Assembly: GCF_040182365.1 (NCBI RefSeq)
Contig: NZ_CP144460.1
Location: forward strand, 3,782,001-3,846,000
DNA: 64,000 nt
From: Xanthomonas sp. 10-10
Lineage (GTDB): Bacteria; Pseudomonadota; Gammaproteobacteria; Xanthomonadales; Xanthomonadaceae
Direction: 5' to 3'
Shown here piece by piece: positions 1 through 64,000 of this stretch. The notes under the pieces are model-generated. The model was not told the origin of the DNA. It did not search any database and saw only the letters and a program-made list of their open reading frames with translations. Both the position numbers and the translations under genes were made by a program. Position 1 is the first letter of the stretch, and the number at the start of each line of letters is the position of its first letter.

Positions 1-150
1 TGTCTGGTCCTGAGTCTGCGCGGTGCGCGAGGCGGTCACCACCACTTCGTCCAGATCGATGGCGGCCTCGGCCTGGGCCAGGTTGGCCAGGCACAGCGAC
101 AATCCCGCGGCCAACACGGCGCGACATGGCAAAACGGAAGAAACGGACAT
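1..150 (-). CDS. btuB: TonB-dependent vitamin B12 receptor, N-terminal fragment
   Basis: Only the first 50 codons lie in the window; the gene runs off the left edge. The start ATG is at 148-150. The product begins with a signal peptide (hydrophobic run ending in a LAQA-type site near residue 28), followed by LDEVVVTAS, a BtuB-like TonB box for contact with TonB in the periplasm. The family imports cobalamins across the outer membrane. The assignment rests mainly on the cobalamin riboswitch directly upstream on the same strand, which makes a corrinoid receptor much more likely than another TonB substrate. The barrel and plug cannot be seen here, so substrate specificity is inferred. Confidence 0.8.
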   Translation of the reverse strand, partial: MSVSSVLPCRAVLAAGLSLCLANLAQAEAAIDLDEVVVTASRTAQTQDQT

Positions 151-267
151 CGACTGCTGCTCCTGGAACCGCGCCTACCCGCGCGGGGGCAATGGGGGTC
201 GGCAGGCGGCAACGGGCCAGGCATCCGGCGCGCAAGCACCAGATGCACAGGGCCACGCCCACCGCGT

Positions 268-470
268 GCCGGATCAATCCCTCAGGCCGGTCTCCGGGCT
301 TGCGAGCGGAAGCGGTCGCTTCCCGGATCCACGCCTTCCCATGCACAGCACAGTGGCTTTACCTGCGGACCCTTGTCTCGCCCACCGTTGCGGGGGCAGC
401 TCCGGACTTGCGCATCGCCCAAGGCGATGCGCGCACCGGATTCCCGTTTAAACCACCGGCCAGCCGGCAG
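268..470 (-). promoter_or_regulatory. cobalamin (AdoCbl) riboswitch
   Basis: Read on the minus strand, the conserved blocks occur in the right order: GGTTTAAACGGGAATCCGGTG (about 440-460), AGTCCGGAGCTGCCCCCGCA (about 390-410), AAGCCACTG near 351-360, a GGGAAGG block, and the terminal B12 box GCCCGGAGACCGGCCTG at 283-299. It lies about 120 nt upstream of the btuB start. By family precedent, binding of adenosylcobalamin would shut off translation or transcription of the receptor. Edges are approximate because the outer P1 stem was not folded. Confidence 0.95.
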
Positions 471-955
471 TCACCTCAGGGGCGCGCATGGTAGCAGGCG
501 CCTCCACGGTCTGCGACCACCGGCCAAGCCAAGCGCGTCGCCACGCGCCGGAATGGTGAATGCTGATGTCTTCTCCCCGGACATTGCCCGGTTTCATGAG
601 CAAGAAGCTGCCCCGAAGGATCGGATGAGGGGACGGAGCGCAGCCTCATGCAGCGTAGGGAAGTAGCACGTCGGGCTGATCCGCTGCCGAGCTTCATCGC
701 GCACATACGTGTGGGCTTTGTCCCCGTACCCTCACCCCTCGCTCCGCGCCCCAGCCCGCGCCAGCGGCGCGGGCGCTCCGAGGCTTGCGCGCCAATGGCG
801 CGCAAGCCGTGCCTCATCGCCCCGCGGGGAGAGGGGCTTGTTCCCTTCTCATATCGAAAGCCTGTTCCTTCTCCTATCGGGACATTGTTCCCCGTCATGG
901 GGAGAAGCTGGCGCGCAGCGCCGGATGAGGATGCGAGCGAAGCCTTATGTGCATC
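471..955. other. intergenic region, repeat-like segments, no gene
   Basis: No open frame here has the codon character of the neighbours. The part from about 720 to 955 contains GC-rich short inverted segments (for example around 752-800) and a phrase ending in GCCGGATGAGG that resembles the scattered intergenic repeat found again near 26057, 39623 and 45981. It probably holds the btuB promoter (near 471-650, minus strand) and transcript-end structures for metY. Confidence 0.5.
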
Positions 956-2242
956 TCACGCTCCCTGCAGCGCCTGCTCCAGATCGGCCAGCAGATCATC
1001 GATATGCTCGATCCCGATCGACAGCCGCACGGTGTCTTCGCTCACCCCGGCATGCTCCAGTTCGGCCGGGCCGAGCTGGCGATGGGTAGTGGACGCCGGG
1101 TGCGTCGCCAGTGACTTGGCATCGCCGATATTCACCAGCCGGGTGAACAGCTGCAATGCATCCAGAAACCGCGCACCGGCCGCGCGCCCGCCGGGCAGGC
1201 CGAAGGTCAGTACGCCCGAGCCGTGCCCGCCCAGGTACTTCTGCGCCAGCGCGTGCTCGGGGTGATCGGGCAGCGCCGCGTAATTGACCCAGGCAACGCG
1301 CGCATGCTGCTGCAGGTAGCGAGCAATCGCCAACGTGTTGGCGTTGATGCGCTCCATTCGCAGCGGCAAGGTTTCAATCCCTTGCAGTATCAGAAACGCA
1401 TTGAACGGCGACAACGCCGCGCCGGTATTGCGCAGCGGCACCACGCGTGCACGGCCGATGTAGGCAGCTTCGCCCAGCGCATCGGTATACACCACGCCGT
1501 GATAGCTCACGTCCGGTTCGTTGAGGCGCGTAAACCGTTGTTTGTGCGCTGCCCACGGAAAGCGGCCGCTATCCACGATCGCCCCGCCGATGCTGTTGCC
1601 GTGGCCTCCAAGATATTTGGTCAATGAATGCACCACGATGTCCGCACCGAATTCAATCGGGCGCAACAGCGATGGCGTGGCCACGGTGTTGTCCACGATC
1701 AACGGCACGCCGTGCGCATGCGCCACTGCCGCCACCGCCTCGATGTCGGTGATATTGCCGCGCGGATTGCCGATCGACTCGACGAACACCGCCTTGGTGC
1801 GCTCATCGATCAGGCCGGCAAACGCCTGCGGATCGCGATAATCGGCAAAGCGCGCGCTGATGCCGAACTGCGGCAAGGTATGCGCGAACAGATTGTAGGT
1901 GCCGCCATACAACGCACTGGAGGAGACGATGTTGTCGCCAGCCTCGGCGATGGTCTGGATCGCATAGGTCACCGCCGCCTGCCCCGACGCCAGCGCCAAC
2001 GCGCCGATGCCGCCTTCCAGCGCAGCCACGCGCTGCTCCAGCACGTCGTTGGTCGGGTTCATGATGCGGCTGTAGATATTGCCCTGCACCTTGAGGTCGA
2101 ACAGGTCCGCGCCATGCTGGGTATCGTCGAAGGCATAGGCAACGGTCTGGTAGATCGGCACCGCCACCGCGCGCGTGGTCGGATCGGGACGGTAGCCCCC
2201 ATGCACGGCGATGGTTTCGGGCTTCCACTGCGGATCGGTCAT
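956..2242 (-). CDS. metY: O-acetylhomoserine sulfhydrylase (MetY-type, PLP-dependent)
   Basis: The 428-residue protein belongs to the Cys/Met metabolism PLP enzyme family. It would make homocysteine from O-acetylhomoserine and sulfide in the cytosol. The ATG at 2240-2242 begins MTDPQWKPETIAVHGG, the usual family N-terminus; a longer frame upstream has no family character. The PLP lysine is K209 in VVHSLTKYLGGHG, and the substrate loop SRIMNPTNDVLEQR lies near residue 58. Length and motif order fit MetY better than the shorter MetB/MetC enzymes, although a succinyl-homoserine (MetZ-like) preference cannot be ruled out. It is transcribed alone, downstream of clpB on the same strand. The downstream ssu cluster suggests a wider sulfur-assimilation neighbourhood. 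Confidence 0.9.
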   Translation of the reverse strand: MTDPQWKPETIAVHGGYRPDPTTRAVAVPIYQTVAYAFDDTQHGADLFDLKVQGNIYSRIMNPTNDVLEQRVAALEGGIGALALASGQAAVTYAIQTIAEAGDNIVSSSALYGGTYNLFAHTLPQFGISARFADYRDPQAFAGLIDERTKAVFVESIGNPRGNITDIEAVAAVAHAHGVPLIVDNTVATPSLLRPIEFGADIVVHSLTKYLGGHGNSIGGAIVDSGRFPWAAHKQRFTRLNEPDVSYHGVVYTDALGEAAYIGRARVVPLRNTGAALSPFNAFLILQGIETLPLRMERINANTLAIARYLQQHARVAWVNYAALPDHPEHALAQKYLGGHGSGVLTFGLPGGRAAGARFLDALQLFTRLVNIGDAKSLATHPASTTHRQLGPAELEHAGVSEDTVRLSIGIEHIDDLLADLEQALQGA

Positions 2243-2375
2243 GGCGCGGCTCGCTCTGGGAAAGAGTGCCGACCATAGCCGGGACTGCAGGTGCGTTTGC
2301 AAACCAGCGGGAATGACCTCATGCCGCCGCGTTGTGAGCGCCAACGAATGCCCCGCATGCGCCATCCATTTACGC

Positions 2376-2405
2376 AAACGGGCACTGCCTGCGCAGTGCC
2401 CGTTG
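2376..2405 (-). terminator. hairpin downstream of clpB
   Basis: ACGGGCACTG (2378-2387) pairs perfectly with CAGTGCCCGT (2394-2403) across a 6-nt loop; one further A-T pair extends it. On the minus strand it starts about 40 nt after the clpB stop and is followed by a short TTTG run. The U-tract is weak, so it may act as an RNA 3'-end stabiliser as well. Confidence 0.6.
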
Positions 2406-2446
2406 CTTGCTTCAAGTTCTACCAGCGCTGCGGCCGGCGCCGCGTC

Positions 2447-5032
2447 TCAGCCCTTGGTGAACAGCAGCCGCCCACCTTCTGCACGCACGCGCACGGTGTC
2501 GCCGCTGAGATAGTGGCCGGAGAGGATCTGCTGGGCCAGCGGGTTCTCCACCTGCGACTGGATCGCGCGCTTGAGCGGGCGCGCGCCGTACACCGGATCG
2601 AAACCAACATTGCCGAGCAATTCCAGCGCTGCATCGTCCAGGTCCAGCTTGAGGCCGCGCTCGGACAGGCGTTTTTCCAGCCCATGCAACTGGATGCGCG
2701 CGATCGACTTGATCTGCGCCTTGTCCAGCGGGTGGAACACAACGATGTCATCCAGCCGGTTGATGAACTCCGGGCGGAAATGCGCCTGCACCACGCCCAT
2801 CACCGCCGCCTTCATCTGCGTATAGGCCTCGGCGCTGCCGTCGCCGGACAGCTCCTGGATCTGGTGCGAGCCCAGGTTGGAGGTCATCACGATGACGGTA
2901 TTGCGGAAGTCCACCGTGCGGCCCTGGCCATCGGTGAGGCGGCCGTCGTCGAGCACCTGCAGCAGGATGTTGAAGACATCGGCGTGCGCCTTTTCCACCT
3001 CGTCCAGCAGGATCAGCGAATACGGACGCCGACGCACCGCCTCGGTCAGATAGCCGCCCTCCTCATAGCCTACATAACCCGGAGGCGCACCGATCAGCCG
3101 CGAGACCGAATGCTTCTCCATGAACTCGCTCATGTCGATGCGGATCATCGCCTCGGTGCTGTCGAACAGGAAGTCCGCCAGCGCCTTGCACAACTCGGTT
3201 TTGCCCACGCCGGTGGGACCCAAGAACAGGAACGAGCCGCTCGGGCGATTGGGATCGGACAGGCCGGCACGCGAACGCCGCACCGCGTCGGAGACCACTT
3301 TGATTGCCTCGTTCTGGCCGACCACGCGCTGGTGCAGCTCGTCTTCCATGCGCAACAATTTGTCGCGCTCGCCTTCGAGCATCTTGTTGACCGGAATACC
3401 GGTCCAGCGCGACACCACCTCGGCGATTTCCTCGGCGGTCACGCGGTCCTGCACCAGCTTGAAGTCGTGATGCTCGACCTCGTTGGCCAGCAGCATCTGC
3501 TTTTCCAGCTGCGGCAGCACGCCGTACTGGATCTCGCTCATCTTGGCGTAGTCCTGGCGCCGTTGCGCGGCTTCCAGTTCCAGCTTGGCGTGCTCGATCT
3601 GCTCCTTGACCTTGGTGGTGCCCTGCAGCGCAGCCTTCTCCGAGGTCCACAACTCGTTGAGGTCGTAGAACTCGCGTTCGAGCTTGTCGATGTCGGTTTC
3701 CAGATCGGCCAGGCGCTGACGCGAGGCCTCGTCCTTTTCCTTCTTCAGCATCTCGCGCTGGATCTTGAGCTGGATCAGGCGGCGCTCCAGGCGGTCGAGT
3801 TCCTCCGGCTTGGAGTCGATCTCCATGCGGATGCGCGATGCCGCCTCGTCCATCAGATCGATGGCCTTGTCCGGCAACTGGCGGTCGGTGATGTAGCGGT
3901 TTGACAAGGTGGCGGCGGCGACGATCGCCGGGTCGGTGATCTCCACGCCGTGATGCACCGCGTAGCGTTCCTTCAGGCCGCGCAGGATCGCGATGGTGTC
4001 TTCCACCGTCGGTTCGCCCACGAACACCTTCTGGAAGCGGCGCTCCAGCGCGGCGTCCTTTTCGATGTACTTGCGGTATTCGTCCAGCGTGGTGGCGCCG
4101 ATGCAATGCAACTCGCCGCGCGCCAGCGCCGGCTTGAGCATGTTGCCGGCATCCATCGCGCCATCGGCCTTGCCGGCGCCCACCATGGTGTGCAGCTCGT
4201 CGATGAACAGTATGATCTGGCCTTCGTTCTTGGACAGGTCGCTGAGCACGGCTTTGAGGCGTTCTTCGAACTCGCCGCGGAACTTGGCACCGGCGATCAG
4301 CGCGCCCATGTCCAGCGACAGCACGCGCTTGCCGCGCAGGCCTTCGGGCACTTCGCCGTTGATGATGCGCTGGGCCAGGCCCTCGACAATGGCAGTCTTG
4401 CCCACGCCGGGTTCGCCGATCAGCACCGGGTTGTTCTTGGTGCGCCGCTGCAACACCTGGATGGTGCGGCGGATTTCTTCGTCGCGGCCGATCACCGGAT
4501 CGAGCTTGCCGCTCTCCGCACGCGCGGTCAGGTCGATGGTGTATTTCTCCAGCGCCTGGCGTTGTTCCTCGGCGTTTTCCGATTGCACGGTCTCGCCGCC
4601 GCGCAGCTTGTCGATGGCCGCCTCGATCTTCTTCTTGTCGCCGCCGGCCGCGCGCAGGGCCACACCCAGCGGGCTGGCATCGTCAGCGGCCGCCAGTACG
4701 AACCACTCGCTGGCGATGAAGGCATCGCCGTGCTGCTGGGCCAGCTTGTCGGTCTGGTTGAGCAGGCGGTTGAGATCGTTGCCGATCGACAGGTTGCCTT
4801 CCTGCCCCGACACCTTGGGCAGCGTGTCCAGCGCCTCGCCCAGCCGCTCGCGCAGCAACGGCACGTTGACGCCGGCCTGCGACAGCAGCGGGCGCGTGCT
4901 GCCGCCGCTCTGGTCGAGCAGCGCGGCGAGCACGTGCACCGGCTCGATGATGTTGTGGTCGCGGCCCACGGCCAGCGACTGCGCGTCGGCCAGTGCCTGC
5001 TGGAACCGCGAGGTGAGCTTGTCCATCCGCAT
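2447..5032 (-). CDS. clpB: ATP-dependent disaggregase ClpB
   Basis: The 861-residue Hsp100 chaperone is full length. Seen in order: the Clp N-domain (about 1-145), AAA+ module 1 with Walker [10 protein letters not shown] at 206-214, the long coiled-coil middle domain rich in charged residues (about 400-530), AAA+ module 2 with Walker [10 protein letters not shown] near 605, and a C-terminal D2 domain. It dissolves heat-damaged aggregates together with DnaK in the cytosol. The start at 5032 is favoured over the ATG two codons later because AGAGGA sits seven bases before it. A near-perfect sigma-32 promoter lies upstream, so it is expected to be heat-induced. Confidence 0.98.
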
Positions 5033-5078
5033 GGGAAATCCTCTGAACGGGTGGCCGGCGACGCCGGCGATACCGTGC

Positions 5079-5106
5079 AGATGCGGCTGCCGTGCGGGGT
5101 TTCAAG
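5079..5106 (-). promoter_or_regulatory. sigma-32 (heat-shock) promoter of clpB
   Basis: On the minus strand, the -35 box CTTGAAA (5100-5106) matches the consensus exactly. A 13-bp spacer separates it from CCGCATCT (5079-5086), which matches the -10 consensus CCCCATNT at seven of eight positions. The predicted transcript start is near 5072, about 40 nt before the clpB ATG. This is pattern matching only. Confidence 0.85.
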
Positions 5107-5243
5107 GTGTGGCCGATGCCGCAAGTGCAGATGCGGGGCACCAAGCCCGGCGCACGCTGCCTGCTGTGGGGCTGCGCAATGTTGGCTCTGCGCGTTGGCA
5201 TTGGCATTGGCTTAGGGGCGGACCCAGGCCGACGACCCGCCCG

Positions 5244-6080
5244 CTAGACGATCCGCCGCAGCGGCACAGTGGCGTGCGTCGCACCGCCCTGCCCCGCACC
5301 GGCGTCCTCTGCGTCCTCGGCATCTTCAGTGGCCGCCGGCGCCGGCAGCTGTGCGGTCCCCAGCAGACGCGACAGCACCTGCGCCTGGATCGCGGCGAGC
5401 GCCGGCAAGCCGGGAGTGCGCGGGTGCGCTACCGGCACTGCCACATCCAGGCCGACCTGGCCGTGCTCGATCACCACGATGCGGTCGGCCAGCGCGCTGG
5501 CTTCGGCGACGTCATGGGTGACCAGCACCAGGGTGAAGCCATGCTGCCGCCACAGCTGCACGATCAGCTGCTGCATCTCGATGCGGGTCAGCGCATCCAG
5601 TGCGCCCAGCGGCTCGTCCAGCAGCAACAGCCGCGGCCGATGCACCAATGCGCGCGCCAGCGCCACGCGTTGCCGCTGCCCGCCGGACAGCGCCGCAGGC
5701 CAGTCACCGCCGCGCGTGCCCAGCCCCACCGCATCCAGCGCTGCCTGTGCCTGCGCGCGCCCGGCACGGCCCAGGCCGAGCGCCACATTGTCGATCACCC
5801 GTTTCCATGGCAGCAGCCGCGCATCCTGAAACATCAGCCGCACCGCATCGCGCCGGCGCGCCAGCGGCGCATCGCCACTGTCCAGGCGTCCGGCATCGGC
5901 ACTTTCGAGACCGGCGATGACTCGCAACAGCGTGCTCTTGCCGCAGCCGCTGCGACCGACCACGGCCACGCAGCTGCCTGCTGCAATCTCCAGATCGATG
6001 CCGCGCAATACATCGCTGCCGCCATAGCGCTTGACGATTCCACGCAGGCTCAGCGGCAGGCCGTTGCCTGGTGTGGTCAT
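5244..6080 (-). CDS. ssuB: sulfonate/nitrate-type ABC transporter ATPase (SsuB)
   Basis: A 278-residue ABC ATPase with Walker [10 protein letters not shown] (about 43-51), signature [15 protein letters not shown], Walker [13 protein letters not shown] and switch histidine in [10 protein letters not shown]. It would energise uptake of alkanesulfonates at the inner membrane with SsuC and SsuA. Its ATG at 6078-6080 overlaps the ssuC stop by four bases, so the two are translationally coupled; upstream in-frame codons are a shadow of ssuC. The C-terminal tail from about residue 225 is rich in A, D and E and is not conserved in the family. The sulfonate assignment comes from the flavin monooxygenase and SsuA-like protein in the same run of genes; taurine-type (TauB) specificity is possible. 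Confidence 0.9.
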
Positions 6081-6871
6081 CGCGACACCTGCGCGCGCCG
6101 TTGCTGAGCCGGATGCCAGCCCAGCCACCAGGCCTCGAGCCCGCGTGCGGCCAGATCGGCAAGCTTGCCGAGCAGTGCATACAGCACGATCGCCACCACC
6201 ACGATGTCGGTCTGCAGGAACTCGCGCGCATTGGTTGCCAGGTAGCCGATGCCGGAACTGGCCGAGATGGTTTCGGCCACGATCAAGGTCAGCCACATCA
6301 GTCCCAAGGCAAAGCGCAGCCCGACCAGAATCGATGGCAGTGCGCCGGGCAGCAAGACATCGATGAACAACTGCGGCCCACGCAATCCGTAATTGCGCGC
6401 CATCTCGATCAACGCCGGGTCCACGCTGCGGATGCCGTGGTAGGTATTGAGATAGATCGGAAAAAAGGTACCCAGCGCCACCAGAAACAACTTGGCGCCC
6501 TCATCGATGCCGAACCACAGGATCACCAGCGGAATCAACGCCAGGTGCGGCACGTTGCGCAGCATCTGCAGGCTGCTGTCGAGTACGCGTTCGGCCACGC
6601 GCGACACGCCGGTCAACAGGCCCAACACCAGGCCGAGGCTGCCGCCGATGACCAGGCCCACGGCGGCGCGCCAACTGCTGATTGCCAGGTGCTGCCACAG
6701 CTCTCCGCTTTGCACGAGCGTGGCCGCCGCACGCAGCACCGCGTCCGGCGCCGGCAGGATGCGCTGCGGCAGCCAACCGATCGATGCCGCGCCCTGCCAT
6801 GCGGCCAGCACCGTCAATGGCAACAGCCACGGCAACAGCCGGTTGCCCCACCGCCATGCACGGGCGCTCAT
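6077..6871 (-). CDS. ssuC: sulfonate-type ABC transporter permease (SsuC)
   Basis: A 264-residue inner-membrane permease of the BPD_transp_1 family with about six hydrophobic segments and the EAA-type loop in the stretch [14 protein letters not shown]. Best start is the ATG at 6869-6871 ([14 protein letters not shown]), followed at once by a transmembrane segment; the 30 codons upstream are Arg/His-rich and look non-coding. It lies 49 nt after ssuA and overlaps ssuB by four bases, as expected of an operon encoding one transporter. Confidence 0.9.
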
Positions 6872-6920
6872 TGCATCGCCCCCGTGGTGGCGGTGCGCAT
6901 CTGCGACGCAGCCACCCGCA

Positions 6921-7889
6921 TCACTTGCGTGCCGCTTGCGCGGCAACCGCGGCCGGCGCACGCCACACCGCCGGTGCCACCAGCACGCGCCTGGGCAATA
7001 AGCGCTGCGCGTAGAACAGATCGGCAGTGGCCTGCTGCGCCTTGATGACCTCGGCGCTGAGCGGCTGCACGCTGGCAGGCGGGCGATGCGCCAAGGTGCG
7101 CTCGACCACCGCAGGCGACAGCCCGCTCACCTGCGCCAGCACCTTGATGCTGCCGGCGCGGTCGCGTTCCAGCAGGCCGTCGGCCTGGTTGAGCGTGCCC
7201 ATCACTTGCTGCACGAACGGACCCCACGCCGTGGCATAGCGGCGCGAGGACAGAAAGAACCCGCCGGTCAACCCCAACCCCTCGCCGTTGGCGAACAGGC
7301 GCGCACTGCCATCCAGCGTCAAGGCCGAATACCACGGGTCCCAGATCGCCCACGCGTCCACCTGGCCGGCTGCAAACGCGGCGCGCGCATTGGCCGGCGA
7401 CAGGTACAGCGGCGTGATGTCGCGCAGACTCAGGCCGGACCTGGCCAACAACCGCAACAGCAGGTTATGCGCGCTGGACCCTTTTTGAAACGCGACCCGC
7501 TTGCCCTTGAGATCGGCCACGCGCCGCAGCGTGCTCTTGGCCGGCACCAGAACGGTCTCGGCCTTCGGCGTCGGCGGCACCCAGCCCACGTACAGCAGGT
7601 CGGCACCGGCCGCCTGCGCGAACAACGGCGGAATATCGCCAGCCCCGCCCAGATCGACGCTGCCCACGTTTAGGGCTTCCAGCAGTTGCGGCCCTGCGGG
7701 AAACTCCACCCAGCTGATCTTGGTGCGCGGGAAGCGCTGCTCCAGCAGGCGATGCTGCTTGGCCAGCACCAGGCTCGACACCGCTTTTTGGTAGCCGATG
7801 CGCAACTGTGCAGGCTCGGCCGCAGACGCGCACGGCAACCACGCGACACTCATCATCAGCATCAGCGCCCAGGCAATCAGCATGCGCAT
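6921..7889 (-). CDS. ssuA: aliphatic sulfonate substrate-binding protein (SsuA)
   Basis: A 322-residue periplasmic binding protein with a Sec signal peptide (hydrophobic run, cleavage after CASA near residue 23) followed by LRIGYQKAVSSLVLAKQ, typical of the SsuA/TauA fold. DLGGAGDIPPLFAQAAG and AWAIWDPWYSAL are family landmarks. The ATG at 7887-7889 is chosen because AGGAGA precedes it by six bases. An ATG at 7902-7904 overlaps the stop of the upstream reductase gene (ATGA) but lacks a ribosome site. It delivers substrate to SsuC/SsuB. Confidence 0.9.
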   Translation of the reverse strand: MRMLIAWALMLMMSVAWLPCASAAEPAQLRIGYQKAVSSLVLAKQHRLLEQRFPRTKISWVEFPAGPQLLEALNVGSVDLGGAGDIPPLFAQAAGADLLYVGWVPPTPKAETVLVPAKSTLRRVADLKGKRVAFQKGSSAHNLLLRLLARSGLSLRDITPLYLSPANARAAFAAGQVDAWAIWDPWYSALTLDGSARLFANGEGLGLTGGFFLSSRRYATAWGPFVQQVMGTLNQADGLLERDRAGSIKVLAQVSGLSPAVVERTLAHRPPASVQPLSAEVIKAQQATADLFYAQRLLPRRVLVAPAVWRAPAAVAAQAARK

Positions 7890-7900
7890 CGACGATCTCC

Positions 7901-8941
7901 TCATTGCCAATCGGTTGACGGTTTTTCCCACAGGTTGATGCCGCCCTCGACCGCAAAACGATCGATCTCGGCCAACTCTTCCGGGCTGAAACTCAGGTTC
8001 TGCAGTGCCGCGACGTTCTCGACCAATTGCGCCGGCCGGCTGGCACCCAGCAACGCCGAACTCACGCGCGCATCGCGCAGCACCCAGGCCAGTGCCAGCT
8101 GTGCAAGGCTTTGCCCGCGCTTCTGTGCAATGGCATGCAACCCACGTGCGCGTTGCAGGTTGTCGTCGGACAGATGCTCTGGCCGCAGCGATTGCCCACC
8201 GGGGCGATTGACGCGCGCATCGGCCGGCACGCCATCGAGATACTTGCCGGTGAGCAGGCCCTGCGCCAGCGGCGTGAATGCGATCACGCCGGCACCGATG
8301 TCTGCGGTAGTCTCCAGCAGCTCCAGCTCCGGCCAACGGTTGAACAAGTTGTAGGCCGGTTGGTGGATCAACAACGGCACCTTCCACTCGCGCAGCAGTG
8401 CCGCGATCTCGCGGGTGCGCGCCGCCGAATACGACGACACGCCCACGTACAGTGCCTTGCCCTGCTGCACCGCACTGGCCAATGCGCCTGCGGTCTCTTC
8501 CAGCGGCGTGTCCGCATCGAAGCGGTGCGAGTAGAAGATGTCCACATAGTCCACACCCAGCCGTTGCAGGCTCTGGTCCAGGCTGGACAACAGGTATTTG
8601 CGCGAGCTGCCGCCCTGCCCGTACGGGCCCGGCCACATGTCCCAGCCGGCCTTGGTGGAAATGATCAATTCATCGCGATACGGTTTGAAATCCTCGCGCA
8701 GCAAGCGGCCGAAGTTCAGCTCAGCGCTGCCATACGGCGGGCCGTAGTTGTTGGCCAGATCGAAATGGGTGATGCCCAGATCGAAGGCGGTGCGCAGCAA
8801 GTCGCGCTGCGTCTGGATCGGCGTGCTGTCGCCGAAGTTGTGCCACAGGCCCAGCGACAATGCGGGCAGGACAAGGCCGCTGCGGCCGACCCGGCGGTAG
8901 GCGATGCGGTCGTAGCGATCGGGATGTGCGAGATAGGTCAT
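7901..8941 (-). CDS. mgrA: aldo-keto reductase, YghZ/L-glyceraldehyde-3-phosphate reductase type
   Basis: The 346-residue NADPH-dependent reductase matches the E. coli YghZ pattern from end to end, including its length. Landmarks are LSLGLWHNFG, FDLANNYGPPYGSAE, STKAGWDMWPGPYGQGG, YVDIFYSH and LLIHQPAYN. The catalytic tetrad is D in FDLANNYG, Y in NNYG, K in STKAG and H in FYSHR. Family members reduce L-glyceraldehyde 3-phosphate and methylglyoxal. Here the gene sits inside a sulfonate-uptake operon, 16 nt after the monooxygenase gene. It may therefore reduce the aldehyde released when the monooxygenase cleaves a sulfonate; that role is inference. The start is the ATG at 8939-8941; upstream codons are a shadow. 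Confidence 0.88.
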   Translation of the reverse strand: MTYLAHPDRYDRIAYRRVGRSGLVLPALSLGLWHNFGDSTPIQTQRDLLRTAFDLGITHFDLANNYGPPYGSAELNFGRLLREDFKPYRDELIISTKAGWDMWPGPYGQGGSSRKYLLSSLDQSLQRLGVDYVDIFYSHRFDADTPLEETAGALASAVQQGKALYVGVSSYSAARTREIAALLREWKVPLLIHQPAYNLFNRWPELELLETTADIGAGVIAFTPLAQGLLTGKYLDGVPADARVNRPGGQSLRPEHLSDDNLQRARGLHAIAQKRGQSLAQLALAWVLRDARVSSALLGASRPAQLVENVAALQNLSFSPEELAEIDRFAVEGGINLWEKPSTDWQ

Positions 8942-8957
8942 GGGTCTGTCCGGTAGA

Positions 8958-10286
8958 TCAGCGGGCGCTGAAGCGATTGACGGGGCGTGCCAGCCCCAGA
9001 TGATCGCGCAAGGTGCGCCCTGCATAGTCACGTCGGAACAGGCCGCGTCGCTGCAGCTCCGGCACCACGTGCGTCGCCACATCGGCCAGGCCGCCGGGCA
9101 GGTGCGGTACCAGCACGTTGAAGCCATCGGCGGCGCCCTGCTCGAACCACGCCTGCAACTCGTCGGCGATCTGGGTTGGCGTGCCGATCAGGCTGTAATG
9201 GCCGCGCCCACCGGCGATGCGGCGGCCGAGCTGGGCAATGCTCAACTGCTCCTGCCCGGCCAGTTCGGTGAACAGCTGCTGGCGGCTACGCTGCCCGGTT
9301 TCGGTGAGCGGCAACTCCGGCAACGGGCCATCGGGCGGATAGCCGGACAGGTCGAAGTTTCCCAGCATGCGCGACAGCAGCGCGATACCCACCTCCGGCT
9401 CCACCAACTGCTGGAACTGCTCGAACTTGTCCTGCGCTTCGGCCTGGCTTTGCCCCACCACGATGAACACGCCAGGCAGTACCTTCAGCGCATCGCGCGA
9501 GCGGCCAAACTGCTCCAGCCGCCCTTTGATATCGGCATAGAACCCCTGTGCCTTGGCCAGCGACGTTTGCGCGGTGAACACCACCTCGGCCGTTTCCGCC
9601 GCCAGCGCGCGTCCGGGCTCGGACGAGCCGGCCTGCACCAGCACCGGGTGCCCTTGCGGGGCGCGCGCGATATTGAGCGGCCCGCGCACCTGGAAATGTG
9701 TCCCGCGATGATCGAGCACATGCGCACGCGCCGGGTCGTGATGCAGGCCGGCGGCCTTGTCGGCGATGAACGCGTCGTCATCCCAACTGTCCCACAGGCC
9801 GGCGACCACCTGCTGGAACTCGCGCGCTCGCGCATAGCGCTCGGCGTGCACGTAATGCGCATCGCGATTGAAGTTGAGCGCCTCGTCGGCGGCGTCGGAG
9901 GTGACCAGATTCCACCCGGCCCGGCCGCCGGACAGATGGTCCAGCGAGGCGAACTTGCGCGCCACGTGATACGGCTCGTTATAGCTGGTGGTCATGGTGG
10001 CGATCAGGCCGATGCGCTCGCTGACCGCCGCCAATGCGCTGAGCAGCGTCAGCGGCTCGAACAGGCTGGAACGCGCCATCCGCTGTGCGATCGGCCCACC
10101 GGCTGCGGCCAAACTGTCGGCGACGAAGACTGCATCGAACTTGGCGGCCTCGGCGATGCGCACCATTTCGCGGTAGTGCGCAAAGTCCAGCGTGTCCGCG
10201 CTCGCCTGCGGGTGCCGCCAGGCCGCGACGTGGTGGCCGGTCGCCATGAGGAACGCGCCCAGCGACAGCTGCCGTGGCGCGCTCAT
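8958..10286 (-). CDS. LLM-class FMN-dependent monooxygenase (NtaA/SnaA/DszA-like)
   Basis: A 442-residue flavin monooxygenase of the bacterial luciferase-like superfamily, NtaA/SnaA/SoxA subgroup. Landmarks: a GAFLMATGHHVAAWRHP N-terminus, FDAVFVADS, the flavin-site segment SGGRAGWNLVTS (about 118-129), and a C-terminal GTPTQIADELQAWFE. These enzymes use FMNH2 from a separate reductase to cleave C-S or C-N bonds. Next to ssuACB it probably desulfonates the imported compound. It is longer than SsuD (about 380) and of a different subfamily, so the substrate is likely not a simple alkanesulfonate. No flavin reductase is encoded nearby. Confidence 0.88.
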   Translation of the reverse strand: MSAPRQLSLGAFLMATGHHVAAWRHPQASADTLDFAHYREMVRIAEAAKFDAVFVADSLAAAGGPIAQRMARSSLFEPLTLLSALAAVSERIGLIATMTTSYNEPYHVARKFASLDHLSGGRAGWNLVTSDAADEALNFNRDAHYVHAERYARAREFQQVVAGLWDSWDDDAFIADKAAGLHHDPARAHVLDHRGTHFQVRGPLNIARAPQGHPVLVQAGSSEPGRALAAETAEVVFTAQTSLAKAQGFYADIKGRLEQFGRSRDALKVLPGVFIVVGQSQAEAQDKFEQFQQLVEPEVGIALLSRMLGNFDLSGYPPDGPLPELPLTETGQRSRQQLFTELAGQEQLSIAQLGRRIAGGRGHYSLIGTPTQIADELQAWFEQGAADGFNVLVPHLPGGLADVATHVVPELQRRGLFRRDYAGRTLRDHLGLARPVNRFSAR

Positions 10287-10353
10287 CGCCTACCACCCGA
10301 CACGATGCCCTGGCGGTCCTTGAACCCACTGTTGAAACCCATCGACTGCATCC

Positions 10354-12609
10354 TCAAAAATCCTTGTGCACTTGCAGGCCGAGATAGCGGCGATCATCGC
10401 GCGGTACCAGCCGGTAGACGTTGCCGGTGGCATTGGCCAACAACGGCGCATACGCGCGGTCGCCGAGATTGCGGCCCAGCACCGCCACCCGCCAGCCATG
10501 CACGTCATCGGCCAGCGCAATGCTGGCATTCCAGATCGCATACGGGCCCTGGAGGGTTTGCGCGGTCTGGCTGAGGTCGTACTGCACGCTGTCCTGCCAG
10601 CTCACGTCGCCGTTGAACTCCAGCGCCAGGCTGCCACGTAGCGGCACGCGGTAGCCGGCGCGCAGGTTGCCCTTCCAGTCCGGTGAGAACGGCAACGGCT
10701 TGCCGTCGACATTGCAGTTGGCCGCCGCTGCCGCCGGGCACGCGAAGCGCTGGATACGCGCCTGCGTATACGCCAGCGATGCGGCCAGACTAAGCCGCTC
10801 GGTGGGCCGGTAATCCAGGTCCAGCTCCAGGCCTTGCGTACGCACCTGTCCGGCATTGATCAGGCGCGTCACCACCTGCCCGGCCACGGTGTCGAAGAAG
10901 TTGGCCTGGTAATCGGAATAGTCGGTATGGAACAGCGCCACGTTCGCACTGAGCCGGTCGTCCAGCGCGCGTGTCTTCAGCCCCAGCTCCCAGGCGTTGG
11001 AGGTCTCCGGCTTCAGCGCCGGCGTGTCGCGCGGCTGCATGTTGAAGAACACGTTATAGGCCGGGCCTTTGTAACCGCGCGAATAGGTCAGGTAGCCGGT
11101 GGTCTGCGCATTGATGTCGTATTGCAGGCCGGTGCGGCCGGACACGCCGTTTTCCGCAGTGCTGCCACTGCTTGCGGTGGACGGCTGGATACCGGTGACC
11201 GGTGCGGCCGAGCTGGATCCGCGCTGATGCCGATACTCGAGCGTGTCGCGGGTAAAACGCGCACCCAGCAGCGCACGCAGATCCGGGCGCCAATGCCAGG
11301 TGGCCTCGCCGAACACCGCATAGGTCTGCGCGCGGGTGGCGTAATCGGCCACGCCCACGTTGCTGGCGGTGGGCGTCGTCACCGTGCGGCGATAGGTTTC
11401 GTCGCTGCGGGCATGCAGGTAATACAGACCGGCGACCGCTTCCACCGCGCGGTCGCGTGGGGTCTGCACGCGCAATTCCTGCGAATACTGCGTGTAACCC
11501 AGCTCGCCGCGATCATGCGATGCGGGAAACGTCGCGCTGCGTTGCGCGGTGCGGTCGCCATCCTGGAATTGGGTGTTATCCCACTGCCGCCATGCGCTGA
11601 TCGAGGTCAACAGCGCATCGCCGAGGTGCTGATCCAGCTGCAGCGAGGCGCCCTTGTTGATGTCGTCCAGATGCGTGCGGTAATCGCTGTTGATCTGCCG
11701 GTTGTCGGCACTGGCAACCACTGGTGCCAGCGCCGCAGCGAAGTCCGCACGTGTGCTGGCCACGACCACGCCGCTGGGCGCGTCGCTGCTCGATTGCAGG
11801 TAGTCGGCGAGCAGCGTTGCGTTCAAGCTGGGGTTCGGCGTGAGATCCAGCCTCAGCCGCGCGCCGGCGCGCCGGTAGCCATTGACGGTCTGCCCGTCGG
11901 CCACATTGCGCACGTTGCCGCCATATTCGGCCCACAACGCAGACACGCTGGCCTTGAGCACCTCGGGCACCAGCGCACCGCCGATGCTGGCACGCACGCG
12001 GTCTTCGTCGCCGCCGCCGAAGTGGGAATAATCCACATAGCCGCCGAACACCTCAGGCGCCGGCTTGCTGACGATACTGAGCACGCCGGCCGAGGCGTTC
12101 TTGCCGAACAAGGTGCCCTGCGGCCCGCGCAGCACTTCGATGCGTTCGACATCGAGCAGGTCCAGCGTGGCCTGGCCCGGACGCCCCAGCACCACACCGT
12201 CGATCACCGTGGCCACGCTGGGCTCGACCCCTGGCGAGGTGGAGATGGTGCCCACGCCACGCAGGAACAATGAGGTGTCCTTGTTGGAGGCACCGTTGCG
12301 AAAGGTCAGGCTGGGCACCAGCGCCGGCAGGTCGGCCACGCTGTTGCGGTTTTCGCGCTCCAGTGTCTGGCCCTGCACCACCGACACCGCCACCGGCACT
12401 TGCTGCAAGGTGGTTTCGCGACGCGTGGCGGTCACCGTCACTGCGCCCAGGGTCTGCGCGGCACGCTCCGGCGTGGCAGCAGTCTCCCCTACTTCATCGG
12501 CCAGCGCTGGCGTACATGCCCACGCCAGGCTCCACGCCAAGACCTGCGGTTTGGCCAACCATCTGGAAGCAGCAAAGATCCCCGCCGGGGTCCGGTGTTG
12601 CGCAGGCAT
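10354..12609 (-). CDS. TonB-dependent receptor of the sulfonate cluster
   Basis: A 751-residue outer-membrane receptor: signal peptide ending in TPALA (near residue 37), TonB box LGAVTVTATRRE, plug domain with VERIEVLRGPQGTLFGKNASAGVLSI, then a 22-strand-type barrel ending in F (HKDF) as BAM requires. The ATG at 12607-12609 has AAAGGA seven bases upstream and starts MPAQHRTP; the frame extends further but without signal-peptide logic. It is first in the run of genes leading to the monooxygenase, reductase and ssuACB, separated from the monooxygenase by only 67 nt. It is likely to import the sulfur compound used by the cluster. Substrate unknown. Confidence 0.92.
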   Translation of the reverse strand: MPAQHRTPAGIFAASRWLAKPQVLAWSLAWACTPALADEVGETAATPERAAQTLGAVTVTATRRETTLQQVPVAVSVVQGQTLERENRNSVADLPALVPSLTFRNGASNKDTSLFLRGVGTISTSPGVEPSVATVIDGVVLGRPGQATLDLLDVERIEVLRGPQGTLFGKNASAGVLSIVSKPAPEVFGGYVDYSHFGGGDEDRVRASIGGALVPEVLKASVSALWAEYGGNVRNVADGQTVNGYRRAGARLRLDLTPNPSLNATLLADYLQSSSDAPSGVVVASTRADFAAALAPVVASADNRQINSDYRTHLDDINKGASLQLDQHLGDALLTSISAWRQWDNTQFQDGDRTAQRSATFPASHDRGELGYTQYSQELRVQTPRDRAVEAVAGLYYLHARSDETYRRTVTTPTASNVGVADYATRAQTYAVFGEATWHWRPDLRALLGARFTRDTLEYRHQRGSSSAAPVTGIQPSTASSGSTAENGVSGRTGLQYDINAQTTGYLTYSRGYKGPAYNVFFNMQPRDTPALKPETSNAWELGLKTRALDDRLSANVALFHTDYSDYQANFFDTVAGQVVTRLINAGQVRTQGLELDLDYRPTERLSLAASLAYTQARIQRFACPAAAAANCNVDGKPLPFSPDWKGNLRAGYRVPLRGSLALEFNGDVSWQDSVQYDLSQTAQTLQGPYAIWNASIALADDVHGWRVAVLGRNLGDRAYAPLLANATGNVYRLVPRDDRRYLGLQVHKDF

Positions 12610-12763
12610 GTACGTCCTTTCGTGGCGTCGGCTGTCGTGTAGCAGCGTTGGTGAAGTTGGTTGTCCGGCAGCGCGATCAACGCGCAGCGAAGCTGGCGCA
12701 GCGCAGGCCGGGAAGGCGGTGCAGTGCAATAGCGCATGCTGTTTGCAGCTGCCACGAGCGTCA

Positions 12764-12788
12764 AATAACCAATGTTTAGGTGGTTATT
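12764..12788. promoter_or_regulatory. inverted repeat, candidate operator of the sulfonate cluster
   Basis: AATAACCA (12764-12771) and TGGTTATT (12781-12788) form a perfect 8-bp inverted repeat with a 9-nt spacer. It is an AT-rich island in the divergent intergenic space, 155 bp upstream of the TonB receptor gene. Dyads of this size are typical binding sites for LysR-type regulators, which often control sulfonate genes. No regulator gene is nearby, so the link is inference. Confidence 0.45.
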
Positions 12789-12878
12789 CACTCACGCCCT
12801 GCAGCGCCTGCAGACCACCGGTGAGCGCTGTGGAAGAGGCCCAATGCACAACGCCGGCCCTGTGGCGATAATGGCGAC

Positions 12879-13190
12879 ATGGATGTATCCACCAAGCCCT
12901 GGCACCTCTACCTGCTGCTGTGTCGCAACGGCAGCTATTACGCCGGCATCACCAACGATCTGGAGCGCCGCTTTCACGCGCATGTGCGTGGCACCGGCGC
13001 GCGCTACACACGCGCAAATCCGCCACTAAAAGTGCTCGCCAGTCACCCGTATCCCGACCGCGCCGCCGCCTCGCGTGCCGAGTGGCAGCTCAAGCAGCAA
13101 CCCCGTACGCGCAAGCTGGCCTGGCTGCTGGCGCAGCCGCCCTGCAGCGCCGGGTCACACCCTTCTGACACCCCGATCACGCCCGCCTAG
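12879..13190 (+). CDS. GIY-YIG nuclease superfamily protein
   Basis: A 103-residue protein with the GIY-YIG fold: [26 protein letters not shown] gives the YLL...YAGIT core, the catalytic arginine (ERR) and a following histidine. It resembles the small stand-alone UPF0213/YhbQ group, whose members cut branched or damaged DNA in vitro. The family is normally 80-100 residues, so it is complete; the last 15 residues are proline-rich and unlikely to be structured. Transcribed alone, divergently from the TonB receptor gene. Confidence 0.85.
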
Positions 13191-13234
13191 CCGCCCGCTT
13201 CCTACGCTGCGCCATTACGACACCGGAGCAGCGC

Positions 13235-13942
13235 ATGCACTATCAGCTCTATTACTGGAACGGCCTGCAAGGTCGCGGCGAATTCGTCCGCCTGGCTCTG
13301 GAAGACGCCGGCGCCAGCTACACCGACGTGGCGCGCATCGACGGCGACAAGGTCATGACCGCCTTCCTGGAAGGCAAGCACGCGGGTGCACGCCCATTCG
13401 CACCGCCGTTTCTGCGTGCGGGCGAGGTGGTGATCGCGCAGGTGGCAGCCATCCTGCATGCGATTGGCCCGCAATTGCAGCTGGTGCCCGCCGCCGAGGC
13501 GCAGCGCCTGCAGGCACTGCAGTTGCAGCTGACCATTGCCGACCTGGTGGCCGAAGTGCACGACACCCATCACCCCATCGGCGTGGGGCTGTACTACGAA
13601 GATCAGACAGCCGAAGCGGCCAAACGTGCCCAGGATCTGCGCGACAACCGGCTACCCAGGTTCCTCGGCTATTTCGAGCATGTACTGCAGCAGGCAGGCG
13701 GTACGCACGCGCTTGGCACCCATTCGTACGTGGATCTGTCGCTGTTTCAGCTGGTCAGTGGATTGGAATACATGTTCCCCAAGCGCATGACGACGTTGTC
13801 CAAGGAGTTGCCGGGGCTGAAGTCGCTGCAGCAGCGCGTGGCCGGGCGCCCGCGCATTGCCGCTTACCTCGCATCCGAGCGCCGCGTGGCGTTCAACACC
13901 AACGGCATCTTCCGCCACTACCCGGAGCTTGATGCGGCGTAG
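13235..13942 (+). CDS. glutathione S-transferase
   Basis: A 235-residue cytosolic GST with a thioredoxin-like N-domain (MHYQLYYWNGLQGRGEFVRLALEDAGASY, about 1-85) and an all-helical C-domain. The Y in YYWNGLQGRGE is placed for glutathione activation and the early GRGEFVRLAL helix is typical of sigma/alpha-like enzymes. The usual proline is preserved in APPFLRAGEVVIAQ. The start has GGAGCAG just upstream. Physiological substrate unknown; the gene stands alone. Confidence 0.85.
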   Translation: MHYQLYYWNGLQGRGEFVRLALEDAGASYTDVARIDGDKVMTAFLEGKHAGARPFAPPFLRAGEVVIAQVAAILHAIGPQLQLVPAAEAQRLQALQLQLTIADLVAEVHDTHHPIGVGLYYEDQTAEAAKRAQDLRDNRLPRFLGYFEHVLQQAGGTHALGTHSYVDLSLFQLVSGLEYMFPKRMTTLSKELPGLKSLQQRVAGRPRIAAYLASERRVAFNTNGIFRHYPELDAA

Positions 13943-14110
13943 GCGCCGTACCGGCATCAGACGGCGGGCGGCGGGCGGCGGGCGCCTAGTGATACGACGT
14001 GCTCACTGCGCAGCTGATGCTTGCGATTGGCCTGTGCTGCGCGTTCGATCCTGTCGTTAACGTTCCCGCGTGATCGGGCACCGCCATGTGTTGCCTGATA
14101 TCGCAAGTGC

Positions 14111-14137
14111 AAGGCCGCACGGATGCGGCCTTTACTC
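14111..14137 (+). terminator. Rho-independent-like hairpin between convergent genes
   Basis: AAGGCCGCA (14111-14119), loop CGGA, TGCGGCCTT (14124-14132), then T-rich TACTCTT on the plus strand. It lies between the GST gene (plus) and the DUF3014-like gene (minus), which converge, so it may serve either or both. Confidence 0.6.
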
Positions 14138-14160
14138 TTGACGCAGCCGAACCGACAGCC

Positions 14161-14976
14161 TCAGCCGCCCTGCAACAACGCCGCACGGATGGCCTGCAGT
14201 TGCACCTTTACTGCGGCGGCCTGGGTCGGCCCCAGCCGCAGCAATGCCTTCTGCCCGACCGACGCAGATTCCAGCGCAGGATCGGCAAAGAGATAACGGC
14301 CACGCGCGTCGCGCACGACGGCGATCGGCTGGCTTGGCTCCGGCGTGCGCAGCAGATGGTCGATCACATCGATCACGCGGTCGTTGAAGTAACGGTCCGG
14401 CGCGCCCAGGTTCGCATAGGCCTGCTGAAACAATGGGTAGAAGCGCACATAACTCCGCACCAGGGCGTGCGCATCCACGTTGGTGAACGCGGCGACGTAG
14501 GGCGCATAGCGCGCAGCGTTGGCCTGGTCGATCACGCTGCGCTCGGCGGCGTTGGACACCTGCAGCTCGCCCGGCACCGGCTGCAGCACCGATGCGCGAC
14601 GACTCATGCTGGGCTGGGTGAGGTTGTCCACCATCACCACCACGCGTTCGATCAGATGCGCGCGCAGCACGATCGACAGCGCGTCGTCGTGTTGCACAAG
14701 GTCCAGCAACGCCTGCCATGCGGCATCGTCGCTCTGTGCCAACGCAGGAATCGCTGCATCGGCTGCATCGACCGATGGCGTCTGCACCGGATGACGCGGC
14801 GCGGCCGGTGCAGGCGGTGACGGGGCAACAGCGGCAGCCACCGCGCTCGCGGTCTGGCTGATCGGCGCGGGCAACGCGCCCGATGGATCGGAGGGCCCGC
14901 GGAACAGCCACCAGGCGGCGCCGGCAATGAGCGGCACGGCCAACAGCCACGGCCAGCGCGAGGACTTGGTTTGCAT
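14161..14976 (-). CDS. DUF3014-like membrane-anchored protein
   Basis: About 271 residues: a short cytoplasmic N-terminus, one transmembrane anchor (WPWLLAVPLIAGAAWWLF, residues about 8-25), a low-complexity Pro/Ala linker, and a periplasmic domain from about 75. The latter contains MVDNLTQPSMSRRASVLQPVPGELQV and YAPYVAAFTNVDAHALVRSYVRFYPLFQQAY, which I recognise as DUF3014. Function unknown. AGGAG precedes two tandem ATGs (14979 and 14976); 14976 has the better spacing of seven bases. A longer frame to 15120 is not supported. Confidence 0.75.
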   Translation of the reverse strand: MQTKSSRWPWLLAVPLIAGAAWWLFRGPSDPSGALPAPISQTASAVAAAVAPSPPAPAAPRHPVQTPSVDAADAAIPALAQSDDAAWQALLDLVQHDDALSIVLRAHLIERVVVMVDNLTQPSMSRRASVLQPVPGELQVSNAAERSVIDQANAARYAPYVAAFTNVDAHALVRSYVRFYPLFQQAYANLGAPDRYFNDRVIDVIDHLLRTPEPSQPIAVVRDARGRYLFADPALESASVGQKALLRLGPTQAAAVKVQLQAIRAALLQGG

Positions 14977-15226
14977 CATGGAGCTCCTGACATCGACAAC
15001 ATCCAGGGTGTGACCATGAGATGGTGCGGTGGTTCCATCGATGTGAGGTGGCCGCGCATTCATCAATTGCGTGCATACATGGCCAGGCGAGGCTTTGGCA
15101 TGCGCACGCAGCGCAAACACGCGATCTGCGCGTCATGCATCAGGCGGTCGACACGAGGTCGGGCGCGCACGACCAACGACGAACCGTCGACGCCAGAAAC
15201 GAGGCGTCATGCGCGAAAAACCGCGT

Positions 15227-16396
15227 TCAATTGGCGAAGTTCAACCGCACATTCACCCAGGCTGCCACGATTGCCGCTGCCACCTGATCGGCCTGTCTTG
15301 CGGGCAGCTGTTTTTCGCGCACCAGCCACGCAGCGGTGTCTGCGCGCACCTTGGGCAACAGTGCGCGCACCGCCTTGCGATCTGCCGCCGGCCACTGGCT
15401 GCCATCGCCGTCCCAGGCCGCAATCGCCTTGTCCGGATCGTCGCCATAGCGCTTGCGCAATGCCGGTTGCAGGTACAGCAGCGGCGACACCGATGCGCGC
15501 AGCGCAATCACGCCCCACTCGGCGTAGCTGGCATAGCGGATGGTGCCGGCGTCCTTGCTCAGGGCGTCGATCAGGGGATCGAACCCATCGTCCAGCTGCT
15601 TCCAGCTGGCCAGCGCAAACAAGCCGCCCGGCGGCTTGCACACCGGCGCGAACGAGTCGCGTGTGGAAGCATACAGCGGCCCGAATGCCTCGTACGCTGG
15701 CTCACCTACCGCCGCGAAAATGAAGCAATGCACATAGGGCCGGTTCCCGCTGTCGTCTCGCTCGATCCACATGCGCAGCAGCATGAGCACGCGTTCGTGC
15801 TGCGGCGTTGCAGGCGTGCCGGCAGCGTCATCCAGCAACGATGCCGCAAAGTCATCGGTCTTGCGCAGGGCCTTGCGCGCACTCTCGAACCGCGTATTCG
15901 CCAATGCGGCGTCCACACCGGCGGCAGGGACGAACTGATGCAGATACGCCAGCCATGCCGATGCCAGCGGTGCGTCGTACGTCTGCAGCTGCCGCGCAGC
16001 CTCGGCAGGCTTGCCGGGGATGCTGGCGATGATGCGGTCCAGCGCCTGCTGCTGCACGGTGAGTGTCTTGGCCAGCACATCGGCCCTGGCGGTGAGGCTG
16101 TGCCGCAGGCAGTCGTCCGGCCTGGCGTCCTGCGCGCAGGCGTTGCGCTGCCGTAGCCACGCACGTTGTTGCTCGCGCACGCCGGCCACCGCAGCGCGCG
16201 GCGTCGTTTGCACCAGCGCCTGGTAGCTTGCGTCCAGCTGCTCGTCCAGCGCACCGAGTGCGGGCACTGCACAGAGGCGCTTTTCGACCGGCGTACCGGC
16301 CTGTTTGCAGTCGAACGAGGCCGCCCACGCACCGCCGGCGCTCAGCACCAGCGCGCTGCCAAGCAGCAATCGGGCCACACGCGTGTGGTGTTTCAC
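15227..16396 (-). CDS. secreted protein with LprI-like (DUF1311) N-terminal domain
   Basis: A 389-residue protein with a Sec signal peptide (GTG start, cleavage after AWA near residue 25) and an LprI-type region: FDCKQAGTPVEKRLCAVPALGALDEQLDASYQAL with paired cysteines, followed by QQRAWLRQRNACAQ. LprI-like domains inhibit lysozyme in some bacteria. The remaining 270 residues are unrecognised. The GTG at 16394-16396 has AAGGAGG seven bases upstream and overlaps the permease stop (GTGA), so the two genes are coupled. What links a secreted LprI-like protein with a purine-type permease is unclear. Confidence 0.7.
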   Translation of the reverse strand: MKHHTRVARLLLGSALVLSAGGAWAASFDCKQAGTPVEKRLCAVPALGALDEQLDASYQALVQTTPRAAVAGVREQQRAWLRQRNACAQDARPDDCLRHSLTARADVLAKTLTVQQQALDRIIASIPGKPAEAARQLQTYDAPLASAWLAYLHQFVPAAGVDAALANTRFESARKALRKTDDFAASLLDDAAGTPATPQHERVLMLLRMWIERDDSGNRPYVHCFIFAAVGEPAYEAFGPLYASTRDSFAPVCKPPGGLFALASWKQLDDGFDPLIDALSKDAGTIRYASYAEWGVIALRASVSPLLYLQPALRKRYGDDPDKAIAAWDGDGSQWPAADRKAVRALLPKVRADTAAWLVREKQLPARQADQVAAAIVAAWVNVRLNFAN

Positions 16397-17994
16397 TGCA
16401 TCGCCTCCTTGCGTGCCGGCAGCAGCGACAACAACAGCAACGTCACCGCCAGCGCCACATAGGCCCCGACGAACTGCCAGCTGATCACCCGTGCCAGACC
16501 CTGCAGCGACCAGGGCAGGTAGATGCCGCCGCGCGGGTCCACCGAGTGGATCAGGCCGAACAGCGTCAGGCCCGCAGCGACCAGCAAGAACACCGCACCG
16601 CGACGCAGCCGGCCATCGATCATCGCCGCCACCGTGGCGATCCACAGCATCGCAGTGATGATGAAGCCATTGCCGAGCGCAAAGATCACCGCCAGTTCCG
16701 GCAGGCCGTGGCCATCCACCTTCGTGGTCAGCGCAACCAGTTGCTCCGGCGCGAGCCAACCCGGCGCCTTGATCGTCAGCAGGTACGCCACCGATGGCAG
16801 AAACCCCAGCACCATCGCGCCGGCATGTTGTTTGGGCGTGGCCTGGAACGCCTGCGTGGTGATGTCGATCGACACGTACACGATGATCGGCGCCAGCACC
16901 GCCAGCGGCAGCCACTGCACCAACCCGGAGATCACACCCAGCATGCCGCCGATGCCGACGAACACGCCGGTCAACAACGTGTAACCGGAGCGCGCGCCCA
17001 TGTGCTTGTAGGCCGGCTGGCCGATGTACGGCGTGGTCTGCGCCACCCCGCCGCAGACGCCGGCCACCAGCGTGGCCAGGGCCTCCACCAGCAGGATGTC
17101 GCGGGTGCGGTAGTCATCGCCAGCGGCACGTGCGCTCTCGCTGACATTGATGCCGCCCACCACCATCAACAAGCCGAACGGCAGCAGCAATGGCAGGTAC
17201 GCCACCGTGGCCGGCAATCCTTCGATAAAGCCCAGGTTCGGTAGCGGCAGCACGATCTGCGGTGGAGTCCACGCCGGCACGCTGAAGCCCGGCGCGCCCA
17301 ACCCGGCCAGCCCCAGCCCGTAGTACAGCGCCGTGCCGATCACGAACGCCACCAGCACGCCCGGCAATTTGGTCGGCAGGCGGCCCTTGGCCAGCAGCAC
17401 ATACAGCAGCAGGCCCAACGTGACGAATCCAGCCACCGGCGAACGCAGGGTTTCCAGCAGCGGCAGCAGGCCCATCAGCACCAGCGCGATGCCGGCGATG
17501 GAACCGAGCAAAGCTGCGCGCGGCAGCGCGCGCGTGACCGCCTCGCCAACGAACGACAGCACCAGCTTGAGCAGGCCCATCACCACCAGCGAGGCCATGC
17601 CGAGTTTCCAGGTGGCGATGGCGGCCGCCTGCGGGTCCAGCCCCTGCGCCTTGAAGCCGACGAATGCCGGGCCCAGCACCAACAGCGCCATGCCGATGCT
17701 GGTCGGCGCATCCAGGCCCAGCGGCATCGCGGTGACGTCGTCGCGCCCGCTGCGTGCGGCCAGCCGCCGCGCCATCAAGGTGTAGAGCAGGTTGCCCACC
17801 AGCACGCCAAACGCGGTGCCGGGAAACATGCGCCCGAACACCACCTCGGCCGGGAACTGGAACATCCCGACCAACGCCATCGCGATGAAGCCGAGGATGG
17901 AGAGATTGTCGACGACCAGGCCGAAGAAGCCATTGAGGTCGCCGGCGACGAACCAGCGCGGCGATGCCGCAGTACGCGAGGAAGGGGCCGACAT
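16393..17994 (-). CDS. xanthine/uracil-type (NCS2-like) permease
   Basis: A 533-residue inner-membrane protein with about 12 transmembrane segments. It opens FVAGDLNGFFGLVVDNLSILGFIAM and carries conserved polar loops (TAMPLGLDAPTS, GGINVSESARAAGDDY, VCGGVAQTTPYIGQPAYKHMGARSGY). The layout suits the nucleobase/ascorbate or SulP-like secondary transporters; the GG...Q..Y segments resemble AzgA/NCS2 proteins. Substrate not determinable. It is the first gene of a two-gene operon with the LprI-like protein. Confidence 0.75.
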   Translation of the reverse strand: MSAPSSRTAASPRWFVAGDLNGFFGLVVDNLSILGFIAMALVGMFQFPAEVVFGRMFPGTAFGVLVGNLLYTLMARRLAARSGRDDVTAMPLGLDAPTSIGMALLVLGPAFVGFKAQGLDPQAAAIATWKLGMASLVVMGLLKLVLSFVGEAVTRALPRAALLGSIAGIALVLMGLLPLLETLRSPVAGFVTLGLLLYVLLAKGRLPTKLPGVLVAFVIGTALYYGLGLAGLGAPGFSVPAWTPPQIVLPLPNLGFIEGLPATVAYLPLLLPFGLLMVVGGINVSESARAAGDDYRTRDILLVEALATLVAGVCGGVAQTTPYIGQPAYKHMGARSGYTLLTGVFVGIGGMLGVISGLVQWLPLAVLAPIIVYVSIDITTQAFQATPKQHAGAMVLGFLPSVAYLLTIKAPGWLAPEQLVALTTKVDGHGLPELAVIFALGNGFIITAMLWIATVAAMIDGRLRRGAVFLLVAAGLTLFGLIHSVDPRGGIYLPWSLQGLARVISWQFVGAYVALAVTLLLLSLLPARKEAMQ

Positions 17995-18132
17995 GGGAGC
18001 CAGGAAGCGTGGGGATCGGCCGATGGTAGCCGCTGCTCATCACGCGCGACAGCGCCGCGGTGGATCAGACCGTGTCGCCGCGACTGCGCCCGCCAGTCCT
18101 GCGTGCGGCGACCTTGAGGTGGCGACGCTACG

Positions 18133-18353
18133 CTACTTCATCGCCGCCTCGACCTCGATCCAGCCGACGATGTGGCCACGGTTGGCGCTGCGCTAGCGCA
18201 CCGGCACCGGCGTGGTATCGGTGCCGACATCCAGCGCGGTGGCACGCCGGTGCGTGCCGATCGTCACCTCGCACTGGTATCTCGGGCCACCACCGCGCAT
18301 GACAGCCCGCCAAGTGCGGCAGACAACGCCACGCGTGCAGCGCTCACGCGCAT
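18133..18353 (-). pseudogene. possible decayed small secreted protein
   Basis: Within an otherwise empty 550-bp gap, the minus strand reads MRVSAARVALSAALGGLSCA, a signal-peptide-like start, from the ATG at 18353. One frame away it continues QCEVTIGTHRRATALDVGT down to a TAG at 18193-18195, and beyond that stop in the same frame RSANRGHIVGWIEVEAAMK to TAG at 18133. A frameshift and an internal stop in a coherent-looking small exported protein suggest a remnant. Alternatively it is chance coding potential of GC-rich DNA. Confidence 0.3.
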
Positions 18354-18546
18354 TCGGTGCAGCGTTTCAACGCGCATGCTCACCAGAGCCGGCAGATGAC
18401 CCTGCACAGCGTTGCTCGCTGGATGGGCGCGAATGAGGCGTATCACTGCAACGTACGCGCAGCACAGACAGATGCCGATTCGAGCGCCGCCTGTGCACGT
18501 GCTACCGACACACAACCGCGCTGGCAGCTGCTCCGATCGACACCTC

Positions 18547-19023
18547 TCAGAACGACACCTCCACCGCCTGCCGCGACCACAGCACCGACTGGTGGCCGGT
18601 GGCCTGCTTCCAGGCCAGCCGGATCGCTTCGATGTCGCGGCGCCGCTGTGGGGTGTCCTCGTGCAAGATCACCAGCACCTTGGTGCCCAGGCGGTTCGGC
18701 TCCTTGGCGCCGCGGAACAGCCACTGGCCGTAGGCATCCAACACGGTCAGCCCATCGGGGAAGCGCGGGGTCACTTCCTTGTCCAGAAACGCGCGCCATT
18801 GCGTCTGGTCGATGGTGCGGGTCTGCGGGCGGTCGGCCGGGCCGGTCTCCTCGCCCACGCCAAAGTAGAGCTCGCTGCGTATCCAGCCATGCGCATCGCC
18901 GGGACGTTGCGCATCGCCCTGCATGCTGGCGGTGGTCGCCGCCGCGGGCGCCTTGCCCGGTATGGTGGCGCAACCAGACAACGCCAGCACGGCGGCGATC
19001 AACACGGATGGCAGCAACTTCAT
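18547..19023 (-). CDS. DUF3574-like lipoprotein
   Basis: A 158-residue lipoprotein: MKLLPSVLIAAVLALSGC gives a type II signal peptide with lipidated C18. The mature part contains WIRSELYFGVGEE, WRAFLDKEVTPRFPDGLTVLDAYGQW and VLVILHEDTPQRRRDIEAIRLAWKQ, the pattern of DUF3574 proteins. Function unknown; probably anchored to the outer membrane because residue +2 is Ala. The start is fixed by GGAG eight bases upstream; four in-frame codons before it are unsupported. Confidence 0.8.
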   Translation of the reverse strand: MKLLPSVLIAAVLALSGCATIPGKAPAAATTASMQGDAQRPGDAHGWIRSELYFGVGEETGPADRPQTRTIDQTQWRAFLDKEVTPRFPDGLTVLDAYGQWLFRGAKEPNRLGTKVLVILHEDTPQRRRDIEAIRLAWKQATGHQSVLWSRQAVEVSF

Positions 19024-19328
19024 CGATTTCTCCAAGGTTTTCGGGGGCTAAGAACGCCGATGTACACCGGCGCGGCCAGCGCGTACAAACGACCGGCGCA
19101 AGGGCGCAAGTGTACGAGCGGCACTGCTGCAGCGTTATGCCAGTCGTACCAGCGCTCATGCGGCCGCACCATCAGCTCATGCACGCGTGCGCACCGCGTC
19201 ATCTCGCGCAGGCCTGAACAACGCGATAATATCTCTCCATCCGGATGAATGTAGGACAGTCCGACCCTTGCGCACCAGCCGGCCGGACGCCGACCCCGCT
19301 GCGCGTTTGCAGTTGCAGGAGAGAGAGC

Positions 19329-21764
19329 ATGACCCGCCCCACCCTTTCGGCCATCGGCCTGGCCGTCGCCGCCGTGTTGAGCGCCACTGCACAGGCCCAG
19401 CAGGCCGCCCCCGGCGCCACCACGCTGGACACCGTGATCGTCACCGGCACCCGCGCCAGCGACCGCACCGTGCTGGAATCGACCGTGCCGGTGGACGTGC
19501 TCACCGCCGAAGACATCCGCAAGGCCGGCGTGGTCAATGGTGAGCTGGGCAGCGCGCTGCAGGCGCTGCTGCCCTCGTTCAACTTCCCGCGTCAGTCCAA
19601 CTCCGGCGGCGCCGACCATATCCGCGCCGCGCAGCTGCGTGGGCTCTCGCCCGACCAGGTGCTGGTGCTGGTCAACGGCAAGCGCCGCCACACCTCGGCG
19701 CTGGTCAATACCGACAGCAAGATCGGCAAGGGCACCACGCCGGTGGATTTCAATTCCATCCCGATCAATGCGATCAAGCGCATCGAAGTGCTGCGTGACG
19801 GCGCCGGCGCGCAGTACGGCTCGGACGCGATCGCCGGCGTCATCAACGTGATCCTGGACGACAACCCCGAGCGCGGCGAGCTGGAAGCCAGCTTCGGCGC
19901 CTACAACACCGACGTGGAGCCGATCGATCGCCGTGTCACCGATGGCCAGACCAGCTATGCCAGCGCCAAGGTCGGCTCGCTGCTGGGCGATGACGGCGGC
20001 TTCTTCAAGGTTGGCCTGGAGCTGAAGAATCGCGAAGCGACCAATCGCGCCGGCTTCGACCAGATCCCGTCGTTCGAAGAACAGACCCCGGCCAACCTGG
20101 CCCTGGCCGGCCAGCGCAACTACGTGCTCGGCGACGGCGCCACCAAGGGCCTGAACGCCTGGCTCAACACCAAGATTCCGTTCAGCGCCAACGGCGAGTT
20201 CTACGCCTTCGGCACCTACAACCAGCGCGACACCGAAGGCGCCAACTACTTCCGCTACCCGGACGGCAGCGCCAACTGGCGCGAGATCTACCCCAACGGC
20301 TACCGGCCGATTTCCGAGGGCGAGAATCGCGACCTGCAACTCGTCGCCGGCGCGCGTGGACAGCTCGGCAACTGGGACTACGACGCCAGCGTCAACTACG
20401 GCCGCAACGACTTCACCTACCGCCTGCGCAACTCGCTCAATGCCTCGCTTGGGCCGGGCAGTACCACGCGCTTCAAGACCGGCGATTTCGCGTTTGCGCA
20501 GACCGTGGGCAATCTGGATCTGACCCGCGTGTTCGATGCGGCCGGCGCCACCCATACCTTCGGCACCGGTGCCGAGTTCCGCCGCGAGCAATACCGCACC
20601 CATGCCGGCGACCCGGCCAGCTATGCGGCCGGCCCGTTCACCGATCGCCCCACCGGCTCGCAGGCCGGCGGCGGGCTCACTCCGCAGGATGAGGCCGACC
20701 TGTCGCGCAATGTGGCCAGCGCCTATGCCAACGTGTCCAGCCAGTTCGGCGACAAGTTCTCCACCGACCTGGCCGGCCGCTACGAGCATTACCAGGATTT
20801 CGGCAGCCAGTGGACCGGCAAGCTTGCCGCACGCTATGCGTTCGCGCCGGCATTCGCGCTGCGTGGCGCCATCTCCAACAACGTGCGTGCGCCCTCGCTG
20901 AGCCAGATCGGTTACGAAGCCACGTCCACCGGTTACGACGCCGCCGGCCGGCTGACCCAGGGCCGCCTGCTGTCGGTCAACAACCCGATCGCCCGCGCGC
21001 TCGGCGCCACCGATCTGAAGCCGGAGAAGTCGGTCAACTACAGCCTGGGTTTCACCAGCAAGCTGGGCGACCACTTCGACCTGTCGCTGGATTTTTTCCA
21101 GATCGACATCGACGACCGCATCGCCTTGTCCGAAGACATCACCGGCGACACGCTGACCGATTTTGTGCAGCAGAACTTCGGCGTCGCCGGCGTGCAGAGC
21201 GCCAGCTATTTCCTCAACGCCGCCGACACCCGCACCCGCGGCGCCGAGCTGGTGGCCAACTGGCGCCAGTACGCCTTCGGTGGCGATCTGCTGCTGACCG
21301 GCACCTACAGCTACGCCAAGACCGAGCTGGAGAACATCATCGCAACGCCCGGGCAGTTGCTGGCATTGAACCCGGACTACGTGCTGTTCGGCGTGGAGGA
21401 GAGCAATACGCTCACCGACGCCGCACCGCGCACGCGTGCCGCACTGGCCGCCAACTGGACCAACGAACGCTGGAACCTGCAGACGCGCGTGAACCGCTAC
21501 GGCAGCGCCACCCGCGTGTTCGACTTCGGCGGCGGCTTCGTGCCACGCCAGACCTATGGCGCCGAGTGGCAGCTGGATCTGGAAGCCGAGTATCACCTGG
21601 GCACGCAGTGGACGCTGGCCATCGGGGGCCAGAACATCCTGGACAATTACTCCGATCGCTCCATCGACGACATCGCCTACTTCGGCAACCTGCCCTACGA
21701 CGTGCTGTCGCCGATCGGCAGCAATGGCGCGTATTGGTACGGACGGGTGCGGTATTCGTTTTAA
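19329..21764 (+). CDS. TonB-dependent outer-membrane receptor
   Basis: An 811-residue receptor: signal peptide to AQAQ (about residue 24), TonB box LDTVIVTGTRAS, a plug with ADHIRAAQLRGLSPDQVLVLVNGKRRHTSALVN and IKRIEVLRDGAGAQYGSDAIAGVINVI, and a barrel ending YGRVRYSF. The plug phrase belongs to a large group of Xanthomonas receptors of mostly unknown ligand. The ATG at 19329 follows AGGAGAG; 28 upstream in-frame codons lack a ribosome site. No transport genes adjoin it, so a ligand cannot be proposed. A very long minus-strand frame opposite it is a shadow of its codon bias. Confidence 0.93.
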   Translation: MTRPTLSAIGLAVAAVLSATAQAQQAAPGATTLDTVIVTGTRASDRTVLESTVPVDVLTAEDIRKAGVVNGELGSALQALLPSFNFPRQSNSGGADHIRAAQLRGLSPDQVLVLVNGKRRHTSALVNTDSKIGKGTTPVDFNSIPINAIKRIEVLRDGAGAQYGSDAIAGVINVILDDNPERGELEASFGAYNTDVEPIDRRVTDGQTSYASAKVGSLLGDDGGFFKVGLELKNREATNRAGFDQIPSFEEQTPANLALAGQRNYVLGDGATKGLNAWLNTKIPFSANGEFYAFGTYNQRDTEGANYFRYPDGSANWREIYPNGYRPISEGENRDLQLVAGARGQLGNWDYDASVNYGRNDFTYRLRNSLNASLGPGSTTRFKTGDFAFAQTVGNLDLTRVFDAAGATHTFGTGAEFRREQYRTHAGDPASYAAGPFTDRPTGSQAGGGLTPQDEADLSRNVASAYANVSSQFGDKFSTDLAGRYEHYQDFGSQWTGKLAARYAFAPAFALRGAISNNVRAPSLSQIGYEATSTGYDAAGRLTQGRLLSVNNPIARALGATDLKPEKSVNYSLGFTSKLGDHFDLSLDFFQIDIDDRIALSEDITGDTLTDFVQQNFGVAGVQSASYFLNAADTRTRGAELVANWRQYAFGGDLLLTGTYSYAKTELENIIATPGQLLALNPDYVLFGVEESNTLTDAAPRTRAALAANWTNERWNLQTRVNRYGSATRVFDFGGGFVPRQTYGAEWQLDLEAEYHLGTQWTLAIGGQNILDNYSDRSIDDIAYFGNLPYDVLSPIGSNGAYWYGRVRYSF

Positions 21765-21960
21765 GCCGGGATTGGGAGATCGGGAGTTGGGATTTGCAAG
21801 AGCAGCATCGCTGCGAATCCCGGATCCAGATTCGCCTTGTCCGCACTACCCCATCGTCTAGCCAGTCGGCAGTTGTCGGAACTGGGGATGTGGGATTCGC
21901 AAGCGCGGCTGCAACGAATCCCCAATCCCGACCCCCCAATCCCTGCCGTTCCATAACCTG
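21765..21960. repeat. GGGATTGGG-type intergenic repeat with inverted segments
   Basis: Just after the receptor stop the sequence reads CCGGGATTGGGAGATCGGGA, and near 21890-21945 a hairpin pairs GGGATTCG with CGAATCCC followed by the complementary CCCCAATCCC motifs. The same opening phrase (AAGCCGGGATTGGG) begins the hexamer array at 45420. This appears to be a dispersed intergenic element. Confidence 0.55.
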
Positions 21961-21991
21961 AATCTCACACCGGTTTGCGCACACTAGCGCA

Positions 21992-22756
21992 ATGGCAGAC
22001 GCGTATTCCCCTCTTCCGTCGCCGCCATTGCTGGACGATGCCTGCGCATTGTTCCTGGACGTGGACGGCACCCTGATCGACTTTGCCCACAGCCCCGAGG
22101 CCGTGCGGCTCCTGCCCGAGGTACGCGAGGCCATTGGTCGCCTCAGCGAGCGCCTGCAGGGCGCCATCGCATTGGTGAGCGGGCGCCCGCTCGCACAGCT
22201 CGATGCATTGTTCGCGCCGCTGCTGCTGCCGGCCGCCGGCCTGCACGGGCACGAACTCCGCAGCGACATCGCCGCACGCGCCGCCATGCCGCAGGACACC
22301 TCTGACTTCCTGCATGGCCTGCATCGGCGCGCTGCGGCACTGACGCACAAACACGCAGGCGTGCTGGTCGAAGACAAGGGCGTCGGCGTGGCGCTGCACT
22401 GGCGCGCCCAACCGGACGCCGGACCGGACGTGCTGGCCTTCGCCCAGGATGAAATCGCCCAGCTCCCCGGCTATCGCCTGCAACCGGGCGACCATGTGGT
22501 CGAATTCGTCCCCGAAGGCAGCAACAAGGGGCTGGCCGTCGAGCAGCTGATGCAGACCGCCGCGTTTGCAGGCCGCACGCCGGTGTTCGTCGGTGACGAC
22601 CTCACCGACGAATTCGGCTTCGACGCGGCCAATCGTTTGGGCGGCTGGAGCATCCTGGTCGGCGATCGCGCGCAGACCAGCGCGCGTTTTCGCCTCGACG
22701 GCACCGCCGCTGTGCATGCGTGGCTCCACCACAACGCGCGCAACGCATCACCGTAG
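21992..22756 (+). CDS. otsB: trehalose-6-phosphate phosphatase
   Basis: A 254-residue HAD-superfamily phosphatase. Motif I is LFLDVDGTLID (D23/D25 region), motif II is the S of ALVSGRP, and the C-terminal motif is VFVGDDLTDEFGF; K in EGSNKG supplies the lysine. It removes phosphate from trehalose 6-phosphate made by OtsA, giving the stress protectant trehalose. It is the first of three co-directional genes, with 40 nt to the GH15 gene. The ATG at 21992 directly precedes the family N-terminus. Confidence 0.93.
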   Translation: MADAYSPLPSPPLLDDACALFLDVDGTLIDFAHSPEAVRLLPEVREAIGRLSERLQGAIALVSGRPLAQLDALFAPLLLPAAGLHGHELRSDIAARAAMPQDTSDFLHGLHRRAAALTHKHAGVLVEDKGVGVALHWRAQPDAGPDVLAFAQDEIAQLPGYRLQPGDHVVEFVPEGSNKGLAVEQLMQTAAFAGRTPVFVGDDLTDEFGFDAANRLGGWSILVGDRAQTSARFRLDGTAAVHAWLHHNARNASP

Positions 22757-22796
22757 GCGCGCCTCCTCTCGTTACTTACAGGATCGTTTGCACCTC

Positions 22797-24575
22797 ATGA
22801 CCGAGCCAAACCTGGATCTGGGCGTCATCGGCAATTGCAGCTTTGGCGCACTGGTCGATCGACAGGCACGCGTGGTGTGGAGCTGTCTGCCCGCCTTCGA
22901 CGGCGACCCGGCTTTTTGCAGCCTGCTTTCGCCCAAGACCGAAGGCGGCGACTTTGCCGTCGAGCTGGAAGACTTCGTCAGCAGCGAGCAGCATTACCTG
23001 CCCAACACGGCCGTGCTGCGCACCGTGTTGCGCGATAGCCACGGTGGCGAGGTGGAAGTCATCGACTTCGCACCGCGCTGGCGCAATAACGGCCGTTTTT
23101 ATCGGCCTGTCAGCATCATCCGCCAGATCCGCCCGCTCGCCGGCAACCCGCGCATCATCGTGCGTGCGCGCCCGCTGGCCGACTGGGGTGGCCGCACCCC
23201 CGATACCACCTGGGGCAGCAACCATATCCGCTGGGTGTTGCCGGAATTCACCTTGCGCCTGACCACCGACGTGCCGGTGCGCTTCGTGCGCGACGGCTTG
23301 CCGTTCGTGCTCAGCCATCCGGTGAGCCTGGTGCTGGGCGTGGACGAATCGCTGACCCGCTCGCTCACCGGCTATGTGCAGGAAGCCCAGGAACGCACCG
23401 AGGAGTATTGGCGCGAATGGGTGCGTTATCTGTCCATTCCGCTCGACTGGCAGGAGGCGGTGATCCGCAGCGCGATCACGCTCAAGCTGTGCCAGTACGA
23501 AGACAGCGGCGCCATCATCGCCGCGATGACCACCTCGATTCCGGAAGCGCCCAATACCCCGCGCAACTGGGACTACCGCTACTGCTGGCTGCGCGACGCC
23601 GCCTTCGTGGTGCGCGCGCTCAACCGGCTTGGCGCCACCCGCACGATGGAGCAGTTCATCGGCTACATCTTCAACATCGCCACCAGCGACGGCACCCTGC
23701 AGCCGCTGTACGGCATCGGCTTCGAATCGCAGCTGGAAGAGCATGAAGTCGACACGATGGAAGGCTACCGCGGCATGGGTCCGGTGCGGCGCGGCAACCT
23801 GGCGTGGATTCAAAAACAGCACGATGTCTATGGCAGCGTCGTGCTGGCCTCGACGCAACTGTTCTTCGACCTGCGCCTGAAGGATCAGGGCGACGCCGAC
23901 ACGTTCCGCCGTCTCGAACCGCTGGGCGAGCGCGCTTACGCGCTGCACAACGTGCCCGACGCCGGCCTGTGGGAGTTCCGCGGCCGCGCCGAGGTGCACA
24001 CCTATACCGCCGCGATGTGCTGGGCCGCCTGCGATCGCCTGTCCAAGATCGCCGATCGCCTGGCATTGCCCGAGCGCAGCGCGCATTGGCGACAGCGCGC
24101 CGACAGCATCCGCGAGCGCATCCTGCACGAAGCCTGGAGCGAAGAACGCGGCTACTTCACCGACACACTCGGCGGCCACCGTCTGGATGCGTCGCTGCTC
24201 TTGCTGGCCGACATCGGCATCGTGGATGCCGACGACAGCCGGTTCGTACGCACGGTCGAGGCAGTCGGCCGCGTGCTCAAGCATGGCGATGCACTGTATC
24301 GCTACATCGCGCCTGACGACTTCGGCGAGCCGGAAACCAGCTTCACGATCTGCACGTTCTGGTACATCGACGCGCTGGCCGCCATCGGCCGCAAGGACGA
24401 AGCGCGGGAATTGTTCGAGCGCATCCTGGCGCGTCGCAATCACCTGGGCTTGCTCTCGGAAGACCTATCGTTCGAAGACGGCGAAGCCTGGGGGAATTTC
24501 CCGCAGACCTATTCGCACGTCGGTTTGATCATCGCAGCGATGCGCTTGTCGCGGAGCTGGCAGGAGGCGTCATGA
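22797..24575 (+). CDS. glycoside hydrolase family 15 protein (glucoamylase/trehalase-like)
   Basis: The 592-residue protein starts MTEPNLDLGVIGNCSFGALVDRQARVVW, the usual N-terminal beta-domain opening of prokaryotic GH15 enzymes. It then has an (alpha/alpha)6 barrel with RNWDYRYCWLRDAAFVVRAL, one catalytic-region motif, and FEDGEAWGNFPQTYSHVGLI at the end, where the second acid lies. No signal peptide, so it is cytosolic. Some GH15 members hydrolyse trehalose. Between otsB and otsA, and overlapping otsA by four bases (ATGA), it is a candidate trehalase or regulator of glucan flux; the substrate is inferred. The start ATG at 22797 lacks a strong ribosome site. Confidence 0.9.
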   Translation: MTEPNLDLGVIGNCSFGALVDRQARVVWSCLPAFDGDPAFCSLLSPKTEGGDFAVELEDFVSSEQHYLPNTAVLRTVLRDSHGGEVEVIDFAPRWRNNGRFYRPVSIIRQIRPLAGNPRIIVRARPLADWGGRTPDTTWGSNHIRWVLPEFTLRLTTDVPVRFVRDGLPFVLSHPVSLVLGVDESLTRSLTGYVQEAQERTEEYWREWVRYLSIPLDWQEAVIRSAITLKLCQYEDSGAIIAAMTTSIPEAPNTPRNWDYRYCWLRDAAFVVRALNRLGATRTMEQFIGYIFNIATSDGTLQPLYGIGFESQLEEHEVDTMEGYRGMGPVRRGNLAWIQKQHDVYGSVVLASTQLFFDLRLKDQGDADTFRRLEPLGERAYALHNVPDAGLWEFRGRAEVHTYTAAMCWAACDRLSKIADRLALPERSAHWRQRADSIRERILHEAWSEERGYFTDTLGGHRLDASLLLLADIGIVDADDSRFVRTVEAVGRVLKHGDALYRYIAPDDFGEPETSFTICTFWYIDALAAIGRKDEARELFERILARRNHLGLLSEDLSFEDGEAWGNFPQTYSHVGLIIAAMRLSRSWQEAS

Positions 24576-25939
24576 GTCGTTTGGTGGTGGTATCCAATCG
24601 TGTTGCAGTGCCCGGCGAAACCCGGGCCGGCGGCCTGGCAGTCGGGTTGCTGGCGGCGCTCAAGGAGCGCGGCGGCATGTGGTTCGGCTGGAGCGGAAAG
24701 ACCGCGCGCGGCGAGAGCGGCGGCATGCACGAGCAGACCGAAGGCGACATCACCTTCGTCACCATGGACCTCAACAAGCGCGATATCGATTCGTACTACA
24801 ACGGCTTCGCCAATCGCACGTTGTGGCCGTTGCTGCACTTCCGCCTGGACCTGGTCGATTACGACCGCGCCAAGCGCGAAGGCTATCTGCGCGTCAATCG
24901 CCTGTTCGCGGAAAAGCTCGCACCGCTGCTGAAAGACAGCGACACCTTGTGGATCCACGATTACCACATGATCCCGCTGGGCGCGATGCTGCGCGAGCTG
25001 GGGGTGGGCTGCAAGATGGGCTTCTTCCTGCACGTGCCAATGCCCTCGGCCGATCTGGTGCAGGCAATGCCCGATCATGCGCGCCTGTTCAGTACCTTCT
25101 ATGCCTACGATCTGGTGGGCTTCCAGACCCAACGCGACGCCGAACGTTTCAAGGCGTATGTGCGCCTGTTCGGTGGCGGCCGCATTCTCGAAGGCGATCT
25201 GGTCGAAGGTCCGGGCGGGCGGCGCTTCACGGCTTCCTCGTTCCCCATCGGCATCGACACCGATCTGATTGCCAACCAGGCAAAGGCGTCTGTGAGCAAG
25301 CAGGCGGTACGCGATCTGCGCGAGAGTCTGCGCGGGCGGCAGCTGGCGATCGGTGTGGACCGTCTGGATTATTCCAAGGGCCTGCCGGAACGTTTCCAGG
25401 GGTTCGAGCGCTATCTGGAGCGTTACCCGGATCAATCCGGCAGCCTCACCTATCTGCAGATCGCCCCGGTATCGCGCGGCGATGTCACCGAATACCGTCA
25501 ATTGCGCGGGCAGCTGGAGCAGATCGCCGGCCATATCAATGGTGGGCATGCGGGGCCGGACTGGACGCCGTTGCGCTACGTCAACCAGAACTTCAGCCAC
25601 GCAACCTTGACCGGTTTCTATCGCGCTGCATCGGTGGGCCTGGTGACGCCGCTGCGCGATGGCATGAACCTGGTCGCCAAGGAATTCGTCGCCGCGCAGG
25701 ACCCTGAAAATCCGGGAGTACTGGTGCTTTCATTGCTGGCCGGCGCGGCCGACGAAATGAAGGAGGCGCTGCTGGTCAATCCGCACGATCTGGACGGCGT
25801 GGCCGATGCAATCGCAACGGCGGCGAGCATGCCGCTGGCAACGCGCATCGAGCGGTGGCGGGCGATGATGGATCACCTGCGCAAGAACAACATCAATCAC
25901 TGGCGCCAGCGCTATCTGCAGGCACTCGCCGACGTCTGA
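24572..25939 (+). CDS. otsA: alpha,alpha-trehalose-phosphate synthase (UDP-forming type)
   Basis: A 455-residue GT20 glycosyltransferase. Seen: [10 protein letters not shown] and [11 protein letters not shown] (sugar-nucleotide loop), [22 protein letters not shown], the R and K of [16 protein letters not shown], and [20 protein letters not shown] for nucleotide-diphosphate binding. It joins glucose from a nucleotide sugar to glucose 6-phosphate. Its start overlaps the GH15 stop by four bases, so all three genes form one translationally linked operon. Length fits the bacterial family. Confidence 0.95.
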
Positions 25940-26536
25940 TCCTGCTCCGGTTAGGAGAAGGCGCCCGAACTCGCTGCAAGCTTTTCCTTCTCCCTCCCAA
26001 CGAACAAGCCTTCCTTTCTCCCCCCGAAAGAAGATGCCCAAGCGGGCCGCGAGCTTTTCCTTCTCCCTCCGGGAGAAGGTGCCCGAAGGGCGGATGAGGG
26101 TACGGCTGCCAGCGCTTTCCAACAGGTGCCTGCACGTGGCTGCGGTGCTCGGCCTGCTTTTTTAAGGCAACTGAGCGAGACCAAGGCAAGCGCCAAGCGA
26201 AGCAAAGCAAAGCAATTCGACAGCGACAGCGATTCTTGCCTGCACACCCTTCAGCTGTCATCGCGCCTCAGCTCACGTGCCATCGCCCTTCGTCGCACTG
26301 CTCGACTTCTCCGTAGATTCGGCGCATCCGAGCGGCAGGTTGGAACGGTGGTTCCTATTCCGTCACGGACAGGCGGTGCTCAGAGGTCTAAAATATTCGC
26401 ATGATTAGCGCTGAGGACCCTGGGAGGGGCTGCGCGTTCATATCCAAGGTCGCCGGCAGCCTTTGCCAACGGGCGACCTCTCTCCCTCCACGACTTGTCG
26501 CCCATGGCGGCCCCAAGTCCTTCCTGACATCTCAAA
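25940..26536. other. intergenic region with CTTCTCC/GGAGAAGG repeat, no gene
   Basis: The first 160 bp hold several pyrimidine-rich CCTTCTCCC phrases and, at 26057-26100, the inverted-repeat element ending GCCCGAAGGGCGGATGAGGG that recurs elsewhere in the window. The rest shows no coding character; it presumably contains the gcd promoter. No clear promoter was recognised. Confidence 0.55.
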
Positions 26537-29014
26537 ATGACTGATCAATCCTCAAAACGTGGGCTAGGCACCTGGTTGCTGGTGGCCTATGCAGCGGTGA
26601 TCGCCGTGCTCGGCGCGGTGCTCGCCTATGAAGGCGGCCGCCTGGTGGCCGTTGGTGGTTCCTGGTACTACCTGCTCGCAGGTATCGCGCTGCTGCTTGC
26701 CGGCGTGTTGCTGGCGCTGGGCAAGCGTGCCGGCCTGTGGCTGTTTGGCGCCACGCTGGCCGCCACGATCGCCTGGGCACTGTGGGAAGTGGGCCTGGAT
26801 GGCTGGGGCCTGGTCCCGCGTCTGGCCTGGATCTCCGTGTTGGGCCTGGTGCTGCTGCCGTTCTGGGGCGTGGCGCGTCGGCGCATGCAGCCGCTGTCAG
26901 GCGCCGGCTATGTCGTGGTGACCGGCGTGCTGCCGATCCTGGGCGCCGCTCTGATCCTGTGGCCGCTGTTTGTGCCGCGCAACGTGGAACTGGCCGATGC
27001 ATCCACGCAGCCGGCCGCCAACGCTGCCGCCTTCAGCCGCGCCACCGTGCCCAGCCCTGACGGCAACGTCGCTGCCAATCACGACGCCAGCAACTGGACC
27101 GCCTATGCCGGCTCCAATCTGTCCAACCACTACACGCCCGGTGCGCAGATCACCCCGGACAACGTCAAGAACCTCAAGGTGGCCTGGGAATTCCACACCG
27201 GCGATCTGAAACCGGCCGGCTCCAAGCTGGGCTACGCCTTCCAGAACACCCCGCTCAAGGTCGGCGAGCTGCTCTACATCTGCACGCCTACCCAGAAGGT
27301 GATCGCGGTGGAAGCGGCCAACGGCAAGGAGCGCTGGCGCTTCGACCCGCAGACCAATCCGAAGGCGATGGCGGGCGTTGCCGCCACCACCTGCCGCGGC
27401 GTGTCGTACTACCAGGCGCCGGAAGGCACCGCCGAGTGCCCGACCCGAATCTTCTGGCCGATGGTCGACGGCCGCCTCGGCGCGCTGGACGCGCAGACCG
27501 GCAAGCTGTGCGCCAGCTTCGGCAATAACGGCTACGTGGACCTCAATGCCGGTACCGGCAACACCAAGCCGGGCTTCGTCGGCCCGACCTCGCCGCCGGT
27601 GGTGATGCGCGGCGTGGTGATCCAGCCCACCGGCCAGGTGCGCGACGGTCAGGAAGGCGATGCGCCGTCCGGCGTGGTGCGCGGTTTCGATGCGCTTACC
27701 GGCCAGCTACGCTGGGCCTGGGACCTGGGCAACCCGGCGATCACCGCCGAGCCGCCGGCCGGCCAGACCTATACCCGCTCCACCCCGAACGTGTGGTCGC
27801 TGATGGCTGCAGACGATGAGCTGGGGCTGGTCTACCTGCCCACCGGCAACGCCTCGGGCGACTTCTTCGGCAAGGGCCGCACCCCGCAGGATGAGGAATA
27901 CACCGCGGCGCTGGTCGCCGTGGATGCGGCCACCGGCAAGGAGCGCTGGCACTTCCGCACCGTCAACCACGACCTGTGGGATTACGACATCGGCCCGCAG
28001 CCCAACCTGGTCGACTGGCCGGTCGCTGGCGGCGGCACCCGCCCTGCCGTGATCCAGGCCACCAAGTCCGGCCAGGTGTTCGTGCTGGATCGCGCCACTG
28101 GCGCACCGCTGATGCCGGTCAAGCAGATCGCCGTGCCGCAGGGCACCGATCATGGCGACTGGACCGCTGCCACCCAGCCGATCTCGCCGGGCATGCCCAA
28201 CACCGTGGGCGCGCCTAGCCGCGAGGTGGAGACCATCATCGAATCCGATGCCTGGGGCATGACCCCGTTCGACCAGCTGGCCTGCCGCATCCAGTTCAAG
28301 CAGCTGCGCTACGAAGGCATGTTCACCCCGCCGACCCTGCAAGGCTCGCTGGCCTTCACCGGCAACCACGGCGGCATCAACTGGGGCGGCGTCTCTGTCG
28401 ATCTGCAGCGCGGCATCATGGTGATGAACAGCAATCGCCTGCCCTACACCCTGCAGGTCTATACCCGCGAAAAGATGAATGAGCTGGGCGTGGTGTCGGT
28501 GTTCGACGGCAAGAGCAAGACGCCCGGCTACATGGCGCAGAAGGGCCTGGCCTACGGCGCCCGCAAGGAGCCGTGGATGTCGCCGCTCAACACGCCGTGC
28601 GTGGCACCGCCGTGGGGCTACATCTCCGGCGTGGACCTGCGCACCCAGCAGGTACTCTGGCGGCGTCCGCTGGGCACCGGCTACGACCAGGGCCCGATGG
28701 GTATCCCGTCCAAGACCAAGTTCGAGATCGGCACGCCCAACAACAGCGGCTCGCTGGCCACCGCCGGCGGCGTGACCTTCATCGGCGCGACCCTGGACGA
28801 CTTCATGCGCGGCTTCGACACCCGCACCGGCAAGCAGGTCTGGGAGACCCGCGTGCCGGCCGGCCCGCAGGCCGCCCCGCTGAGCTACACCATCGACGGC
28901 AAGCAGTACATCGTGGCCGCCGTGGGCGGACACGACCGCATGGAAACCAAGTCGGGCGACAGCGTGATCGCCTGGGCACTGCCGGACGATGCGCAGGCCA
29001 CGCCGGCGAAGTGA
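26537..29014 (+). CDS. gcd: membrane-bound PQQ-dependent glucose dehydrogenase
   Basis: An 825-residue quinoprotein. Residues about 10-155 form five membrane segments (ubiquinone-binding N-domain); the rest is an eight-bladed periplasmic PQQ propeller with tryptophan-docking repeats such as DALTGQLRWAWDLG, DAATGKERWHF and DTRTGKQVWETR. Motifs DLWDYDIGPQPNL and NHGGINWGGVSVD match the family. It oxidises glucose to gluconolactone in the periplasm and passes electrons to ubiquinone. The ATG at 26537 has no obvious Shine-Dalgarno, although the N-terminus is family-like. Transcribed alone and ended by a strong terminator. Confidence 0.95.
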   Translation: MTDQSSKRGLGTWLLVAYAAVIAVLGAVLAYEGGRLVAVGGSWYYLLAGIALLLAGVLLALGKRAGLWLFGATLAATIAWALWEVGLDGWGLVPRLAWISVLGLVLLPFWGVARRRMQPLSGAGYVVVTGVLPILGAALILWPLFVPRNVELADASTQPAANAAAFSRATVPSPDGNVAANHDASNWTAYAGSNLSNHYTPGAQITPDNVKNLKVAWEFHTGDLKPAGSKLGYAFQNTPLKVGELLYICTPTQKVIAVEAANGKERWRFDPQTNPKAMAGVAATTCRGVSYYQAPEGTAECPTRIFWPMVDGRLGALDAQTGKLCASFGNNGYVDLNAGTGNTKPGFVGPTSPPVVMRGVVIQPTGQVRDGQEGDAPSGVVRGFDALTGQLRWAWDLGNPAITAEPPAGQTYTRSTPNVWSLMAADDELGLVYLPTGNASGDFFGKGRTPQDEEYTAALVAVDAATGKERWHFRTVNHDLWDYDIGPQPNLVDWPVAGGGTRPAVIQATKSGQVFVLDRATGAPLMPVKQIAVPQGTDHGDWTAATQPISPGMPNTVGAPSREVETIIESDAWGMTPFDQLACRIQFKQLRYEGMFTPPTLQGSLAFTGNHGGINWGGVSVDLQRGIMVMNSNRLPYTLQVYTREKMNELGVVSVFDGKSKTPGYMAQKGLAYGARKEPWMSPLNTPCVAPPWGYISGVDLRTQQVLWRRPLGTGYDQGPMGIPSKTKFEIGTPNNSGSLATAGGVTFIGATLDDFMRGFDTRTGKQVWETRVPAGPQAAPLSYTIDGKQYIVAAVGGHDRMETKSGDSVIAWALPDDAQATPAK

Positions 29015-29045
29015 TCGCCGGCGCGCTCGCGCAGTGACACAACAG

Positions 29046-29077
29046 ACCGGCCGTCGCGAGACGGCCGGTTTTTTTTT
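29046..29077 (+). terminator. Rho-independent terminator of gcd
   Basis: ACCGGCCGTC (29046-29055), tetraloop GCGA, GACGGCCGGT (29060-29069), then eight more T residues. A perfect 10-bp stem and long U-tract, 32 nt after the gcd stop. Confidence 0.95.
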
Positions 29078-29739
29078 GTGGGCGCGGCCTGCCGATTGAG
29101 CAGAGTGACGCTGCGCGGCTGGGGTGGAGCCATGGCGTGCGGTCGGACTCCGTGGCTGCAGCAGCAGGTCTCGACTGCACATCGTTGCGCCCGCCGATGA
29201 CAGCTGTGCCGGAACCGCGGCTTGACGGCCGGGGCATCTGCATCGCCCTGACCTCTCCTCGGATTGCCGTTTTTTCCGACGCTCCTGGATCACCGCGCGC
29301 GACGTTCTGCTGCTGCGATTTCCCGATGCCCAGGGCAACGTCATGGCGTCGGTGTGTGCCGACGCTGACGTCAGCGCGGAACCTGGCGACCGGCAAACCT
29401 GCACAGCGAACCGGTCACCGCTACCAGGCCGCTGAGAGACAGGCCAGGTGCATTCCATCGGAGTGCGGACTGCCTCAACCGAGGTGGCCGAAATTCACAC
29501 GGAATTTACAAATACAGGTACCGATTTTGCACGTCGGCCGACCGCCGCGAGCTTGCACACGCTCACTGAAACCGCTTCCAAATCAACCACATCGGCTGTT
29601 TCCCGGCTCGGCGGCACGCATTCCGACAAACGGTCCGTTCACACCATCATGATTCAGACCCAGCCGCCGATACCCCATTGCAGCCTACTCCTGCTGCACA
29701 CCGTTCCCCCTTTCCCAGAACACACGTTGGACTCAGCCT
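29078..29739. other. 662-bp intergenic region, no gene seen
   Basis: Open frames here (the longest on the plus strand about 29137-29652) are Pro/Arg/Cys-rich with no signal or motif and look spurious. The stretch 29490-29535 is AT-rich for this genome (AATTTACAAATACAGG) and is the likeliest promoter zone for the chemoreceptor gene. A flagellar sigma-28 site was looked for; only a weak partial match was seen near 29503-29530. Confidence 0.5.
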
Positions 29740-31608
29740 ATGTTGCCTTCACACGATGCCGCACCCGTTACCCGCCCAACAGCGGGCGCAAACGTTGCGC
29801 GTACGACCTGGACTGCATGGATGCCCGCTGCCGCACACCTCGGGCTGCTGGCCTTGCTGACGTTCTATGCCGCCACGCTGATGCCCGGCGGCGTCGGTAG
29901 CGCCCTTGCGAAGCTGTTCCCGGCCCTGCTGGTGCTCGGCGCGGCCAGTGTCGGCCTGTGGTGGTGGGCGCGTCATCGCAACAGTGCGCAGCTGCAGCAG
30001 GCGATGAATGTGGTCGCTGCGCTGGGCGAAGGCCGCTTTGAGCGCCTGGACCTGCGCAACGTTTCCGGTGAACTCGCACCGCTGCTGAAGACCTTGCAGG
30101 CGAGCCAGGACAAGCTGGCCATCCGCATCGACGTGATGGAGCAAGGCCTGCGCCATGGGCAGTTCGTGATCAAGGCACTCGACGATCTGGACACCATGAT
30201 CCGCATCGCCGACGACGACGGCCAGGTGCTGTTCGCCAACCGCAAACTGCTGGCGATGCTCAAGCTGATCGAGCCGGATGTGCAGAGCTTCCGCCCCAGC
30301 TTCCACGCCGAAGGCTTCGTCGGCGGCAGCATCGGCGACATCTATCCGGACAGCCAGGCCGCCATCGACCGCATGCGCGCGTTGAATGCCTCCAAGGCCG
30401 TGCGCGCCCCGTTCTTCGGCCGCCAGATCGACTTCGTCTACAGCCCGATCATCGCCGCCGACGGCACCAAGCTGGGCACCATCGCGCAGTGGGTGGACGT
30501 CACCGCGCAGGTCAACGCCGAGCAGGCGCTGATCCAGATCATCGACGCCGCCTCGGCCGGAGATTTCAGCCGCCGCATGCAGCTCGACGGCATGGACGGC
30601 GTGCTGCTGTCGTTGGCACAAGGCATCAACCGCATCTACGACTCGGTGGAGACCCACCTTGCCGCACTGGCGCGCGTGATCGGCGCACTGGCCGAAGGCG
30701 ACCTCACCCAGCGCGTGGACGGCGATGCGCACGGCATCTTTGCGCGTCTGCGCGACGACACCAACCAGACCGTGGCCCGCCTGACCGAAATCATCGGCGG
30801 CATCCAGACCGCCTCCGACACCATTCGCCAGGCCGCAGTGGAAATCGCTGCCGGCAATACCGATCTGTCCGAGCGCACCGAGCAGCAGGCCGCCAACCTG
30901 GAAGAAACCGCAAGCTCGATGGAAGAACTCACCTCCACCGTGAAGCAGAACGCCGACAGCGCACTGCAGGCCAACCGTCTGGTGGTGGGCACCGGCGAAG
31001 TGGCGCAGAGCGGCGGCCAGGTCATGGACGACGTGGTCGCCACCATGAGCCAGATCAGCACCGCCTCGCGCAAGATCGGCGAGATCATCGGCGTCATCGA
31101 CGGCATCGCCTTCCAGACCAATATCCTGGCGCTCAACGCCGCGGTGGAAGCCGCGCGCGCCGGCGAACAGGGCCGCGGTTTTGCGGTGGTGGCCTCGGAG
31201 GTGCGCGCACTGGCGCGCCGCTCGGCCGACGCCGCCAAGGAGATCAAGACGCTGATCGCCGATTCGACCGACAAGGTGGAACTAGGCTCGGGGCTGGTGC
31301 ACCGCGCCGGCGCGACCATGCGCGAGATCGTCGGCTCGGTGAAGCATGTCACCGACATCATGAGCGAGATCACCTCGGCCAGCGCCGAGCAATCCAGCGG
31401 CATCGAACAGGTCAATCGCACTGTCGCGCAGCTGGACGAGGTCACCCAGCGCAACGCCGCGCTGGTGGAAGAAGCCACCGCCGCCGCACGCAGCCTGGAA
31501 GAACAGGCGGTGGAACTGGCCGATGCGGTATCGATCTTCCGCCTGCAGCCTGCGCACGGCGGCAACGCGAATGTCGTGCGCGCAAGTTTCAACAGCGCGG
31601 CGGCCTAA
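29740..31608 (+). CDS. methyl-accepting chemotaxis protein with PAS domain
   Basis: A 622-residue chemoreceptor. Two hydrophobic segments (about 29-48 and 56-75) lie close together, so there is almost no periplasmic part. A PAS-like domain follows (about 140-255, [21 protein letters not shown]), then a HAMP-type region ([19 protein letters not shown]), then the signalling domain with the conserved tip [43 protein letters not shown] (about residues 450-490). Glutamate/glutamine methylation segments flank it. Sensing is therefore probably intracellular (redox, energy or a small ligand). No other chemotaxis gene adjoins it. Confidence 0.92.
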
Positions 31609-31638
31609 GCCGCCAGCACAGCGCATCGCACAATCACC

Positions 31639-31706
31639 GTAGGAGCGCCCTCGGGCGCGACCGAGCATTGCCGGTAACGCCCCTCGCGCCCAGGTGCGCT
31701 CTTACG
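31639..31706. repeat. REP-like element, copy 1
   Basis: Starts GTAGGAGCGCCCTCGGGCGC and ends with the imperfect inverse GTGCGCTCTTACG. The ends pair to form a long hairpin with an inner CGCCC/GGGCG. A second copy lies at 31801-31869 in the same intergenic gap, and a shorter relative at about 62363-62398. Confidence 0.75.
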
Positions 31707-31800
31707 CGGAGCAAGCGTGCCTGCCCGCCATGCTTGATCCGGAACACGCCGCAGAACGACAAGCCGCACCGCAGGCCATCGCGCAAATCCCCGGATCACC

Positions 31801-31869
31801 GTAGGAGCGCCCTCGGGCGCGACCAAGCATTGCCGGCAACGCCATCTCGCGCCCGGGTGCGCTCCTACG
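31801..31869. repeat. REP-like element, copy 2
   Basis: Near-identical to the copy at 31639: GTAGGAGCGCCCTCGGGCGC at the left, GTGCGCTCCTAC at the right, here with perfectly complementary ends (GTAGGAGCGC/GCGCTCCTAC). The pair sits between the 3' ends of convergent genes (chemoreceptor and DCC protein), a usual place for REP elements. Confidence 0.8.
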
Positions 31870-31895
31870 CGGAGATGGCTTGCCGGGAGTGGGGG

Positions 31896-32330
31896 TTAAT
31901 CCAGAAACCGCGTGCGCTGCTCGGGTGTGGGCAGCATGCAGTGCTCGGACCGGCCGAACCAGCGATAGCGATTGCGTGCGATCAGGCGGTAACCGATATC
32001 GCGCAGGCCACGTGGCACCACGCGCAACACGGTGACCAGGTGCCACAAGCCACCCAATCCTGCCAGCACACGCACGATGGCATCGCTGTCGGTCCAGGCT
32101 CCGGTGTCGTCCACCAGCAGAAACGACAACGGATCATCCGGATCCAGCCCATGCTGCTGCAGCAGCGTGCGCCCGGCTTGCCCCTGCATCGCGGCAAAGC
32201 GATAACGCCCGCGCCGATCGTGGCGCAGCAGGAACGTGACCCAGCCATTGCACAGCAGGCATACGCCATCGAACACGATGGTTGCCGACGCACTGCGCGT
32301 ATCAACCTGCGGCGATTCAACCTGGCTCAA
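31896..32330 (-). CDS. DCC (DUF393) family thiol-disulfide oxidoreductase-like protein
   Basis: About 144 residues with the family hallmark FDGVCLLCNGWVTFLLRHD (DGxCxxC), then FAAMQGQAGRTLL and DSDAIVRVLAGLGG. The two cysteines give a thioredoxin-like redox motif; the cellular role of the family is poorly known. The start is uncertain. A TTG at 32330 (LSQVESPQVDT) has GAGGG upstream and overlaps the preceding gene by 14 nt; an ATG at 32411 would overlap it by 95 nt. The gene order DCC, DUF4166-like, pgeF, rluD is tightly packed on one strand. Confidence 0.8.
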   Translation of the reverse strand: MSQVESPQVDTRSASATIVFDGVCLLCNGWVTFLLRHDRRGRYRFAAMQGQAGRTLLQQHGLDPDDPLSFLLVDDTGAWTDSDAIVRVLAGLGGLWHLVTVLRVVPRGLRDIGYRLIARNRYRWFGRSEHCMLPTPEQRTRFLD

Positions 32331-32859
32331 GCCAACCCTCGTAGCGAATGAACGGCCCCACCAGCGGCAGGTACACGTCGACGAAAAATCCATAGCGGCC
32401 GGTGTCGGCATGTTCCCGGCAACGCACCTGCTCGAACCAGCGCGCGGGTAGCGGAATCACGCCGAACGCCCATACGCGCGTGGCCTGCCAGTACAACGCG
32501 TCGGCCTCGGCACGTAGCGCGAATTCGAAACGCACCGCCCCCAGGTGCTCGCGCAGTGCGCCCCCCTGCCGCCACAACCGCGAATACATCGGCAACCCAG
32601 CAAACCGCCGATGCCAACGTTCGCCGTGCGCATCGACCAGAAATTCCACCTCGACATCCACCTCGCCACTACGCGGCAACCGGCTCAACAGCGCCAGCAA
32701 CGGCACCAATGCGTGGCGGCCGCGCTGGATCTGCGCCCTTCCGACGAAGGTCTGCCGCTCCTGCACCGAATGCAGCGCGCGCACCGGCGCGGGCAGCTGC
32801 GCAAACGCAGCCTGGCCCACTATTTGCGCAAACAGCGGCGCGCTCAGGGCGCGATCCAG
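32317..32859 (-). CDS. DUF4166-like protein
   Basis: About 180 residues, with LFAQIVGQAAFAQLPAPVRALHSVQERQTFVGRAQIQRG at the N-terminus and FVDVYLPLVGPFIRYEGWLEP at the C-terminus, which fits DUF4166. Function unknown. The domain begins before any standard start codon: the frame offers CTG at 32859 (taken here), GTG at 32820 inside the domain, GTG at 32934 or TTG at 33018, the last two deep inside pgeF. It overlaps the pgeF 3' end, so expression is probably coupled to it. Confidence 0.6.
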   Translation of the reverse strand: MDRALSAPLFAQIVGQAAFAQLPAPVRALHSVQERQTFVGRAQIQRGRHALVPLLALLSRLPRSGEVDVEVEFLVDAHGERWHRRFAGLPMYSRLWRQGGALREHLGAVRFEFALRAEADALYWQATRVWAFGVIPLPARWFEQVRCREHADTGRYGFFVDVYLPLVGPFIRYEGWLEPG

Positions 32860-33659
32860 GCCAGCGTGGCCATGCGCCCGCTGCGACGATCGCGGCGATG
32901 CGAAAAAAAGCGTTGCGGATCGGAAATGGTACACAGCCCGCCGCCATGGATCGCGTGGGCCGGCACGCCGGCACGCTGCAGGCGCTGGCGCGCCAGCGCA
33001 TACAGATCCACCCGCCAATGCCCCGGCCGCGTGGCGCTGAAGGCGGCCTGCGCCTGCGCGTCATCGGCGAGGAAGGCGTCGAACACGTCCTGACCGATTT
33101 CATACGCCTGCGGTCCGGCTGCCGGCCCCAGCCATGCGACCAGCCGCGACGCCGGCGTGCGCATGGCGGCCACGCTGCGCTCCAGCATGCCATCGGCCAG
33201 CCCACGCCAGCCGGCATGCGCTGCGGCCACTTCGCTGCCGTCTACAGCCGCCAGCACCACCGGCAGGCAATCGGCAGTCAGGATCGCCAGCACCACGCCA
33301 GGCACGGCAGTGACCGCCGCATCGGCCGCGGGCTCGGACGCAGCGGGCGCGTGATCGCCTGCTGGAGCCGACTGCGCACCCGGTGCAAGCGGCGGCGCTT
33401 CGACGCGCACGACCTCGACGCCGTGCACCTGCCGCAACCAGTGCGGCGCGCTCGGCAACGCCAGCGCCTGGGCCAGCTGTGCCCGGTTGCGCTCCACCTG
33501 CTCGGGCGTATCGCCATCGGCACTGTTGCGATTGCCGAGGTTGAGCGTGTCGAACGGTGCCAGCGAGCCGCCCAGGCCGTAACGCAAGGTGGTCAGCGCC
33601 TGGATACGCGGTGGCGCCGGCCAGTCGGCCGGCAGCACGAACGGTGCAGCCACTGCCAT
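32844..33659 (-). CDS. pgeF: PgeF/YfiH family peptidoglycan editing (laccase-domain) protein
   Basis: A 271-residue Cu-oxidase_4 family protein. The metal and catalytic residues are visible in LRQVHG (H), ILTADCLPVVL (C) and AAAHAGWRGLADGML (H). Family members remove wrongly inserted L-Ser from UDP-MurNAc precursors and show purine nucleoside phosphorylase or adenosine deaminase activity in vitro. An Ala/Pro-rich stretch (about residues 90-125) is longer than usual. The ATG at 33657-33659 lies one base after the rluD stop, and the rluD-pgeF order is common in proteobacteria, supporting the call. Confidence 0.9.
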   Translation of the reverse strand: MAVAAPFVLPADWPAPPRIQALTTLRYGLGGSLAPFDTLNLGNRNSADGDTPEQVERNRAQLAQALALPSAPHWLRQVHGVEVVRVEAPPLAPGAQSAPAGDHAPAASEPAADAAVTAVPGVVLAILTADCLPVVLAAVDGSEVAAAHAGWRGLADGMLERSVAAMRTPASRLVAWLGPAAGPQAYEIGQDVFDAFLADDAQAQAAFSATRPGHWRVDLYALARQRLQRAGVPAHAIHGGGLCTISDPQRFFSHRRDRRSGRMATLAWIAP

Positions 33660-33660
33660 G

Positions 33661-34656
<996 letters not shown>

Positions 34657-34776
34657 GGACACTGGCACTCGGGCAAAAACGGGAATTTGGGGGTCCGCGC
34701 GGCAGGAGTCAGTCGCCGGACAGGCCACTAGGCTATCATCGCGCTTTCGTTTTCCTGACGCGTCCTGCCCAGACCC

Positions 34777-35658
34777 ATGATCCGACGGTCCACGTTTTCC
34801 GCGCCTGCGCGCCTGATTGCCCTCATGCTGGTCATGGCGTTCGTCGTCACCGGCTGCCACCGCGGCGCCAAGGACAAGAATCCCGACGAGGGCATGCCGG
34901 TCGAGCAGCTCTACGGCAAAGGCCACGGCCTGATGGAGAAAGGCAACTGGGCTGGCGCCGAAGCCAGCTACAAGCGCCTGATCGCCCAGTACCCGTATGG
35001 TCCGTACACCGAGCAGGCGATGATCGAAACCGCCTACGCGCAGTACAAGGCCGGCAAGCACGACGATACGGTGTCCAGCGTCGACCGCTTCATCCGCACC
35101 TATCCCACGCACCGTAATATCGCGTACCTGTACTACCTGCGCGGGCTGGCCAACAGCAACCGCGACACGGTGTTCCTGCGCCGGGTGTGGTCGCTGGATC
35201 CGAGCCGTCGCGACCTGTCCTCGCCGCAGCAGGCCTACAACGACTTCAACACGGTCACCGACCGTTATCCCAACAGCCGCTACGCACCGGACGCGCGCAA
35301 GCGGATGATCGAGCTGCGCGACGTGTTCGCCCAGCACGAACTGGACAACGCGCTGTACTACCTGCGCCGCAACGCCTGGGTGTCCGCAGCCGGTCGTGCC
35401 AACTATCTGCTGGAAACCTACCCGCAGAGCGCCTATCAATACGATGCCGTTGCGGTCCTGGCCGAGGCCTATACGCACCTGGGCAACAAGACCCTGGCCG
35501 CAGACGCGCGCCGCGTGCTGGAGCTCAACAGCCCGCAGCACCCGTGGCTGACCGGCGACTGGCCGAAGTACCCCTGGGCGATCCGCAAGCTCAACCCGTT
35601 CGCCGGCGAGAAGTCCGCCGCTACCGGTCAGCGCAATGCACAGATGAATCGCGACTGA
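34777..35658 (+). CDS. bamD: outer-membrane assembly lipoprotein BamD
   Basis: A 293-residue lipoprotein with a type II signal peptide (VVTGC, lipid on C27) and five TPR-like helical repeats, for example [38 protein letters not shown] and [19 protein letters not shown]. It is the essential partner of BamA in beta-barrel insertion. It lies 120 bp from the divergent rluD start. Length is slightly above the E. coli protein owing to a basic C-terminal tail. Confidence 0.95.
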
Positions 35659-35681
35659 GATCATCAGTCGCCGGTGTCATG

Positions 35682-35707
35682 AGAAAGGGGCCGCAAGGCC
35701 CCTTTTC
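35682..35707 (+). terminator. Rho-independent terminator of bamD
   Basis: AAAGGGGCC, loop GCAA, GGCCCC and TTTTCT form a stable hairpin with a T-run, 24 nt after the bamD stop. Confidence 0.9.
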
Positions 35708-35990
35708 TATTGCGGCGACGCGGATGCAGCCACACGCCTGCGGACGGCGCGCTGATTGCCGCAGGCGCTTGTGGGGTCTGACGACGGCGACGCCTGATCG
35801 ACCGGGAGATTGCCTGTCCAGCATCGCGCGTCTGCGCCCCCCCTGCCCCGTAGCGCGGGTCGCAGCGACCTGCGACAGCTGCGGGCACGTCGCAAGACCC
35901 GGCACCAGATCACCGAACCGCTCCTGCGCGCTGCCTATACTCGGTTTGAACAAGATCCGACTCCCCGCTGGCGTCAGCTCAGGAGGCCGC
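35708..35990. other. intergenic region, no gene seen
   Basis: GC-rich, without coding character on either strand. It presumably holds the promoter of the glycosidase gene; the motif CTATACTC near 35934-35942 is a possible -10 region. Confidence 0.4.
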
Positions 35991-36977
35991 ATGTCTCGCC
36001 ACATCGCCCCGTTCGTGCTCGCCCTATTGCTGGCAGCAATAGCCACGTCTACTACCGCCGCGCCCATCGTCTACGGCGTCAACGCCCACGACAACCGCCC
36101 TGGCTATCCCATGAGCCAGGCCGAGGCACGCTTCAAGCTGCTGGCGGCACGCAATCTGCGCAGCTACCGATTCGATGTGGATCCGCGCGACTACGCAACG
36201 CTCGATGCGCTGGTCCCACTGGCGCGCAAGTACGGCATCACGCTGCGCCCGATGGTCTATCCGATGTCGCGCGAGATCGGGTATCAACTGGCGCGCCGCT
36301 ATGCGGCCGACATCAAGGTCTGGGAGATCGGCAACGAACAGGACCTGGTACGCGCCGAGGCCGATGCCCGCATCGCGGCGATGACCACCATGTATCTGGG
36401 CATGCGCCAGGCTTCCAACGAACTGGGCGCTGGGCTGCGTTTTACCATCAACATCACCGCCTGCAACAGCGACGACCGCAGCGTCAACGCGCGCTGCCCG
36501 GGCGACCGCAATGGTTCGCTATGGTTTCTCGCCAAGGCCAAGGCAGCCGGTTTCGACTTCGACCACATCAGTTTCCACTACTACGCATTCCACCACGATG
36601 CCGGCTACTGGACGGACCTGTATCTGGGCCAGCTGCGCACGGCGGCGCAGACCTACAAGACACCGATGTTCTTCAACGAGCTGAACTGCGCCGAGGTCTA
36701 TACCGGCAATACCACCGGCGGCGCGCAAGGCGATGGCGGCTGCTACGACAGCCTGGCGCAGCTGCTGCGCAACGTGCGCACCAACTATGCCGACGTGGTG
36801 TCGGAGATCAATGTCTACGAGTTGCTGGACCAGACCACCATCCAGGGTGCGGAAGGCCACTTCGGCCTGATGTACGACCTGACGCGGCCCAAGCCGACCC
36901 TGGAGCTGCTCACCCGCTTCGCCCAGGCGCCGGCCGCCGCAGCGGTGGCCGATGCGCCGGGCTACCGACCGGAATAG
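35991..36977 (+). CDS. secreted clan GH-A glycoside hydrolase (GH39/PslG-like)
   Basis: A 328-residue exported protein: signal peptide to about residue 24 (TSTTAA), then a TIM-barrel glycosidase. The proton donor is probably E116 in VWEIGNEQD, and the nucleophile E230 in MFFNELNCAEV; both sit at the ends of strands as in clan GH-A. DFDHISFHYYAFH is a third typical strand. The substrate (exopolysaccharide, xylan or other) cannot be told. AGGAGG lies four bases before the ATG at 35991, fixing the start; the open frame extends far upstream without meaning. Confidence 0.82.
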   Translation: MSRHIAPFVLALLLAAIATSTTAAPIVYGVNAHDNRPGYPMSQAEARFKLLAARNLRSYRFDVDPRDYATLDALVPLARKYGITLRPMVYPMSREIGYQLARRYAADIKVWEIGNEQDLVRAEADARIAAMTTMYLGMRQASNELGAGLRFTINITACNSDDRSVNARCPGDRNGSLWFLAKAKAAGFDFDHISFHYYAFHHDAGYWTDLYLGQLRTAAQTYKTPMFFNELNCAEVYTGNTTGGAQGDGGCYDSLAQLLRNVRTNYADVVSEINVYELLDQTTIQGAEGHFGLMYDLTRPKPTLELLTRFAQAPAAAAVADAPGYRPE

Positions 36978-36986
36978 CCGTTCGGG

Positions 36987-38627
36987 CTACTGACCGGTAT
37001 AGCCATTGGTGATCGGGTAACGCCGCTCGCGACCGAACGCACGCCGCGACACCTTCGGCCCGGGCGCAGCCTGATGGCGCTTCCATTCGTTGATGCGCAC
37101 CAGGCGCAGCACATGTTCGACGGTGTCGGCCGCGTAGCCGGCGGCGACGATCTCATCGCGCGACTGCTCCTGGTCGACATAGCGGTACAGGATGCCGTCG
37201 AGCACATCGTAGGGCGGCAGCGAATCCTGGTCGGTCTGGTTGTCGCGCAACTCGGCCGATGGCGGACGCGAGATCACCGCTGGCGGAATGACCGGCGCAC
37301 CGCCGACGGTGTTGCGCCATTTCGCCAGGCCGAACACTTCGGTCTTGTACAGATCCTTCAGCGGCGCGTAGCCACCACACATATCGCCGTAAATGGTGGC
37401 GTAACCCACTGCGTATTCGCTCTTGTTGCCGGTGGTCAGCAGCAGCCCGCCAAACTTGTTGGACAGCGCCATCAGGATCACGCCACGGCTGCGCGACTGC
37501 AGGTTCTCTTCGGTGATATCCGGCTGGGTGCCCTCGAACATCGGCCCCAGCGCGGCGAGCAAGCCTTCGAAGGCCGGCTCGATCGCGATGGTTTCCAGCT
37601 TCACGCCCATCGCGCAGCATTGTTCCTCGGCCAGATCGTTGGACAGACCGGCGGTGTAGCGCGACGGCAGCCGCACGGCGGTGACGTTATCGCCACCCAG
37701 CGCATCGACCGCCATCGCCAGTACCAGCGCCGAATCGATACCGCCGGACAGCCCCAGCCACACCTTGCTGAAGCCGTTCTTGCGGCAGTAATCCTGCAGG
37801 CCACGCACCACCGCGCGCCAGGCCAGCGCGTCCATGCTCTCGTCGCCATCGTCCACCCACACCACCGGGGTGAAGCGGCGTTCGCCGGCGGCGTAGTCCA
37901 CCACCAGCCATTGATCGACAAACGCGGCGGCGGCCGGATGCACCGTGCCATCGCCGTCGGCCACCACCGAGGCGCCATCGAACACCAGCGCGTCCTGGCC
38001 GCCGACCACGTTGAGGTAGGCGATTGCCGCCCCGCTCTCGCGCGTGCGCTCGGCCAACAGCGCGTCGCGCTGCGCGTGCTTGCCGCGCTCGTAGGGCGAG
38101 GCATTGGGCACCAGCACCAGTTCGGCGCCGGCCTGCACGGTCTTGGCCAGCGGCTCGGCAAACCACAGGTCTTCGCAAATGACGACACCCACCTGCACGC
38201 CCTTGATCGTGACGAGGCAGTTGTCGCCATCCGGGTCTACGTCGAAATAACGCCGTTCGTCGAATACCGCGTAGTTGGGCAGTTCGCGCTTGCGGTAGGT
38301 CGCCTCGATGCGGCCGTCGCGCAGCACGCTGGCGGCGTTGTAGACCACGCTGCCGGCACTCTGTGGCCAGCCGACCACCGCGACGATGCCGCGGGTACTC
38401 GCCGCGATGCGCGCCAGCGCCTGCTCGCAGTGCGCCAGAAATCCCGGACGCAGCAGCAGATCTTCCGGCGGGTAGCCGCTGATCGCCAGTTCGGGGAACA
38501 GCACGATGTCGGCCTCGAACTCATCGCGCGCCGTGGCAATGAACTCGATGATGCGATCGGTATTTTTTGCCACCGCCCCAACCGGGAAGTCGAACTGGGC
38601 CATGGCGATGCGGAGGGTCTGGGACAT
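36987..38627 (-). CDS. nadE: glutamine-dependent NAD+ synthetase
   Basis: A 546-residue two-domain enzyme. The N-terminal nitrilase-type glutaminase has E in FPELAISGYPPEDLLL, K in YRKRELPNY and C in GVVICEDLWF. The C-terminal ATP-pyrophosphatase domain carries the P-loop LGLSGGIDSAL and TTGNKSEYAVGYATIYGDMCGGYAPLKD. It converts nicotinate adenine dinucleotide to NAD+ using glutamine. Start at the ATG 38625-38627 (MSQTLRIAMAQFDFP); preceding codons overlap the DUF559 gene antiparallel to nothing and are spurious. Converges with the glycosidase gene, with nine bases between stops. Confidence 0.95.
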   Translation of the reverse strand: MSQTLRIAMAQFDFPVGAVAKNTDRIIEFIATARDEFEADIVLFPELAISGYPPEDLLLRPGFLAHCEQALARIAASTRGIVAVVGWPQSAGSVVYNAASVLRDGRIEATYRKRELPNYAVFDERRYFDVDPDGDNCLVTIKGVQVGVVICEDLWFAEPLAKTVQAGAELVLVPNASPYERGKHAQRDALLAERTRESGAAIAYLNVVGGQDALVFDGASVVADGDGTVHPAAAAFVDQWLVVDYAAGERRFTPVVWVDDGDESMDALAWRAVVRGLQDYCRKNGFSKVWLGLSGGIDSALVLAMAVDALGGDNVTAVRLPSRYTAGLSNDLAEEQCCAMGVKLETIAIEPAFEGLLAALGPMFEGTQPDITEENLQSRSRGVILMALSNKFGGLLLTTGNKSEYAVGYATIYGDMCGGYAPLKDLYKTEVFGLAKWRNTVGGAPVIPPAVISRPPSAELRDNQTDQDSLPPYDVLDGILYRYVDQEQSRDEIVAAGYAADTVEHVLRLVRINEWKRHQAAPGPKVSRRAFGRERRYPITNGYTGQ

Positions 38628-38649
38628 ATCGGCAGCCTTTTGCAGATTC

Positions 38650-39027
38650 CTACCGAACGCCGGAAGGAGGAAGAGAGAAGCGGGCAACGCCCAGCCGTTG
38701 CGCAATCGCGTCGCAGACAGCGTCGGTGCGCACCAGCACCTCATTATTCCAGAAGCGCAGCAGCTGGAAGCCCCTGCGGTGCAGGAAGACATCGCGCGCG
38801 GCGTCCGCGCGGGGCAGCAGGTGCTGGCTGCCGTCGATTTCGACGATTAACGCCTGGGCAAGGCAGACGAAATCGACGATATAGGGCCCGATGGGGAACT
38901 GACGCCGGAATTTGAAGCCAAGCAGGCGTCGATCTCGCAACCGATACCAAAGCGCGTGCTCGGCTGCGGTCATCTCACGACGCAGGTGCTTGGCGAATCC
39001 GGTCTTGGCGGCGTGGCGCATCGGCAT
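38650..39027 (-). CDS. DUF559 (Vsr/PD-(D/E)XK-like) domain protein
   Basis: About 125 residues. The segment LRREMTAAEHALWYRLRDRRLLGFKFRRQFPIGPYIVDFVCLAQALIVEIDGSQH is diagnostic of DUF559 proteins, with D, E and D of a PD-(D/E)XK-like metal site (VDF...VEIDG). RGFQLLRFWNNEVL follows. Nuclease activity is predicted from fold only; the family is common and of unknown role. Two ATGs (39027, 39021) are possible; neither has a good ribosome site. It is 22 nt upstream of nadE on the same strand. Confidence 0.82.
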   Translation of the reverse strand: MPMRHAAKTGFAKHLRREMTAAEHALWYRLRDRRLLGFKFRRQFPIGPYIVDFVCLAQALIVEIDGSQHLLPRADAARDVFLHRRGFQLLRFWNNEVLVRTDAVCDAIAQRLGVARFSLPPSGVR

Positions 39028-39119
39028 GCTTGGTAGGGGGTATCGCCAAGGTGGCTTGTACCGCCCGAGTGGCGCTATCGGTGTTGACGGCGCCTTGGCG
39101 TCGGAGATCGCCGCGTGGG

Positions 39120-39166
39120 AAGCGCCCTCACCCCTACCCCTCTCCCGCAAGCGGGAGAGGGGATGT
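39120..39166. repeat. short intergenic inverted repeat (inverted family copy)
   Basis: CCCTCACCCCTACCCCTCTCCCGCAAGCGGGAGAGGGG: an inverted repeat CCTCTCCCGC/GCGGGAGAGG. It resembles the complement of the GGATGAGGG-ended element found at 26057, 39623 and 45981, here in the opposite orientation. Confidence 0.6.
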
Positions 39167-39277
39167 CGCAGCCGGTGGGCGCCTGGGCAGCGAGAGTTGC
39201 ACGACCGTAGCGTGCTTCGTCGATCAAGCAGGCGACGACCGCCCTGGCATTCCTCGGGAACATGATCTCAGCCCCCC

Positions 39278-39622
<345 letters not shown>

Positions 39623-39668
39623 CCCTTCTCCCGCCTGCGGGAGAAGGTGCCCGAAGGGCGGATGAGGG
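39623..39668. repeat. 46-bp intergenic inverted-repeat element, copy A
   Basis: CCCTTCTCCCGCC pairs with GCGGGAGAAGG, followed by TGCCCGAAGGGCGGATGAGGG. It is identical over all 46 bases to the copy at 45981-46026; a variant lies at 26057-26100. It abuts the microsatellite. Confidence 0.85.
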
Positions 39669-39686
39669 CACGCCTCCAAGCACCAA

Positions 39687-39713
39687 CAAAAAAGGCCGCC
39701 CGAAGGCGGCCTC
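39687..39713 (-). terminator. Rho-independent terminator of sucCD
   Basis: On the minus strand: AGGCCGCC, loop TTCG, GGCGGCCT then TTTTT. It starts about 33 nt after the sucD stop. Confidence 0.93.
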
Positions 39714-39746
39714 TCTGACGCTCGCACGCTTGCGCGCGCGGCGTGC

Positions 39747-40622
39747 TTACTTCACCAGCGCAGCGATCGCCGCACCCAGGTCGCCCGGCGAACGGACGGT
39801 CTTGACGCCAGCGGCTTCCATCGCCGCGAACTTGCCTTCGGCAGTGCCCTTGCCGCCCGATGCGATCGCACCGGCGTGGCCCATGCGCTTGCCGGCCGGC
39901 GCCGAGGCACCGGCGATGAAGCCGACCACCGGCTTCTTGACGAACTGCTTGATGTACTCGGCGCCAGCTTCCTCGGCGTCGCCACCGATTTCGCCGACCA
40001 TGATGATGCCTTCGGTCTGCGGGTCTTCGTTGAACAGCTTGAGGCAGTCGACGAAGTTCAGGCCGTTGATCGGGTCGCCACCGATACCGATGCAGGTGCT
40101 CTGGCCCAGGCCCACTTCGGTGGTCTGCTTAACCGCTTCATAGGTCAGGGTGCCCGAACGTGACACGATGCCGATCTTGCCCGGCTTGTGGATGTGGCCC
40201 GGCATGATGCCGATCTTGCACTCACCCGGGGTGATCACGCCGGGGCAGTTCGGCCCGATCAGCACGGTGTCCGGATGCGAGCGGGTCAGCACGTTCTTGA
40301 CGCGCAGCATGTCCAGCACCGGGATGCCCTCGGTGATGCAGACGATGACCTTGATACCGGCCGCGGCCGCTTCCAGGATCGCATCAGCCGCATACGGCGG
40401 CGGCACGTAGATCACCGACGCGTCTGCGCCGGTGGCCTTGACGGCGTCGGCCACGGTGTTGAACACCGGCAGGTCGATATGCGTGGTGCCGCCCTTGCCC
40501 GGCGTCACGCCGCCAACGACCTGGGTGCCGTACTCGATCATCTGAGTGGCGTGGAAGGTGCCCTGCTGGCCGGTAAAGCCCTGCACGATCACCTTGGTGT
40601 TCTTGTTAATCAAAACGGACAT
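39747..40622 (-). CDS. sucD: succinate-CoA ligase (ADP-forming) subunit alpha
   Basis: A 291-residue protein with the CoA-binding Rossmann N-domain ([22 protein letters not shown]) and the ligase domain. The phosphohistidine is in GHAGAI ([15 protein letters not shown]). With SucC it interconverts succinyl-CoA and succinate with substrate-level phosphorylation in the TCA cycle. It is 24 nt after sucC on the same strand, AAGGA precedes the ATG, and the operon ends at the terminator just downstream. Confidence 0.98.
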
Positions 40623-40646
40623 GGATAGTTCCTTCGGTGTCGTGGA

Positions 40647-41816
40647 TCAGGCGGCGTTCTTGACAGCTTCAACGACTTTCTTGGCGCCGTCGTTGATGTT
40701 GTCGGCCGGGATGATGGCCATGCCGCTGTCGCGCAGCAGCTGCTTGCCTTCTTCCACGTTGGTGCCTTCCAGGCGCACCACGACCGGAACCTTGACGCCC
40801 ACTTCCTTCACCGCCGCGATGATGCCCTCGGCAATCATGTCGCAGCGGACGATGCCGCCGAAGATGTTGACGAAGATGCCTTCGACCTTGTCCGAGGACA
40901 GGATCAGCTTGAACGCCTCGATGACGCGCTGCTTGTTGGCGCCGCCGCCCACGTCCAGGAAGTTCGCCGGCTCGCCGCCGTTGAGCTTGATGACGTCCAT
41001 GGTGGCCATGGCCAGACCGGCGCCGTTGACCATGCAACCGATGTTGCCGTCCATGGTGACGTAGTTGATGTCCAGCTCCGAGGCGGTCACTTCGGTCTCG
41101 TCTTCCTGCGTCTTGTCGCGCATGGCGACCAGCTGCTTCTGACGGAACGCGGCGTTGTCGTCGCTGTCGAACTTGCCGTCCAGCGCATACAGGTTGCCGT
41201 CGTCCAGGATCGCCAGCGGGTTGATTTCAACCAGCGCCAGGTCCTTCTCGTTGAACAGGCGGTACAGGTTCACCATGATGCTGGCGAACTGGCCGGCCTG
41301 CTTGGCGGTCAGGCCGAGCTTGAAGCCGAAATCGCGGCCGTGATAGCCCTGCACGCCTTCGACGAAATCGACGTTGAGCGAGTGGATCAGCTCCGGCGTC
41401 TCGGCGGCGACCTGCTCGATCTCGACGCCACCCTCGCTGGAAGCGATATAGGTGATGGTCTTGGTGCCGCGGTCGACCAGGATCGACAGGTACAGCTCCT
41501 TGACGATCTCGCCGGCGGTGGTCACCAGCACCAGATTGATCGGCAGCTCGACGCCGGCGGTCTGGTAGGTGGACATCTTGGTGCCGAGCATCTTGGCCGC
41601 TGCGGCCTTCACGTCGTCGGTGGTCTTGCAGAACTTGACGCCGCCAGCCTTACCGCGACCGCCCGCGTGGATCTGCGCTTTCACCATCCAGGGGCCCTTG
41701 CCCAGGGAATTGGCGACTTCAACCGCTTCGTCCGGGGTCGCCGCGACCTTGCCGGCCGGAACGGGGATGCCGTACTCGGCAAGCAGCTGTTTTGACTGGT
41801 ATTCGTGGAAATTCAT
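40647..41816 (-). CDS. sucC: succinate-CoA ligase (ADP-forming) subunit beta
   Basis: A 389-residue protein with an ATP-grasp fold: [35 protein letters not shown] (nucleotide loop), EINPLAI and [36 protein letters not shown], all standard. It forms the nucleotide-binding half of the enzyme. Divergent from pilS with a 232-bp shared control region (41817-42048). Confidence 0.98.
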
Positions 41817-42048
41817 GCGTCACCGTGGGAAAAGGAAACGACCGCTGCGTGCAACGCAGACCGCCTGAGCGGCACGTCAAGAGACGCGAACGGGCCGCCT
41901 ATTGTGGCCGACCACGCCGTGCGGCGCAAAATTCGCCGGGATTGGCCGCCCCGTCGCCGCGCTTGCGCGCCGCCCGACACTGTGCACACGCGCTGTGCGC
42001 AGCACCGCAGCTGCCTATACTCGCGGCTTGTTCGGACGGGGAATCGGC

Positions 42049-43662
42049 TTGGCACCCATCGCATCGCTCATCGCCCGGGTCCAGTCCGCGCCGCAGCGCG
42101 AGCTGTACTTTTTTTCGCTCTACCGGGTGCTGGTGGCCGGGTTGATTGCCGCGCTGGTGTTCAGCCCCTTGTCCGACGCGATCCCCGAGCCGCGCTACCC
42201 GCGGCTGGCTGCCGCGGTGGCGATCGGCTACCTGTGCATGGCCATCCCGTTGCTATTCTGGGGCCGCAGCGAACGCCGCCTCACCGCCACCGTGCTGTGC
42301 GCGGTGGTGGCCGACATCCTCGCCGCGACCCTGGCCACCCACGCGCTGCCCGGTGCCAGCGCCGGCATCGCGATGATGCTGCTGTTCAATGTCGCTGCCG
42401 CCTCGATCCTGCTGCGCCTGCGCTACGGCATGAGCATCGCAGTACTCGCCAGCGGCGCCATCGTGCTGGAATACCTGTGGACCCTGTTCGAAGGCGGCGG
42501 CGCCACCCGCCCGGTGGCCGAGCTGGCCATGTTCGCCACCAGCTACGTCGCAGTGGCCTTCATCTGCGAGCAGATCGCCTCGCGTGCGCGCAGCAACCAG
42601 GTCCTGGCCGAAGAACGCGGCGCCCAGGTCGCCAACCTCTACGAGATCAACGAACTGATCATCCGCCGCATGCGTACCGGCGTGCTGGTGGTCGACACCC
42701 ACAACCACATCACCCTGGCCAACGAGGCGGCCCTGGCCCTGCTCGGCGATGGCGACCAGCGCAATGCGCCGGCCGACCTGTCGCTGGTCGCGCTGACCCC
42801 GGAACTGGCGCGCCGCCTGCAGCGCTGGCGCAGCGGGTGGCGTCAGGAAGAAGCTCCGCTGCAGTTGGGTGCCGACCGCCCGGAAGTGCAGCCGCGCTTC
42901 GTGCGCCTGCTGGCCGACAGCGACCTGGTGCTGGTCTTCCTGGACGACGCTTCGGTGGTCTCGCGGCGCGCCGAGTCGCTGACCCTGTCGGCCATGGGGC
43001 GCTTTTCGGCCAGCCTGGCACATGAGATCCGCAACCCGCTGGCAGCGATCAGCTACGCCTCGCAGCTGCTGGAGGAATCGCCCGATATCGGCGATGCCGA
43101 TCGTCGCCTGCTGCAGATCATTCACCAGCAATGCCAGCGCACCAACGGCATCGTCGAAAGCGTGCTCGGCCTGGCGCGCCGCGAACGCGCCAGCCCGGAA
43201 AACCTGGACCTGGCCGCGTTCGTGCGCCGCTTCGTGGTCGAGTACCGGCAGACCTTGTCGATGGAAACCGACATCCTGGAAGCCAGCATCCAGGGCAGCT
43301 CGGTGCATGCCCTGGTCGACCCCAAACACCTGCACCAGATTCTCACTGCCCTGGTCCACAACGCGCTCAAGTACGGCCGCGTCATGGACGAACCCGCCCG
43401 GGTGAAGTTGCGGGTCGAACGACAGGACCGCATGGCGGTGATCGATGTCATCGATCGTGGCCCCGGCATCCCGGAGACGGTGGCCGCGCAACTGTTCCGG
43501 CCGTTCTACACCACCTCCGAACACGGCACCGGACTCGGCCTGTACATCGCCCAGGAGTTGTGCCGCGCCAACCAGGCGCAACTGGACTATGTCTCGGTTC
43601 CGGGCGGTGGGGCATGTTTCCGGATTGCATTGCAGGGGCCCAACAGCTTGCTGGGCAAGTGA
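42049..43662 (+). CDS. pilS: type IV pilus two-component sensor kinase PilS
   Basis: About 537 residues. Six hydrophobic segments (about 20-185) anchor it in the inner membrane, followed by a PAS-like segment (NELIIRRMRTGVLVVDTHNHITLANEAALALLG). The kinase has the H-box SLAHEIRNPLAAISYASQL, N-box HNALKYG and ATP-lid motifs DRGPGIP and GTGLGLYIAQE. It phosphorylates PilR, which with sigma-54 drives pilA. The start is probably TTG at 42049 (LAPIASLIARVQ), with GGGGA six bases upstream; the frame is open from 41902 but without membrane or ribosome-site support. Confidence 0.92.
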   Translation: MAPIASLIARVQSAPQRELYFFSLYRVLVAGLIAALVFSPLSDAIPEPRYPRLAAAVAIGYLCMAIPLLFWGRSERRLTATVLCAVVADILAATLATHALPGASAGIAMMLLFNVAAASILLRLRYGMSIAVLASGAIVLEYLWTLFEGGGATRPVAELAMFATSYVAVAFICEQIASRARSNQVLAEERGAQVANLYEINELIIRRMRTGVLVVDTHNHITLANEAALALLGDGDQRNAPADLSLVALTPELARRLQRWRSGWRQEEAPLQLGADRPEVQPRFVRLLADSDLVLVFLDDASVVSRRAESLTLSAMGRFSASLAHEIRNPLAAISYASQLLEESPDIGDADRRLLQIIHQQCQRTNGIVESVLGLARRERASPENLDLAAFVRRFVVEYRQTLSMETDILEASIQGSSVHALVDPKHLHQILTALVHNALKYGRVMDEPARVKLRVERQDRMAVIDVIDRGPGIPETVAAQLFRPFYTTSEHGTGLGLYIAQELCRANQAQLDYVSVPGGGACFRIALQGPNSLLGK

Positions 43663-44017
43663 GTTTGCCGATTCGGGCGTTTTGCCAGTGCAGGTGCGGG
43701 CGGCCGTGCACCGATGTTGCATCGCGTGTGGGCATGCGCTAGACAAGCAGCGTCCAGCGCTGTCCTTGTGCCATCGCCGATGGTTTCGAGAGCCGCTTGC
43801 CGATGCTCAACCGCTTGAAAAACGGCAGCAAAAGCAGGCATCCGTCGACGAGCGGGCCGCGTGCAACTCAGATCACCTGTGACTGGCAACCGCGCCGAGG
43901 CCTCGATGGCCGTCCGCCATTTCTGGGCAGCGTTCAAGCAGATCCTTCGACCAGCCGCGCCGCGCCCTCACTGCCGGCAATTGTCGAGTGTCGTCACGCT
44001 GGGATATCGTGCGCGGC
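43663..44017. other. pilS-pilR intergenic space, nothing recognised
   Basis: 355 bp without coding character or clear signals, unusual only in that pilS and pilR are often closer. A separate pilR promoter is possible. Confidence 0.4.
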
Positions 44018-45412
44018 ATGAACGAACCGAAAAGTGCCCTGGTTGTCGATGACGAGCGTGACATTCGCGAACTGCTTGTTCTCACCCTGGGCCGCATGGG
44101 CCTGCGCATCAGCACCGCCGCCAACCTGGCCGAAGCGCGCGAACTGCTGGCCAACAACCCCTACGACCTGTGCCTGACCGACATGCGCTTGCCTGACGGC
44201 AACGGCATCGAACTGGTCACCGAAATCGCCAAGCATTACCCGCAGACTCCGGTAGCGATGATCACCGCGTTCGGCAGCATGGACCTGGCGGTGGAAGCGC
44301 TGAAGGCCGGCGCCTTCGACTTCGTCAGCAAGCCGGTGGACATCGGCGTGCTGCGCGGCCTGGTCAAGCACGCGCTGGAATTGAACAACCGCGACCGCCC
44401 CGCCCCGCCCGCGCCGCCACCGGAGCAGGCCAGTCGCCTGTTGGGCGACTCCGGTGCAATGGAAGGCCTGCGCGCCACCATCGGCAAGGTCGCGCGCAGC
44501 CAGGCGCCGGTCTACATCGTCGGCGAATCGGGTGTGGGCAAGGAACTGGTCGCCCGCACCATCCATGAGCAAGGCGCCCGTGCGGCCGGCCCGTTCGTGC
44601 CGGTCAACTGCGGCGCCATTCCGGCCGAATTGATGGAAAGCGAATTCTTCGGCCACAAGAAAGGCAGCTTCACCGGCGCCCACGCCGACAAGCCCGGCCT
44701 GTTCCAGGCCGCGCATGGCGGCACGCTGTTCCTGGACGAAGTGGCCGAACTGCCACTGCAGATGCAGGTCAAGCTGCTGCGCGCGATCCAGGAGAAATCG
44801 GTGCGTCCGGTCGGCGCTTCCGGCGAAACGCTGGTGGACGTGCGCATCCTGTCGGCCACGCACAAGGACCTGGGCGACCTGGTCTCCGACGGCCGCTTCC
44901 GGCACGACCTGTACTACCGCATCAACGTGATCGAACTGCGCGTGCCGCCGTTGCGTGAGCGCAACGGCGACCTGCCGCAACTGGCCGCCGCCATCATCGC
45001 GCGCCTGGCGCGCAGCCACGGCCGGCCAATCCCGTTGCTGACCCAATCAGCACTGGACGCACTGAATACCTACGGATTTCCGGGCAACGTCCGCGAGCTG
45101 GAAAACATCCTCGAACGCGCCCTGGCCCTGGCAGAAGACGACCAGATCAGCGCCAGTGACCTGCGCCTGCCCGCCCACGGCGGCCACCGCCTCGCGGCCA
45201 CCCCCGGCAGCGCCGCCATCGAACCGCGCGAAGCCGTGGTCGACATCGACCCCGCCTCGGCCGCCCTGCCCTCCTACATCGAGCAACTGGAACGCGCCGC
45301 GATCCAGAAGGCGCTGGAAGAAAATCGCTGGAACAAGACCAAGACCGCCGCGCAGCTGGGTATCACGTTTCGGGCGTTGCGTTACAAGCTCAAGAAGCTG
45401 GGGATGGAGTAG
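44018..45412 (+). CDS. pilR: sigma-54-dependent response regulator PilR
   Basis: A 464-residue NtrC-family activator. Receiver domain (about 1-125) with phospho-acceptor D55 in DLCLTDMRLPDG; AAA+ domain with Walker A GESGVGKE, the sigma-54 contact loop KGSFTGA (Ser variant of GAFTGA) and Walker B GGTLFLDEVAEL; and a Fis-type helix-turn-helix at the C-terminus (NRWNKTKTAAQLGITFRALRYKLKKLG). It is expected to bind upstream of pilA. The ATG at 44018 starts the receiver fold; an in-frame start at 43988 adds ten unlikely residues. Confidence 0.95.
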   Translation: MNEPKSALVVDDERDIRELLVLTLGRMGLRISTAANLAEARELLANNPYDLCLTDMRLPDGNGIELVTEIAKHYPQTPVAMITAFGSMDLAVEALKAGAFDFVSKPVDIGVLRGLVKHALELNNRDRPAPPAPPPEQASRLLGDSGAMEGLRATIGKVARSQAPVYIVGESGVGKELVARTIHEQGARAAGPFVPVNCGAIPAELMESEFFGHKKGSFTGAHADKPGLFQAAHGGTLFLDEVAELPLQMQVKLLRAIQEKSVRPVGASGETLVDVRILSATHKDLGDLVSDGRFRHDLYYRINVIELRVPPLRERNGDLPQLAAAIIARLARSHGRPIPLLTQSALDALNTYGFPGNVRELENILERALALAEDDQISASDLRLPAHGGHRLAATPGSAAIEPREAVVDIDPASAALPSYIEQLERAAIQKALEENRWNKTKTAAQLGITFRALRYKLKKLGME

Positions 45413-45419
45413 AGAAGCC

Positions 45420-45485
45420 GGGATTGGGGTTGGGATTGGGATTGGGATTGGGATTGGGATTGGGATTGGGGTTGGGGTTGGGGTT
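45420..45485. repeat. GGGATT/GGGGTT hexamer array
   Basis: Eleven perfect six-base units directly after the pilR stop: one GGGATT, one GGGGTT, six GGGATT, three GGGGTT. The G-runs on the plus strand could form G-quadruplexes. It begins with the same phrase (AAGCCGGGATTGGG) as the intergenic repeat after the receptor gene at 21765. Confidence 0.95.
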
Positions 45486-45980
45486 GAGAATGTGGGATCG
45501 TAAAAGCGCTGCAGTTTCGACTGCCTTAACTGCACCGACGCAGGGGCAGGTGAGAGCGCACGCGCTGATTACCTTCACGCCTGCCTGAGCTCAATGCCGA
45601 TTCCCCATCCCAAGCGCAACCAAGGAAGTTTTCAACAACTCTTTGATGAGCTTCCGGTCAATACCGGAAGAATTTTTATAACGCGTAAGCGCTTGAGTTT
45701 CACCATGGACCAATGCCGCGACCAGGCGGCATCCCAAGTTGCCCGCTATATCCTGAGTTGTTCAGGGTTTCTCGACAGAACGTAGCGAGCAGCCGTCAGG
45801 TAGCCATGGACGGCGCGCACGCGGAATGCGCGCGTGCCAATGAGGAGTCCAAGCACCGGCCGCGTCCGCCCGGCGGCGGCGAGCCGCTTGTCAGTGGCTC
45901 CAAATCCTTTCGCATCCACGTCATAAACGTCCGAGGACGGATCAGCGCAGCACCCACCGCATCACAAGCGCCGACATCTG
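45486..45980. other. intergenic region after pilR, no gene
   Basis: About 500 bp of lower GC than surrounding genes. Short frames (for example 45594-45785, 63 codons on the plus strand) have no ribosome site or recognisable features. A GGTCAATACCGG inverted segment near 45655-45670 is noted but weak. Confidence 0.45.
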
Positions 45981-46026
45981 CCCTTCTCCCGCCTGCGGGA
46001 GAAGGTGCCCGAAGGGCGGATGAGGG
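45981..46026. repeat. 46-bp intergenic inverted-repeat element, copy B
   Basis: Identical base for base to 39623-39668. It touches the 3' end of pilB (stop at 46030) and may act as its transcript end on the minus strand. Confidence 0.85.
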
Positions 46027-46029
46027 CGC

Positions 46030-47766
46030 TCAGTCCTTGGTCACGCGATTGATCTCGGCCAGACTAGTCACTCCATGCGCGGCTTTGACCAACGCCGACT
46101 GACGTAAATCCCTGATGCCGATCTTCTGGGCGGCCTCAGCGATCTGCATCGCGTTGCCACCTTCCAGCACGATCGCACCGATCTCGTCGGTCATCGGCAT
46201 CACCTGATAGATACCGGTACGGCCCTTGTAGCCTTCGGTGCATTCGTCGCAGCCCACCGCTTCATACAGCTCGATACCGGCAGCGATCTGCGCCGGCGTG
46301 AAGCCTTCGGCCAACAACGCATGCTCGGGCAACACCGCCTTGCGCTTGCAGTTGTTGCATAGGCGGCGCGCCAGACGCTGCGCGATCACCAGGGTCACCG
46401 ACGAGGTGATGTTGTAGGGCGCGATGCCCATGTTCATCAAACGCGCGATGGTCTGTGGCGCATCGTTGGTATGCAGCGTCGACAGCACCATGTGACCGGT
46501 CTGCGCCGCCTTGATCGCAATCTCGGCCGTCTCCAGGTCGCGGATTTCGCCGACCATGATGATGTCCGGATCCTGGCGCAGGAACGAGCGCAGGGCCGCC
46601 GCAAAGGTCATGCCGCGTTTGTTGTTCTGCTGGACCTGGTTGACGCCGGGCAGGCGGATTTCCACCGGATCCTCGGCAGTTGAGATGTTGCGCGTCTCAT
46701 CGTTCAGGATGCCCAGCGCCGTATACAACGACACCGTCTTGCCCGAACCGGTTGGCCCCGTCACCAGCACCATGCCGTAAGGTTTGTGGATCGCATCCAG
46801 GAACAGCTTCTGCTGATCCGCTTCGTAGCCCAGTTTCTCGATCCCCAGCTTGGCCGCACTGCCGTCCAGGATACGCAACACCACCTTCTCGCCGAACAGG
46901 GTCGGCAAGGTGCTCACACGGAAGTCGATCTGCTTGGTCTTGGACAGGTTGAGCTTGATGCGCCCGTCCTGCGGCACCCGCTTCTCGGCGATATCCAGCT
47001 GCGACATCACCTTCAGACGCGCGGCGATGCGCTGGCTCAGCTTCACCGGTGCCTTGGCCACGTTCTTCAACAGCCCGTCGATGCGCAAGCGCACCCGGTA
47101 ATCGTCTTCGTATGGCTCGAAATGGATGTCGGAGGCTCCCCGCCGTATCGCATCCACCAGCACCTTATTGACGAACTTCACCACCGGCGTGTCGTCGCCT
47201 TTCGCATCGACCCCGGAATCCCCGCCGGCGCCCATGTCCTCGTCCCCGGACGAGACGTCCAGGTCTCCCATTTCTTCGTCATCGTCACCAAGTGACGCGC
47301 CAAAAGACGCATTACCTGCTTGCCACTGCTCCAAGGTTCGACGGATCTGATCCTCGTCAACCAGAATTGGCTCAACCACCAGGTTCGTATGGAACTTGAT
47401 GTCATCCAGGGCCCTAGTCTGTGTCGGATTGCTCACCCCCACAAATAACCGGTTACCGCGCTTGAACAGGGGCAGCACTTGAAACTTCTGCAGCAATTCT
47501 TCGCTAACCAACTTGATTGCATTCTGATTAGGATCGAACGATGACACATCAAGTAGCGGCATCCCGAACTCCACCGAGTTGGCAGCTGCTAGTTGCGAAG
47601 CGGTCACCAGCTTCTTCTCCGAGAACCATTGCGGCAACGGGACCTTGGCAGTAGCGGCCTGATCCATCGCAGCACGCGCCGCGCCTTCATCCAGAGCACC
47701 GTCCTGCACAAGCCGCCGGGCAATGCCCGTGATGCCAACCAAGTTGGCGGTGACGACGCTATTCAT
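46030..47766 (-). CDS. pilB: type IV pilus assembly ATPase PilB
   Basis: A 578-residue GspE/PilB-family motor: N-terminal MshEN-like domain (about 1-150), acidic linker (160-192, GDDDEE...GDEDMGAGGD), and ATPase with Walker A GPTGSGKT at 337-344, Asp box RQDPDIIMVGEIRD, and Walker B/His box STLHTNDA. A four-cysteine zinc motif (CNNCKRK...CDECTEG) follows. It powers pilus extension from the cytoplasm. In many species pilB adjoins pilC; here it is inverted and separated from pilC by the sugar genes and pilA. Confidence 0.96.
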   Translation of the reverse strand: MNSVVTANLVGITGIARRLVQDGALDEGAARAAMDQAATAKVPLPQWFSEKKLVTASQLAAANSVEFGMPLLDVSSFDPNQNAIKLVSEELLQKFQVLPLFKRGNRLFVGVSNPTQTRALDDIKFHTNLVVEPILVDEDQIRRTLEQWQAGNASFGASLGDDDEEMGDLDVSSGDEDMGAGGDSGVDAKGDDTPVVKFVNKVLVDAIRRGASDIHFEPYEDDYRVRLRIDGLLKNVAKAPVKLSQRIAARLKVMSQLDIAEKRVPQDGRIKLNLSKTKQIDFRVSTLPTLFGEKVVLRILDGSAAKLGIEKLGYEADQQKLFLDAIHKPYGMVLVTGPTGSGKTVSLYTALGILNDETRNISTAEDPVEIRLPGVNQVQQNNKRGMTFAAALRSFLRQDPDIIMVGEIRDLETAEIAIKAAQTGHMVLSTLHTNDAPQTIARLMNMGIAPYNITSSVTLVIAQRLARRLCNNCKRKAVLPEHALLAEGFTPAQIAAGIELYEAVGCDECTEGYKGRTGIYQVMPMTDEIGAIVLEGGNAMQIAEAAQKIGIRDLRQSALVKAAHGVTSLAEINRVTKD

Positions 47767-47906
47767 AGATTCCTGCCCCTCATTTCATCATGCTCATGGT
47801 AGACCGGCATTGGCTGCAGCGGATGTTATGCCTGACCAGCCTGGCCTTGCGTGCCCATGGCCCCTGACTGACATCCTGGCTCAACCACCCGCGCAGGATC
47901 CGCACC

Positions 47907-48506
47907 TTAGATGTCACGTACATAGAGTGTCTGCATTTCATGATGCGTGAGCCAATCGCCCAGCCAGCGTTGATCGAGCGGAAAATAGCGTGACAGTTCC
48001 AACCTGAAACCTGTCTCGGTCAAAAGCTCTGGGCGCGAAAGAAACCCGTTATCGATGAAGGTCAAATGTGTGGGATCGCTGCGAAACCCCGCCTTGCCCG
48101 GCACGATCACCAGCAATCGTTGCACGCCCAAACGACGGGCAGCCCGGGCCAACTTGCCAAAAATCTCCGCTGGCGCCTCAAGATGCTCCAGGACATGACT
48201 GACCACCATCGATTCGAACCGAACCGAATCAGGGACGACGCGCAACTGCCAGTCGTCAGCCAATCCGTCATAGTGGTCTACCGCGAGCCCCCGGCTGCGG
48301 CAGTACGCAACAGTTGCAACGTTGTACTCCAGCCCCATGGACCCCTCGGGCAACCGTCCAAGCAACTCCCCCACACCGCAGCCGAAATCCAGCGTCGGGC
48401 CGCGCAACAACGATTGCGCACTGCGCAGATAGAGCTTGCGCACCAGTTTCCTGAGCGGCGCACGATCGGTCTGATAGCTGGTGTAGCGCTCATCGAAGTC
48501 AGCCAC
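47907..48506 (-). CDS. class I SAM-dependent methyltransferase
   Basis: A 199-residue Rossmann methyltransferase with motif I LDFGCGVGELLGRLP, an acidic residue in LEYN for the ribose, and MVVSHVLEHLEAPAEI as motif IV. Its context (two glycosyltransferases and a small flippase-like protein) suggests it methylates a sugar or glycolipid. The start is set to the GTG at 48504-48506 (ADFDERYTSYQTDRAP), with GAGG upstream; it overlaps the GT2 stop by eight bases, so the genes are coupled. The C-terminal LSRYFPLDQRWLGDWLTHHEMQTLYV is unlike common families. Confidence 0.8.
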   Translation of the reverse strand: MADFDERYTSYQTDRAPLRKLVRKLYLRSAQSLLRGPTLDFGCGVGELLGRLPEGSMGLEYNVATVAYCRSRGLAVDHYDGLADDWQLRVVPDSVRFESMVVSHVLEHLEAPAEIFGKLARAARRLGVQRLLVIVPGKAGFRSDPTHLTFIDNGFLSRPELLTETGFRLELSRYFPLDQRWLGDWLTHHEMQTLYVRDI

Positions 48507-49539
48507 GCCGACCCTCACCCGGTTTTCTATTGACCAGCAGGTGCAGAGTCCGCGCAGGCACGGCAGCGATATCGTAGGCAAGGAAACCCAGGATGAGCTG
48601 GATCCCCACGATCACCTGCAGCGCTGCGAGCATCACGCTACCTGCAGAACTGAAATACCCCGTCTGCGCCGATTGCAGCCAGAAGAACACGCCGGTCGTC
48701 GCACCGGAGAACAGGAACAGCACGCCTGCAACCAACTCCAACGATGCCAGGGACAGGTCGCGCAGGAAATAGTTGTAGAAGATCCGCTTTCCGAAGTTGC
48801 GTAGATGTCGGATGGCGAAATCCAGGACGATCTTGCGCACACTCAGGTTACTGACTTCGTCGCCATACCGTGCATCCATCGGCACATCGACCACCACTGC
48901 CCGGATGGTATTCAAGCGAAACAGCATGTCGCTCTCGAAAAAATACCGGCGACTGATCTTGTCCAGCGGCATGCGCGCCACCACGCTCGCATGCACGGCC
49001 GTATAGCCATTGGTCGGATCGAAAATGTCCCAGTACCCGGAAGACAGCTTGGTCAGAAACGACAATGCGGCATTGCCGATAATCCGCATCTTTGGCATCC
49101 GACCGATCTGCGCCAGGTCGTAGAAACGGTTGCCCTTGGTGTAATCGGCCTCGCCTCGAACGATCGGCCCGATCAGCTCCGACAACGCATCCGGATCCAT
49201 CTGACCGTCGCCGTCCATCTTCACGATGATCTCCATGCCATCGGCAACCGCGGCCCGATAGCCAGCGATCGTGGCCCCCCCGACGCCCAGGTTGGAGGGA
49301 TTGCGACACACCACCACCCGTGGATCCGCGCACCGCTCCTCCACCCAGGTGCCGCTGGCGTCGGGGCAATGATCGTCGACCACATAGATGCGTTCGACCT
49401 GCGCGGGAATGGAAGCCAGCACATCGAGCACCTTGCTCCTGACCCGGTAGCAGGGAATGACAACCGCCAGGCGCACCTCGAACCTCGCCTCGTCGGTCCT
49501 GGGCCACGGATTGGTGGCGTGCTGCACTGCAGTCTGCAT
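48499..49539 (-). CDS. GT2 glycosyltransferase, polyprenyl-phosphate sugar synthase type
   Basis: A 346-residue enzyme. GT-A domain: VRLAVVIPCYRVRSKVLDVLASIP, IYVVDDHCPDASG, the donor/metal motif KMDGDGQMDP, and FDPTNGYTAVHASV with RRYFFESDML. The C-terminal third has two membrane helices (SLELVAGVLFLFSGATTGVFFWL, SVMLAALQVIVGIQLILGFLAYDI). That layout is typical of DPM1/ArnC-like enzymes that load a sugar on undecaprenyl phosphate. The start ATG at 49537-49539 has GGGGGTGA just upstream and follows the previous stop by two bases. The product may be the lipid-linked donor for pilin modification (inference). Confidence 0.85.
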   Translation of the reverse strand: MQTAVQHATNPWPRTDEARFEVRLAVVIPCYRVRSKVLDVLASIPAQVERIYVVDDHCPDASGTWVEERCADPRVVVCRNPSNLGVGGATIAGYRAAVADGMEIIVKMDGDGQMDPDALSELIGPIVRGEADYTKGNRFYDLAQIGRMPKMRIIGNAALSFLTKLSSGYWDIFDPTNGYTAVHASVVARMPLDKISRRYFFESDMLFRLNTIRAVVVDVPMDARYGDEVSNLSVRKIVLDFAIRHLRNFGKRIFYNYFLRDLSLASLELVAGVLFLFSGATTGVFFWLQSAQTGYFSSAGSVMLAALQVIVGIQLILGFLAYDIAAVPARTLHLLVNRKPGEGRRG

Positions 49540-49541
49540 GG

Positions 49542-50336
49542 TCACCCCCCGGCGCTGTAGGAGAGACGATAGACGCGGGCCAACAACGCAGCAACCGTAC
49601 GCGGCCAGAAGCGTTGAAACATCATCAGATCCTCGGCGGCTCGCATACCCGACAGCACCCCGTCGCTGGTAGTACTTGCGGCATGCACACGATGCAGCAT
49701 GGATACCTTGCGCACACGCACGAACGCCCCTTGCTGATCGGCTGCGCGCGTCCACGCGTCCCAATCCAGGTTCAACCTAAGATCTTCCCGGAAAACGCCC
49801 CAGCCGGCGTCCTTGCGAACGGTCACCGACGGGCATGGCACCGCGCACCCGAACATCAACAGACGCCGCTTCGAAGCCCTTGAGCGAATCACGGATGTCC
49901 CCAGAAAACCCATCTCCTGCAAGATCCACTTGACCGCCAACATCGGCGTCATTATGCGCCGCTGCTCGCCCGCCAGTTCGCCGTAACCGGTCATGACCAA
50001 CACGGCACCAGGCTCCTGCGCGATGGCCGCCTTGGTCTCGCCTGCGAAGTCGGGCAGATAGACATCGTCCTGATGCGCCAACGTGACCCAGCGTGCAGAC
50101 GCGGTGCCCAGCGCCAGATTCCAGTCGTGACCGATGCCCCGCGGCGCATCGGCATGCACCACCAACCTGGCGCCATAGCGCGCCGCCAGTCCCGCGATTT
50201 GCGGGCTGGGGGTGGACGTGCTGATCAAGATCGGAGATGGCGACGACTGCGCTGCCAACGAGCGCAGACACGCGTCCAGATAAGGCGAATCGCCGTATGC
50301 GGGCACTACGAACGCATGGTCGACCGTGCCAGGCAT
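49542..50336 (-). CDS. GT2 glycosyltransferase
   Basis: A 264-residue soluble GT-A enzyme: HAFVVPAYGDSPYLDACLRSLAAQ, ILISTSTPS, GIGHDWNLALGTASARWVTLAHQDDVYLP (with QDD in place of DxD), and LRLNLDWDAWTRAADQQGAFVRV as an acceptor-site segment. It lacks membrane helices, unlike its neighbour. Probably adds a further sugar or modifies a nucleotide-linked one; substrate unknown. Start at 50336 (MPGTVDHAFVV) lies four bases after the stop of the EamA-like gene. Confidence 0.82.
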   Translation of the reverse strand: MPGTVDHAFVVPAYGDSPYLDACLRSLAAQSSPSPILISTSTPSPQIAGLAARYGARLVVHADAPRGIGHDWNLALGTASARWVTLAHQDDVYLPDFAGETKAAIAQEPGAVLVMTGYGELAGEQRRIMTPMLAVKWILQEMGFLGTSVIRSRASKRRLLMFGCAVPCPSVTVRKDAGWGVFREDLRLNLDWDAWTRAADQQGAFVRVRKVSMLHRVHAASTTSDGVLSGMRAAEDLMMFQRFWPRTVAALLARVYRLSYSAGG

Positions 50337-50340
50337 CGCC

Positions 50341-50724
50341 TTAGCCTGCCTGCGCGGTAAGCGAGACCAGCGCAACCCCGGTGGAGATCAGCACCAACCC
50401 AACCCATTGCCACGGCGTCAATCGCTCCCCGTAGAGCAACCAGCTGAGCAGAGCCAGCAGGAGATAGAAGAAGGCGCCGGAAATCGCAAACGCAACACCC
50501 AGCTTGACATGGCGAACCACCAGCATCCAGACCAGAAACCCGATGCCCTGCACCGCCACCGCAGTGATCACACTGGGCGACAGCACCGCCGCCAAAAACC
50601 AGTCGCGTCCCGTGGGCGCTGGCGTCCGCGCAGCGATTTGGGTCAACCCATGCTTTACCAGCAGCTGGCTTCCGATAGTCGAACACGTCACGAAAAAAAT
50701 TAGAGGTATTTCACGTATCATCAC
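50341..50724 (-). CDS. small EamA/SMR-like four-helix membrane protein
   Basis: 127 residues with four transmembrane helices (about 7-27, 45-70, 77-97, 103-122) and little else, resembling the paired ArnE/ArnF flippase subunits and other short DMT-superfamily proteins. LVKHGLTQIA, FLVWMLVVRHVKLGVAFAISGAFFYLLLALLSWLLYGERL and QWVGLVLISTGVAL match that pattern. In this operon it could flip the polyprenyl-phosphate sugar made by the ArnC-like enzyme. Two consecutive ATGs (50724, 50721) are possible starts. It is the first gene of the cassette, running away from pilA. Confidence 0.75.
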   Translation of the reverse strand: MMIREIPLIFFVTCSTIGSQLLVKHGLTQIAARTPAPTGRDWFLAAVLSPSVITAVAVQGIGFLVWMLVVRHVKLGVAFAISGAFFYLLLALLSWLLYGERLTPWQWVGLVLISTGVALVSLTAQAG

Positions 50725-50835
50725 ATTGCCGCGTTCGGGATGGGGCCTGACCGCGCATCGAATGCCTGCGTGTCGTCGAGAACAGCATAAGTGCTGCGAA
50801 CCGACCGCACCACTTGCGCAAACGGGCCGGAAAGA

Positions 50836-50870
50836 GTGACAAATTTGGTCACCCTCTGACCCATTTGGTC
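50836..50870 (+). promoter_or_regulatory. candidate PilR upstream binding region
   Basis: GTGAC (50836-50840) and GTCAC (50848-50852) form a dyad, and ATTTGGTC occurs at 50843-50850 and again at 50863-50870, exactly 20 bp (about two helical turns) apart. The region lies about 70-115 bp upstream of the sigma-54 promoter, where enhancer-binding proteins act. Assignment to PilR is inferred from position. Confidence 0.5.
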
Positions 50871-50936
50871 GCCGCGCAGAGCTGCAGCTCCGGTCGAGTC
50901 CGCCTGAGCGCTTGTTAAACGGTAAGCTGCTGGAGT

Positions 50937-50951
50937 TGGCACGTCCTTTGC
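50937..50951 (+). promoter_or_regulatory. sigma-54 promoter of pilA
   Basis: TGGCACGTCCTTTGC matches the -24/-12 consensus TGGCAC-N5-TTGC, with the GG and GC exactly ten bases apart. The predicted start is about 50963, giving a leader of roughly 100 nt before pilA. It is the expected target of PilR. Confidence 0.95.
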
Positions 50952-51065
50952 TTTGAACAACACGTGGTGGTCACGCACAGCCACGGCCCGATCCCTGCCA
51001 ATCAGGGCAACGGTCACCGAAGTGCTCTATCCAGTCCCAATCCAATCCAAGCCAAGGCCGAATCA

Positions 51066-51482
51066 ATGAAAAAGAATATGCAGCAGGGCTTCACCCTGAT
51101 CGAACTGATGATCGTGATCGCCATCATCGCCATCCTGGCCGCCATCGCGCTGCCGGCCTATTCCGACTACACCAAGAAGGCCAAGGTCTCGGAAGTCGTT
51201 CTTGCTGCTTCGGCGGGTCGCACCACCATCTCTGAGTATGTAGCCGCCAACAATGGCTCCTGCCCGACGTCTAGCGTTATTGACACCCAGTCGTCTGCCT
51301 ATGTGAATGGCCTCAGCAACAGCGGATGTGTCATTACTGCTGTCAGCCGCGTCACAGGCGCTACTGGCAATATCGTTCTGACCGGCACCGTTAACTCCAC
51401 CACTTACCAGGTTGACTGGGTCTGCGGCGGTACTGTTGACACCAAGTTCCGTCCGGGTTCCTGCCAGGGCACCAAGCAGTAA
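51066..51482 (+). CDS. pilA: type IV major pilin PilA
   Basis: A 138-residue type IVa pilin. Leader MKKNMQQG, cleaved by PilD between G8 and F9; then [35 protein letters not shown] with the conserved Glu at +5 and the hydrophobic helix. Four later cysteines (CPTSS..., SGCVIT, WVCGG, GSCQG) can form two disulfides, the last being the C-terminal D-loop. Ser/Thr-rich patches ([20 protein letters not shown]) could take O-linked sugar. The ATG at 51066 fits the leader; an upstream in-frame start would bury it. Driven by the sigma-54 promoter and ended by a strong terminator. Confidence 0.97.
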
Positions 51483-51500
51483 TCTACTCTGCTCAAAAAT

Positions 51501-51531
51501 AAAAAACCCCGGGCTCCCGGGGTTTTTTTTT
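51501..51531 (+). terminator. Rho-independent terminator of pilA
   Basis: AAAAAACCCCGG, short GCTC loop, CCGGGG then nine T residues. It starts about 18 nt after the pilA stop. The A-run on the left could make it bidirectional, but no minus-strand gene ends here. Confidence 0.95.
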
Positions 51532-51551
51532 AACAATTAAACGGACAGAAA

Positions 51552-53543
51552 ATGCGGCCCTTATCATCCAAGCCCTCGCCAACGAGCCTGCTTGTCATTG
51601 CGACGGTAATTTGCATCGTCCTTTACTGGCCCGGGCTTGACGGCCCATTTTTAATGGATGATGAGCAGCATCTTGCTTTAGTTCAGTCTTGGCATAACGG
51701 AGCAATCGGCTTTTGGGACATGGCTGCCGGCAACGGCAATTGGATTTTGCATAGATCACTAGCCATGATGACGCTAGCCATCAACGTAGTCATAGGGGGA
51801 GAAACAAGCTTTTCTCTGAAGACCGGGAATCTAGTACTGCATCTGATCTGCGGATGGGTTGCCTATGCCACCTTCCGCCGAATGCTTGCGCTGGATAAAA
51901 ATCTGAGCAAGCACTCATCATTGATTTCCGCGTTGATTTGCTCCATCTGGCTGCTTCACCCACTAAACGTGAGCACAGTACTTTACGTTGTGCAACGCAT
52001 GAGTCAGATCGCTACAATTTTCCCACTTCTTGGTGTATGGCTTTATATTACGACCCGACAAAAGATGCTTAAAAAAAGCATTGCACCGGTCACAGCATTT
52101 TCACTCCTTTTCCTCGGGCTTCCAGCACTTACCCTCCTGGGAATCCAGGGAAAGCAAAGCGCCATAGTCCTTGTAGGACTTTGCCTAGTAGTTGAGCTAG
52201 GGTGGCTTAAACAACCAAGGGAGTGGGATGGCTTACTAAAAATATTTTACACAACTTTCGTAGCCCTGCCGATAATTATTCTTCCAGCACTTGTGTACTG
52301 GCAATGGAATACCCTCCAATCAGCCATGCTTGAATGGGGCATGACACCAATCGAGCGCCTAATCAGCGAACCCCGCGCAATATGTCATTATATTCGAATG
52401 CTCATAATGCCGTACTCACCAGCAATGGGCATCTATACAGACGATTTCGCTATATCTCATAGCCTTTCAAGTCCAGCGACTACTACTCCCGCGATAATAG
52501 GGCTACTTGCGGTCAGCGCTGCAGCTATATCCTGCCGAAAACGGCTCCCAGGTTTTTTTGTTGGCTGGTTTTGGTTCTTGGTCGCACATTCGGTAGAGGC
52601 CAGCATTGTTCCAATCGAGCTTTATTATGAACATCGCAACTATTTGCCTCAGCTTGGGCTTTGGTTAATGCTTATCGACCTAATTGCCGCCGCACTTCGC
52701 AAGCTTAGCCAATACGGAACCCGATCAAACGCGATCGGCTGGACGTTTGCATTAGGTTTTATTGGCGTAATTTGCGCACAAACCTGGTCGAGAGCATTGG
52801 TTTGGCAAACTCAATTAGGCATCAGCCTGGCTGCAATTGATAGCCACCCCAATTCCGCAAGGGCCCATATTGCCTTCGGCTTTGCAGCCATGCAAAGCGG
52901 GCTCGTCGGAGACACGTATAATGCTTTCCAGCGCCTAGCCTCCAATTCCGACCCAAGAATTTCCGGCATCGGTAAAATTGAATTAACCATACTAAACTGT
53001 CACCTCCACAAGGACAGTGATCCATCCTTATTGGAGGCCGCAGCACAGAATTCCCCACGCTTTATAAATCCCGTCCTGCCATATGCGATATCAAATTTAC
53101 TTGAAATCCGCGAACGAGACGGTTGTGGCCGGATTACACCAGCCCTGCTCGCCAATACTATTGTGAGCATTTTGAATCAGGCAACAGACCACAGAGAAGC
53201 ATCGCAATCAAAATGGACGCTTCGATACAATGCTGCACTTGCCTATTATCAAGCTGGCGATTGGCAGCACGCGCTTGAACAGACTCGTCTGGCTTGGCCG
53301 AATAGTCCAGACCCTACGATTGCCTTACTGCATGTTAGGTTACTACTCAAGGCCGGAGACATTGAAGGTGCCAAGAAGACTTTTTGGGACCTAATGCGTC
53401 GCGCCGGTTATACTGAAATCAAACAACTGCCCACAGCAACCCGCGGCACAGCACTGCGCGCGGTCCTCAAAGAAATAAATGAGTACGCCGCTCATAATTC
53501 AGTAGCCGGGCTGGACGAATCAGGCACTAGTCTCGCGCAGTGA
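51552..53543 (+). CDS. multispanning TMTC-like protein with C-terminal TPR region, candidate pilin glycosyltransferase
   Basis: A 663-residue protein of clearly lower GC than its surroundings. Residues 1-420 contain about ten or more membrane helices; a DD motif (GPFLMDDEQH) follows helix 1 as in GT-C enzymes. IWLLHPLNVSTVLYVVQRMSQIATIFPLLGVWLY resembles the membrane part of bacterial TMTC-like proteins. Residues about 440-640 are TPR-like helices (RYNAALAYYQAGDWQHALEQTRLAWPNS). It sits between pilA and pilC, where other bacteria carry pilin glycosyltransferases (TfpO/TfpW). I infer that it moves sugar from a lipid carrier to pilin. A pilus assembly or accessory role is also possible. Confidence 0.7.
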   Translation: MRPLSSKPSPTSLLVIATVICIVLYWPGLDGPFLMDDEQHLALVQSWHNGAIGFWDMAAGNGNWILHRSLAMMTLAINVVIGGETSFSLKTGNLVLHLICGWVAYATFRRMLALDKNLSKHSSLISALICSIWLLHPLNVSTVLYVVQRMSQIATIFPLLGVWLYITTRQKMLKKSIAPVTAFSLLFLGLPALTLLGIQGKQSAIVLVGLCLVVELGWLKQPREWDGLLKIFYTTFVALPIIILPALVYWQWNTLQSAMLEWGMTPIERLISEPRAICHYIRMLIMPYSPAMGIYTDDFAISHSLSSPATTTPAIIGLLAVSAAAISCRKRLPGFFVGWFWFLVAHSVEASIVPIELYYEHRNYLPQLGLWLMLIDLIAAALRKLSQYGTRSNAIGWTFALGFIGVICAQTWSRALVWQTQLGISLAAIDSHPNSARAHIAFGFAAMQSGLVGDTYNAFQRLASNSDPRISGIGKIELTILNCHLHKDSDPSLLEAAAQNSPRFINPVLPYAISNLLEIRERDGCGRITPALLANTIVSILNQATDHREASQSKWTLRYNAALAYYQAGDWQHALEQTRLAWPNSPDPTIALLHVRLLLKAGDIEGAKKTFWDLMRRAGYTEIKQLPTATRGTALRAVLKEINEYAAHNSVAGLDESGTSLAQ

Positions 53544-53547
53544 TACT

Positions 53548-53578
53548 CAACCCTCTGAGCATCACGTCCAGAGGGTTG
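53548..53578 (+). terminator. hairpin after the TMTC-like gene
   Basis: CAACCCTCTG (53548-53557) pairs perfectly with CAGAGGGTTG (53569-53578), with an 11-nt loop and no U-tract. It begins four bases after the stop codon. May be an RNA stabiliser or a weak terminator before pilC. Confidence 0.5.
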
Positions 53579-53668
53579 CTAGACTTGACTGAAGCGTGCT
53601 ACTTGCGACGCGAACGGCTATCATCACAGCACTAGGCTGGCATGGGGTGCCGGCGGGGGAGATAGGCC

Positions 53669-54928
53669 TTGGCTGCGATCACTACGGCGAAAAAACCGCC
53701 GACCACGACGAACCGTATGAATCAGATGGCAACCTTTGTCTGGGAGGGGACAGACAAGCGCGGCGTCAAGATGAAGGGGGATGAGCTCGCCCGCAATGCC
53801 AACATGCTGCGTGCCGAACTTCGGCGGCGCGGCATCACGCCGACTGTGGTCAAGACCAAGCCCAAGCCGCTGTTCGGCGCCGCCGGCAAGCCTATCAAGC
53901 CCAAGGACATCGCGTTCTTCAGTCGGCAGATGGCGACCATGATGAAATCGGGCGTGCCGATTGTGGGATCGCTCGAAATCATCGGCGAGGGCGCCAAGAA
54001 CCCGCGCATGAAGAAGATGGTCGGCGAAATCCGCACCGACATCGAGGGCGGCCTGTCGCTCAACGAGGCCATCAGCAAGCATCCGGTGCAATTCGACGAG
54101 CTGTACCGCAACCTGGTCAAAGCGGGCGAAAGTGCCGGCGTTCTCGATACTGTGCTGGAAACGGTGGCGACATATAAGGAAAACATCGAAGCCCTGAAGG
54201 GCAAGATCAAGAAGGCGCTGTTCTATCCGGCGATGGTGATGGCCGTTGCGCTGATCGTCAGTTCCATCCTACTCATCTGGGTTGTACCGCAATTCGAAAC
54301 CGTCTTCTCCAGCTTTGGCGCGGAGTTGCCGGCGTTTACCCAGATGATCGTGAATTGTTCACGTTTCATGGTGTCGTGGTGGCTGCCGATGTTGCTGATC
54401 GCAATCGGCTCGGTCGTCGGGCTAGTGATGGGCTACAAGCGCTCGCCGAAAATGCAGCATCTGTTCGACCGGCTGATCTTGAAGGTGCCGGTCATCGGCA
54501 AGATCATGCACGACAGTGCCATTGCCCGGTTCGCGCGTACCACGGCGGTGACCTTCAAGGCTGGTGTTCCGTTGGTGGAGGCGCTGAGCATCGTGGCCGG
54601 CGCCACCGGCAACAAGGTCTACGAAGAAGCGGTGCTGCGCATGCGCGACGACGTGTCGGTCGGCTACCCGGTCAACCTGTCGATGAAGCAGGTCAACCTG
54701 TTTCCGCATATGGTGATCCAGATGACCGCCATCGGCGAAGAGGCCGGCGCATTGGATACCATGCTGTTCAAAGTGGCCGATTACTTCGAGCAGGACGTGA
54801 ACAATGCGGTAGATGCCTTGAGCAGCCTGCTGGAGCCGATGATCATGATCTTCATCGGTGTCGTTGTCGGCGGTATGGTGATCGGCATGTATCTGCCCAT
54901 CTTCAAGTTGGGCGCAGTCGTTGGATAA
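53669..54928 (+). CDS. pilC: type IV pilus inner-membrane platform protein PilC
   Basis: A 419-residue GspF/PilC-family protein with two homologous cytoplasmic domains (T2SSF, about 85-205 and 290-410) and three membrane helices (about 190-210, 240-260, 390-412). FSRQMATMMKSGVPIVGSLEII and FARTTAVTFKAGVPLVEALSIVAG are the paired signatures, FKLGAVVG the usual end. It couples PilB to pilus growth. The start is TTG at 53669 with GGAGATAGG upstream; a downstream ATG in MATFVWEGTD is a shorter option. Confidence 0.95.
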   Translation: MAAITTAKKPPTTTNRMNQMATFVWEGTDKRGVKMKGDELARNANMLRAELRRRGITPTVVKTKPKPLFGAAGKPIKPKDIAFFSRQMATMMKSGVPIVGSLEIIGEGAKNPRMKKMVGEIRTDIEGGLSLNEAISKHPVQFDELYRNLVKAGESAGVLDTVLETVATYKENIEALKGKIKKALFYPAMVMAVALIVSSILLIWVVPQFETVFSSFGAELPAFTQMIVNCSRFMVSWWLPMLLIAIGSVVGLVMGYKRSPKMQHLFDRLILKVPVIGKIMHDSAIARFARTTAVTFKAGVPLVEALSIVAGATGNKVYEEAVLRMRDDVSVGYPVNLSMKQVNLFPHMVIQMTAIGEEAGALDTMLFKVADYFEQDVNNAVDALSSLLEPMIMIFIGVVVGGMVIGMYLPIFKLGAVVG

Positions 54929-54934
54929 GACGTA

Positions 54935-55798
54935 ATGGCATTTCTAGACCAGCATCCCGGTCTCGGCTTTCCCGCCGCGGCCGGACTGGGACTGCTGATC
55001 GGCAGCTTCCTGAACGTGGTAATCCTGCGCTTGCCCAAGCGCATGGAGTGGCAGTGGCGGCGCGATGCGCGCGAAATCCTGGAGCTGCCGGACATCTACG
55101 AGCCGCCGCCGCCGGGGATCGTGGTGGAGCCCTCGCACGACCCCGTCACCGGCGACAAGCTCAAGTGGTGGGAGAACATCCCGCTCTTTAGCTGGCTGAT
55201 GCTGCGCGGCAAGTCGCGCTACAGCGGCAAGCCGATCTCCCTCCAGTACCCGCTGGTGGAGCTGTTGACCTCGATCCTGTGCGTGGCCAGCGTCTGGCGC
55301 TTCGGCTTTGGCTGGCAAGGCTTCGGCGCAATCGTACTGAGCTGCTTCCTGGTGGCGATGTCGGGCATCGACCTGCGCCACAAGCTGCTGCCGGACCAGC
55401 TGACCCTGCCGCTGATGTGGCTGGGCCTGGTCGGCTCGATGGACAACCTCTACATGCCGGCCAAGCCCGCCCTGCTGGGCGCGGCGGTCGGCTATGTCTC
55501 GCTGTGGACGGTGTGGTGGCTGTTCAAGCAGCTCACCGGCAAGGAAGGCATGGGCCACGGCGACTTCAAGCTACTGGCCGCGCTCGGCGCCTGGTGCGGG
55601 CTGAAAGGCATCCTGCCGATCATCCTGATTTCCTCGCTGGTCGGCGCCATCCTCGGCTCGATCTGGCTGGTGGCCAAGGGCCGCGACCGCGCCACCCCGA
55701 TTCCCTTCGGCCCCTACCTGGCCATTGCCGGCTGGGTGGTTTTCTTCTGGGGCAACGATCTGGTGGACGGCTACCTGCACTTCGCAGGCTTGCGTTGA
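54935..55798 (+). CDS. pilD: prepilin leader peptidase/N-methyltransferase PilD (XpsO-like)
   Basis: A 287-residue inner-membrane aspartic protease. The two catalytic aspartates are D146 in SGIDLRHKLLPDQLTLP and D210 in GMGHGDFKLLAALGAW. It cleaves and methylates PilA and probably the type II secretion pseudopilins. The cytoplasmic loop (about residues 60-100) has none of the four cysteines of the usual zinc motif; the positions hold HDP and RYSG instead, as reported for Xanthomonas XpsO. Seven bases after pilC and 13 before coaE, in the common pilC-pilD-coaE order. Confidence 0.96.
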   Translation: MAFLDQHPGLGFPAAAGLGLLIGSFLNVVILRLPKRMEWQWRRDAREILELPDIYEPPPPGIVVEPSHDPVTGDKLKWWENIPLFSWLMLRGKSRYSGKPISLQYPLVELLTSILCVASVWRFGFGWQGFGAIVLSCFLVAMSGIDLRHKLLPDQLTLPLMWLGLVGSMDNLYMPAKPALLGAAVGYVSLWTVWWLFKQLTGKEGMGHGDFKLLAALGAWCGLKGILPIILISSLVGAILGSIWLVAKGRDRATPIPFGPYLAIAGWVVFFWGNDLVDGYLHFAGLR

Positions 55799-55811
55799 CT
55801 GGGGCACGGCG

Positions 55812-56453
55812 ATGAGCGATTTCATCGTCGGCCTCACTGGCGGCATCGCCTCCGGCAAGAGTGCCCTCGCCGCCGAGTTCGAGAAACTGGGCGTACCCGT
55901 GATTGATGCCGATATCGTTGCGCGGCAGGTCGTGACGCCCGGTCCCATCCTCGATGCCATCACCGAGCAGTTCGGCCACGGGATCCTGTTACCGGATGGG
56001 ACACTGGACCGCCAAGCGCTGCGTCAGATCGTCTTCGGCGATCCCACGCAACGGCGGACGCTCGAAGCGATCACCCATCCTGCAATTCGGGCCGAGCTAC
56101 AACGTGCGGCACTGGCCGCCGATAGCCTCTACGCCATCGTCGCGATCCCCTTGCTCACAGAAGCCGGCGGGCGGATGACGTACCCGTGGCTGGACCGCAT
56201 CCTGGCTGTCGATGTCCCGGTTGCGACGCAGCACGCGCGACTGATTCAGCGCGACGGCAGTACACCAGCGTTGGCCGATCAAATGATTGCCGCTCAAGCC
56301 TCGCGCGAACAGCGCTTGGCCATTGCCGATGATGTCGTGAGCAACGAGGGTCATGCAAAACACCTGGCAGGAGCGTCAGCCAAGCTGGATGCGGACTATC
56401 GCGTACGCGCGTTGGCCAAGCGGGGCACGGCAGCCACCTTCCAGCATTCCTGA
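55812..56453 (+). CDS. coaE: dephospho-CoA kinase
   Basis: A 213-residue P-loop kinase: IVGLTGGIASGKSALAAEFEKLG, DADIVARQVV, the CoA-domain ITHPAIR and the lid region DRILAVDVPVATQHARLIQRDG. It makes coenzyme A from dephospho-CoA with ATP. The ATG at 55812 (MSDFIVGLTGGIASGK) is 14 nt after pilD; the upstream frame is inside pilD. It marks the end of the conserved pilus block; accessory DNA follows. Confidence 0.95.
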   Translation: MSDFIVGLTGGIASGKSALAAEFEKLGVPVIDADIVARQVVTPGPILDAITEQFGHGILLPDGTLDRQALRQIVFGDPTQRRTLEAITHPAIRAELQRAALAADSLYAIVAIPLLTEAGGRMTYPWLDRILAVDVPVATQHARLIQRDGSTPALADQMIAAQASREQRLAIADDVVSNEGHAKHLAGASAKLDADYRVRALAKRGTAATFQHS

Positions 56454-56507
56454 ACTTCTAAAAAACTATAACCCACTTGCAATACCAGCGAACGGAGTCA
56501 GATTCCG

Positions 56508-56539
56508 GCTGCCAGACAAAGAGGCTGCCAGACAAAGAG
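56508..56539. repeat. 16-bp perfect tandem duplication
   Basis: GGCTGCCAGACAAAGA occurs twice head to tail (56508-56523 and 56524-56539) in the AT-richer spacer between coaE and the RHS gene, near the left edge of the putative accessory insertion. Confidence 0.9.
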
Positions 56540-56686
56540 CAAGAACGGCTTGCAGCACTTCCGACCAACGGCTGGATTAAGAGTCTGCCTACTCGATTGA
56601 GAGCATTTCTTTTTCGGTATGCTTTGCCCACACATGCACCGCTACCGCGGCTTGCCAAAGAACACACGACACGGAGAGTTGAGGCG

Positions 56687-59600
56687 ATGAAGGATCTTGA
56701 GCGTTGGATGCACGAAAAAAGTCCTCGCGGCACTTTGTTTGGACTTCTGCTTGCACTCGTTGCAGCGCTTTCTTATTTGGTCCCAATGCAAAAGGCTTAC
56801 GCTGGAGACTCAGCTCTTTGCAATGCGGGCACTAGCCTATGTGACCAAGGGCAGGCATATCTCAATGCTTTGAGGGAAGGCAACGAAGCGATTTGCATCT
56901 CTGGAGGCGTAAATATTCACAGTGGAAAAGTGAACGATCGAACATACACCCAGCGTTACGAAGCAGTCGTCGAATGCTATCGCGCATTTGATAACTTCAC
57001 TTGGGTTTCCTATTTAGACAGTAGCTTTTACGCCTCCACCTGCACCGCTCGCCCATCCATTGCACCTGCAGCCGGCAGCACCGGCAAAGTCTGCCAACAA
57101 GGCTGCGAGTACACCGTCGGCACCAACGGCAGCCAGCCAGTCGCCACGCCCAACGGCGCAGTCTGCGCATCTCCTCCACCAATCGATCCCGGCAAGAACA
57201 ACGGCTGTTGCGACGCCACCACCGGGCCGACCACGGCTGGCAACCCCGCTAACGTGTTCACCGGGGCCAAACTCGAAACCGCAGTCGATTACCGCGCCCC
57301 GGTTGGACATCTGGAGTTCGTACGCTATTACAGCAGCGCAGCTGGCTTGCAACCCGTTACCGCACTCGGTTCCACATGGCGGCATAGCTACGCACGTGCA
57401 TTGACGGTGGCCGATGCAGCAACCGTGGTCCTGACCCGTCCCAGCGGCAATTTCTACACCTTCAAGAAGTCTGCCAACGGGACCTGGACGCCCGACTGGG
57501 ACGTGCGCGAAGTGCTGACCGAACTCCTCGACAACGGCGTGCGGACCGGCTGGCAAGTCACCACTGCAGACGATATGCAGGAAACCTTCGGCCCCGACGG
57601 CAAACTGACCGGCATGGCCTATCCGGATGGCGAGCGACTGACGTTGACCTATGCCGGCGCGCAATTGCAGTCGGTGCGGGACCTACGCGGCCGGCAGATC
57701 GTATTTACCTACCAAGCCGGCAGGATCGTCCAGGCCACGCTCCCCGATGGCTCAATCCTCGGTTATGGCTATGACACCCAAGGACGCTTGAGCTCGGTGG
57801 CCTTGCAGGCGGCAGGGGCATCGGCCTCCTCAATGGTGGCCAGCTATGGATATGGCGATTCACGTTTTCCGGATGCGCTGACGACACATCGCGATGCACA
57901 AGGCCAGGTCTATGCGTCATGGAGCTACGATGCGCAAAAACGCGTGACCCGCAGCGTGCATGGCAATCCAGCAGGCGCGATCGACCAATTCACGATTGCC
58001 TATGCAGGTACCGCCTCTACCGTCACAACGCCATCAGAAAACACCATCACGCGCACTGGCCTTTCCAAGCTCGGCCAGGCCAAGGTGGCAGCTGTCAAAG
58101 GGCTGTGCCCGGAATGCACAGGTGCGTCGTTCCAGTCCCGCAGCTATGACGGCAATGGCTATCCCGATCTGGAGGTCGATTTTGCCGGCGTCTCCACTGA
58201 CTGGAACTACAACCATCGCGGCCTCCTGACCAGCAGGATCGATGCCGCCAACGATACGGCCGGCCGCAAGCGCACGATGCAAACCGACTGGCACGCCAGC
58301 TTGCGTCAACCTGTAGACCGCCGCAGCTATGACGCCGCCAATGCGCTGGTGGCCAGGACAACCTGGACCTACAACGCCAGAGGCCAGGCACTGACCGTCT
58401 CGCAACTCGACCCCGCCGGCGCTGCAGCGCGTGTCGCCACGCGGCGCTATTGCGAAGATGCCGATGTCGCTGCAGGCAGCTGTCCGCTAGCAGGTGCGCT
58501 GCTGTCCAGCGATGGCCCGCGCACCGATATCGCCGACAGCACGAGCTACAGCTACTACCTCAGCGATGATGCGAGCTGCGCCGCAACACCTACGACCTGT
58601 GCGCATCGCAAAGGCGACTTGTGGAAAGTCACAAGCGCCCTAGGCCGCGTCACCGAATACCTGGCCTACGACGGCGCCGGCCGCCCGCTGTCCATCAAGG
58701 ACGCCAACGGCATCGTCACCGACTACAGCTACCACCCGCGCGGTTGGCTGACCGCCACCAAGGTGCGCGGGGCCGATGCGTCCAGCGAGGCCGATGACCG
58801 CATCACCCGCATCGACTACTGGCCCACCGGCCTGGTCAAGCAGGTCACCCAGCCCGATGGCGCGTTCACCGCCTTCACCTACGATGCCGCGCATCGGCTG
58901 ACCGATATCACCGATAACGTGGGCAACACCATCCACTACACCCTGGACAATGCCGGCAATCGCGTCAAGGAAGACACCAAGGACGCGGCCGGCACGTTGA
59001 AGCGCACGCTTTCGCGCGTCTACAACGAGCTCGGCCAACTCAAGACGCAGGCCACCGCCGTGGGCGATCCCACCGACTTCGGCTACGACGCCAACGGCAA
59101 CCCCACCACCGTGACCGATGCGCTGGCAACCGCAACCCAGAGCGAATACGACCCGCTCAACCGGCTCTCGCGCACGCTGCAGGATGTGGCCGGCATCAAG
59201 GCGGGCACCACCTTCGACTACGACGCGCTGGACAACCTCACAAAGGTCACCGACCCCAAGGGCCTGGATACCAAATACGAGTACAACGGCTTTGGCGATC
59301 TGGTGAAGCTCACCAGCCCGGACACCGGCGTCACCAGCTACACCTACGACAGCGCCGGCAACCGCGCCACCCAGACCGACGCGCGCGGCAATACCACCGC
59401 CTACGGCTACGACGCGCTCAATCGCCTGACCAAGGTCACCTACCCCACCAGCGGCCTCAACGTCAGCTACACCCACGACGTGACGCAGACGGCCTGCGCG
59501 AACGGGGAGACCTTCTCCATCGGCCGCCTGACCAGGATGCAGGACGGCGGCGCCATCACCCAGTACTGCTACAACCGCTTCGGCGATCTGGTGCGCAAGG

Positions 59601-61150
59601 TGCAGACCAGCAACGGCAAGGCGCTGGTACTGCGCTACGACTACACCGTCGGCGGCCAGTTGCGCCGCATGACCTATCCCGACGGTGCAGTGGTCGATTA
59701 TGTGCGCAACTCGCAAGGCCAGACCACCGAGGTCGGCGTGACCCCGGCCGGCGGCAGCCGCCAGGTGCTGCTGGGCAACGCCAGCTACTACCCGTTCGGT
59801 CCGGCTGCCGGCTGGACCTATGGCAATGGCCGAATCCTCGCCCGCCAGTACGATCTGGACTACCGCCCGCAGGCGATTCAGGACACCCGCCCGGGTGGGC
59901 TGGACGTGGGCTTCGGCTTCGACCCGGCCGGCAACCTCACCGCACTGACCCCAGCCGGCAATCCCACGCCCGAAATCGGCCTGGGCTACGATGCCCTGGG
60001 CCGCCTGACCGGCCTCAAGGACGGCCGCACCGGTACCCTGATCGACGGCTACAGCTACGACGCCACCGGCAACCGCCTCAGCGCCAAGGTCGGCACTGCC
60101 ACGCAGGCCTACACCTACCCGGCCGACAGCCACCGCCTCAGTGCGGTGGCCGGCGTGGCCCGCAGTTACGACGCTACCGGCAACACCACCGCCATCGGCG
60201 GCACCGCGCGCCAATACACCTACGACACCACCGGCCGCATGACCCAGGCCCGCCGCGCCGGCGCGGTGACCATGAACTACCGCTACAACGGCCGTGGCGA
60301 GCAGGTGCGCCGCTTCTTAGGCACCACCAACACCTACACGCTCTATGACGAAGCAGGCCATTGGCTAGGCGACTACGACAGCAACGGCGCGCCCAAGCAG
60401 CAGGCGATCTGGCTGGACGACCTACCGGTCGGCCTGCTAGCCAATGCCAACACGCTGTACTACATCGAACCCGACCACCTGGGCAGCCCACGCGTGGTGA
60501 TCGACCCCACCCGCGATGTGGCGGTGTGGACGTGGAGCTTGAAGGGCGAAGCCTTCGGCAACACCGCGCCAAATCAGGATCCTGATGGGGATGGTGCGGC
60601 GGTGATATTGGATATGCGGTTTCCGGGGCAGCGGTACGACGCTGCGAGTGGATTCAATCAAAACTTCTTCAGAGATTACGAATCTTATACTGGCCGCTAT
60701 GTCGAATCAGACCCTACTGGCCTTATTGGCGGCATTAGTACGTATTCCTATGTAAGCTCTGATCCCTACAATTTCGTCGACATATACGGACTTGAAATTG
60801 TTTTACCGTGGCTGGCACCCACCCTAGCAAGACCAGCGGTGCTACCACGCCCTATCGCTACGCCGCTCGATTCCGCAGCCCCAATTCCCTGGAGTGGACA
60901 AGAAGATCCGAATGGCGAGTATTGCCGAAGCCTTGCGAGGAAAATTGAGAATACTAGCCAAGAAATTTATGGAAAGAGGTACCCTGATCTACTTTCAAAT
61001 CCCGCCGGCCTCCCCTGGCGGATCGGGCCCGGCGAAGCACTAAAAGACACGGTTAGGGGTCATGAAAAACTACTAAATAGAAGGCTTGGCGAACTTCGAA
61101 AGTTGGAAAATGAATATTCTCGCAAATGCCAAAGATGGGCATGCCTGTGA
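56687..61150 (+). CDS. RHS-repeat polymorphic toxin-like protein
   Basis: A 1487-residue exported RHS protein. The N-terminus has a membrane/signal segment (TLFGLLLALVAALSYLVPMQKAYAG, about 16-40), then a cysteine-bearing region (40-190), an entry segment NPANVFTGAKLETAVDYRAPVGHLEFVRYYSS, and some 1100 residues of YD repeats (for example YDANGNPTTVTDA, YDPLNRL). The core ends IEPDHLGSPRVV ... FPGQRYDAASGFNQNFFRDYESYTGRYVESDPTGLIGG ... DIYGL. The last about 118 residues (60794-61147) form a variable tip, unrecognised, rich in Lys/Arg/Glu. GC is low at both ends and high in the middle. The ATG at 56687 has GAGG just upstream; the frame opens earlier at 56477. Likely a contact-dependent toxin with the next gene as immunity. 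Confidence 0.85.
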   Translation: MKDLERWMHEKSPRGTLFGLLLALVAALSYLVPMQKAYAGDSALCNAGTSLCDQGQAYLNALREGNEAICISGGVNIHSGKVNDRTYTQRYEAVVECYRAFDNFTWVSYLDSSFYASTCTARPSIAPAAGSTGKVCQQGCEYTVGTNGSQPVATPNGAVCASPPPIDPGKNNGCCDATTGPTTAGNPANVFTGAKLETAVDYRAPVGHLEFVRYYSSAAGLQPVTALGSTWRHSYARALTVADAATVVLTRPSGNFYTFKKSANGTWTPDWDVREVLTELLDNGVRTGWQVTTADDMQETFGPDGKLTGMAYPDGERLTLTYAGAQLQSVRDLRGRQIVFTYQAGRIVQATLPDGSILGYGYDTQGRLSSVALQAAGASASSMVASYGYGDSRFPDALTTHRDAQGQVYASWSYDAQKRVTRSVHGNPAGAIDQFTIAYAGTASTVTTPSENTITRTGLSKLGQAKVAAVKGLCPECTGASFQSRSYDGNGYPDLEVDFAGVSTDWNYNHRGLLTSRIDAANDTAGRKRTMQTDWHASLRQPVDRRSYDAANALVARTTWTYNARGQALTVSQLDPAGAAARVATRRYCEDADVAAGSCPLAGALLSSDGPRTDIADSTSYSYYLSDDASCAATPTTCAHRKGDLWKVTSALGRVTEYLAYDGAGRPLSIKDANGIVTDYSYHPRGWLTATKVRGADASSEADDRITRIDYWPTGLVKQVTQPDGAFTAFTYDAAHRLTDITDNVGNTIHYTLDNAGNRVKEDTKDAAGTLKRTLSRVYNELGQLKTQATAVGDPTDFGYDANGNPTTVTDALATATQSEYDPLNRLSRTLQDVAGIKAGTTFDYDALDNLTKVTDPKGLDTKYEYNGFGDLVKLTSPDTGVTSYTYDSAGNRATQTDARGNTTAYGYDALNRLTKVTYPTSGLNVSYTHDVTQTACANGETFSIGRLTRMQDGGAITQYCYNRFGDLVRKVQTSNGKALVLRYDYTVGGQLRRMTYPDGAVVDYVRNSQGQTTEVGVTPAGGSRQVLLGNASYYPFGPAAGWTYGNGRILARQYDLDYRPQAIQDTRPGGLDVGFGFDPAGNLTALTPAGNPTPEIGLGYDALGRLTGLKDGRTGTLIDGYSYDATGNRLSAKVGTATQAYTYPADSHRLSAVAGVARSYDATGNTTAIGGTARQYTYDTTGRMTQARRAGAVTMNYRYNGRGEQVRRFLGTTNTYTLYDEAGHWLGDYDSNGAPKQQAIWLDDLPVGLLANANTLYYIEPDHLGSPRVVIDPTRDVAVWTWSLKGEAFGNTAPNQDPDGDGAAVILDMRFPGQRYDAASGFNQNFFRDYESYTGRYVESDPTGLIGGISTYSYVSSDPYNFVDIYGLEIVLPWLAPTLARPAVLPRPIATPLDSAAPIPWSGQEDPNGEYCRSLARKIENTSQEIYGKRYPDLLSNPAGLPWRIGPGEALKDTVRGHEKLLNRRLGELRKLENEYSRKCQRWACL

Positions 61151-61160
61151 TCAATAAAAA

Positions 61161-61469
61161 ATGAAGAAAAATAGAAGTGAGGCTGCCCGCGCCATTGGAA
61201 AACTAATATCCTCCATTCAAAAAGAATGGGGGGATGAGCTCGGCTGCGGCAATGCCGAGATTACAGAGAATGTAATGGGAGCGGCACACAAACTCTTACA
61301 AGCAGAGACATCAGGTAAATTGCTTGAGGAGTTGGCACAATTGAACGTGCGTCAATATCTCGGGGATTTATGGGTTCAATCTCACCCTAGCGTCAAGCCA
61401 GCAATCACCGCAATAGAAAATGCCATAAATAAAATCAACTCGTCGCAGAACACCAGAGGTCAAGGTTAA
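61161..61469 (+). CDS. putative cognate immunity protein of the RHS toxin
   Basis: A 102-residue, probably all-helical protein (KLISSIQKEWGDELGCGNAEITENVMGAAHKLLQ, NVRQYLGDLWVQSHPSVKPAITAIENAINKI) with no signal peptide or membrane helix. It starts ten bases after the RHS stop, has similarly low GC to the toxin tip, and matches no family I recognise. Small co-directional genes at this position in RHS loci are usually immunity genes; this is inferred from position. No strong ribosome site, so translation may be coupled to the RHS gene. Confidence 0.65.
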   Translation: MKKNRSEAARAIGKLISSIQKEWGDELGCGNAEITENVMGAAHKLLQAETSGKLLEELAQLNVRQYLGDLWVQSHPSVKPAITAIENAINKINSSQNTRGQG

Positions 61470-61652
61470 TTAGCGATTCTGACTAAAACATTCCTCGCAA
61501 AGAAACCGAATCACTCTTAATTCCGGAGTTACGCGTAAATTTCTAGCGATGGCACTCACACTACTGAAATCTTTATTCGGGGGCAGTTGACATCCCAATC
61601 GACCAGTAGCAACCTCTGCCTCAAGGAGCGTAGAAACTCCTCTCATAGCGGT

Positions 61653-61682
61653 ACCCACCTCCGTCAAACTGGTGGGTTTTTT
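61653..61682 (+). terminator. Rho-independent terminator of the RHS operon
   Basis: ACCCACC (61653-61659) and GGTGGGT (61671-61677) form a 7-bp stem over an 11-nt loop, then a run of T residues to 61682. It separates the RHS/immunity pair from the symE leader. Confidence 0.8.
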
Positions 61683-61719
61683 GTGCCTGTTCGAAGGCGC
61701 AAGCCGACGCGATGCCTGC

Positions 61720-61819
61720 GTCGGGAGGGCGGCTAATACAACACTCCTTCTGGAGGAATACGCCCGCCGGCTATGAGCGGTTTCTAACCTCCCGACATCC
61801 CGTCGCCGGCCGGCGACGG
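61720..61819 (+). ncRNA. structured leader of symE (candidate cis-regulatory RNA)
   Basis: GTCGGGAGG (61720-61728) is perfectly complementary to CCTCCCGAC (61788-61796), enclosing GGCGG/CCGCC and a CTCC-TTCT-GGAG hairpin (61744-61755). Directly after lies a 20-bp perfect palindrome (61800-61819, CCGTCGCCGG mirrored), followed by TGCCTATTTTT and then the ribosome site of the leader ORF. The hairpin plus T-run looks like an attenuator. Pairing was done by eye; no covariation has been tested. Confidence 0.6.
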
Positions 61820-61846
61820 TGCCTATTTTTCGAAGGAGGCGTTGTC

Positions 61847-61915
61847 ATGACAGATGCATCGATATTGGCTGGTGGGCGTCGTCGCTCGGTGGTGCTGGCG
61901 GAGGTGAGGCGATGA
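61847..61915 (+). CDS. 22-residue leader peptide ORF upstream of symE
   Basis: MTDASILAGGRRRSVVLAEV plus two arginines, with a strong ribosome site (AAGGAGG, seven bases upstream of the ATG). Its TGA overlaps the symE ATG (ATGA), implying translational coupling. Arginine-rich; codons include CGT CGT CGC. It could be a regulatory leader peptide or simply a coupling device. Too short for homology calls. Confidence 0.6.
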   Translation: MTDASILAGGRRRSVVLAEVRR

Positions 61916-62307
61916 GCCGGGCGCAGTCTCCAACCGCCAAGCGGTCCAAATCAAATGCCAAGCGCGCCGCTACCGCAAAGCGGTCGACCACGCCGGCAAA
62001 GGACACGCAGCCCATGCGGCTGGTGCCCTCGCCCACGTTCGATGTGGACAACCTGGACGTCGACCGTCGCCACAGGCCTCGCGTGGACGATCTGCCGCCG
62101 CGTCCACCGCGCAAGGCGCGCACGCCAACGCGCTGCACGGTAGGTTATGCGTTCTACGATGCAGAACCCGGCCGGCCGCATAGCCAGCGGATTCCCAGCG
62201 TGTGCTTGCGCGGGCTGTGGCTGGAGCAGTTGGGGTTTGCGGTTGGGTGCAAGCTGCAGATCACTGCGCGCGAGGGCGAGTTGGTGGTGACGGTGGTGGA
62301 GCGCTGA
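61912..62307 (+). CDS. symE: SymE family type I toxin-like protein
   Basis: A 131-residue protein with a long basic, Lys/Ala/Arg-rich N-terminal tail (about 1-75) and a C-terminal SymE/AbrB-like fold: RCTVGYAFYDAEPGRPHSQRIPSVCLRGLWLEQLGFAVGCKLQITAREGELVVTVVE. In E. coli, SymE is SOS-induced, silenced by the antisense RNA SymR, and toxic; later work indicates nucleoid condensation. SymE-like genes are often found next to RHS loci, as here. GGAGGTGAGGCG precedes the ATG. No LexA box was recognised. Confidence 0.85.
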   Translation: MSRAQSPTAKRSKSNAKRAATAKRSTTPAKDTQPMRLVPSPTFDVDNLDVDRRHRPRVDDLPPRPPRKARTPTRCTVGYAFYDAEPGRPHSQRIPSVCLRGLWLEQLGFAVGCKLQITAREGELVVTVVER

Positions 62308-62362
62308 GCTGGGTTTTGGGTGCGGTTGTTGTTTGGAGGCCCTCAGTGGGGAGGACGATATG

Positions 62363-62398
62363 TGTAACGCCCTCGCGCACGAGTGCGCTCCTACAGAA
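62363..62398. repeat. partial REP-like element
   Basis: GTAACGCCCTCGCGCACGAG then TGCGCTCCTAC: a shortened relative of the elements at 31639 and 31801, between the symE and histidine kinase 3' ends. Confidence 0.6.
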
Positions 62399-62412
62399 AC
62401 GAGCGTAGTTGG

Positions 62413-63747
62413 TTAGCGGTGGAATGCCAGTGTTGCTATGACGCCGCGTTGCTGGCCCGGGCGTACGCTGACGCGCCAGCCGTATAGGTCGCAGAGGCGG
62501 CTGACGATCGACAGGCCGATGCCGCCGCCCTGCGAGTGGCCGGCGTGGGTGCCGCGGTAGCCGCGCTGGAACAGTTTGGCGGCATCCTCTTCGCTCAGGC
62601 CGGGGCCGGAGTCGATCACTTCCACGCAGTCGCCGCGCACGCGCACGCGCACCTGGCCGTCCTGGGTGTACTTGACCGCATTGCCGATCAGGTTGCCCAG
62701 CGCCACCGACAAGGCGGATTCGGGCGCATCGATGACCAGGTCGCGCTCGCCTTCCAGCAGCAGCTCCAGCGGTTTGCCGCCGAGCTGGGCGCGGTGCGCG
62801 TCGATCAGCTGTTCGGCCACCTTGGCGACATTGCTGCTGCCTTGCCCGCGCTCGTTGCGCGAGAGCAGCAGCAACGAGCCGATCAGGTCACTGCATTGTT
62901 GCTCGGCGCGCTGGATACGCTGCAGGCGTTGCAGCATCTTCTCGTCCAGGTTGGGCTTGGTGAGCAGCAGTTCGGTGGCGCCACGGATCACCGCCAGCGG
63001 GGTGCGCAATTCGTGGCTGACGTCGGCGTTGAACTCGCGGTCGCGCTGCACCACTTCGGTGAGGCGGGCCGAGTAATCGTCCAGCGCCTCGGCAAGCTGG
63101 CCCACTTCGTCATCCGGGAAGTGCGCGGCCAGCGGCTTGGGTTCGCTGGTGCCGCCGCGGTAGGCACGCAGGCGCGCGGCCAGGTCCGACACCGGGCGCA
63201 TCACCTTGGATGCGGACCACCAGCCGATCAACAACGAGAAGCCGCTGAACACCAGCACCGAGAGCATCAGCGTGCGCTTGAGCTGGATCTCGCCCTTGAG
63301 GGTCTGGGTCATGTCGTAGGCGAGGAAGAACCACTCGCTCGGTGTCTTGCGCACCGCCAGTTTGTACGAATACGCGTTGCCGCCGTCGTCCACGCCGGAG
63401 ATGGTATGGATGCCGTCGGGCAGTTGATACCACTCCGGCTGCTCCAGCCGCAGCGCATCGAACTTGTCGCTTTTGACCACGCGCCCGCGCATCTGCTGCA
63501 CCGGCAAATCCGGGTTACGCAGCGGGTCGGAATAGAACCGCTGCGCGAAGGCGTCGATATTGCGGTTCATTACGTCTTCGACCAGCTGGTTTTCCACGCG
63601 CGCACGCGCCCAGTTGGTGGCGAAGGCGAACAGCGTGGTCAGGCAGAACCCCAACAGCACGAACGACAGAATGATGCGGCTGCGCAGGCGCCGCCGGTAG
63701 CGGCCGCGCTTGCGCGCGGGCCGCAGGCCAATGGCACTCTCAGGCAT
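62413..63747 (-). CDS. two-component sensor histidine kinase, ColS-like
   Basis: About 444 residues. Two membrane helices (about 26-47 and 162-183) bracket a periplasmic domain of some 115 residues that contains RLEQPEWYQLPDG, an ExxE-type acidic pair as described for the metal-sensing ColS proteins. A HAMP domain (about 184-236) and kinase follow: H-box VSHELRTPLAVI, N-box NLIGNAVKYT, G-boxes DSGPGLS and GGGIGLSIV. It lies directly after its response regulator gene, overlapping it by eight bases from the ATG at 63747. ColS identity is a resemblance, not certain. Confidence 0.85.
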   Translation of the reverse strand: MPESAIGLRPARKRGRYRRRLRSRIILSFVLLGFCLTTLFAFATNWARARVENQLVEDVMNRNIDAFAQRFYSDPLRNPDLPVQQMRGRVVKSDKFDALRLEQPEWYQLPDGIHTISGVDDGGNAYSYKLAVRKTPSEWFFLAYDMTQTLKGEIQLKRTLMLSVLVFSGFSLLIGWWSASKVMRPVSDLAARLRAYRGGTSEPKPLAAHFPDDEVGQLAEALDDYSARLTEVVQRDREFNADVSHELRTPLAVIRGATELLLTKPNLDEKMLQRLQRIQRAEQQCSDLIGSLLLLSRNERGQGSSNVAKVAEQLIDAHRAQLGGKPLELLLEGERDLVIDAPESALSVALGNLIGNAVKYTQDGQVRVRVRGDCVEVIDSGPGLSEEDAAKLFQRGYRGTHAGHSQGGGIGLSIVSRLCDLYGWRVSVRPGQQRGVIATLAFHR

Positions 63748-64000
63748 CGGGCGAGGCGATGCGGTAGCCAATGCCGTGACGGGTCTGGATCATCGGCACG
63801 TCGAAAGGCTTGTCGACCACCGCGCGCAGACCGTGGATATGCACGCGCAGCGAATCCGAATCGGGCAATTCTTCGCCCCAGACGCGGGTTTCCAGCTCCT
63901 GGCGGGTAACCACGGCCGGCGATGCCTCCATCAACGCCTGCAGGATCTTCAGCGCGGTCGGGTTGAGCTGCAGCAGCTTGCCGCGGCGGCGCACCTCCAG
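63740..64000 (-). CDS. OmpR-family response regulator, C-terminal part
   Basis: The final 86 residues of a regulator whose receiver domain lies beyond the right edge. Seen: the winged-helix DNA-binding domain LQLNPTALKILQALMEASPAVVTRQELETRVWGEELPDSDSLRVHIHGLRAVVDKPFDVPMIQTRHGIGYRIA, complete with recognition helix and wing. The wording is ColR-like. It forms an operon with the downstream kinase gene, overlapping it at the stop. Its targets cannot be inferred here. Confidence 0.9.
   Translation of the reverse strand: MEVRRRGKLLQLNPTALKILQALMEASPAVVTRQELETRVWGEELPDSDSLRVHIHGLRAVVDKPFDVPMIQTRHGIGYRIASPDA

Follow-up and report, generated by a model that had tools for sequence, protein, structure and literature searches.

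What are glycosyltransferase-like genes doing in the middle of a type IV pilus locus? In the window (the whole 64,000-nucleotide stretch of Xanthomonas sp. 10-10 DNA analyzed here), genes of this kind lie between pilB and pilC, around the pilin gene pilA. We assign a probability of about 70% to the reading that these genes form a pilin-modification cassette open to exchange, in which a predicted 663-aa membrane protein is an O-glycosyltransferase dedicated to pilin and supplied with a sugar linked to a lipid phosphate. This reading is based on the gene content of the locus, its recurrence in other genomes, a structural model that combines GT-C and TPR domains, and linkage to pilin genes.

Gene content of the pilB-pilC interval

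The open reading frame list places a methyltransferase, a membrane GT2, a soluble GT2 and an SMR-type gene on the minus strand, and pilA, a terminator-like hairpin and the gene for the 663-aa membrane protein, in that order, on the plus strand (Table 1). A first-pass annotation had given the same inventory, which is borne out by the reading frames, by Pfam and NCBIfam matches and by counts of transmembrane helices in close homologues (about four for the SMR protein, about two for the membrane GT2). The best NCBIfam matches of the membrane GT2 were AglJ (2.1e-15) and PpgS, both below their curated cut-offs, and those of the SMR-type protein were the SMR, ArnE and ArnF models, all sub-threshold. 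Comparison with a 343-aa orthologue puts the coding start of the membrane GT2 near 49540. The sigma-54-like promoter of pilA was called by its fit to the sigma-54 consensus. The pilA/663-aa gene pair has the arrangement that characterizes pilin accessory gene cassettes, in which a terminator separates the pilin gene from the accessory gene that follows. The low GC content remarked on in the first-pass annotation is real here (0.46-0.50 in the 663-aa gene versus about 0.6 in its surroundings) but is not general, as GC3 is 0.49 in this gene versus 0.56-0.76 in three orthologues.

Table 1. Features of the pilB-pilC interval (positions in the window)
Feature	Position	Strand	Match or observation	Reading
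pilB	46030..47766	-	ORF list	Left edge of variable slot
MetW-like SAM methyltransferase	47907..48581	-	Pfam MetW 5e-8	Predicted to methylate lipid-linked glycan
Membrane GT2, AglJ/PpgS-like	48499..49764	-	Pfam GT2 1.7e-20	Predicted polyprenyl-phosphate-sugar synthase
Soluble GT2	ORF 49542-50375, ATG at 50336	-	Pfam GT2 5.1e-7	Predicted second lipid-carrier sugar transferase
SMR/EamA-like membrane protein, 127 aa	50341..50724	-	EamA 9.6e-9	Predicted flippase
Sigma-54-like promoter	50937..50951	+	TGGCACG-N4-TTGC	Upstream of pilA
pilA, type IVa major pilin, 138 aa	51066..51482	+	Pilin 3.7e-12, N_methyl 4.1e-11	Presumed acceptor
Hairpin with T-run	51501..51531	+ (one listing gives minus)	T-run on both sides	In pilA/accessory-gene gap
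TMTC-like protein, 663 aa	51552..53543	+	GT-C residues 1-444, TPR about 461-650	Predicted pilin O-glycosyltransferase
pilC	53672..54928	+	Allele tracks cassette type	Right edge of slot

A variable slot

Among 35 Xanthomonas-type genomes, the pilB-pilC span held at least five types of cassette. The gene set described here recurs in five of the 35, so its arrangement is not a matter of chance. Seventeen of these genomes have an ordinary pilin-only or two-pilin slot, which is not the case here. On the left, pilB is 93-98% identical across the 33 other genus genomes matched (2 partial), and on the right pilC is 92-97% identical in the four other genomes of the same type versus 79-84% in the remaining 29 matches, some of which are partial. 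Pilin Ser/Thr content (0.263 in same-type genomes, n=5, versus 0.221 in others, n=26) was dropped as a sign of glycosylation, the difference being too small. A search of the 35 genomes for a general PglL (PF11846) returned no match, but neither did its search controls, so the result carries no weight as a sign of absence.

A predicted GT-C fold with a TPR domain

The predicted structure of the 663-aa protein consists of a GT-C fold followed by a C-terminal TPR domain (pLDDT 93.7). Structure prediction had been proposed in the first-pass annotation as a check on the GT-C/TMTC-like assignment, and both the confident model and a TPR profile match agree with it; the C-terminal part matches TPR proteins by profile, with structure-search rows spanning residues 465-650. 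The protein has the multispanning fold with an acidic motif in the first outer loop that marks the GT-C superfamily, and the DD motif noted at first pass (D36-D37) proved invariant in 74 sequences. By hand count the model contains 11 transmembrane helices, which would make the TPR domain periplasmic and thus give the protein the outer-face C-terminal TPR domain typical of TMTCs. In a Foldseek search taken by itself, the model had no PDB match at E≤0.001; the top rows were TPR proteins, and ArnT appeared at rank 43 (E 0.034).

Judged by eye, conserved residues of the family sit in the loops that hold the motifs of animal TMTC mannosyltransferases, with the key residues of M1, M2, M3, M4, M5 and M7 in their stated loops, although several letters differ (M4 is KQS rather than KE(T/Q), DD stands for DW, and EHRNY for ERxxY). 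Pfam TMTC_DUF1736 was absent from the families matched by 44 members (E 0.01) and scored above cut-off in 0 of 24 genomes. We call the protein TMTC-like, and not a TMTC, because this domain was not detected; the GT-C fold, the TPRs and, by eye, the motif layout support that first-pass name. A WaaL-type O-OTase identity was rejected, since the fold differs and no O-antigen ligase or WaaL-like domain occurs among the 12 Pfam families matched by the 44 members. Homology to four membrane proteins found with donor genes or other pilins was likewise set aside (hhalign probabilities <4).

Across 74 diverse members, the invariant residues are confined to the GT-C part and the linker that belongs to it, and the TPR part has none. 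This distribution, together with the GT-C fold and the donor-synthase-like neighbors, argues against a non-catalytic protein, or one that is mainly an assembly factor like TfpY, whose TPRs would help pilin fold or assemble while glycosyl transfer is vestigial. Such a role would suit the position of the gene, as TfpX/Y/Z accessory proteins occupy the equivalent place, and protein binding is a property of TPR domains; we nonetheless give it little credence.

Linkage of the TMTC-like family to pilin genes

The TMTC-like protein was matched in 152 of 297 genomes of the host's taxonomic family. A pilin gene adjoins the TMTC-like gene in 69 of 69 family loci inspected, these being the best-scoring among the 152 matching genomes (to about E 2e-87). 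Among 79 named loci from diverse proteobacteria, a pilin lies within 1.5 kb in 67, mostly directly upstream; this sample favors the pilin-adjacent clade because its search profile was built from pilin-adjacent sequences. Pilins were detected by a prepilin-motif pattern, a looser version of which later recovered the one pilin missed before, and the loci counted as having a near pilin include two with a divergent pilin gene no more than 0.4 kb away (L158, L184) and one with the pilin downstream (L135). A further survey included 22 genomes chosen for weak or odd matches, and some of its loci show the same gene twice. Of its 38 relatives scoring at least 260 bits, 18 had no pilin in short flanks: 9 of the 27 with more than 350 bits, one of them at a contig edge, and most of the more distant ones (9 of the 11 between 260 and 350 bits). 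The family tree was a quick one with pilin labels assigned by hand. Thus the genome-neighborhood survey suggested at first pass found a pilin at every family locus inspected but none within reach of some relatives elsewhere, and the proposed tie to a Xanthomonas-type pilA locus held as very strong pilin linkage but with a distribution far wider than Xanthomonas.

That the linkage spans many genera and loci beyond the pilB-pilC slot, and that certain Lysobacter loci (L127, L128) have copies of the pilin and transferase genes in alternation, makes it improbable that the pilA slot is simply a hotspot for surface genes and that the protein glycosylates another surface acceptor, such as O-antigen or a minor pilin. 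In favor of another acceptor, unrelated cassettes do enter the slot and O-antigen modification is common among GT-C enzymes. The nucleotide-sugar genes downstream of TMTC-like loci (DegT in 6 and epimerases in 4 of 145 ORFs, among the 25 of 72 families listed, in a tally of at most two ORFs per locus, some perhaps spurious, with L119 excluded as a near-copy of L120) would also fit any glycan.

Distribution of the donor genes

GT2s resembling polyprenyl-phosphate-sugar synthases often follow TMTC-like genes, and AglJ-like GT2s recur downstream of relatives. Such neighbors support the lipid-carrier part of the first-pass reading, but the donor genes also occur apart from pilA. Of the 297 family genomes, 19 encode the soluble GT2; 10 of these have a pilin no more than about 1.5 kb away, and the other 9 have none in the 1.5-kb flanks. 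Five of six pilin-free loci examined lay near DUF2142 or DUF7657 membrane proteins. Homologues of the membrane GT2 were found in 29 of the 79 named TMTC-like loci and were absent from the DNA covered at the other 50. The idea that the donor cassette is confined to the surroundings of pilA therefore failed, as the soluble GT2 also sits by other large membrane proteins, and for the donor genes we found what the first-pass annotation had named as grounds for abandoning its reading, because they occur without a nearby pilin.

These counts speak for an alternative in which the 663-aa protein modifies pilin but its donor is made by genes at another site, while the cassette on the opposite strand is a mere neighbor that serves another glycan. 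We consider this unlikely, though the least so of the alternatives, because Xanthomonas, Pseudoxanthomonas and Lysobacter all carry the cassette beside pilin and a TMTC-like gene, because all 5 genus genomes that encode a close copy of the 663-aa protein also have it, and because of the recurrent AglJ-like GT2s.

Comparison with known systems

Animal TMTC1-4 O-mannosyltransferases share with the model an 11-helix GT-C domain and outer-face C-terminal TPRs. Judged by eye, the placement of key residues is also alike: DD in the first loop, Arg in the second, Lys in the third, Asp between TM7 and TM8, and an Arg-containing motif between TM9 and TM10 (here EHRNY). Unlike them, the 663-aa protein is bacterial, lacks a detectable DUF1736 and differs in several motif letters; its donor is presumably an Und-P-sugar, and its linked acceptor candidate is a pilin rather than a cadherin.

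TfpW, a GT-C class enzyme, is likewise encoded by an accessory gene of a pilin cassette; it adds D-arabinofuranose homopolymers and was compared by description only. Passages of one report place tfpW in the Pseudomonas group IV pilin cassette and describe glycosylation of pilin by its product (PMC11841053). The pilin-specific O-OTases TfpO/PilO, TfpM and PglS resemble the 663-aa gene in tight linkage to the pilin substrate gene. In excerpts of PMC12645811 these enzymes carry WaaL-like and O-antigen-ligase domains, whereas the 663-aa model has an OST/PMT/ArnT-type GT-C fold. Gtr-type three-component systems (GtrA-GtrB-Gtr; GT136) also combine a lipid-phosphate-sugar synthase, a flippase and a GT-C transferase, and those described in passages of PMC11127046 modify polysaccharides. 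The pilB-pilC cassette differs from them in its extra soluble GT2 and methyltransferase. In its GT2s, its methyltransferase and its predicted use of a monophosphate lipid carrier it also resembles the archaeal AglJ-AglG/I-AglP-AglB N-glycosylation pathway. AglB-type OSTs target Asn sequons; here, by contrast, the enzyme is PMT/TMTC-like and presumably acts on pilin Ser/Thr.

Proposed mechanism and implications

In the pilin-modification pathway that we propose, the membrane GT2 would load a monosaccharide onto undecaprenyl phosphate, the soluble GT2 may attach a second sugar, the methyltransferase may methylate the lipid-linked glycan, and the SMR-like protein would flip the monophosphate-linked donor into the periplasm. 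We infer that sugar transfer to pilin is carried out by the predicted 663-aa enzyme, whose periplasmic TPR domain would recognize or position PilA while the GT-C part moves the glycan to at least one pilin Ser/Thr, either ahead of assembly or in the course of it. Termination behind pilA would keep the enzyme much scarcer than the pilin it acts on, an arrangement that has been proposed for the accessory genes of Pseudomonas pilins. Joint exchange of pilin, transferase and donor genes would alter the surface of the pilus, and phages are a plausible source of selection for such change.

To our knowledge, the list of pilin glycosyltransferases is short (TfpO/PilO, TfpM, PglS, TfpW and the general PglL), and full-text literature searches gave no report of a pilin-linked TMTC-like one. 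With somewhat less assurance than for the locus itself, we favor a widespread, unrecognized class of proteobacterial TMTC-like GT-C enzymes, pilin-dedicated O-glycosyltransferases with a periplasmic TPR substrate-recognition domain and modular lipid-linked sugar cassettes, exchanged together with pilin. Bacterial TMTC homologues were described in 2021, in a passage of PMC7801869, as typically poorly characterized. The design of the predicted pilus-sugar enzyme is one known from animal cells, with relatives beside pilin genes in many proteobacteria. If the reading is true, bacterial TMTC homologues would gain a first acceptor and a directly testable role, and surface-protein-modifying enzymes may be the ancestors of animal TMTCs or have a common origin with them. 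Protein glycoengineering might also gain a new tool. Such a class would span about half of the sampled family genomes (152/297) and many proteobacterial lineages, extending pilin glycosylation to many organisms in which we did not find it reported. The class would also help explain the variability of pilA and pilC among Xanthomonas and would offer pili an escape from the phages that bind them.

Gene content of the pilB-pilC interval

The first-pass annotation had described a gene set lying between pilB and pilC. We confirmed this observation, and an ORF listing and family profile matches bore out the individual ORFs and family assignments. The four minus-strand genes form a closely spaced run. 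The low GC content noted for the gene of the 663-aa TMTC-like protein holds in this genome but is not a general trait, as its orthologues are not all low.

Features of the window and coordinates at compared loci
Feature	Location	Strand
SMR/EamA-like protein, 127 aa	between pilB and pilC	minus
Soluble GT2	between pilB and pilC	minus
Membrane GT2, AglJ/PpgS type	between pilB and pilC	minus
MetW-like methyltransferase	between pilB and pilC	minus
Sigma-54-like promoter, pilA, hairpin with T-run, 663-aa protein gene (in that order)	between pilB and pilC	plus
1557-aa ORF with RHS/YD-type repeats (by eye), immediately 3' of coaE	window, 56477-61150	plus
Long CTG/CAG-type simple repeat with poly-Leu ORFs on one strand and poly-Gln ORFs on the other, adjoining sucD-like and sucC-like genes	window, 39200-39620	
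Pilin gene, then GT87-like membrane protein, then soluble GT2 homologue, within a pilR-to-pilB cluster	L309 (genome G177), 2056-6682	
Alternating pilin and TMTC-like genes, Lysobacter type	L127, 5443-12803	

Linkage of TMTC-like genes to pilins

TMTC-like proteins were matched in 152/297 genomes of the window's taxonomic family, 112/369 at class level and 41/398 at phylum level, a far wider spread than had been supposed. We checked the neighborhoods of 70 family loci, drawn from 69 of the 152 matching genomes. A prepilin-type gene lay within 1.2 kb of the TMTC-like copy at 69 of these, and the seventieth (L228 of G272) also had a pilin once a looser prepilin pattern was used. At class level, a pilin was in reach in 22 of 30 loci with 1.5-kb flanks, counting the window's own. 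In some family loci pilin and TMTC-like copies alternate; the Lysobacter-type loci L127, L128 and L115 carry up to three transferase copies in this way.

A profile built from pilin-adjacent sequences picked up 508 relatives in the GTDB genome set; of the 79 best-ranking ones, taken as named loci, 67 had a pilin within 1.5 kb. A same-strand pilin ended in the first upstream kilobase at 54 of the 67 named loci with sufficient sequence, compared with 4/62, 1/62, 0/52 and 0/50 in successive further kilobases. With 1.5-kb flanks, pilin adjacency was 18/27 above 350 bits, 2/11 at 260 to 350 bits and 6/21 below 160 bits, where three of the six pilin-adjacent relatives are fragments or a broken copy; some scored loci repeat a gene. 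A quick tree contained one supported clade with a pilin in 30/37 rows (SH-aLRT 99), together with a small second pilin-linked group, and the pilin label required 9 changes, a number that every one of 500 shuffles exceeded. Given the score tiers and the tree, we therefore concluded that linkage to pilins belongs mainly to a single clade and is shared neither by all GT-C/TPR proteins nor by all clade members.

Terminator-like hairpins occupied the pilin-to-gene gap in 54/65 named and 30/74 family loci, compared to none in shuffled gaps and 1/110 and 1/96 in within-gene control stretches. This pilin-terminator-accessory gene layout is common to TMTC-like loci and Pseudomonas pilin accessory genes, for which the available text of PMC11841053 describes an identical arrangement, remarking on it also for X. 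campestris pv. vesicatoria.

Our literature search, which left most subscription papers outside its reach, found nothing connecting TMTC-like proteins to pilin. Among known enzymes, TfpW belongs to the GT-C class. It is described as a pilin glycosyltransferase (PMC11841053), and TfpO/PilO, TfpM, PglS and PglL all have WaaL-like domains according to the accessible portion of PMC12645811. Full-length TMTC-like proteins also occur in prokaryotes (PMC7801869), and three-component systems combine a lipid-linked donor, a flippase and a GT-C protein, with elaborate cases known from Xanthomonas (PMC11127046). The first-pass interpretation is right in its core, and the TMTC-like protein is a predicted pilin-modifying transferase.

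Variation of the interval among Xanthomonas-type genomes

We surveyed the pilB-pilC span in 35 Xanthomonas-type genomes, typing accessory genes by Pfam. The window's cassette type occupied five, and 17 held pilins alone; G006, of the same species as the window's genome, has a single pilin. In one genome, pilA and a second pilin accompany a TMTC-like protein of 608 aa (28-30% identity), together with a methyltransferase, an LPG-TM-like protein, a GT4-like gene and a GT2; another carries pilA, a distant 618-aa TMTC-like protein and another pilin. The interval was broken across contigs in two genomes and without a match in one.

In five genomes (G004, G021, G032, G007 and G005; loci L017, L028, L033, L037 and L041), pilA is followed by an EptA-like sulfatase-fold protein, a membrane protein of ~209 aa and a spermine-synthase-like protein, the cassette being split into several ORFs in L028. 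The EptA-like protein is reminiscent of pilin phosphoform transferases, and this cassette possibly serves phosphoethanolamine-type pilin modification. In three others (L023, L026 and L038, of G026, G009 and G030), pilA is accompanied by two membrane proteins, an unrelated one of 653 aa that matches no Pfam family and a smaller one of 153 aa, as well as by an amino-oxidase-like flavoprotein and an NAD epimerase, a set that may supply an unusual sugar for pilin.

The identity of pilC tracks cassette type (92-97% in the four other genomes of the same type, 79-84% in the 29 others matched), and pilB is uniform (93-98% across all 33 other matched genomes). From this pattern, the cassette seems to move as one block, pilC included. 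In X. vasicola, pilA and pilC were replaced by transfer, and the available text names no transferase in that locus (PMC4235730).

Donor genes and their other neighbors

Homologues of the membrane GT2 were found in 29/79 named loci, by coordinates as the next downstream gene in 15 and within a divergent cassette in 7. The 145 ORFs immediately 3' in 78 loci included 40 Glycos_transf_2, 17 GT1, 10 methyltransferase and 10 LPG_synthase_TM members; at an E-value limit of 1e-15, used in place of the curated cut-offs, 38 matched the AglJ model and 35 a dolichyl-phosphate hexose transferase model.

The soluble GT2 was present in 19/297 family genomes, adjoined in 15 of them by a close SMR protein and a close membrane GT2. 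Ten of the 19 have a pilin no more than about 1.5 kb away. The donor cassette is less exclusive than suggested: the neighborhood survey placed a pilin beside all 70 family TMTC-like loci and donor genes also away from pilins. Nine soluble GT2 genomes had no pilin within that distance, and we examined six of these, leaving out G204, G161 and G068. In one, the cluster also contains a pilin and a GT87-like membrane protein. Three others carry a DUF2142 protein nearby (3.4 kb off in one) and two a DUF7657 protein, both of which we take to be GT-C-like. At L309, the GT87-like membrane protein represents a putative additional transferase family at the pilin position. With the soluble GT2 set found beside pilins and beside GT87-like, DUF2142 and DUF7657 proteins, the donor set seems to be shared among membrane-protein partners, plugging into various large membrane proteins, and the pilin-specific component would be the TMTC-like protein, the predicted transferase.
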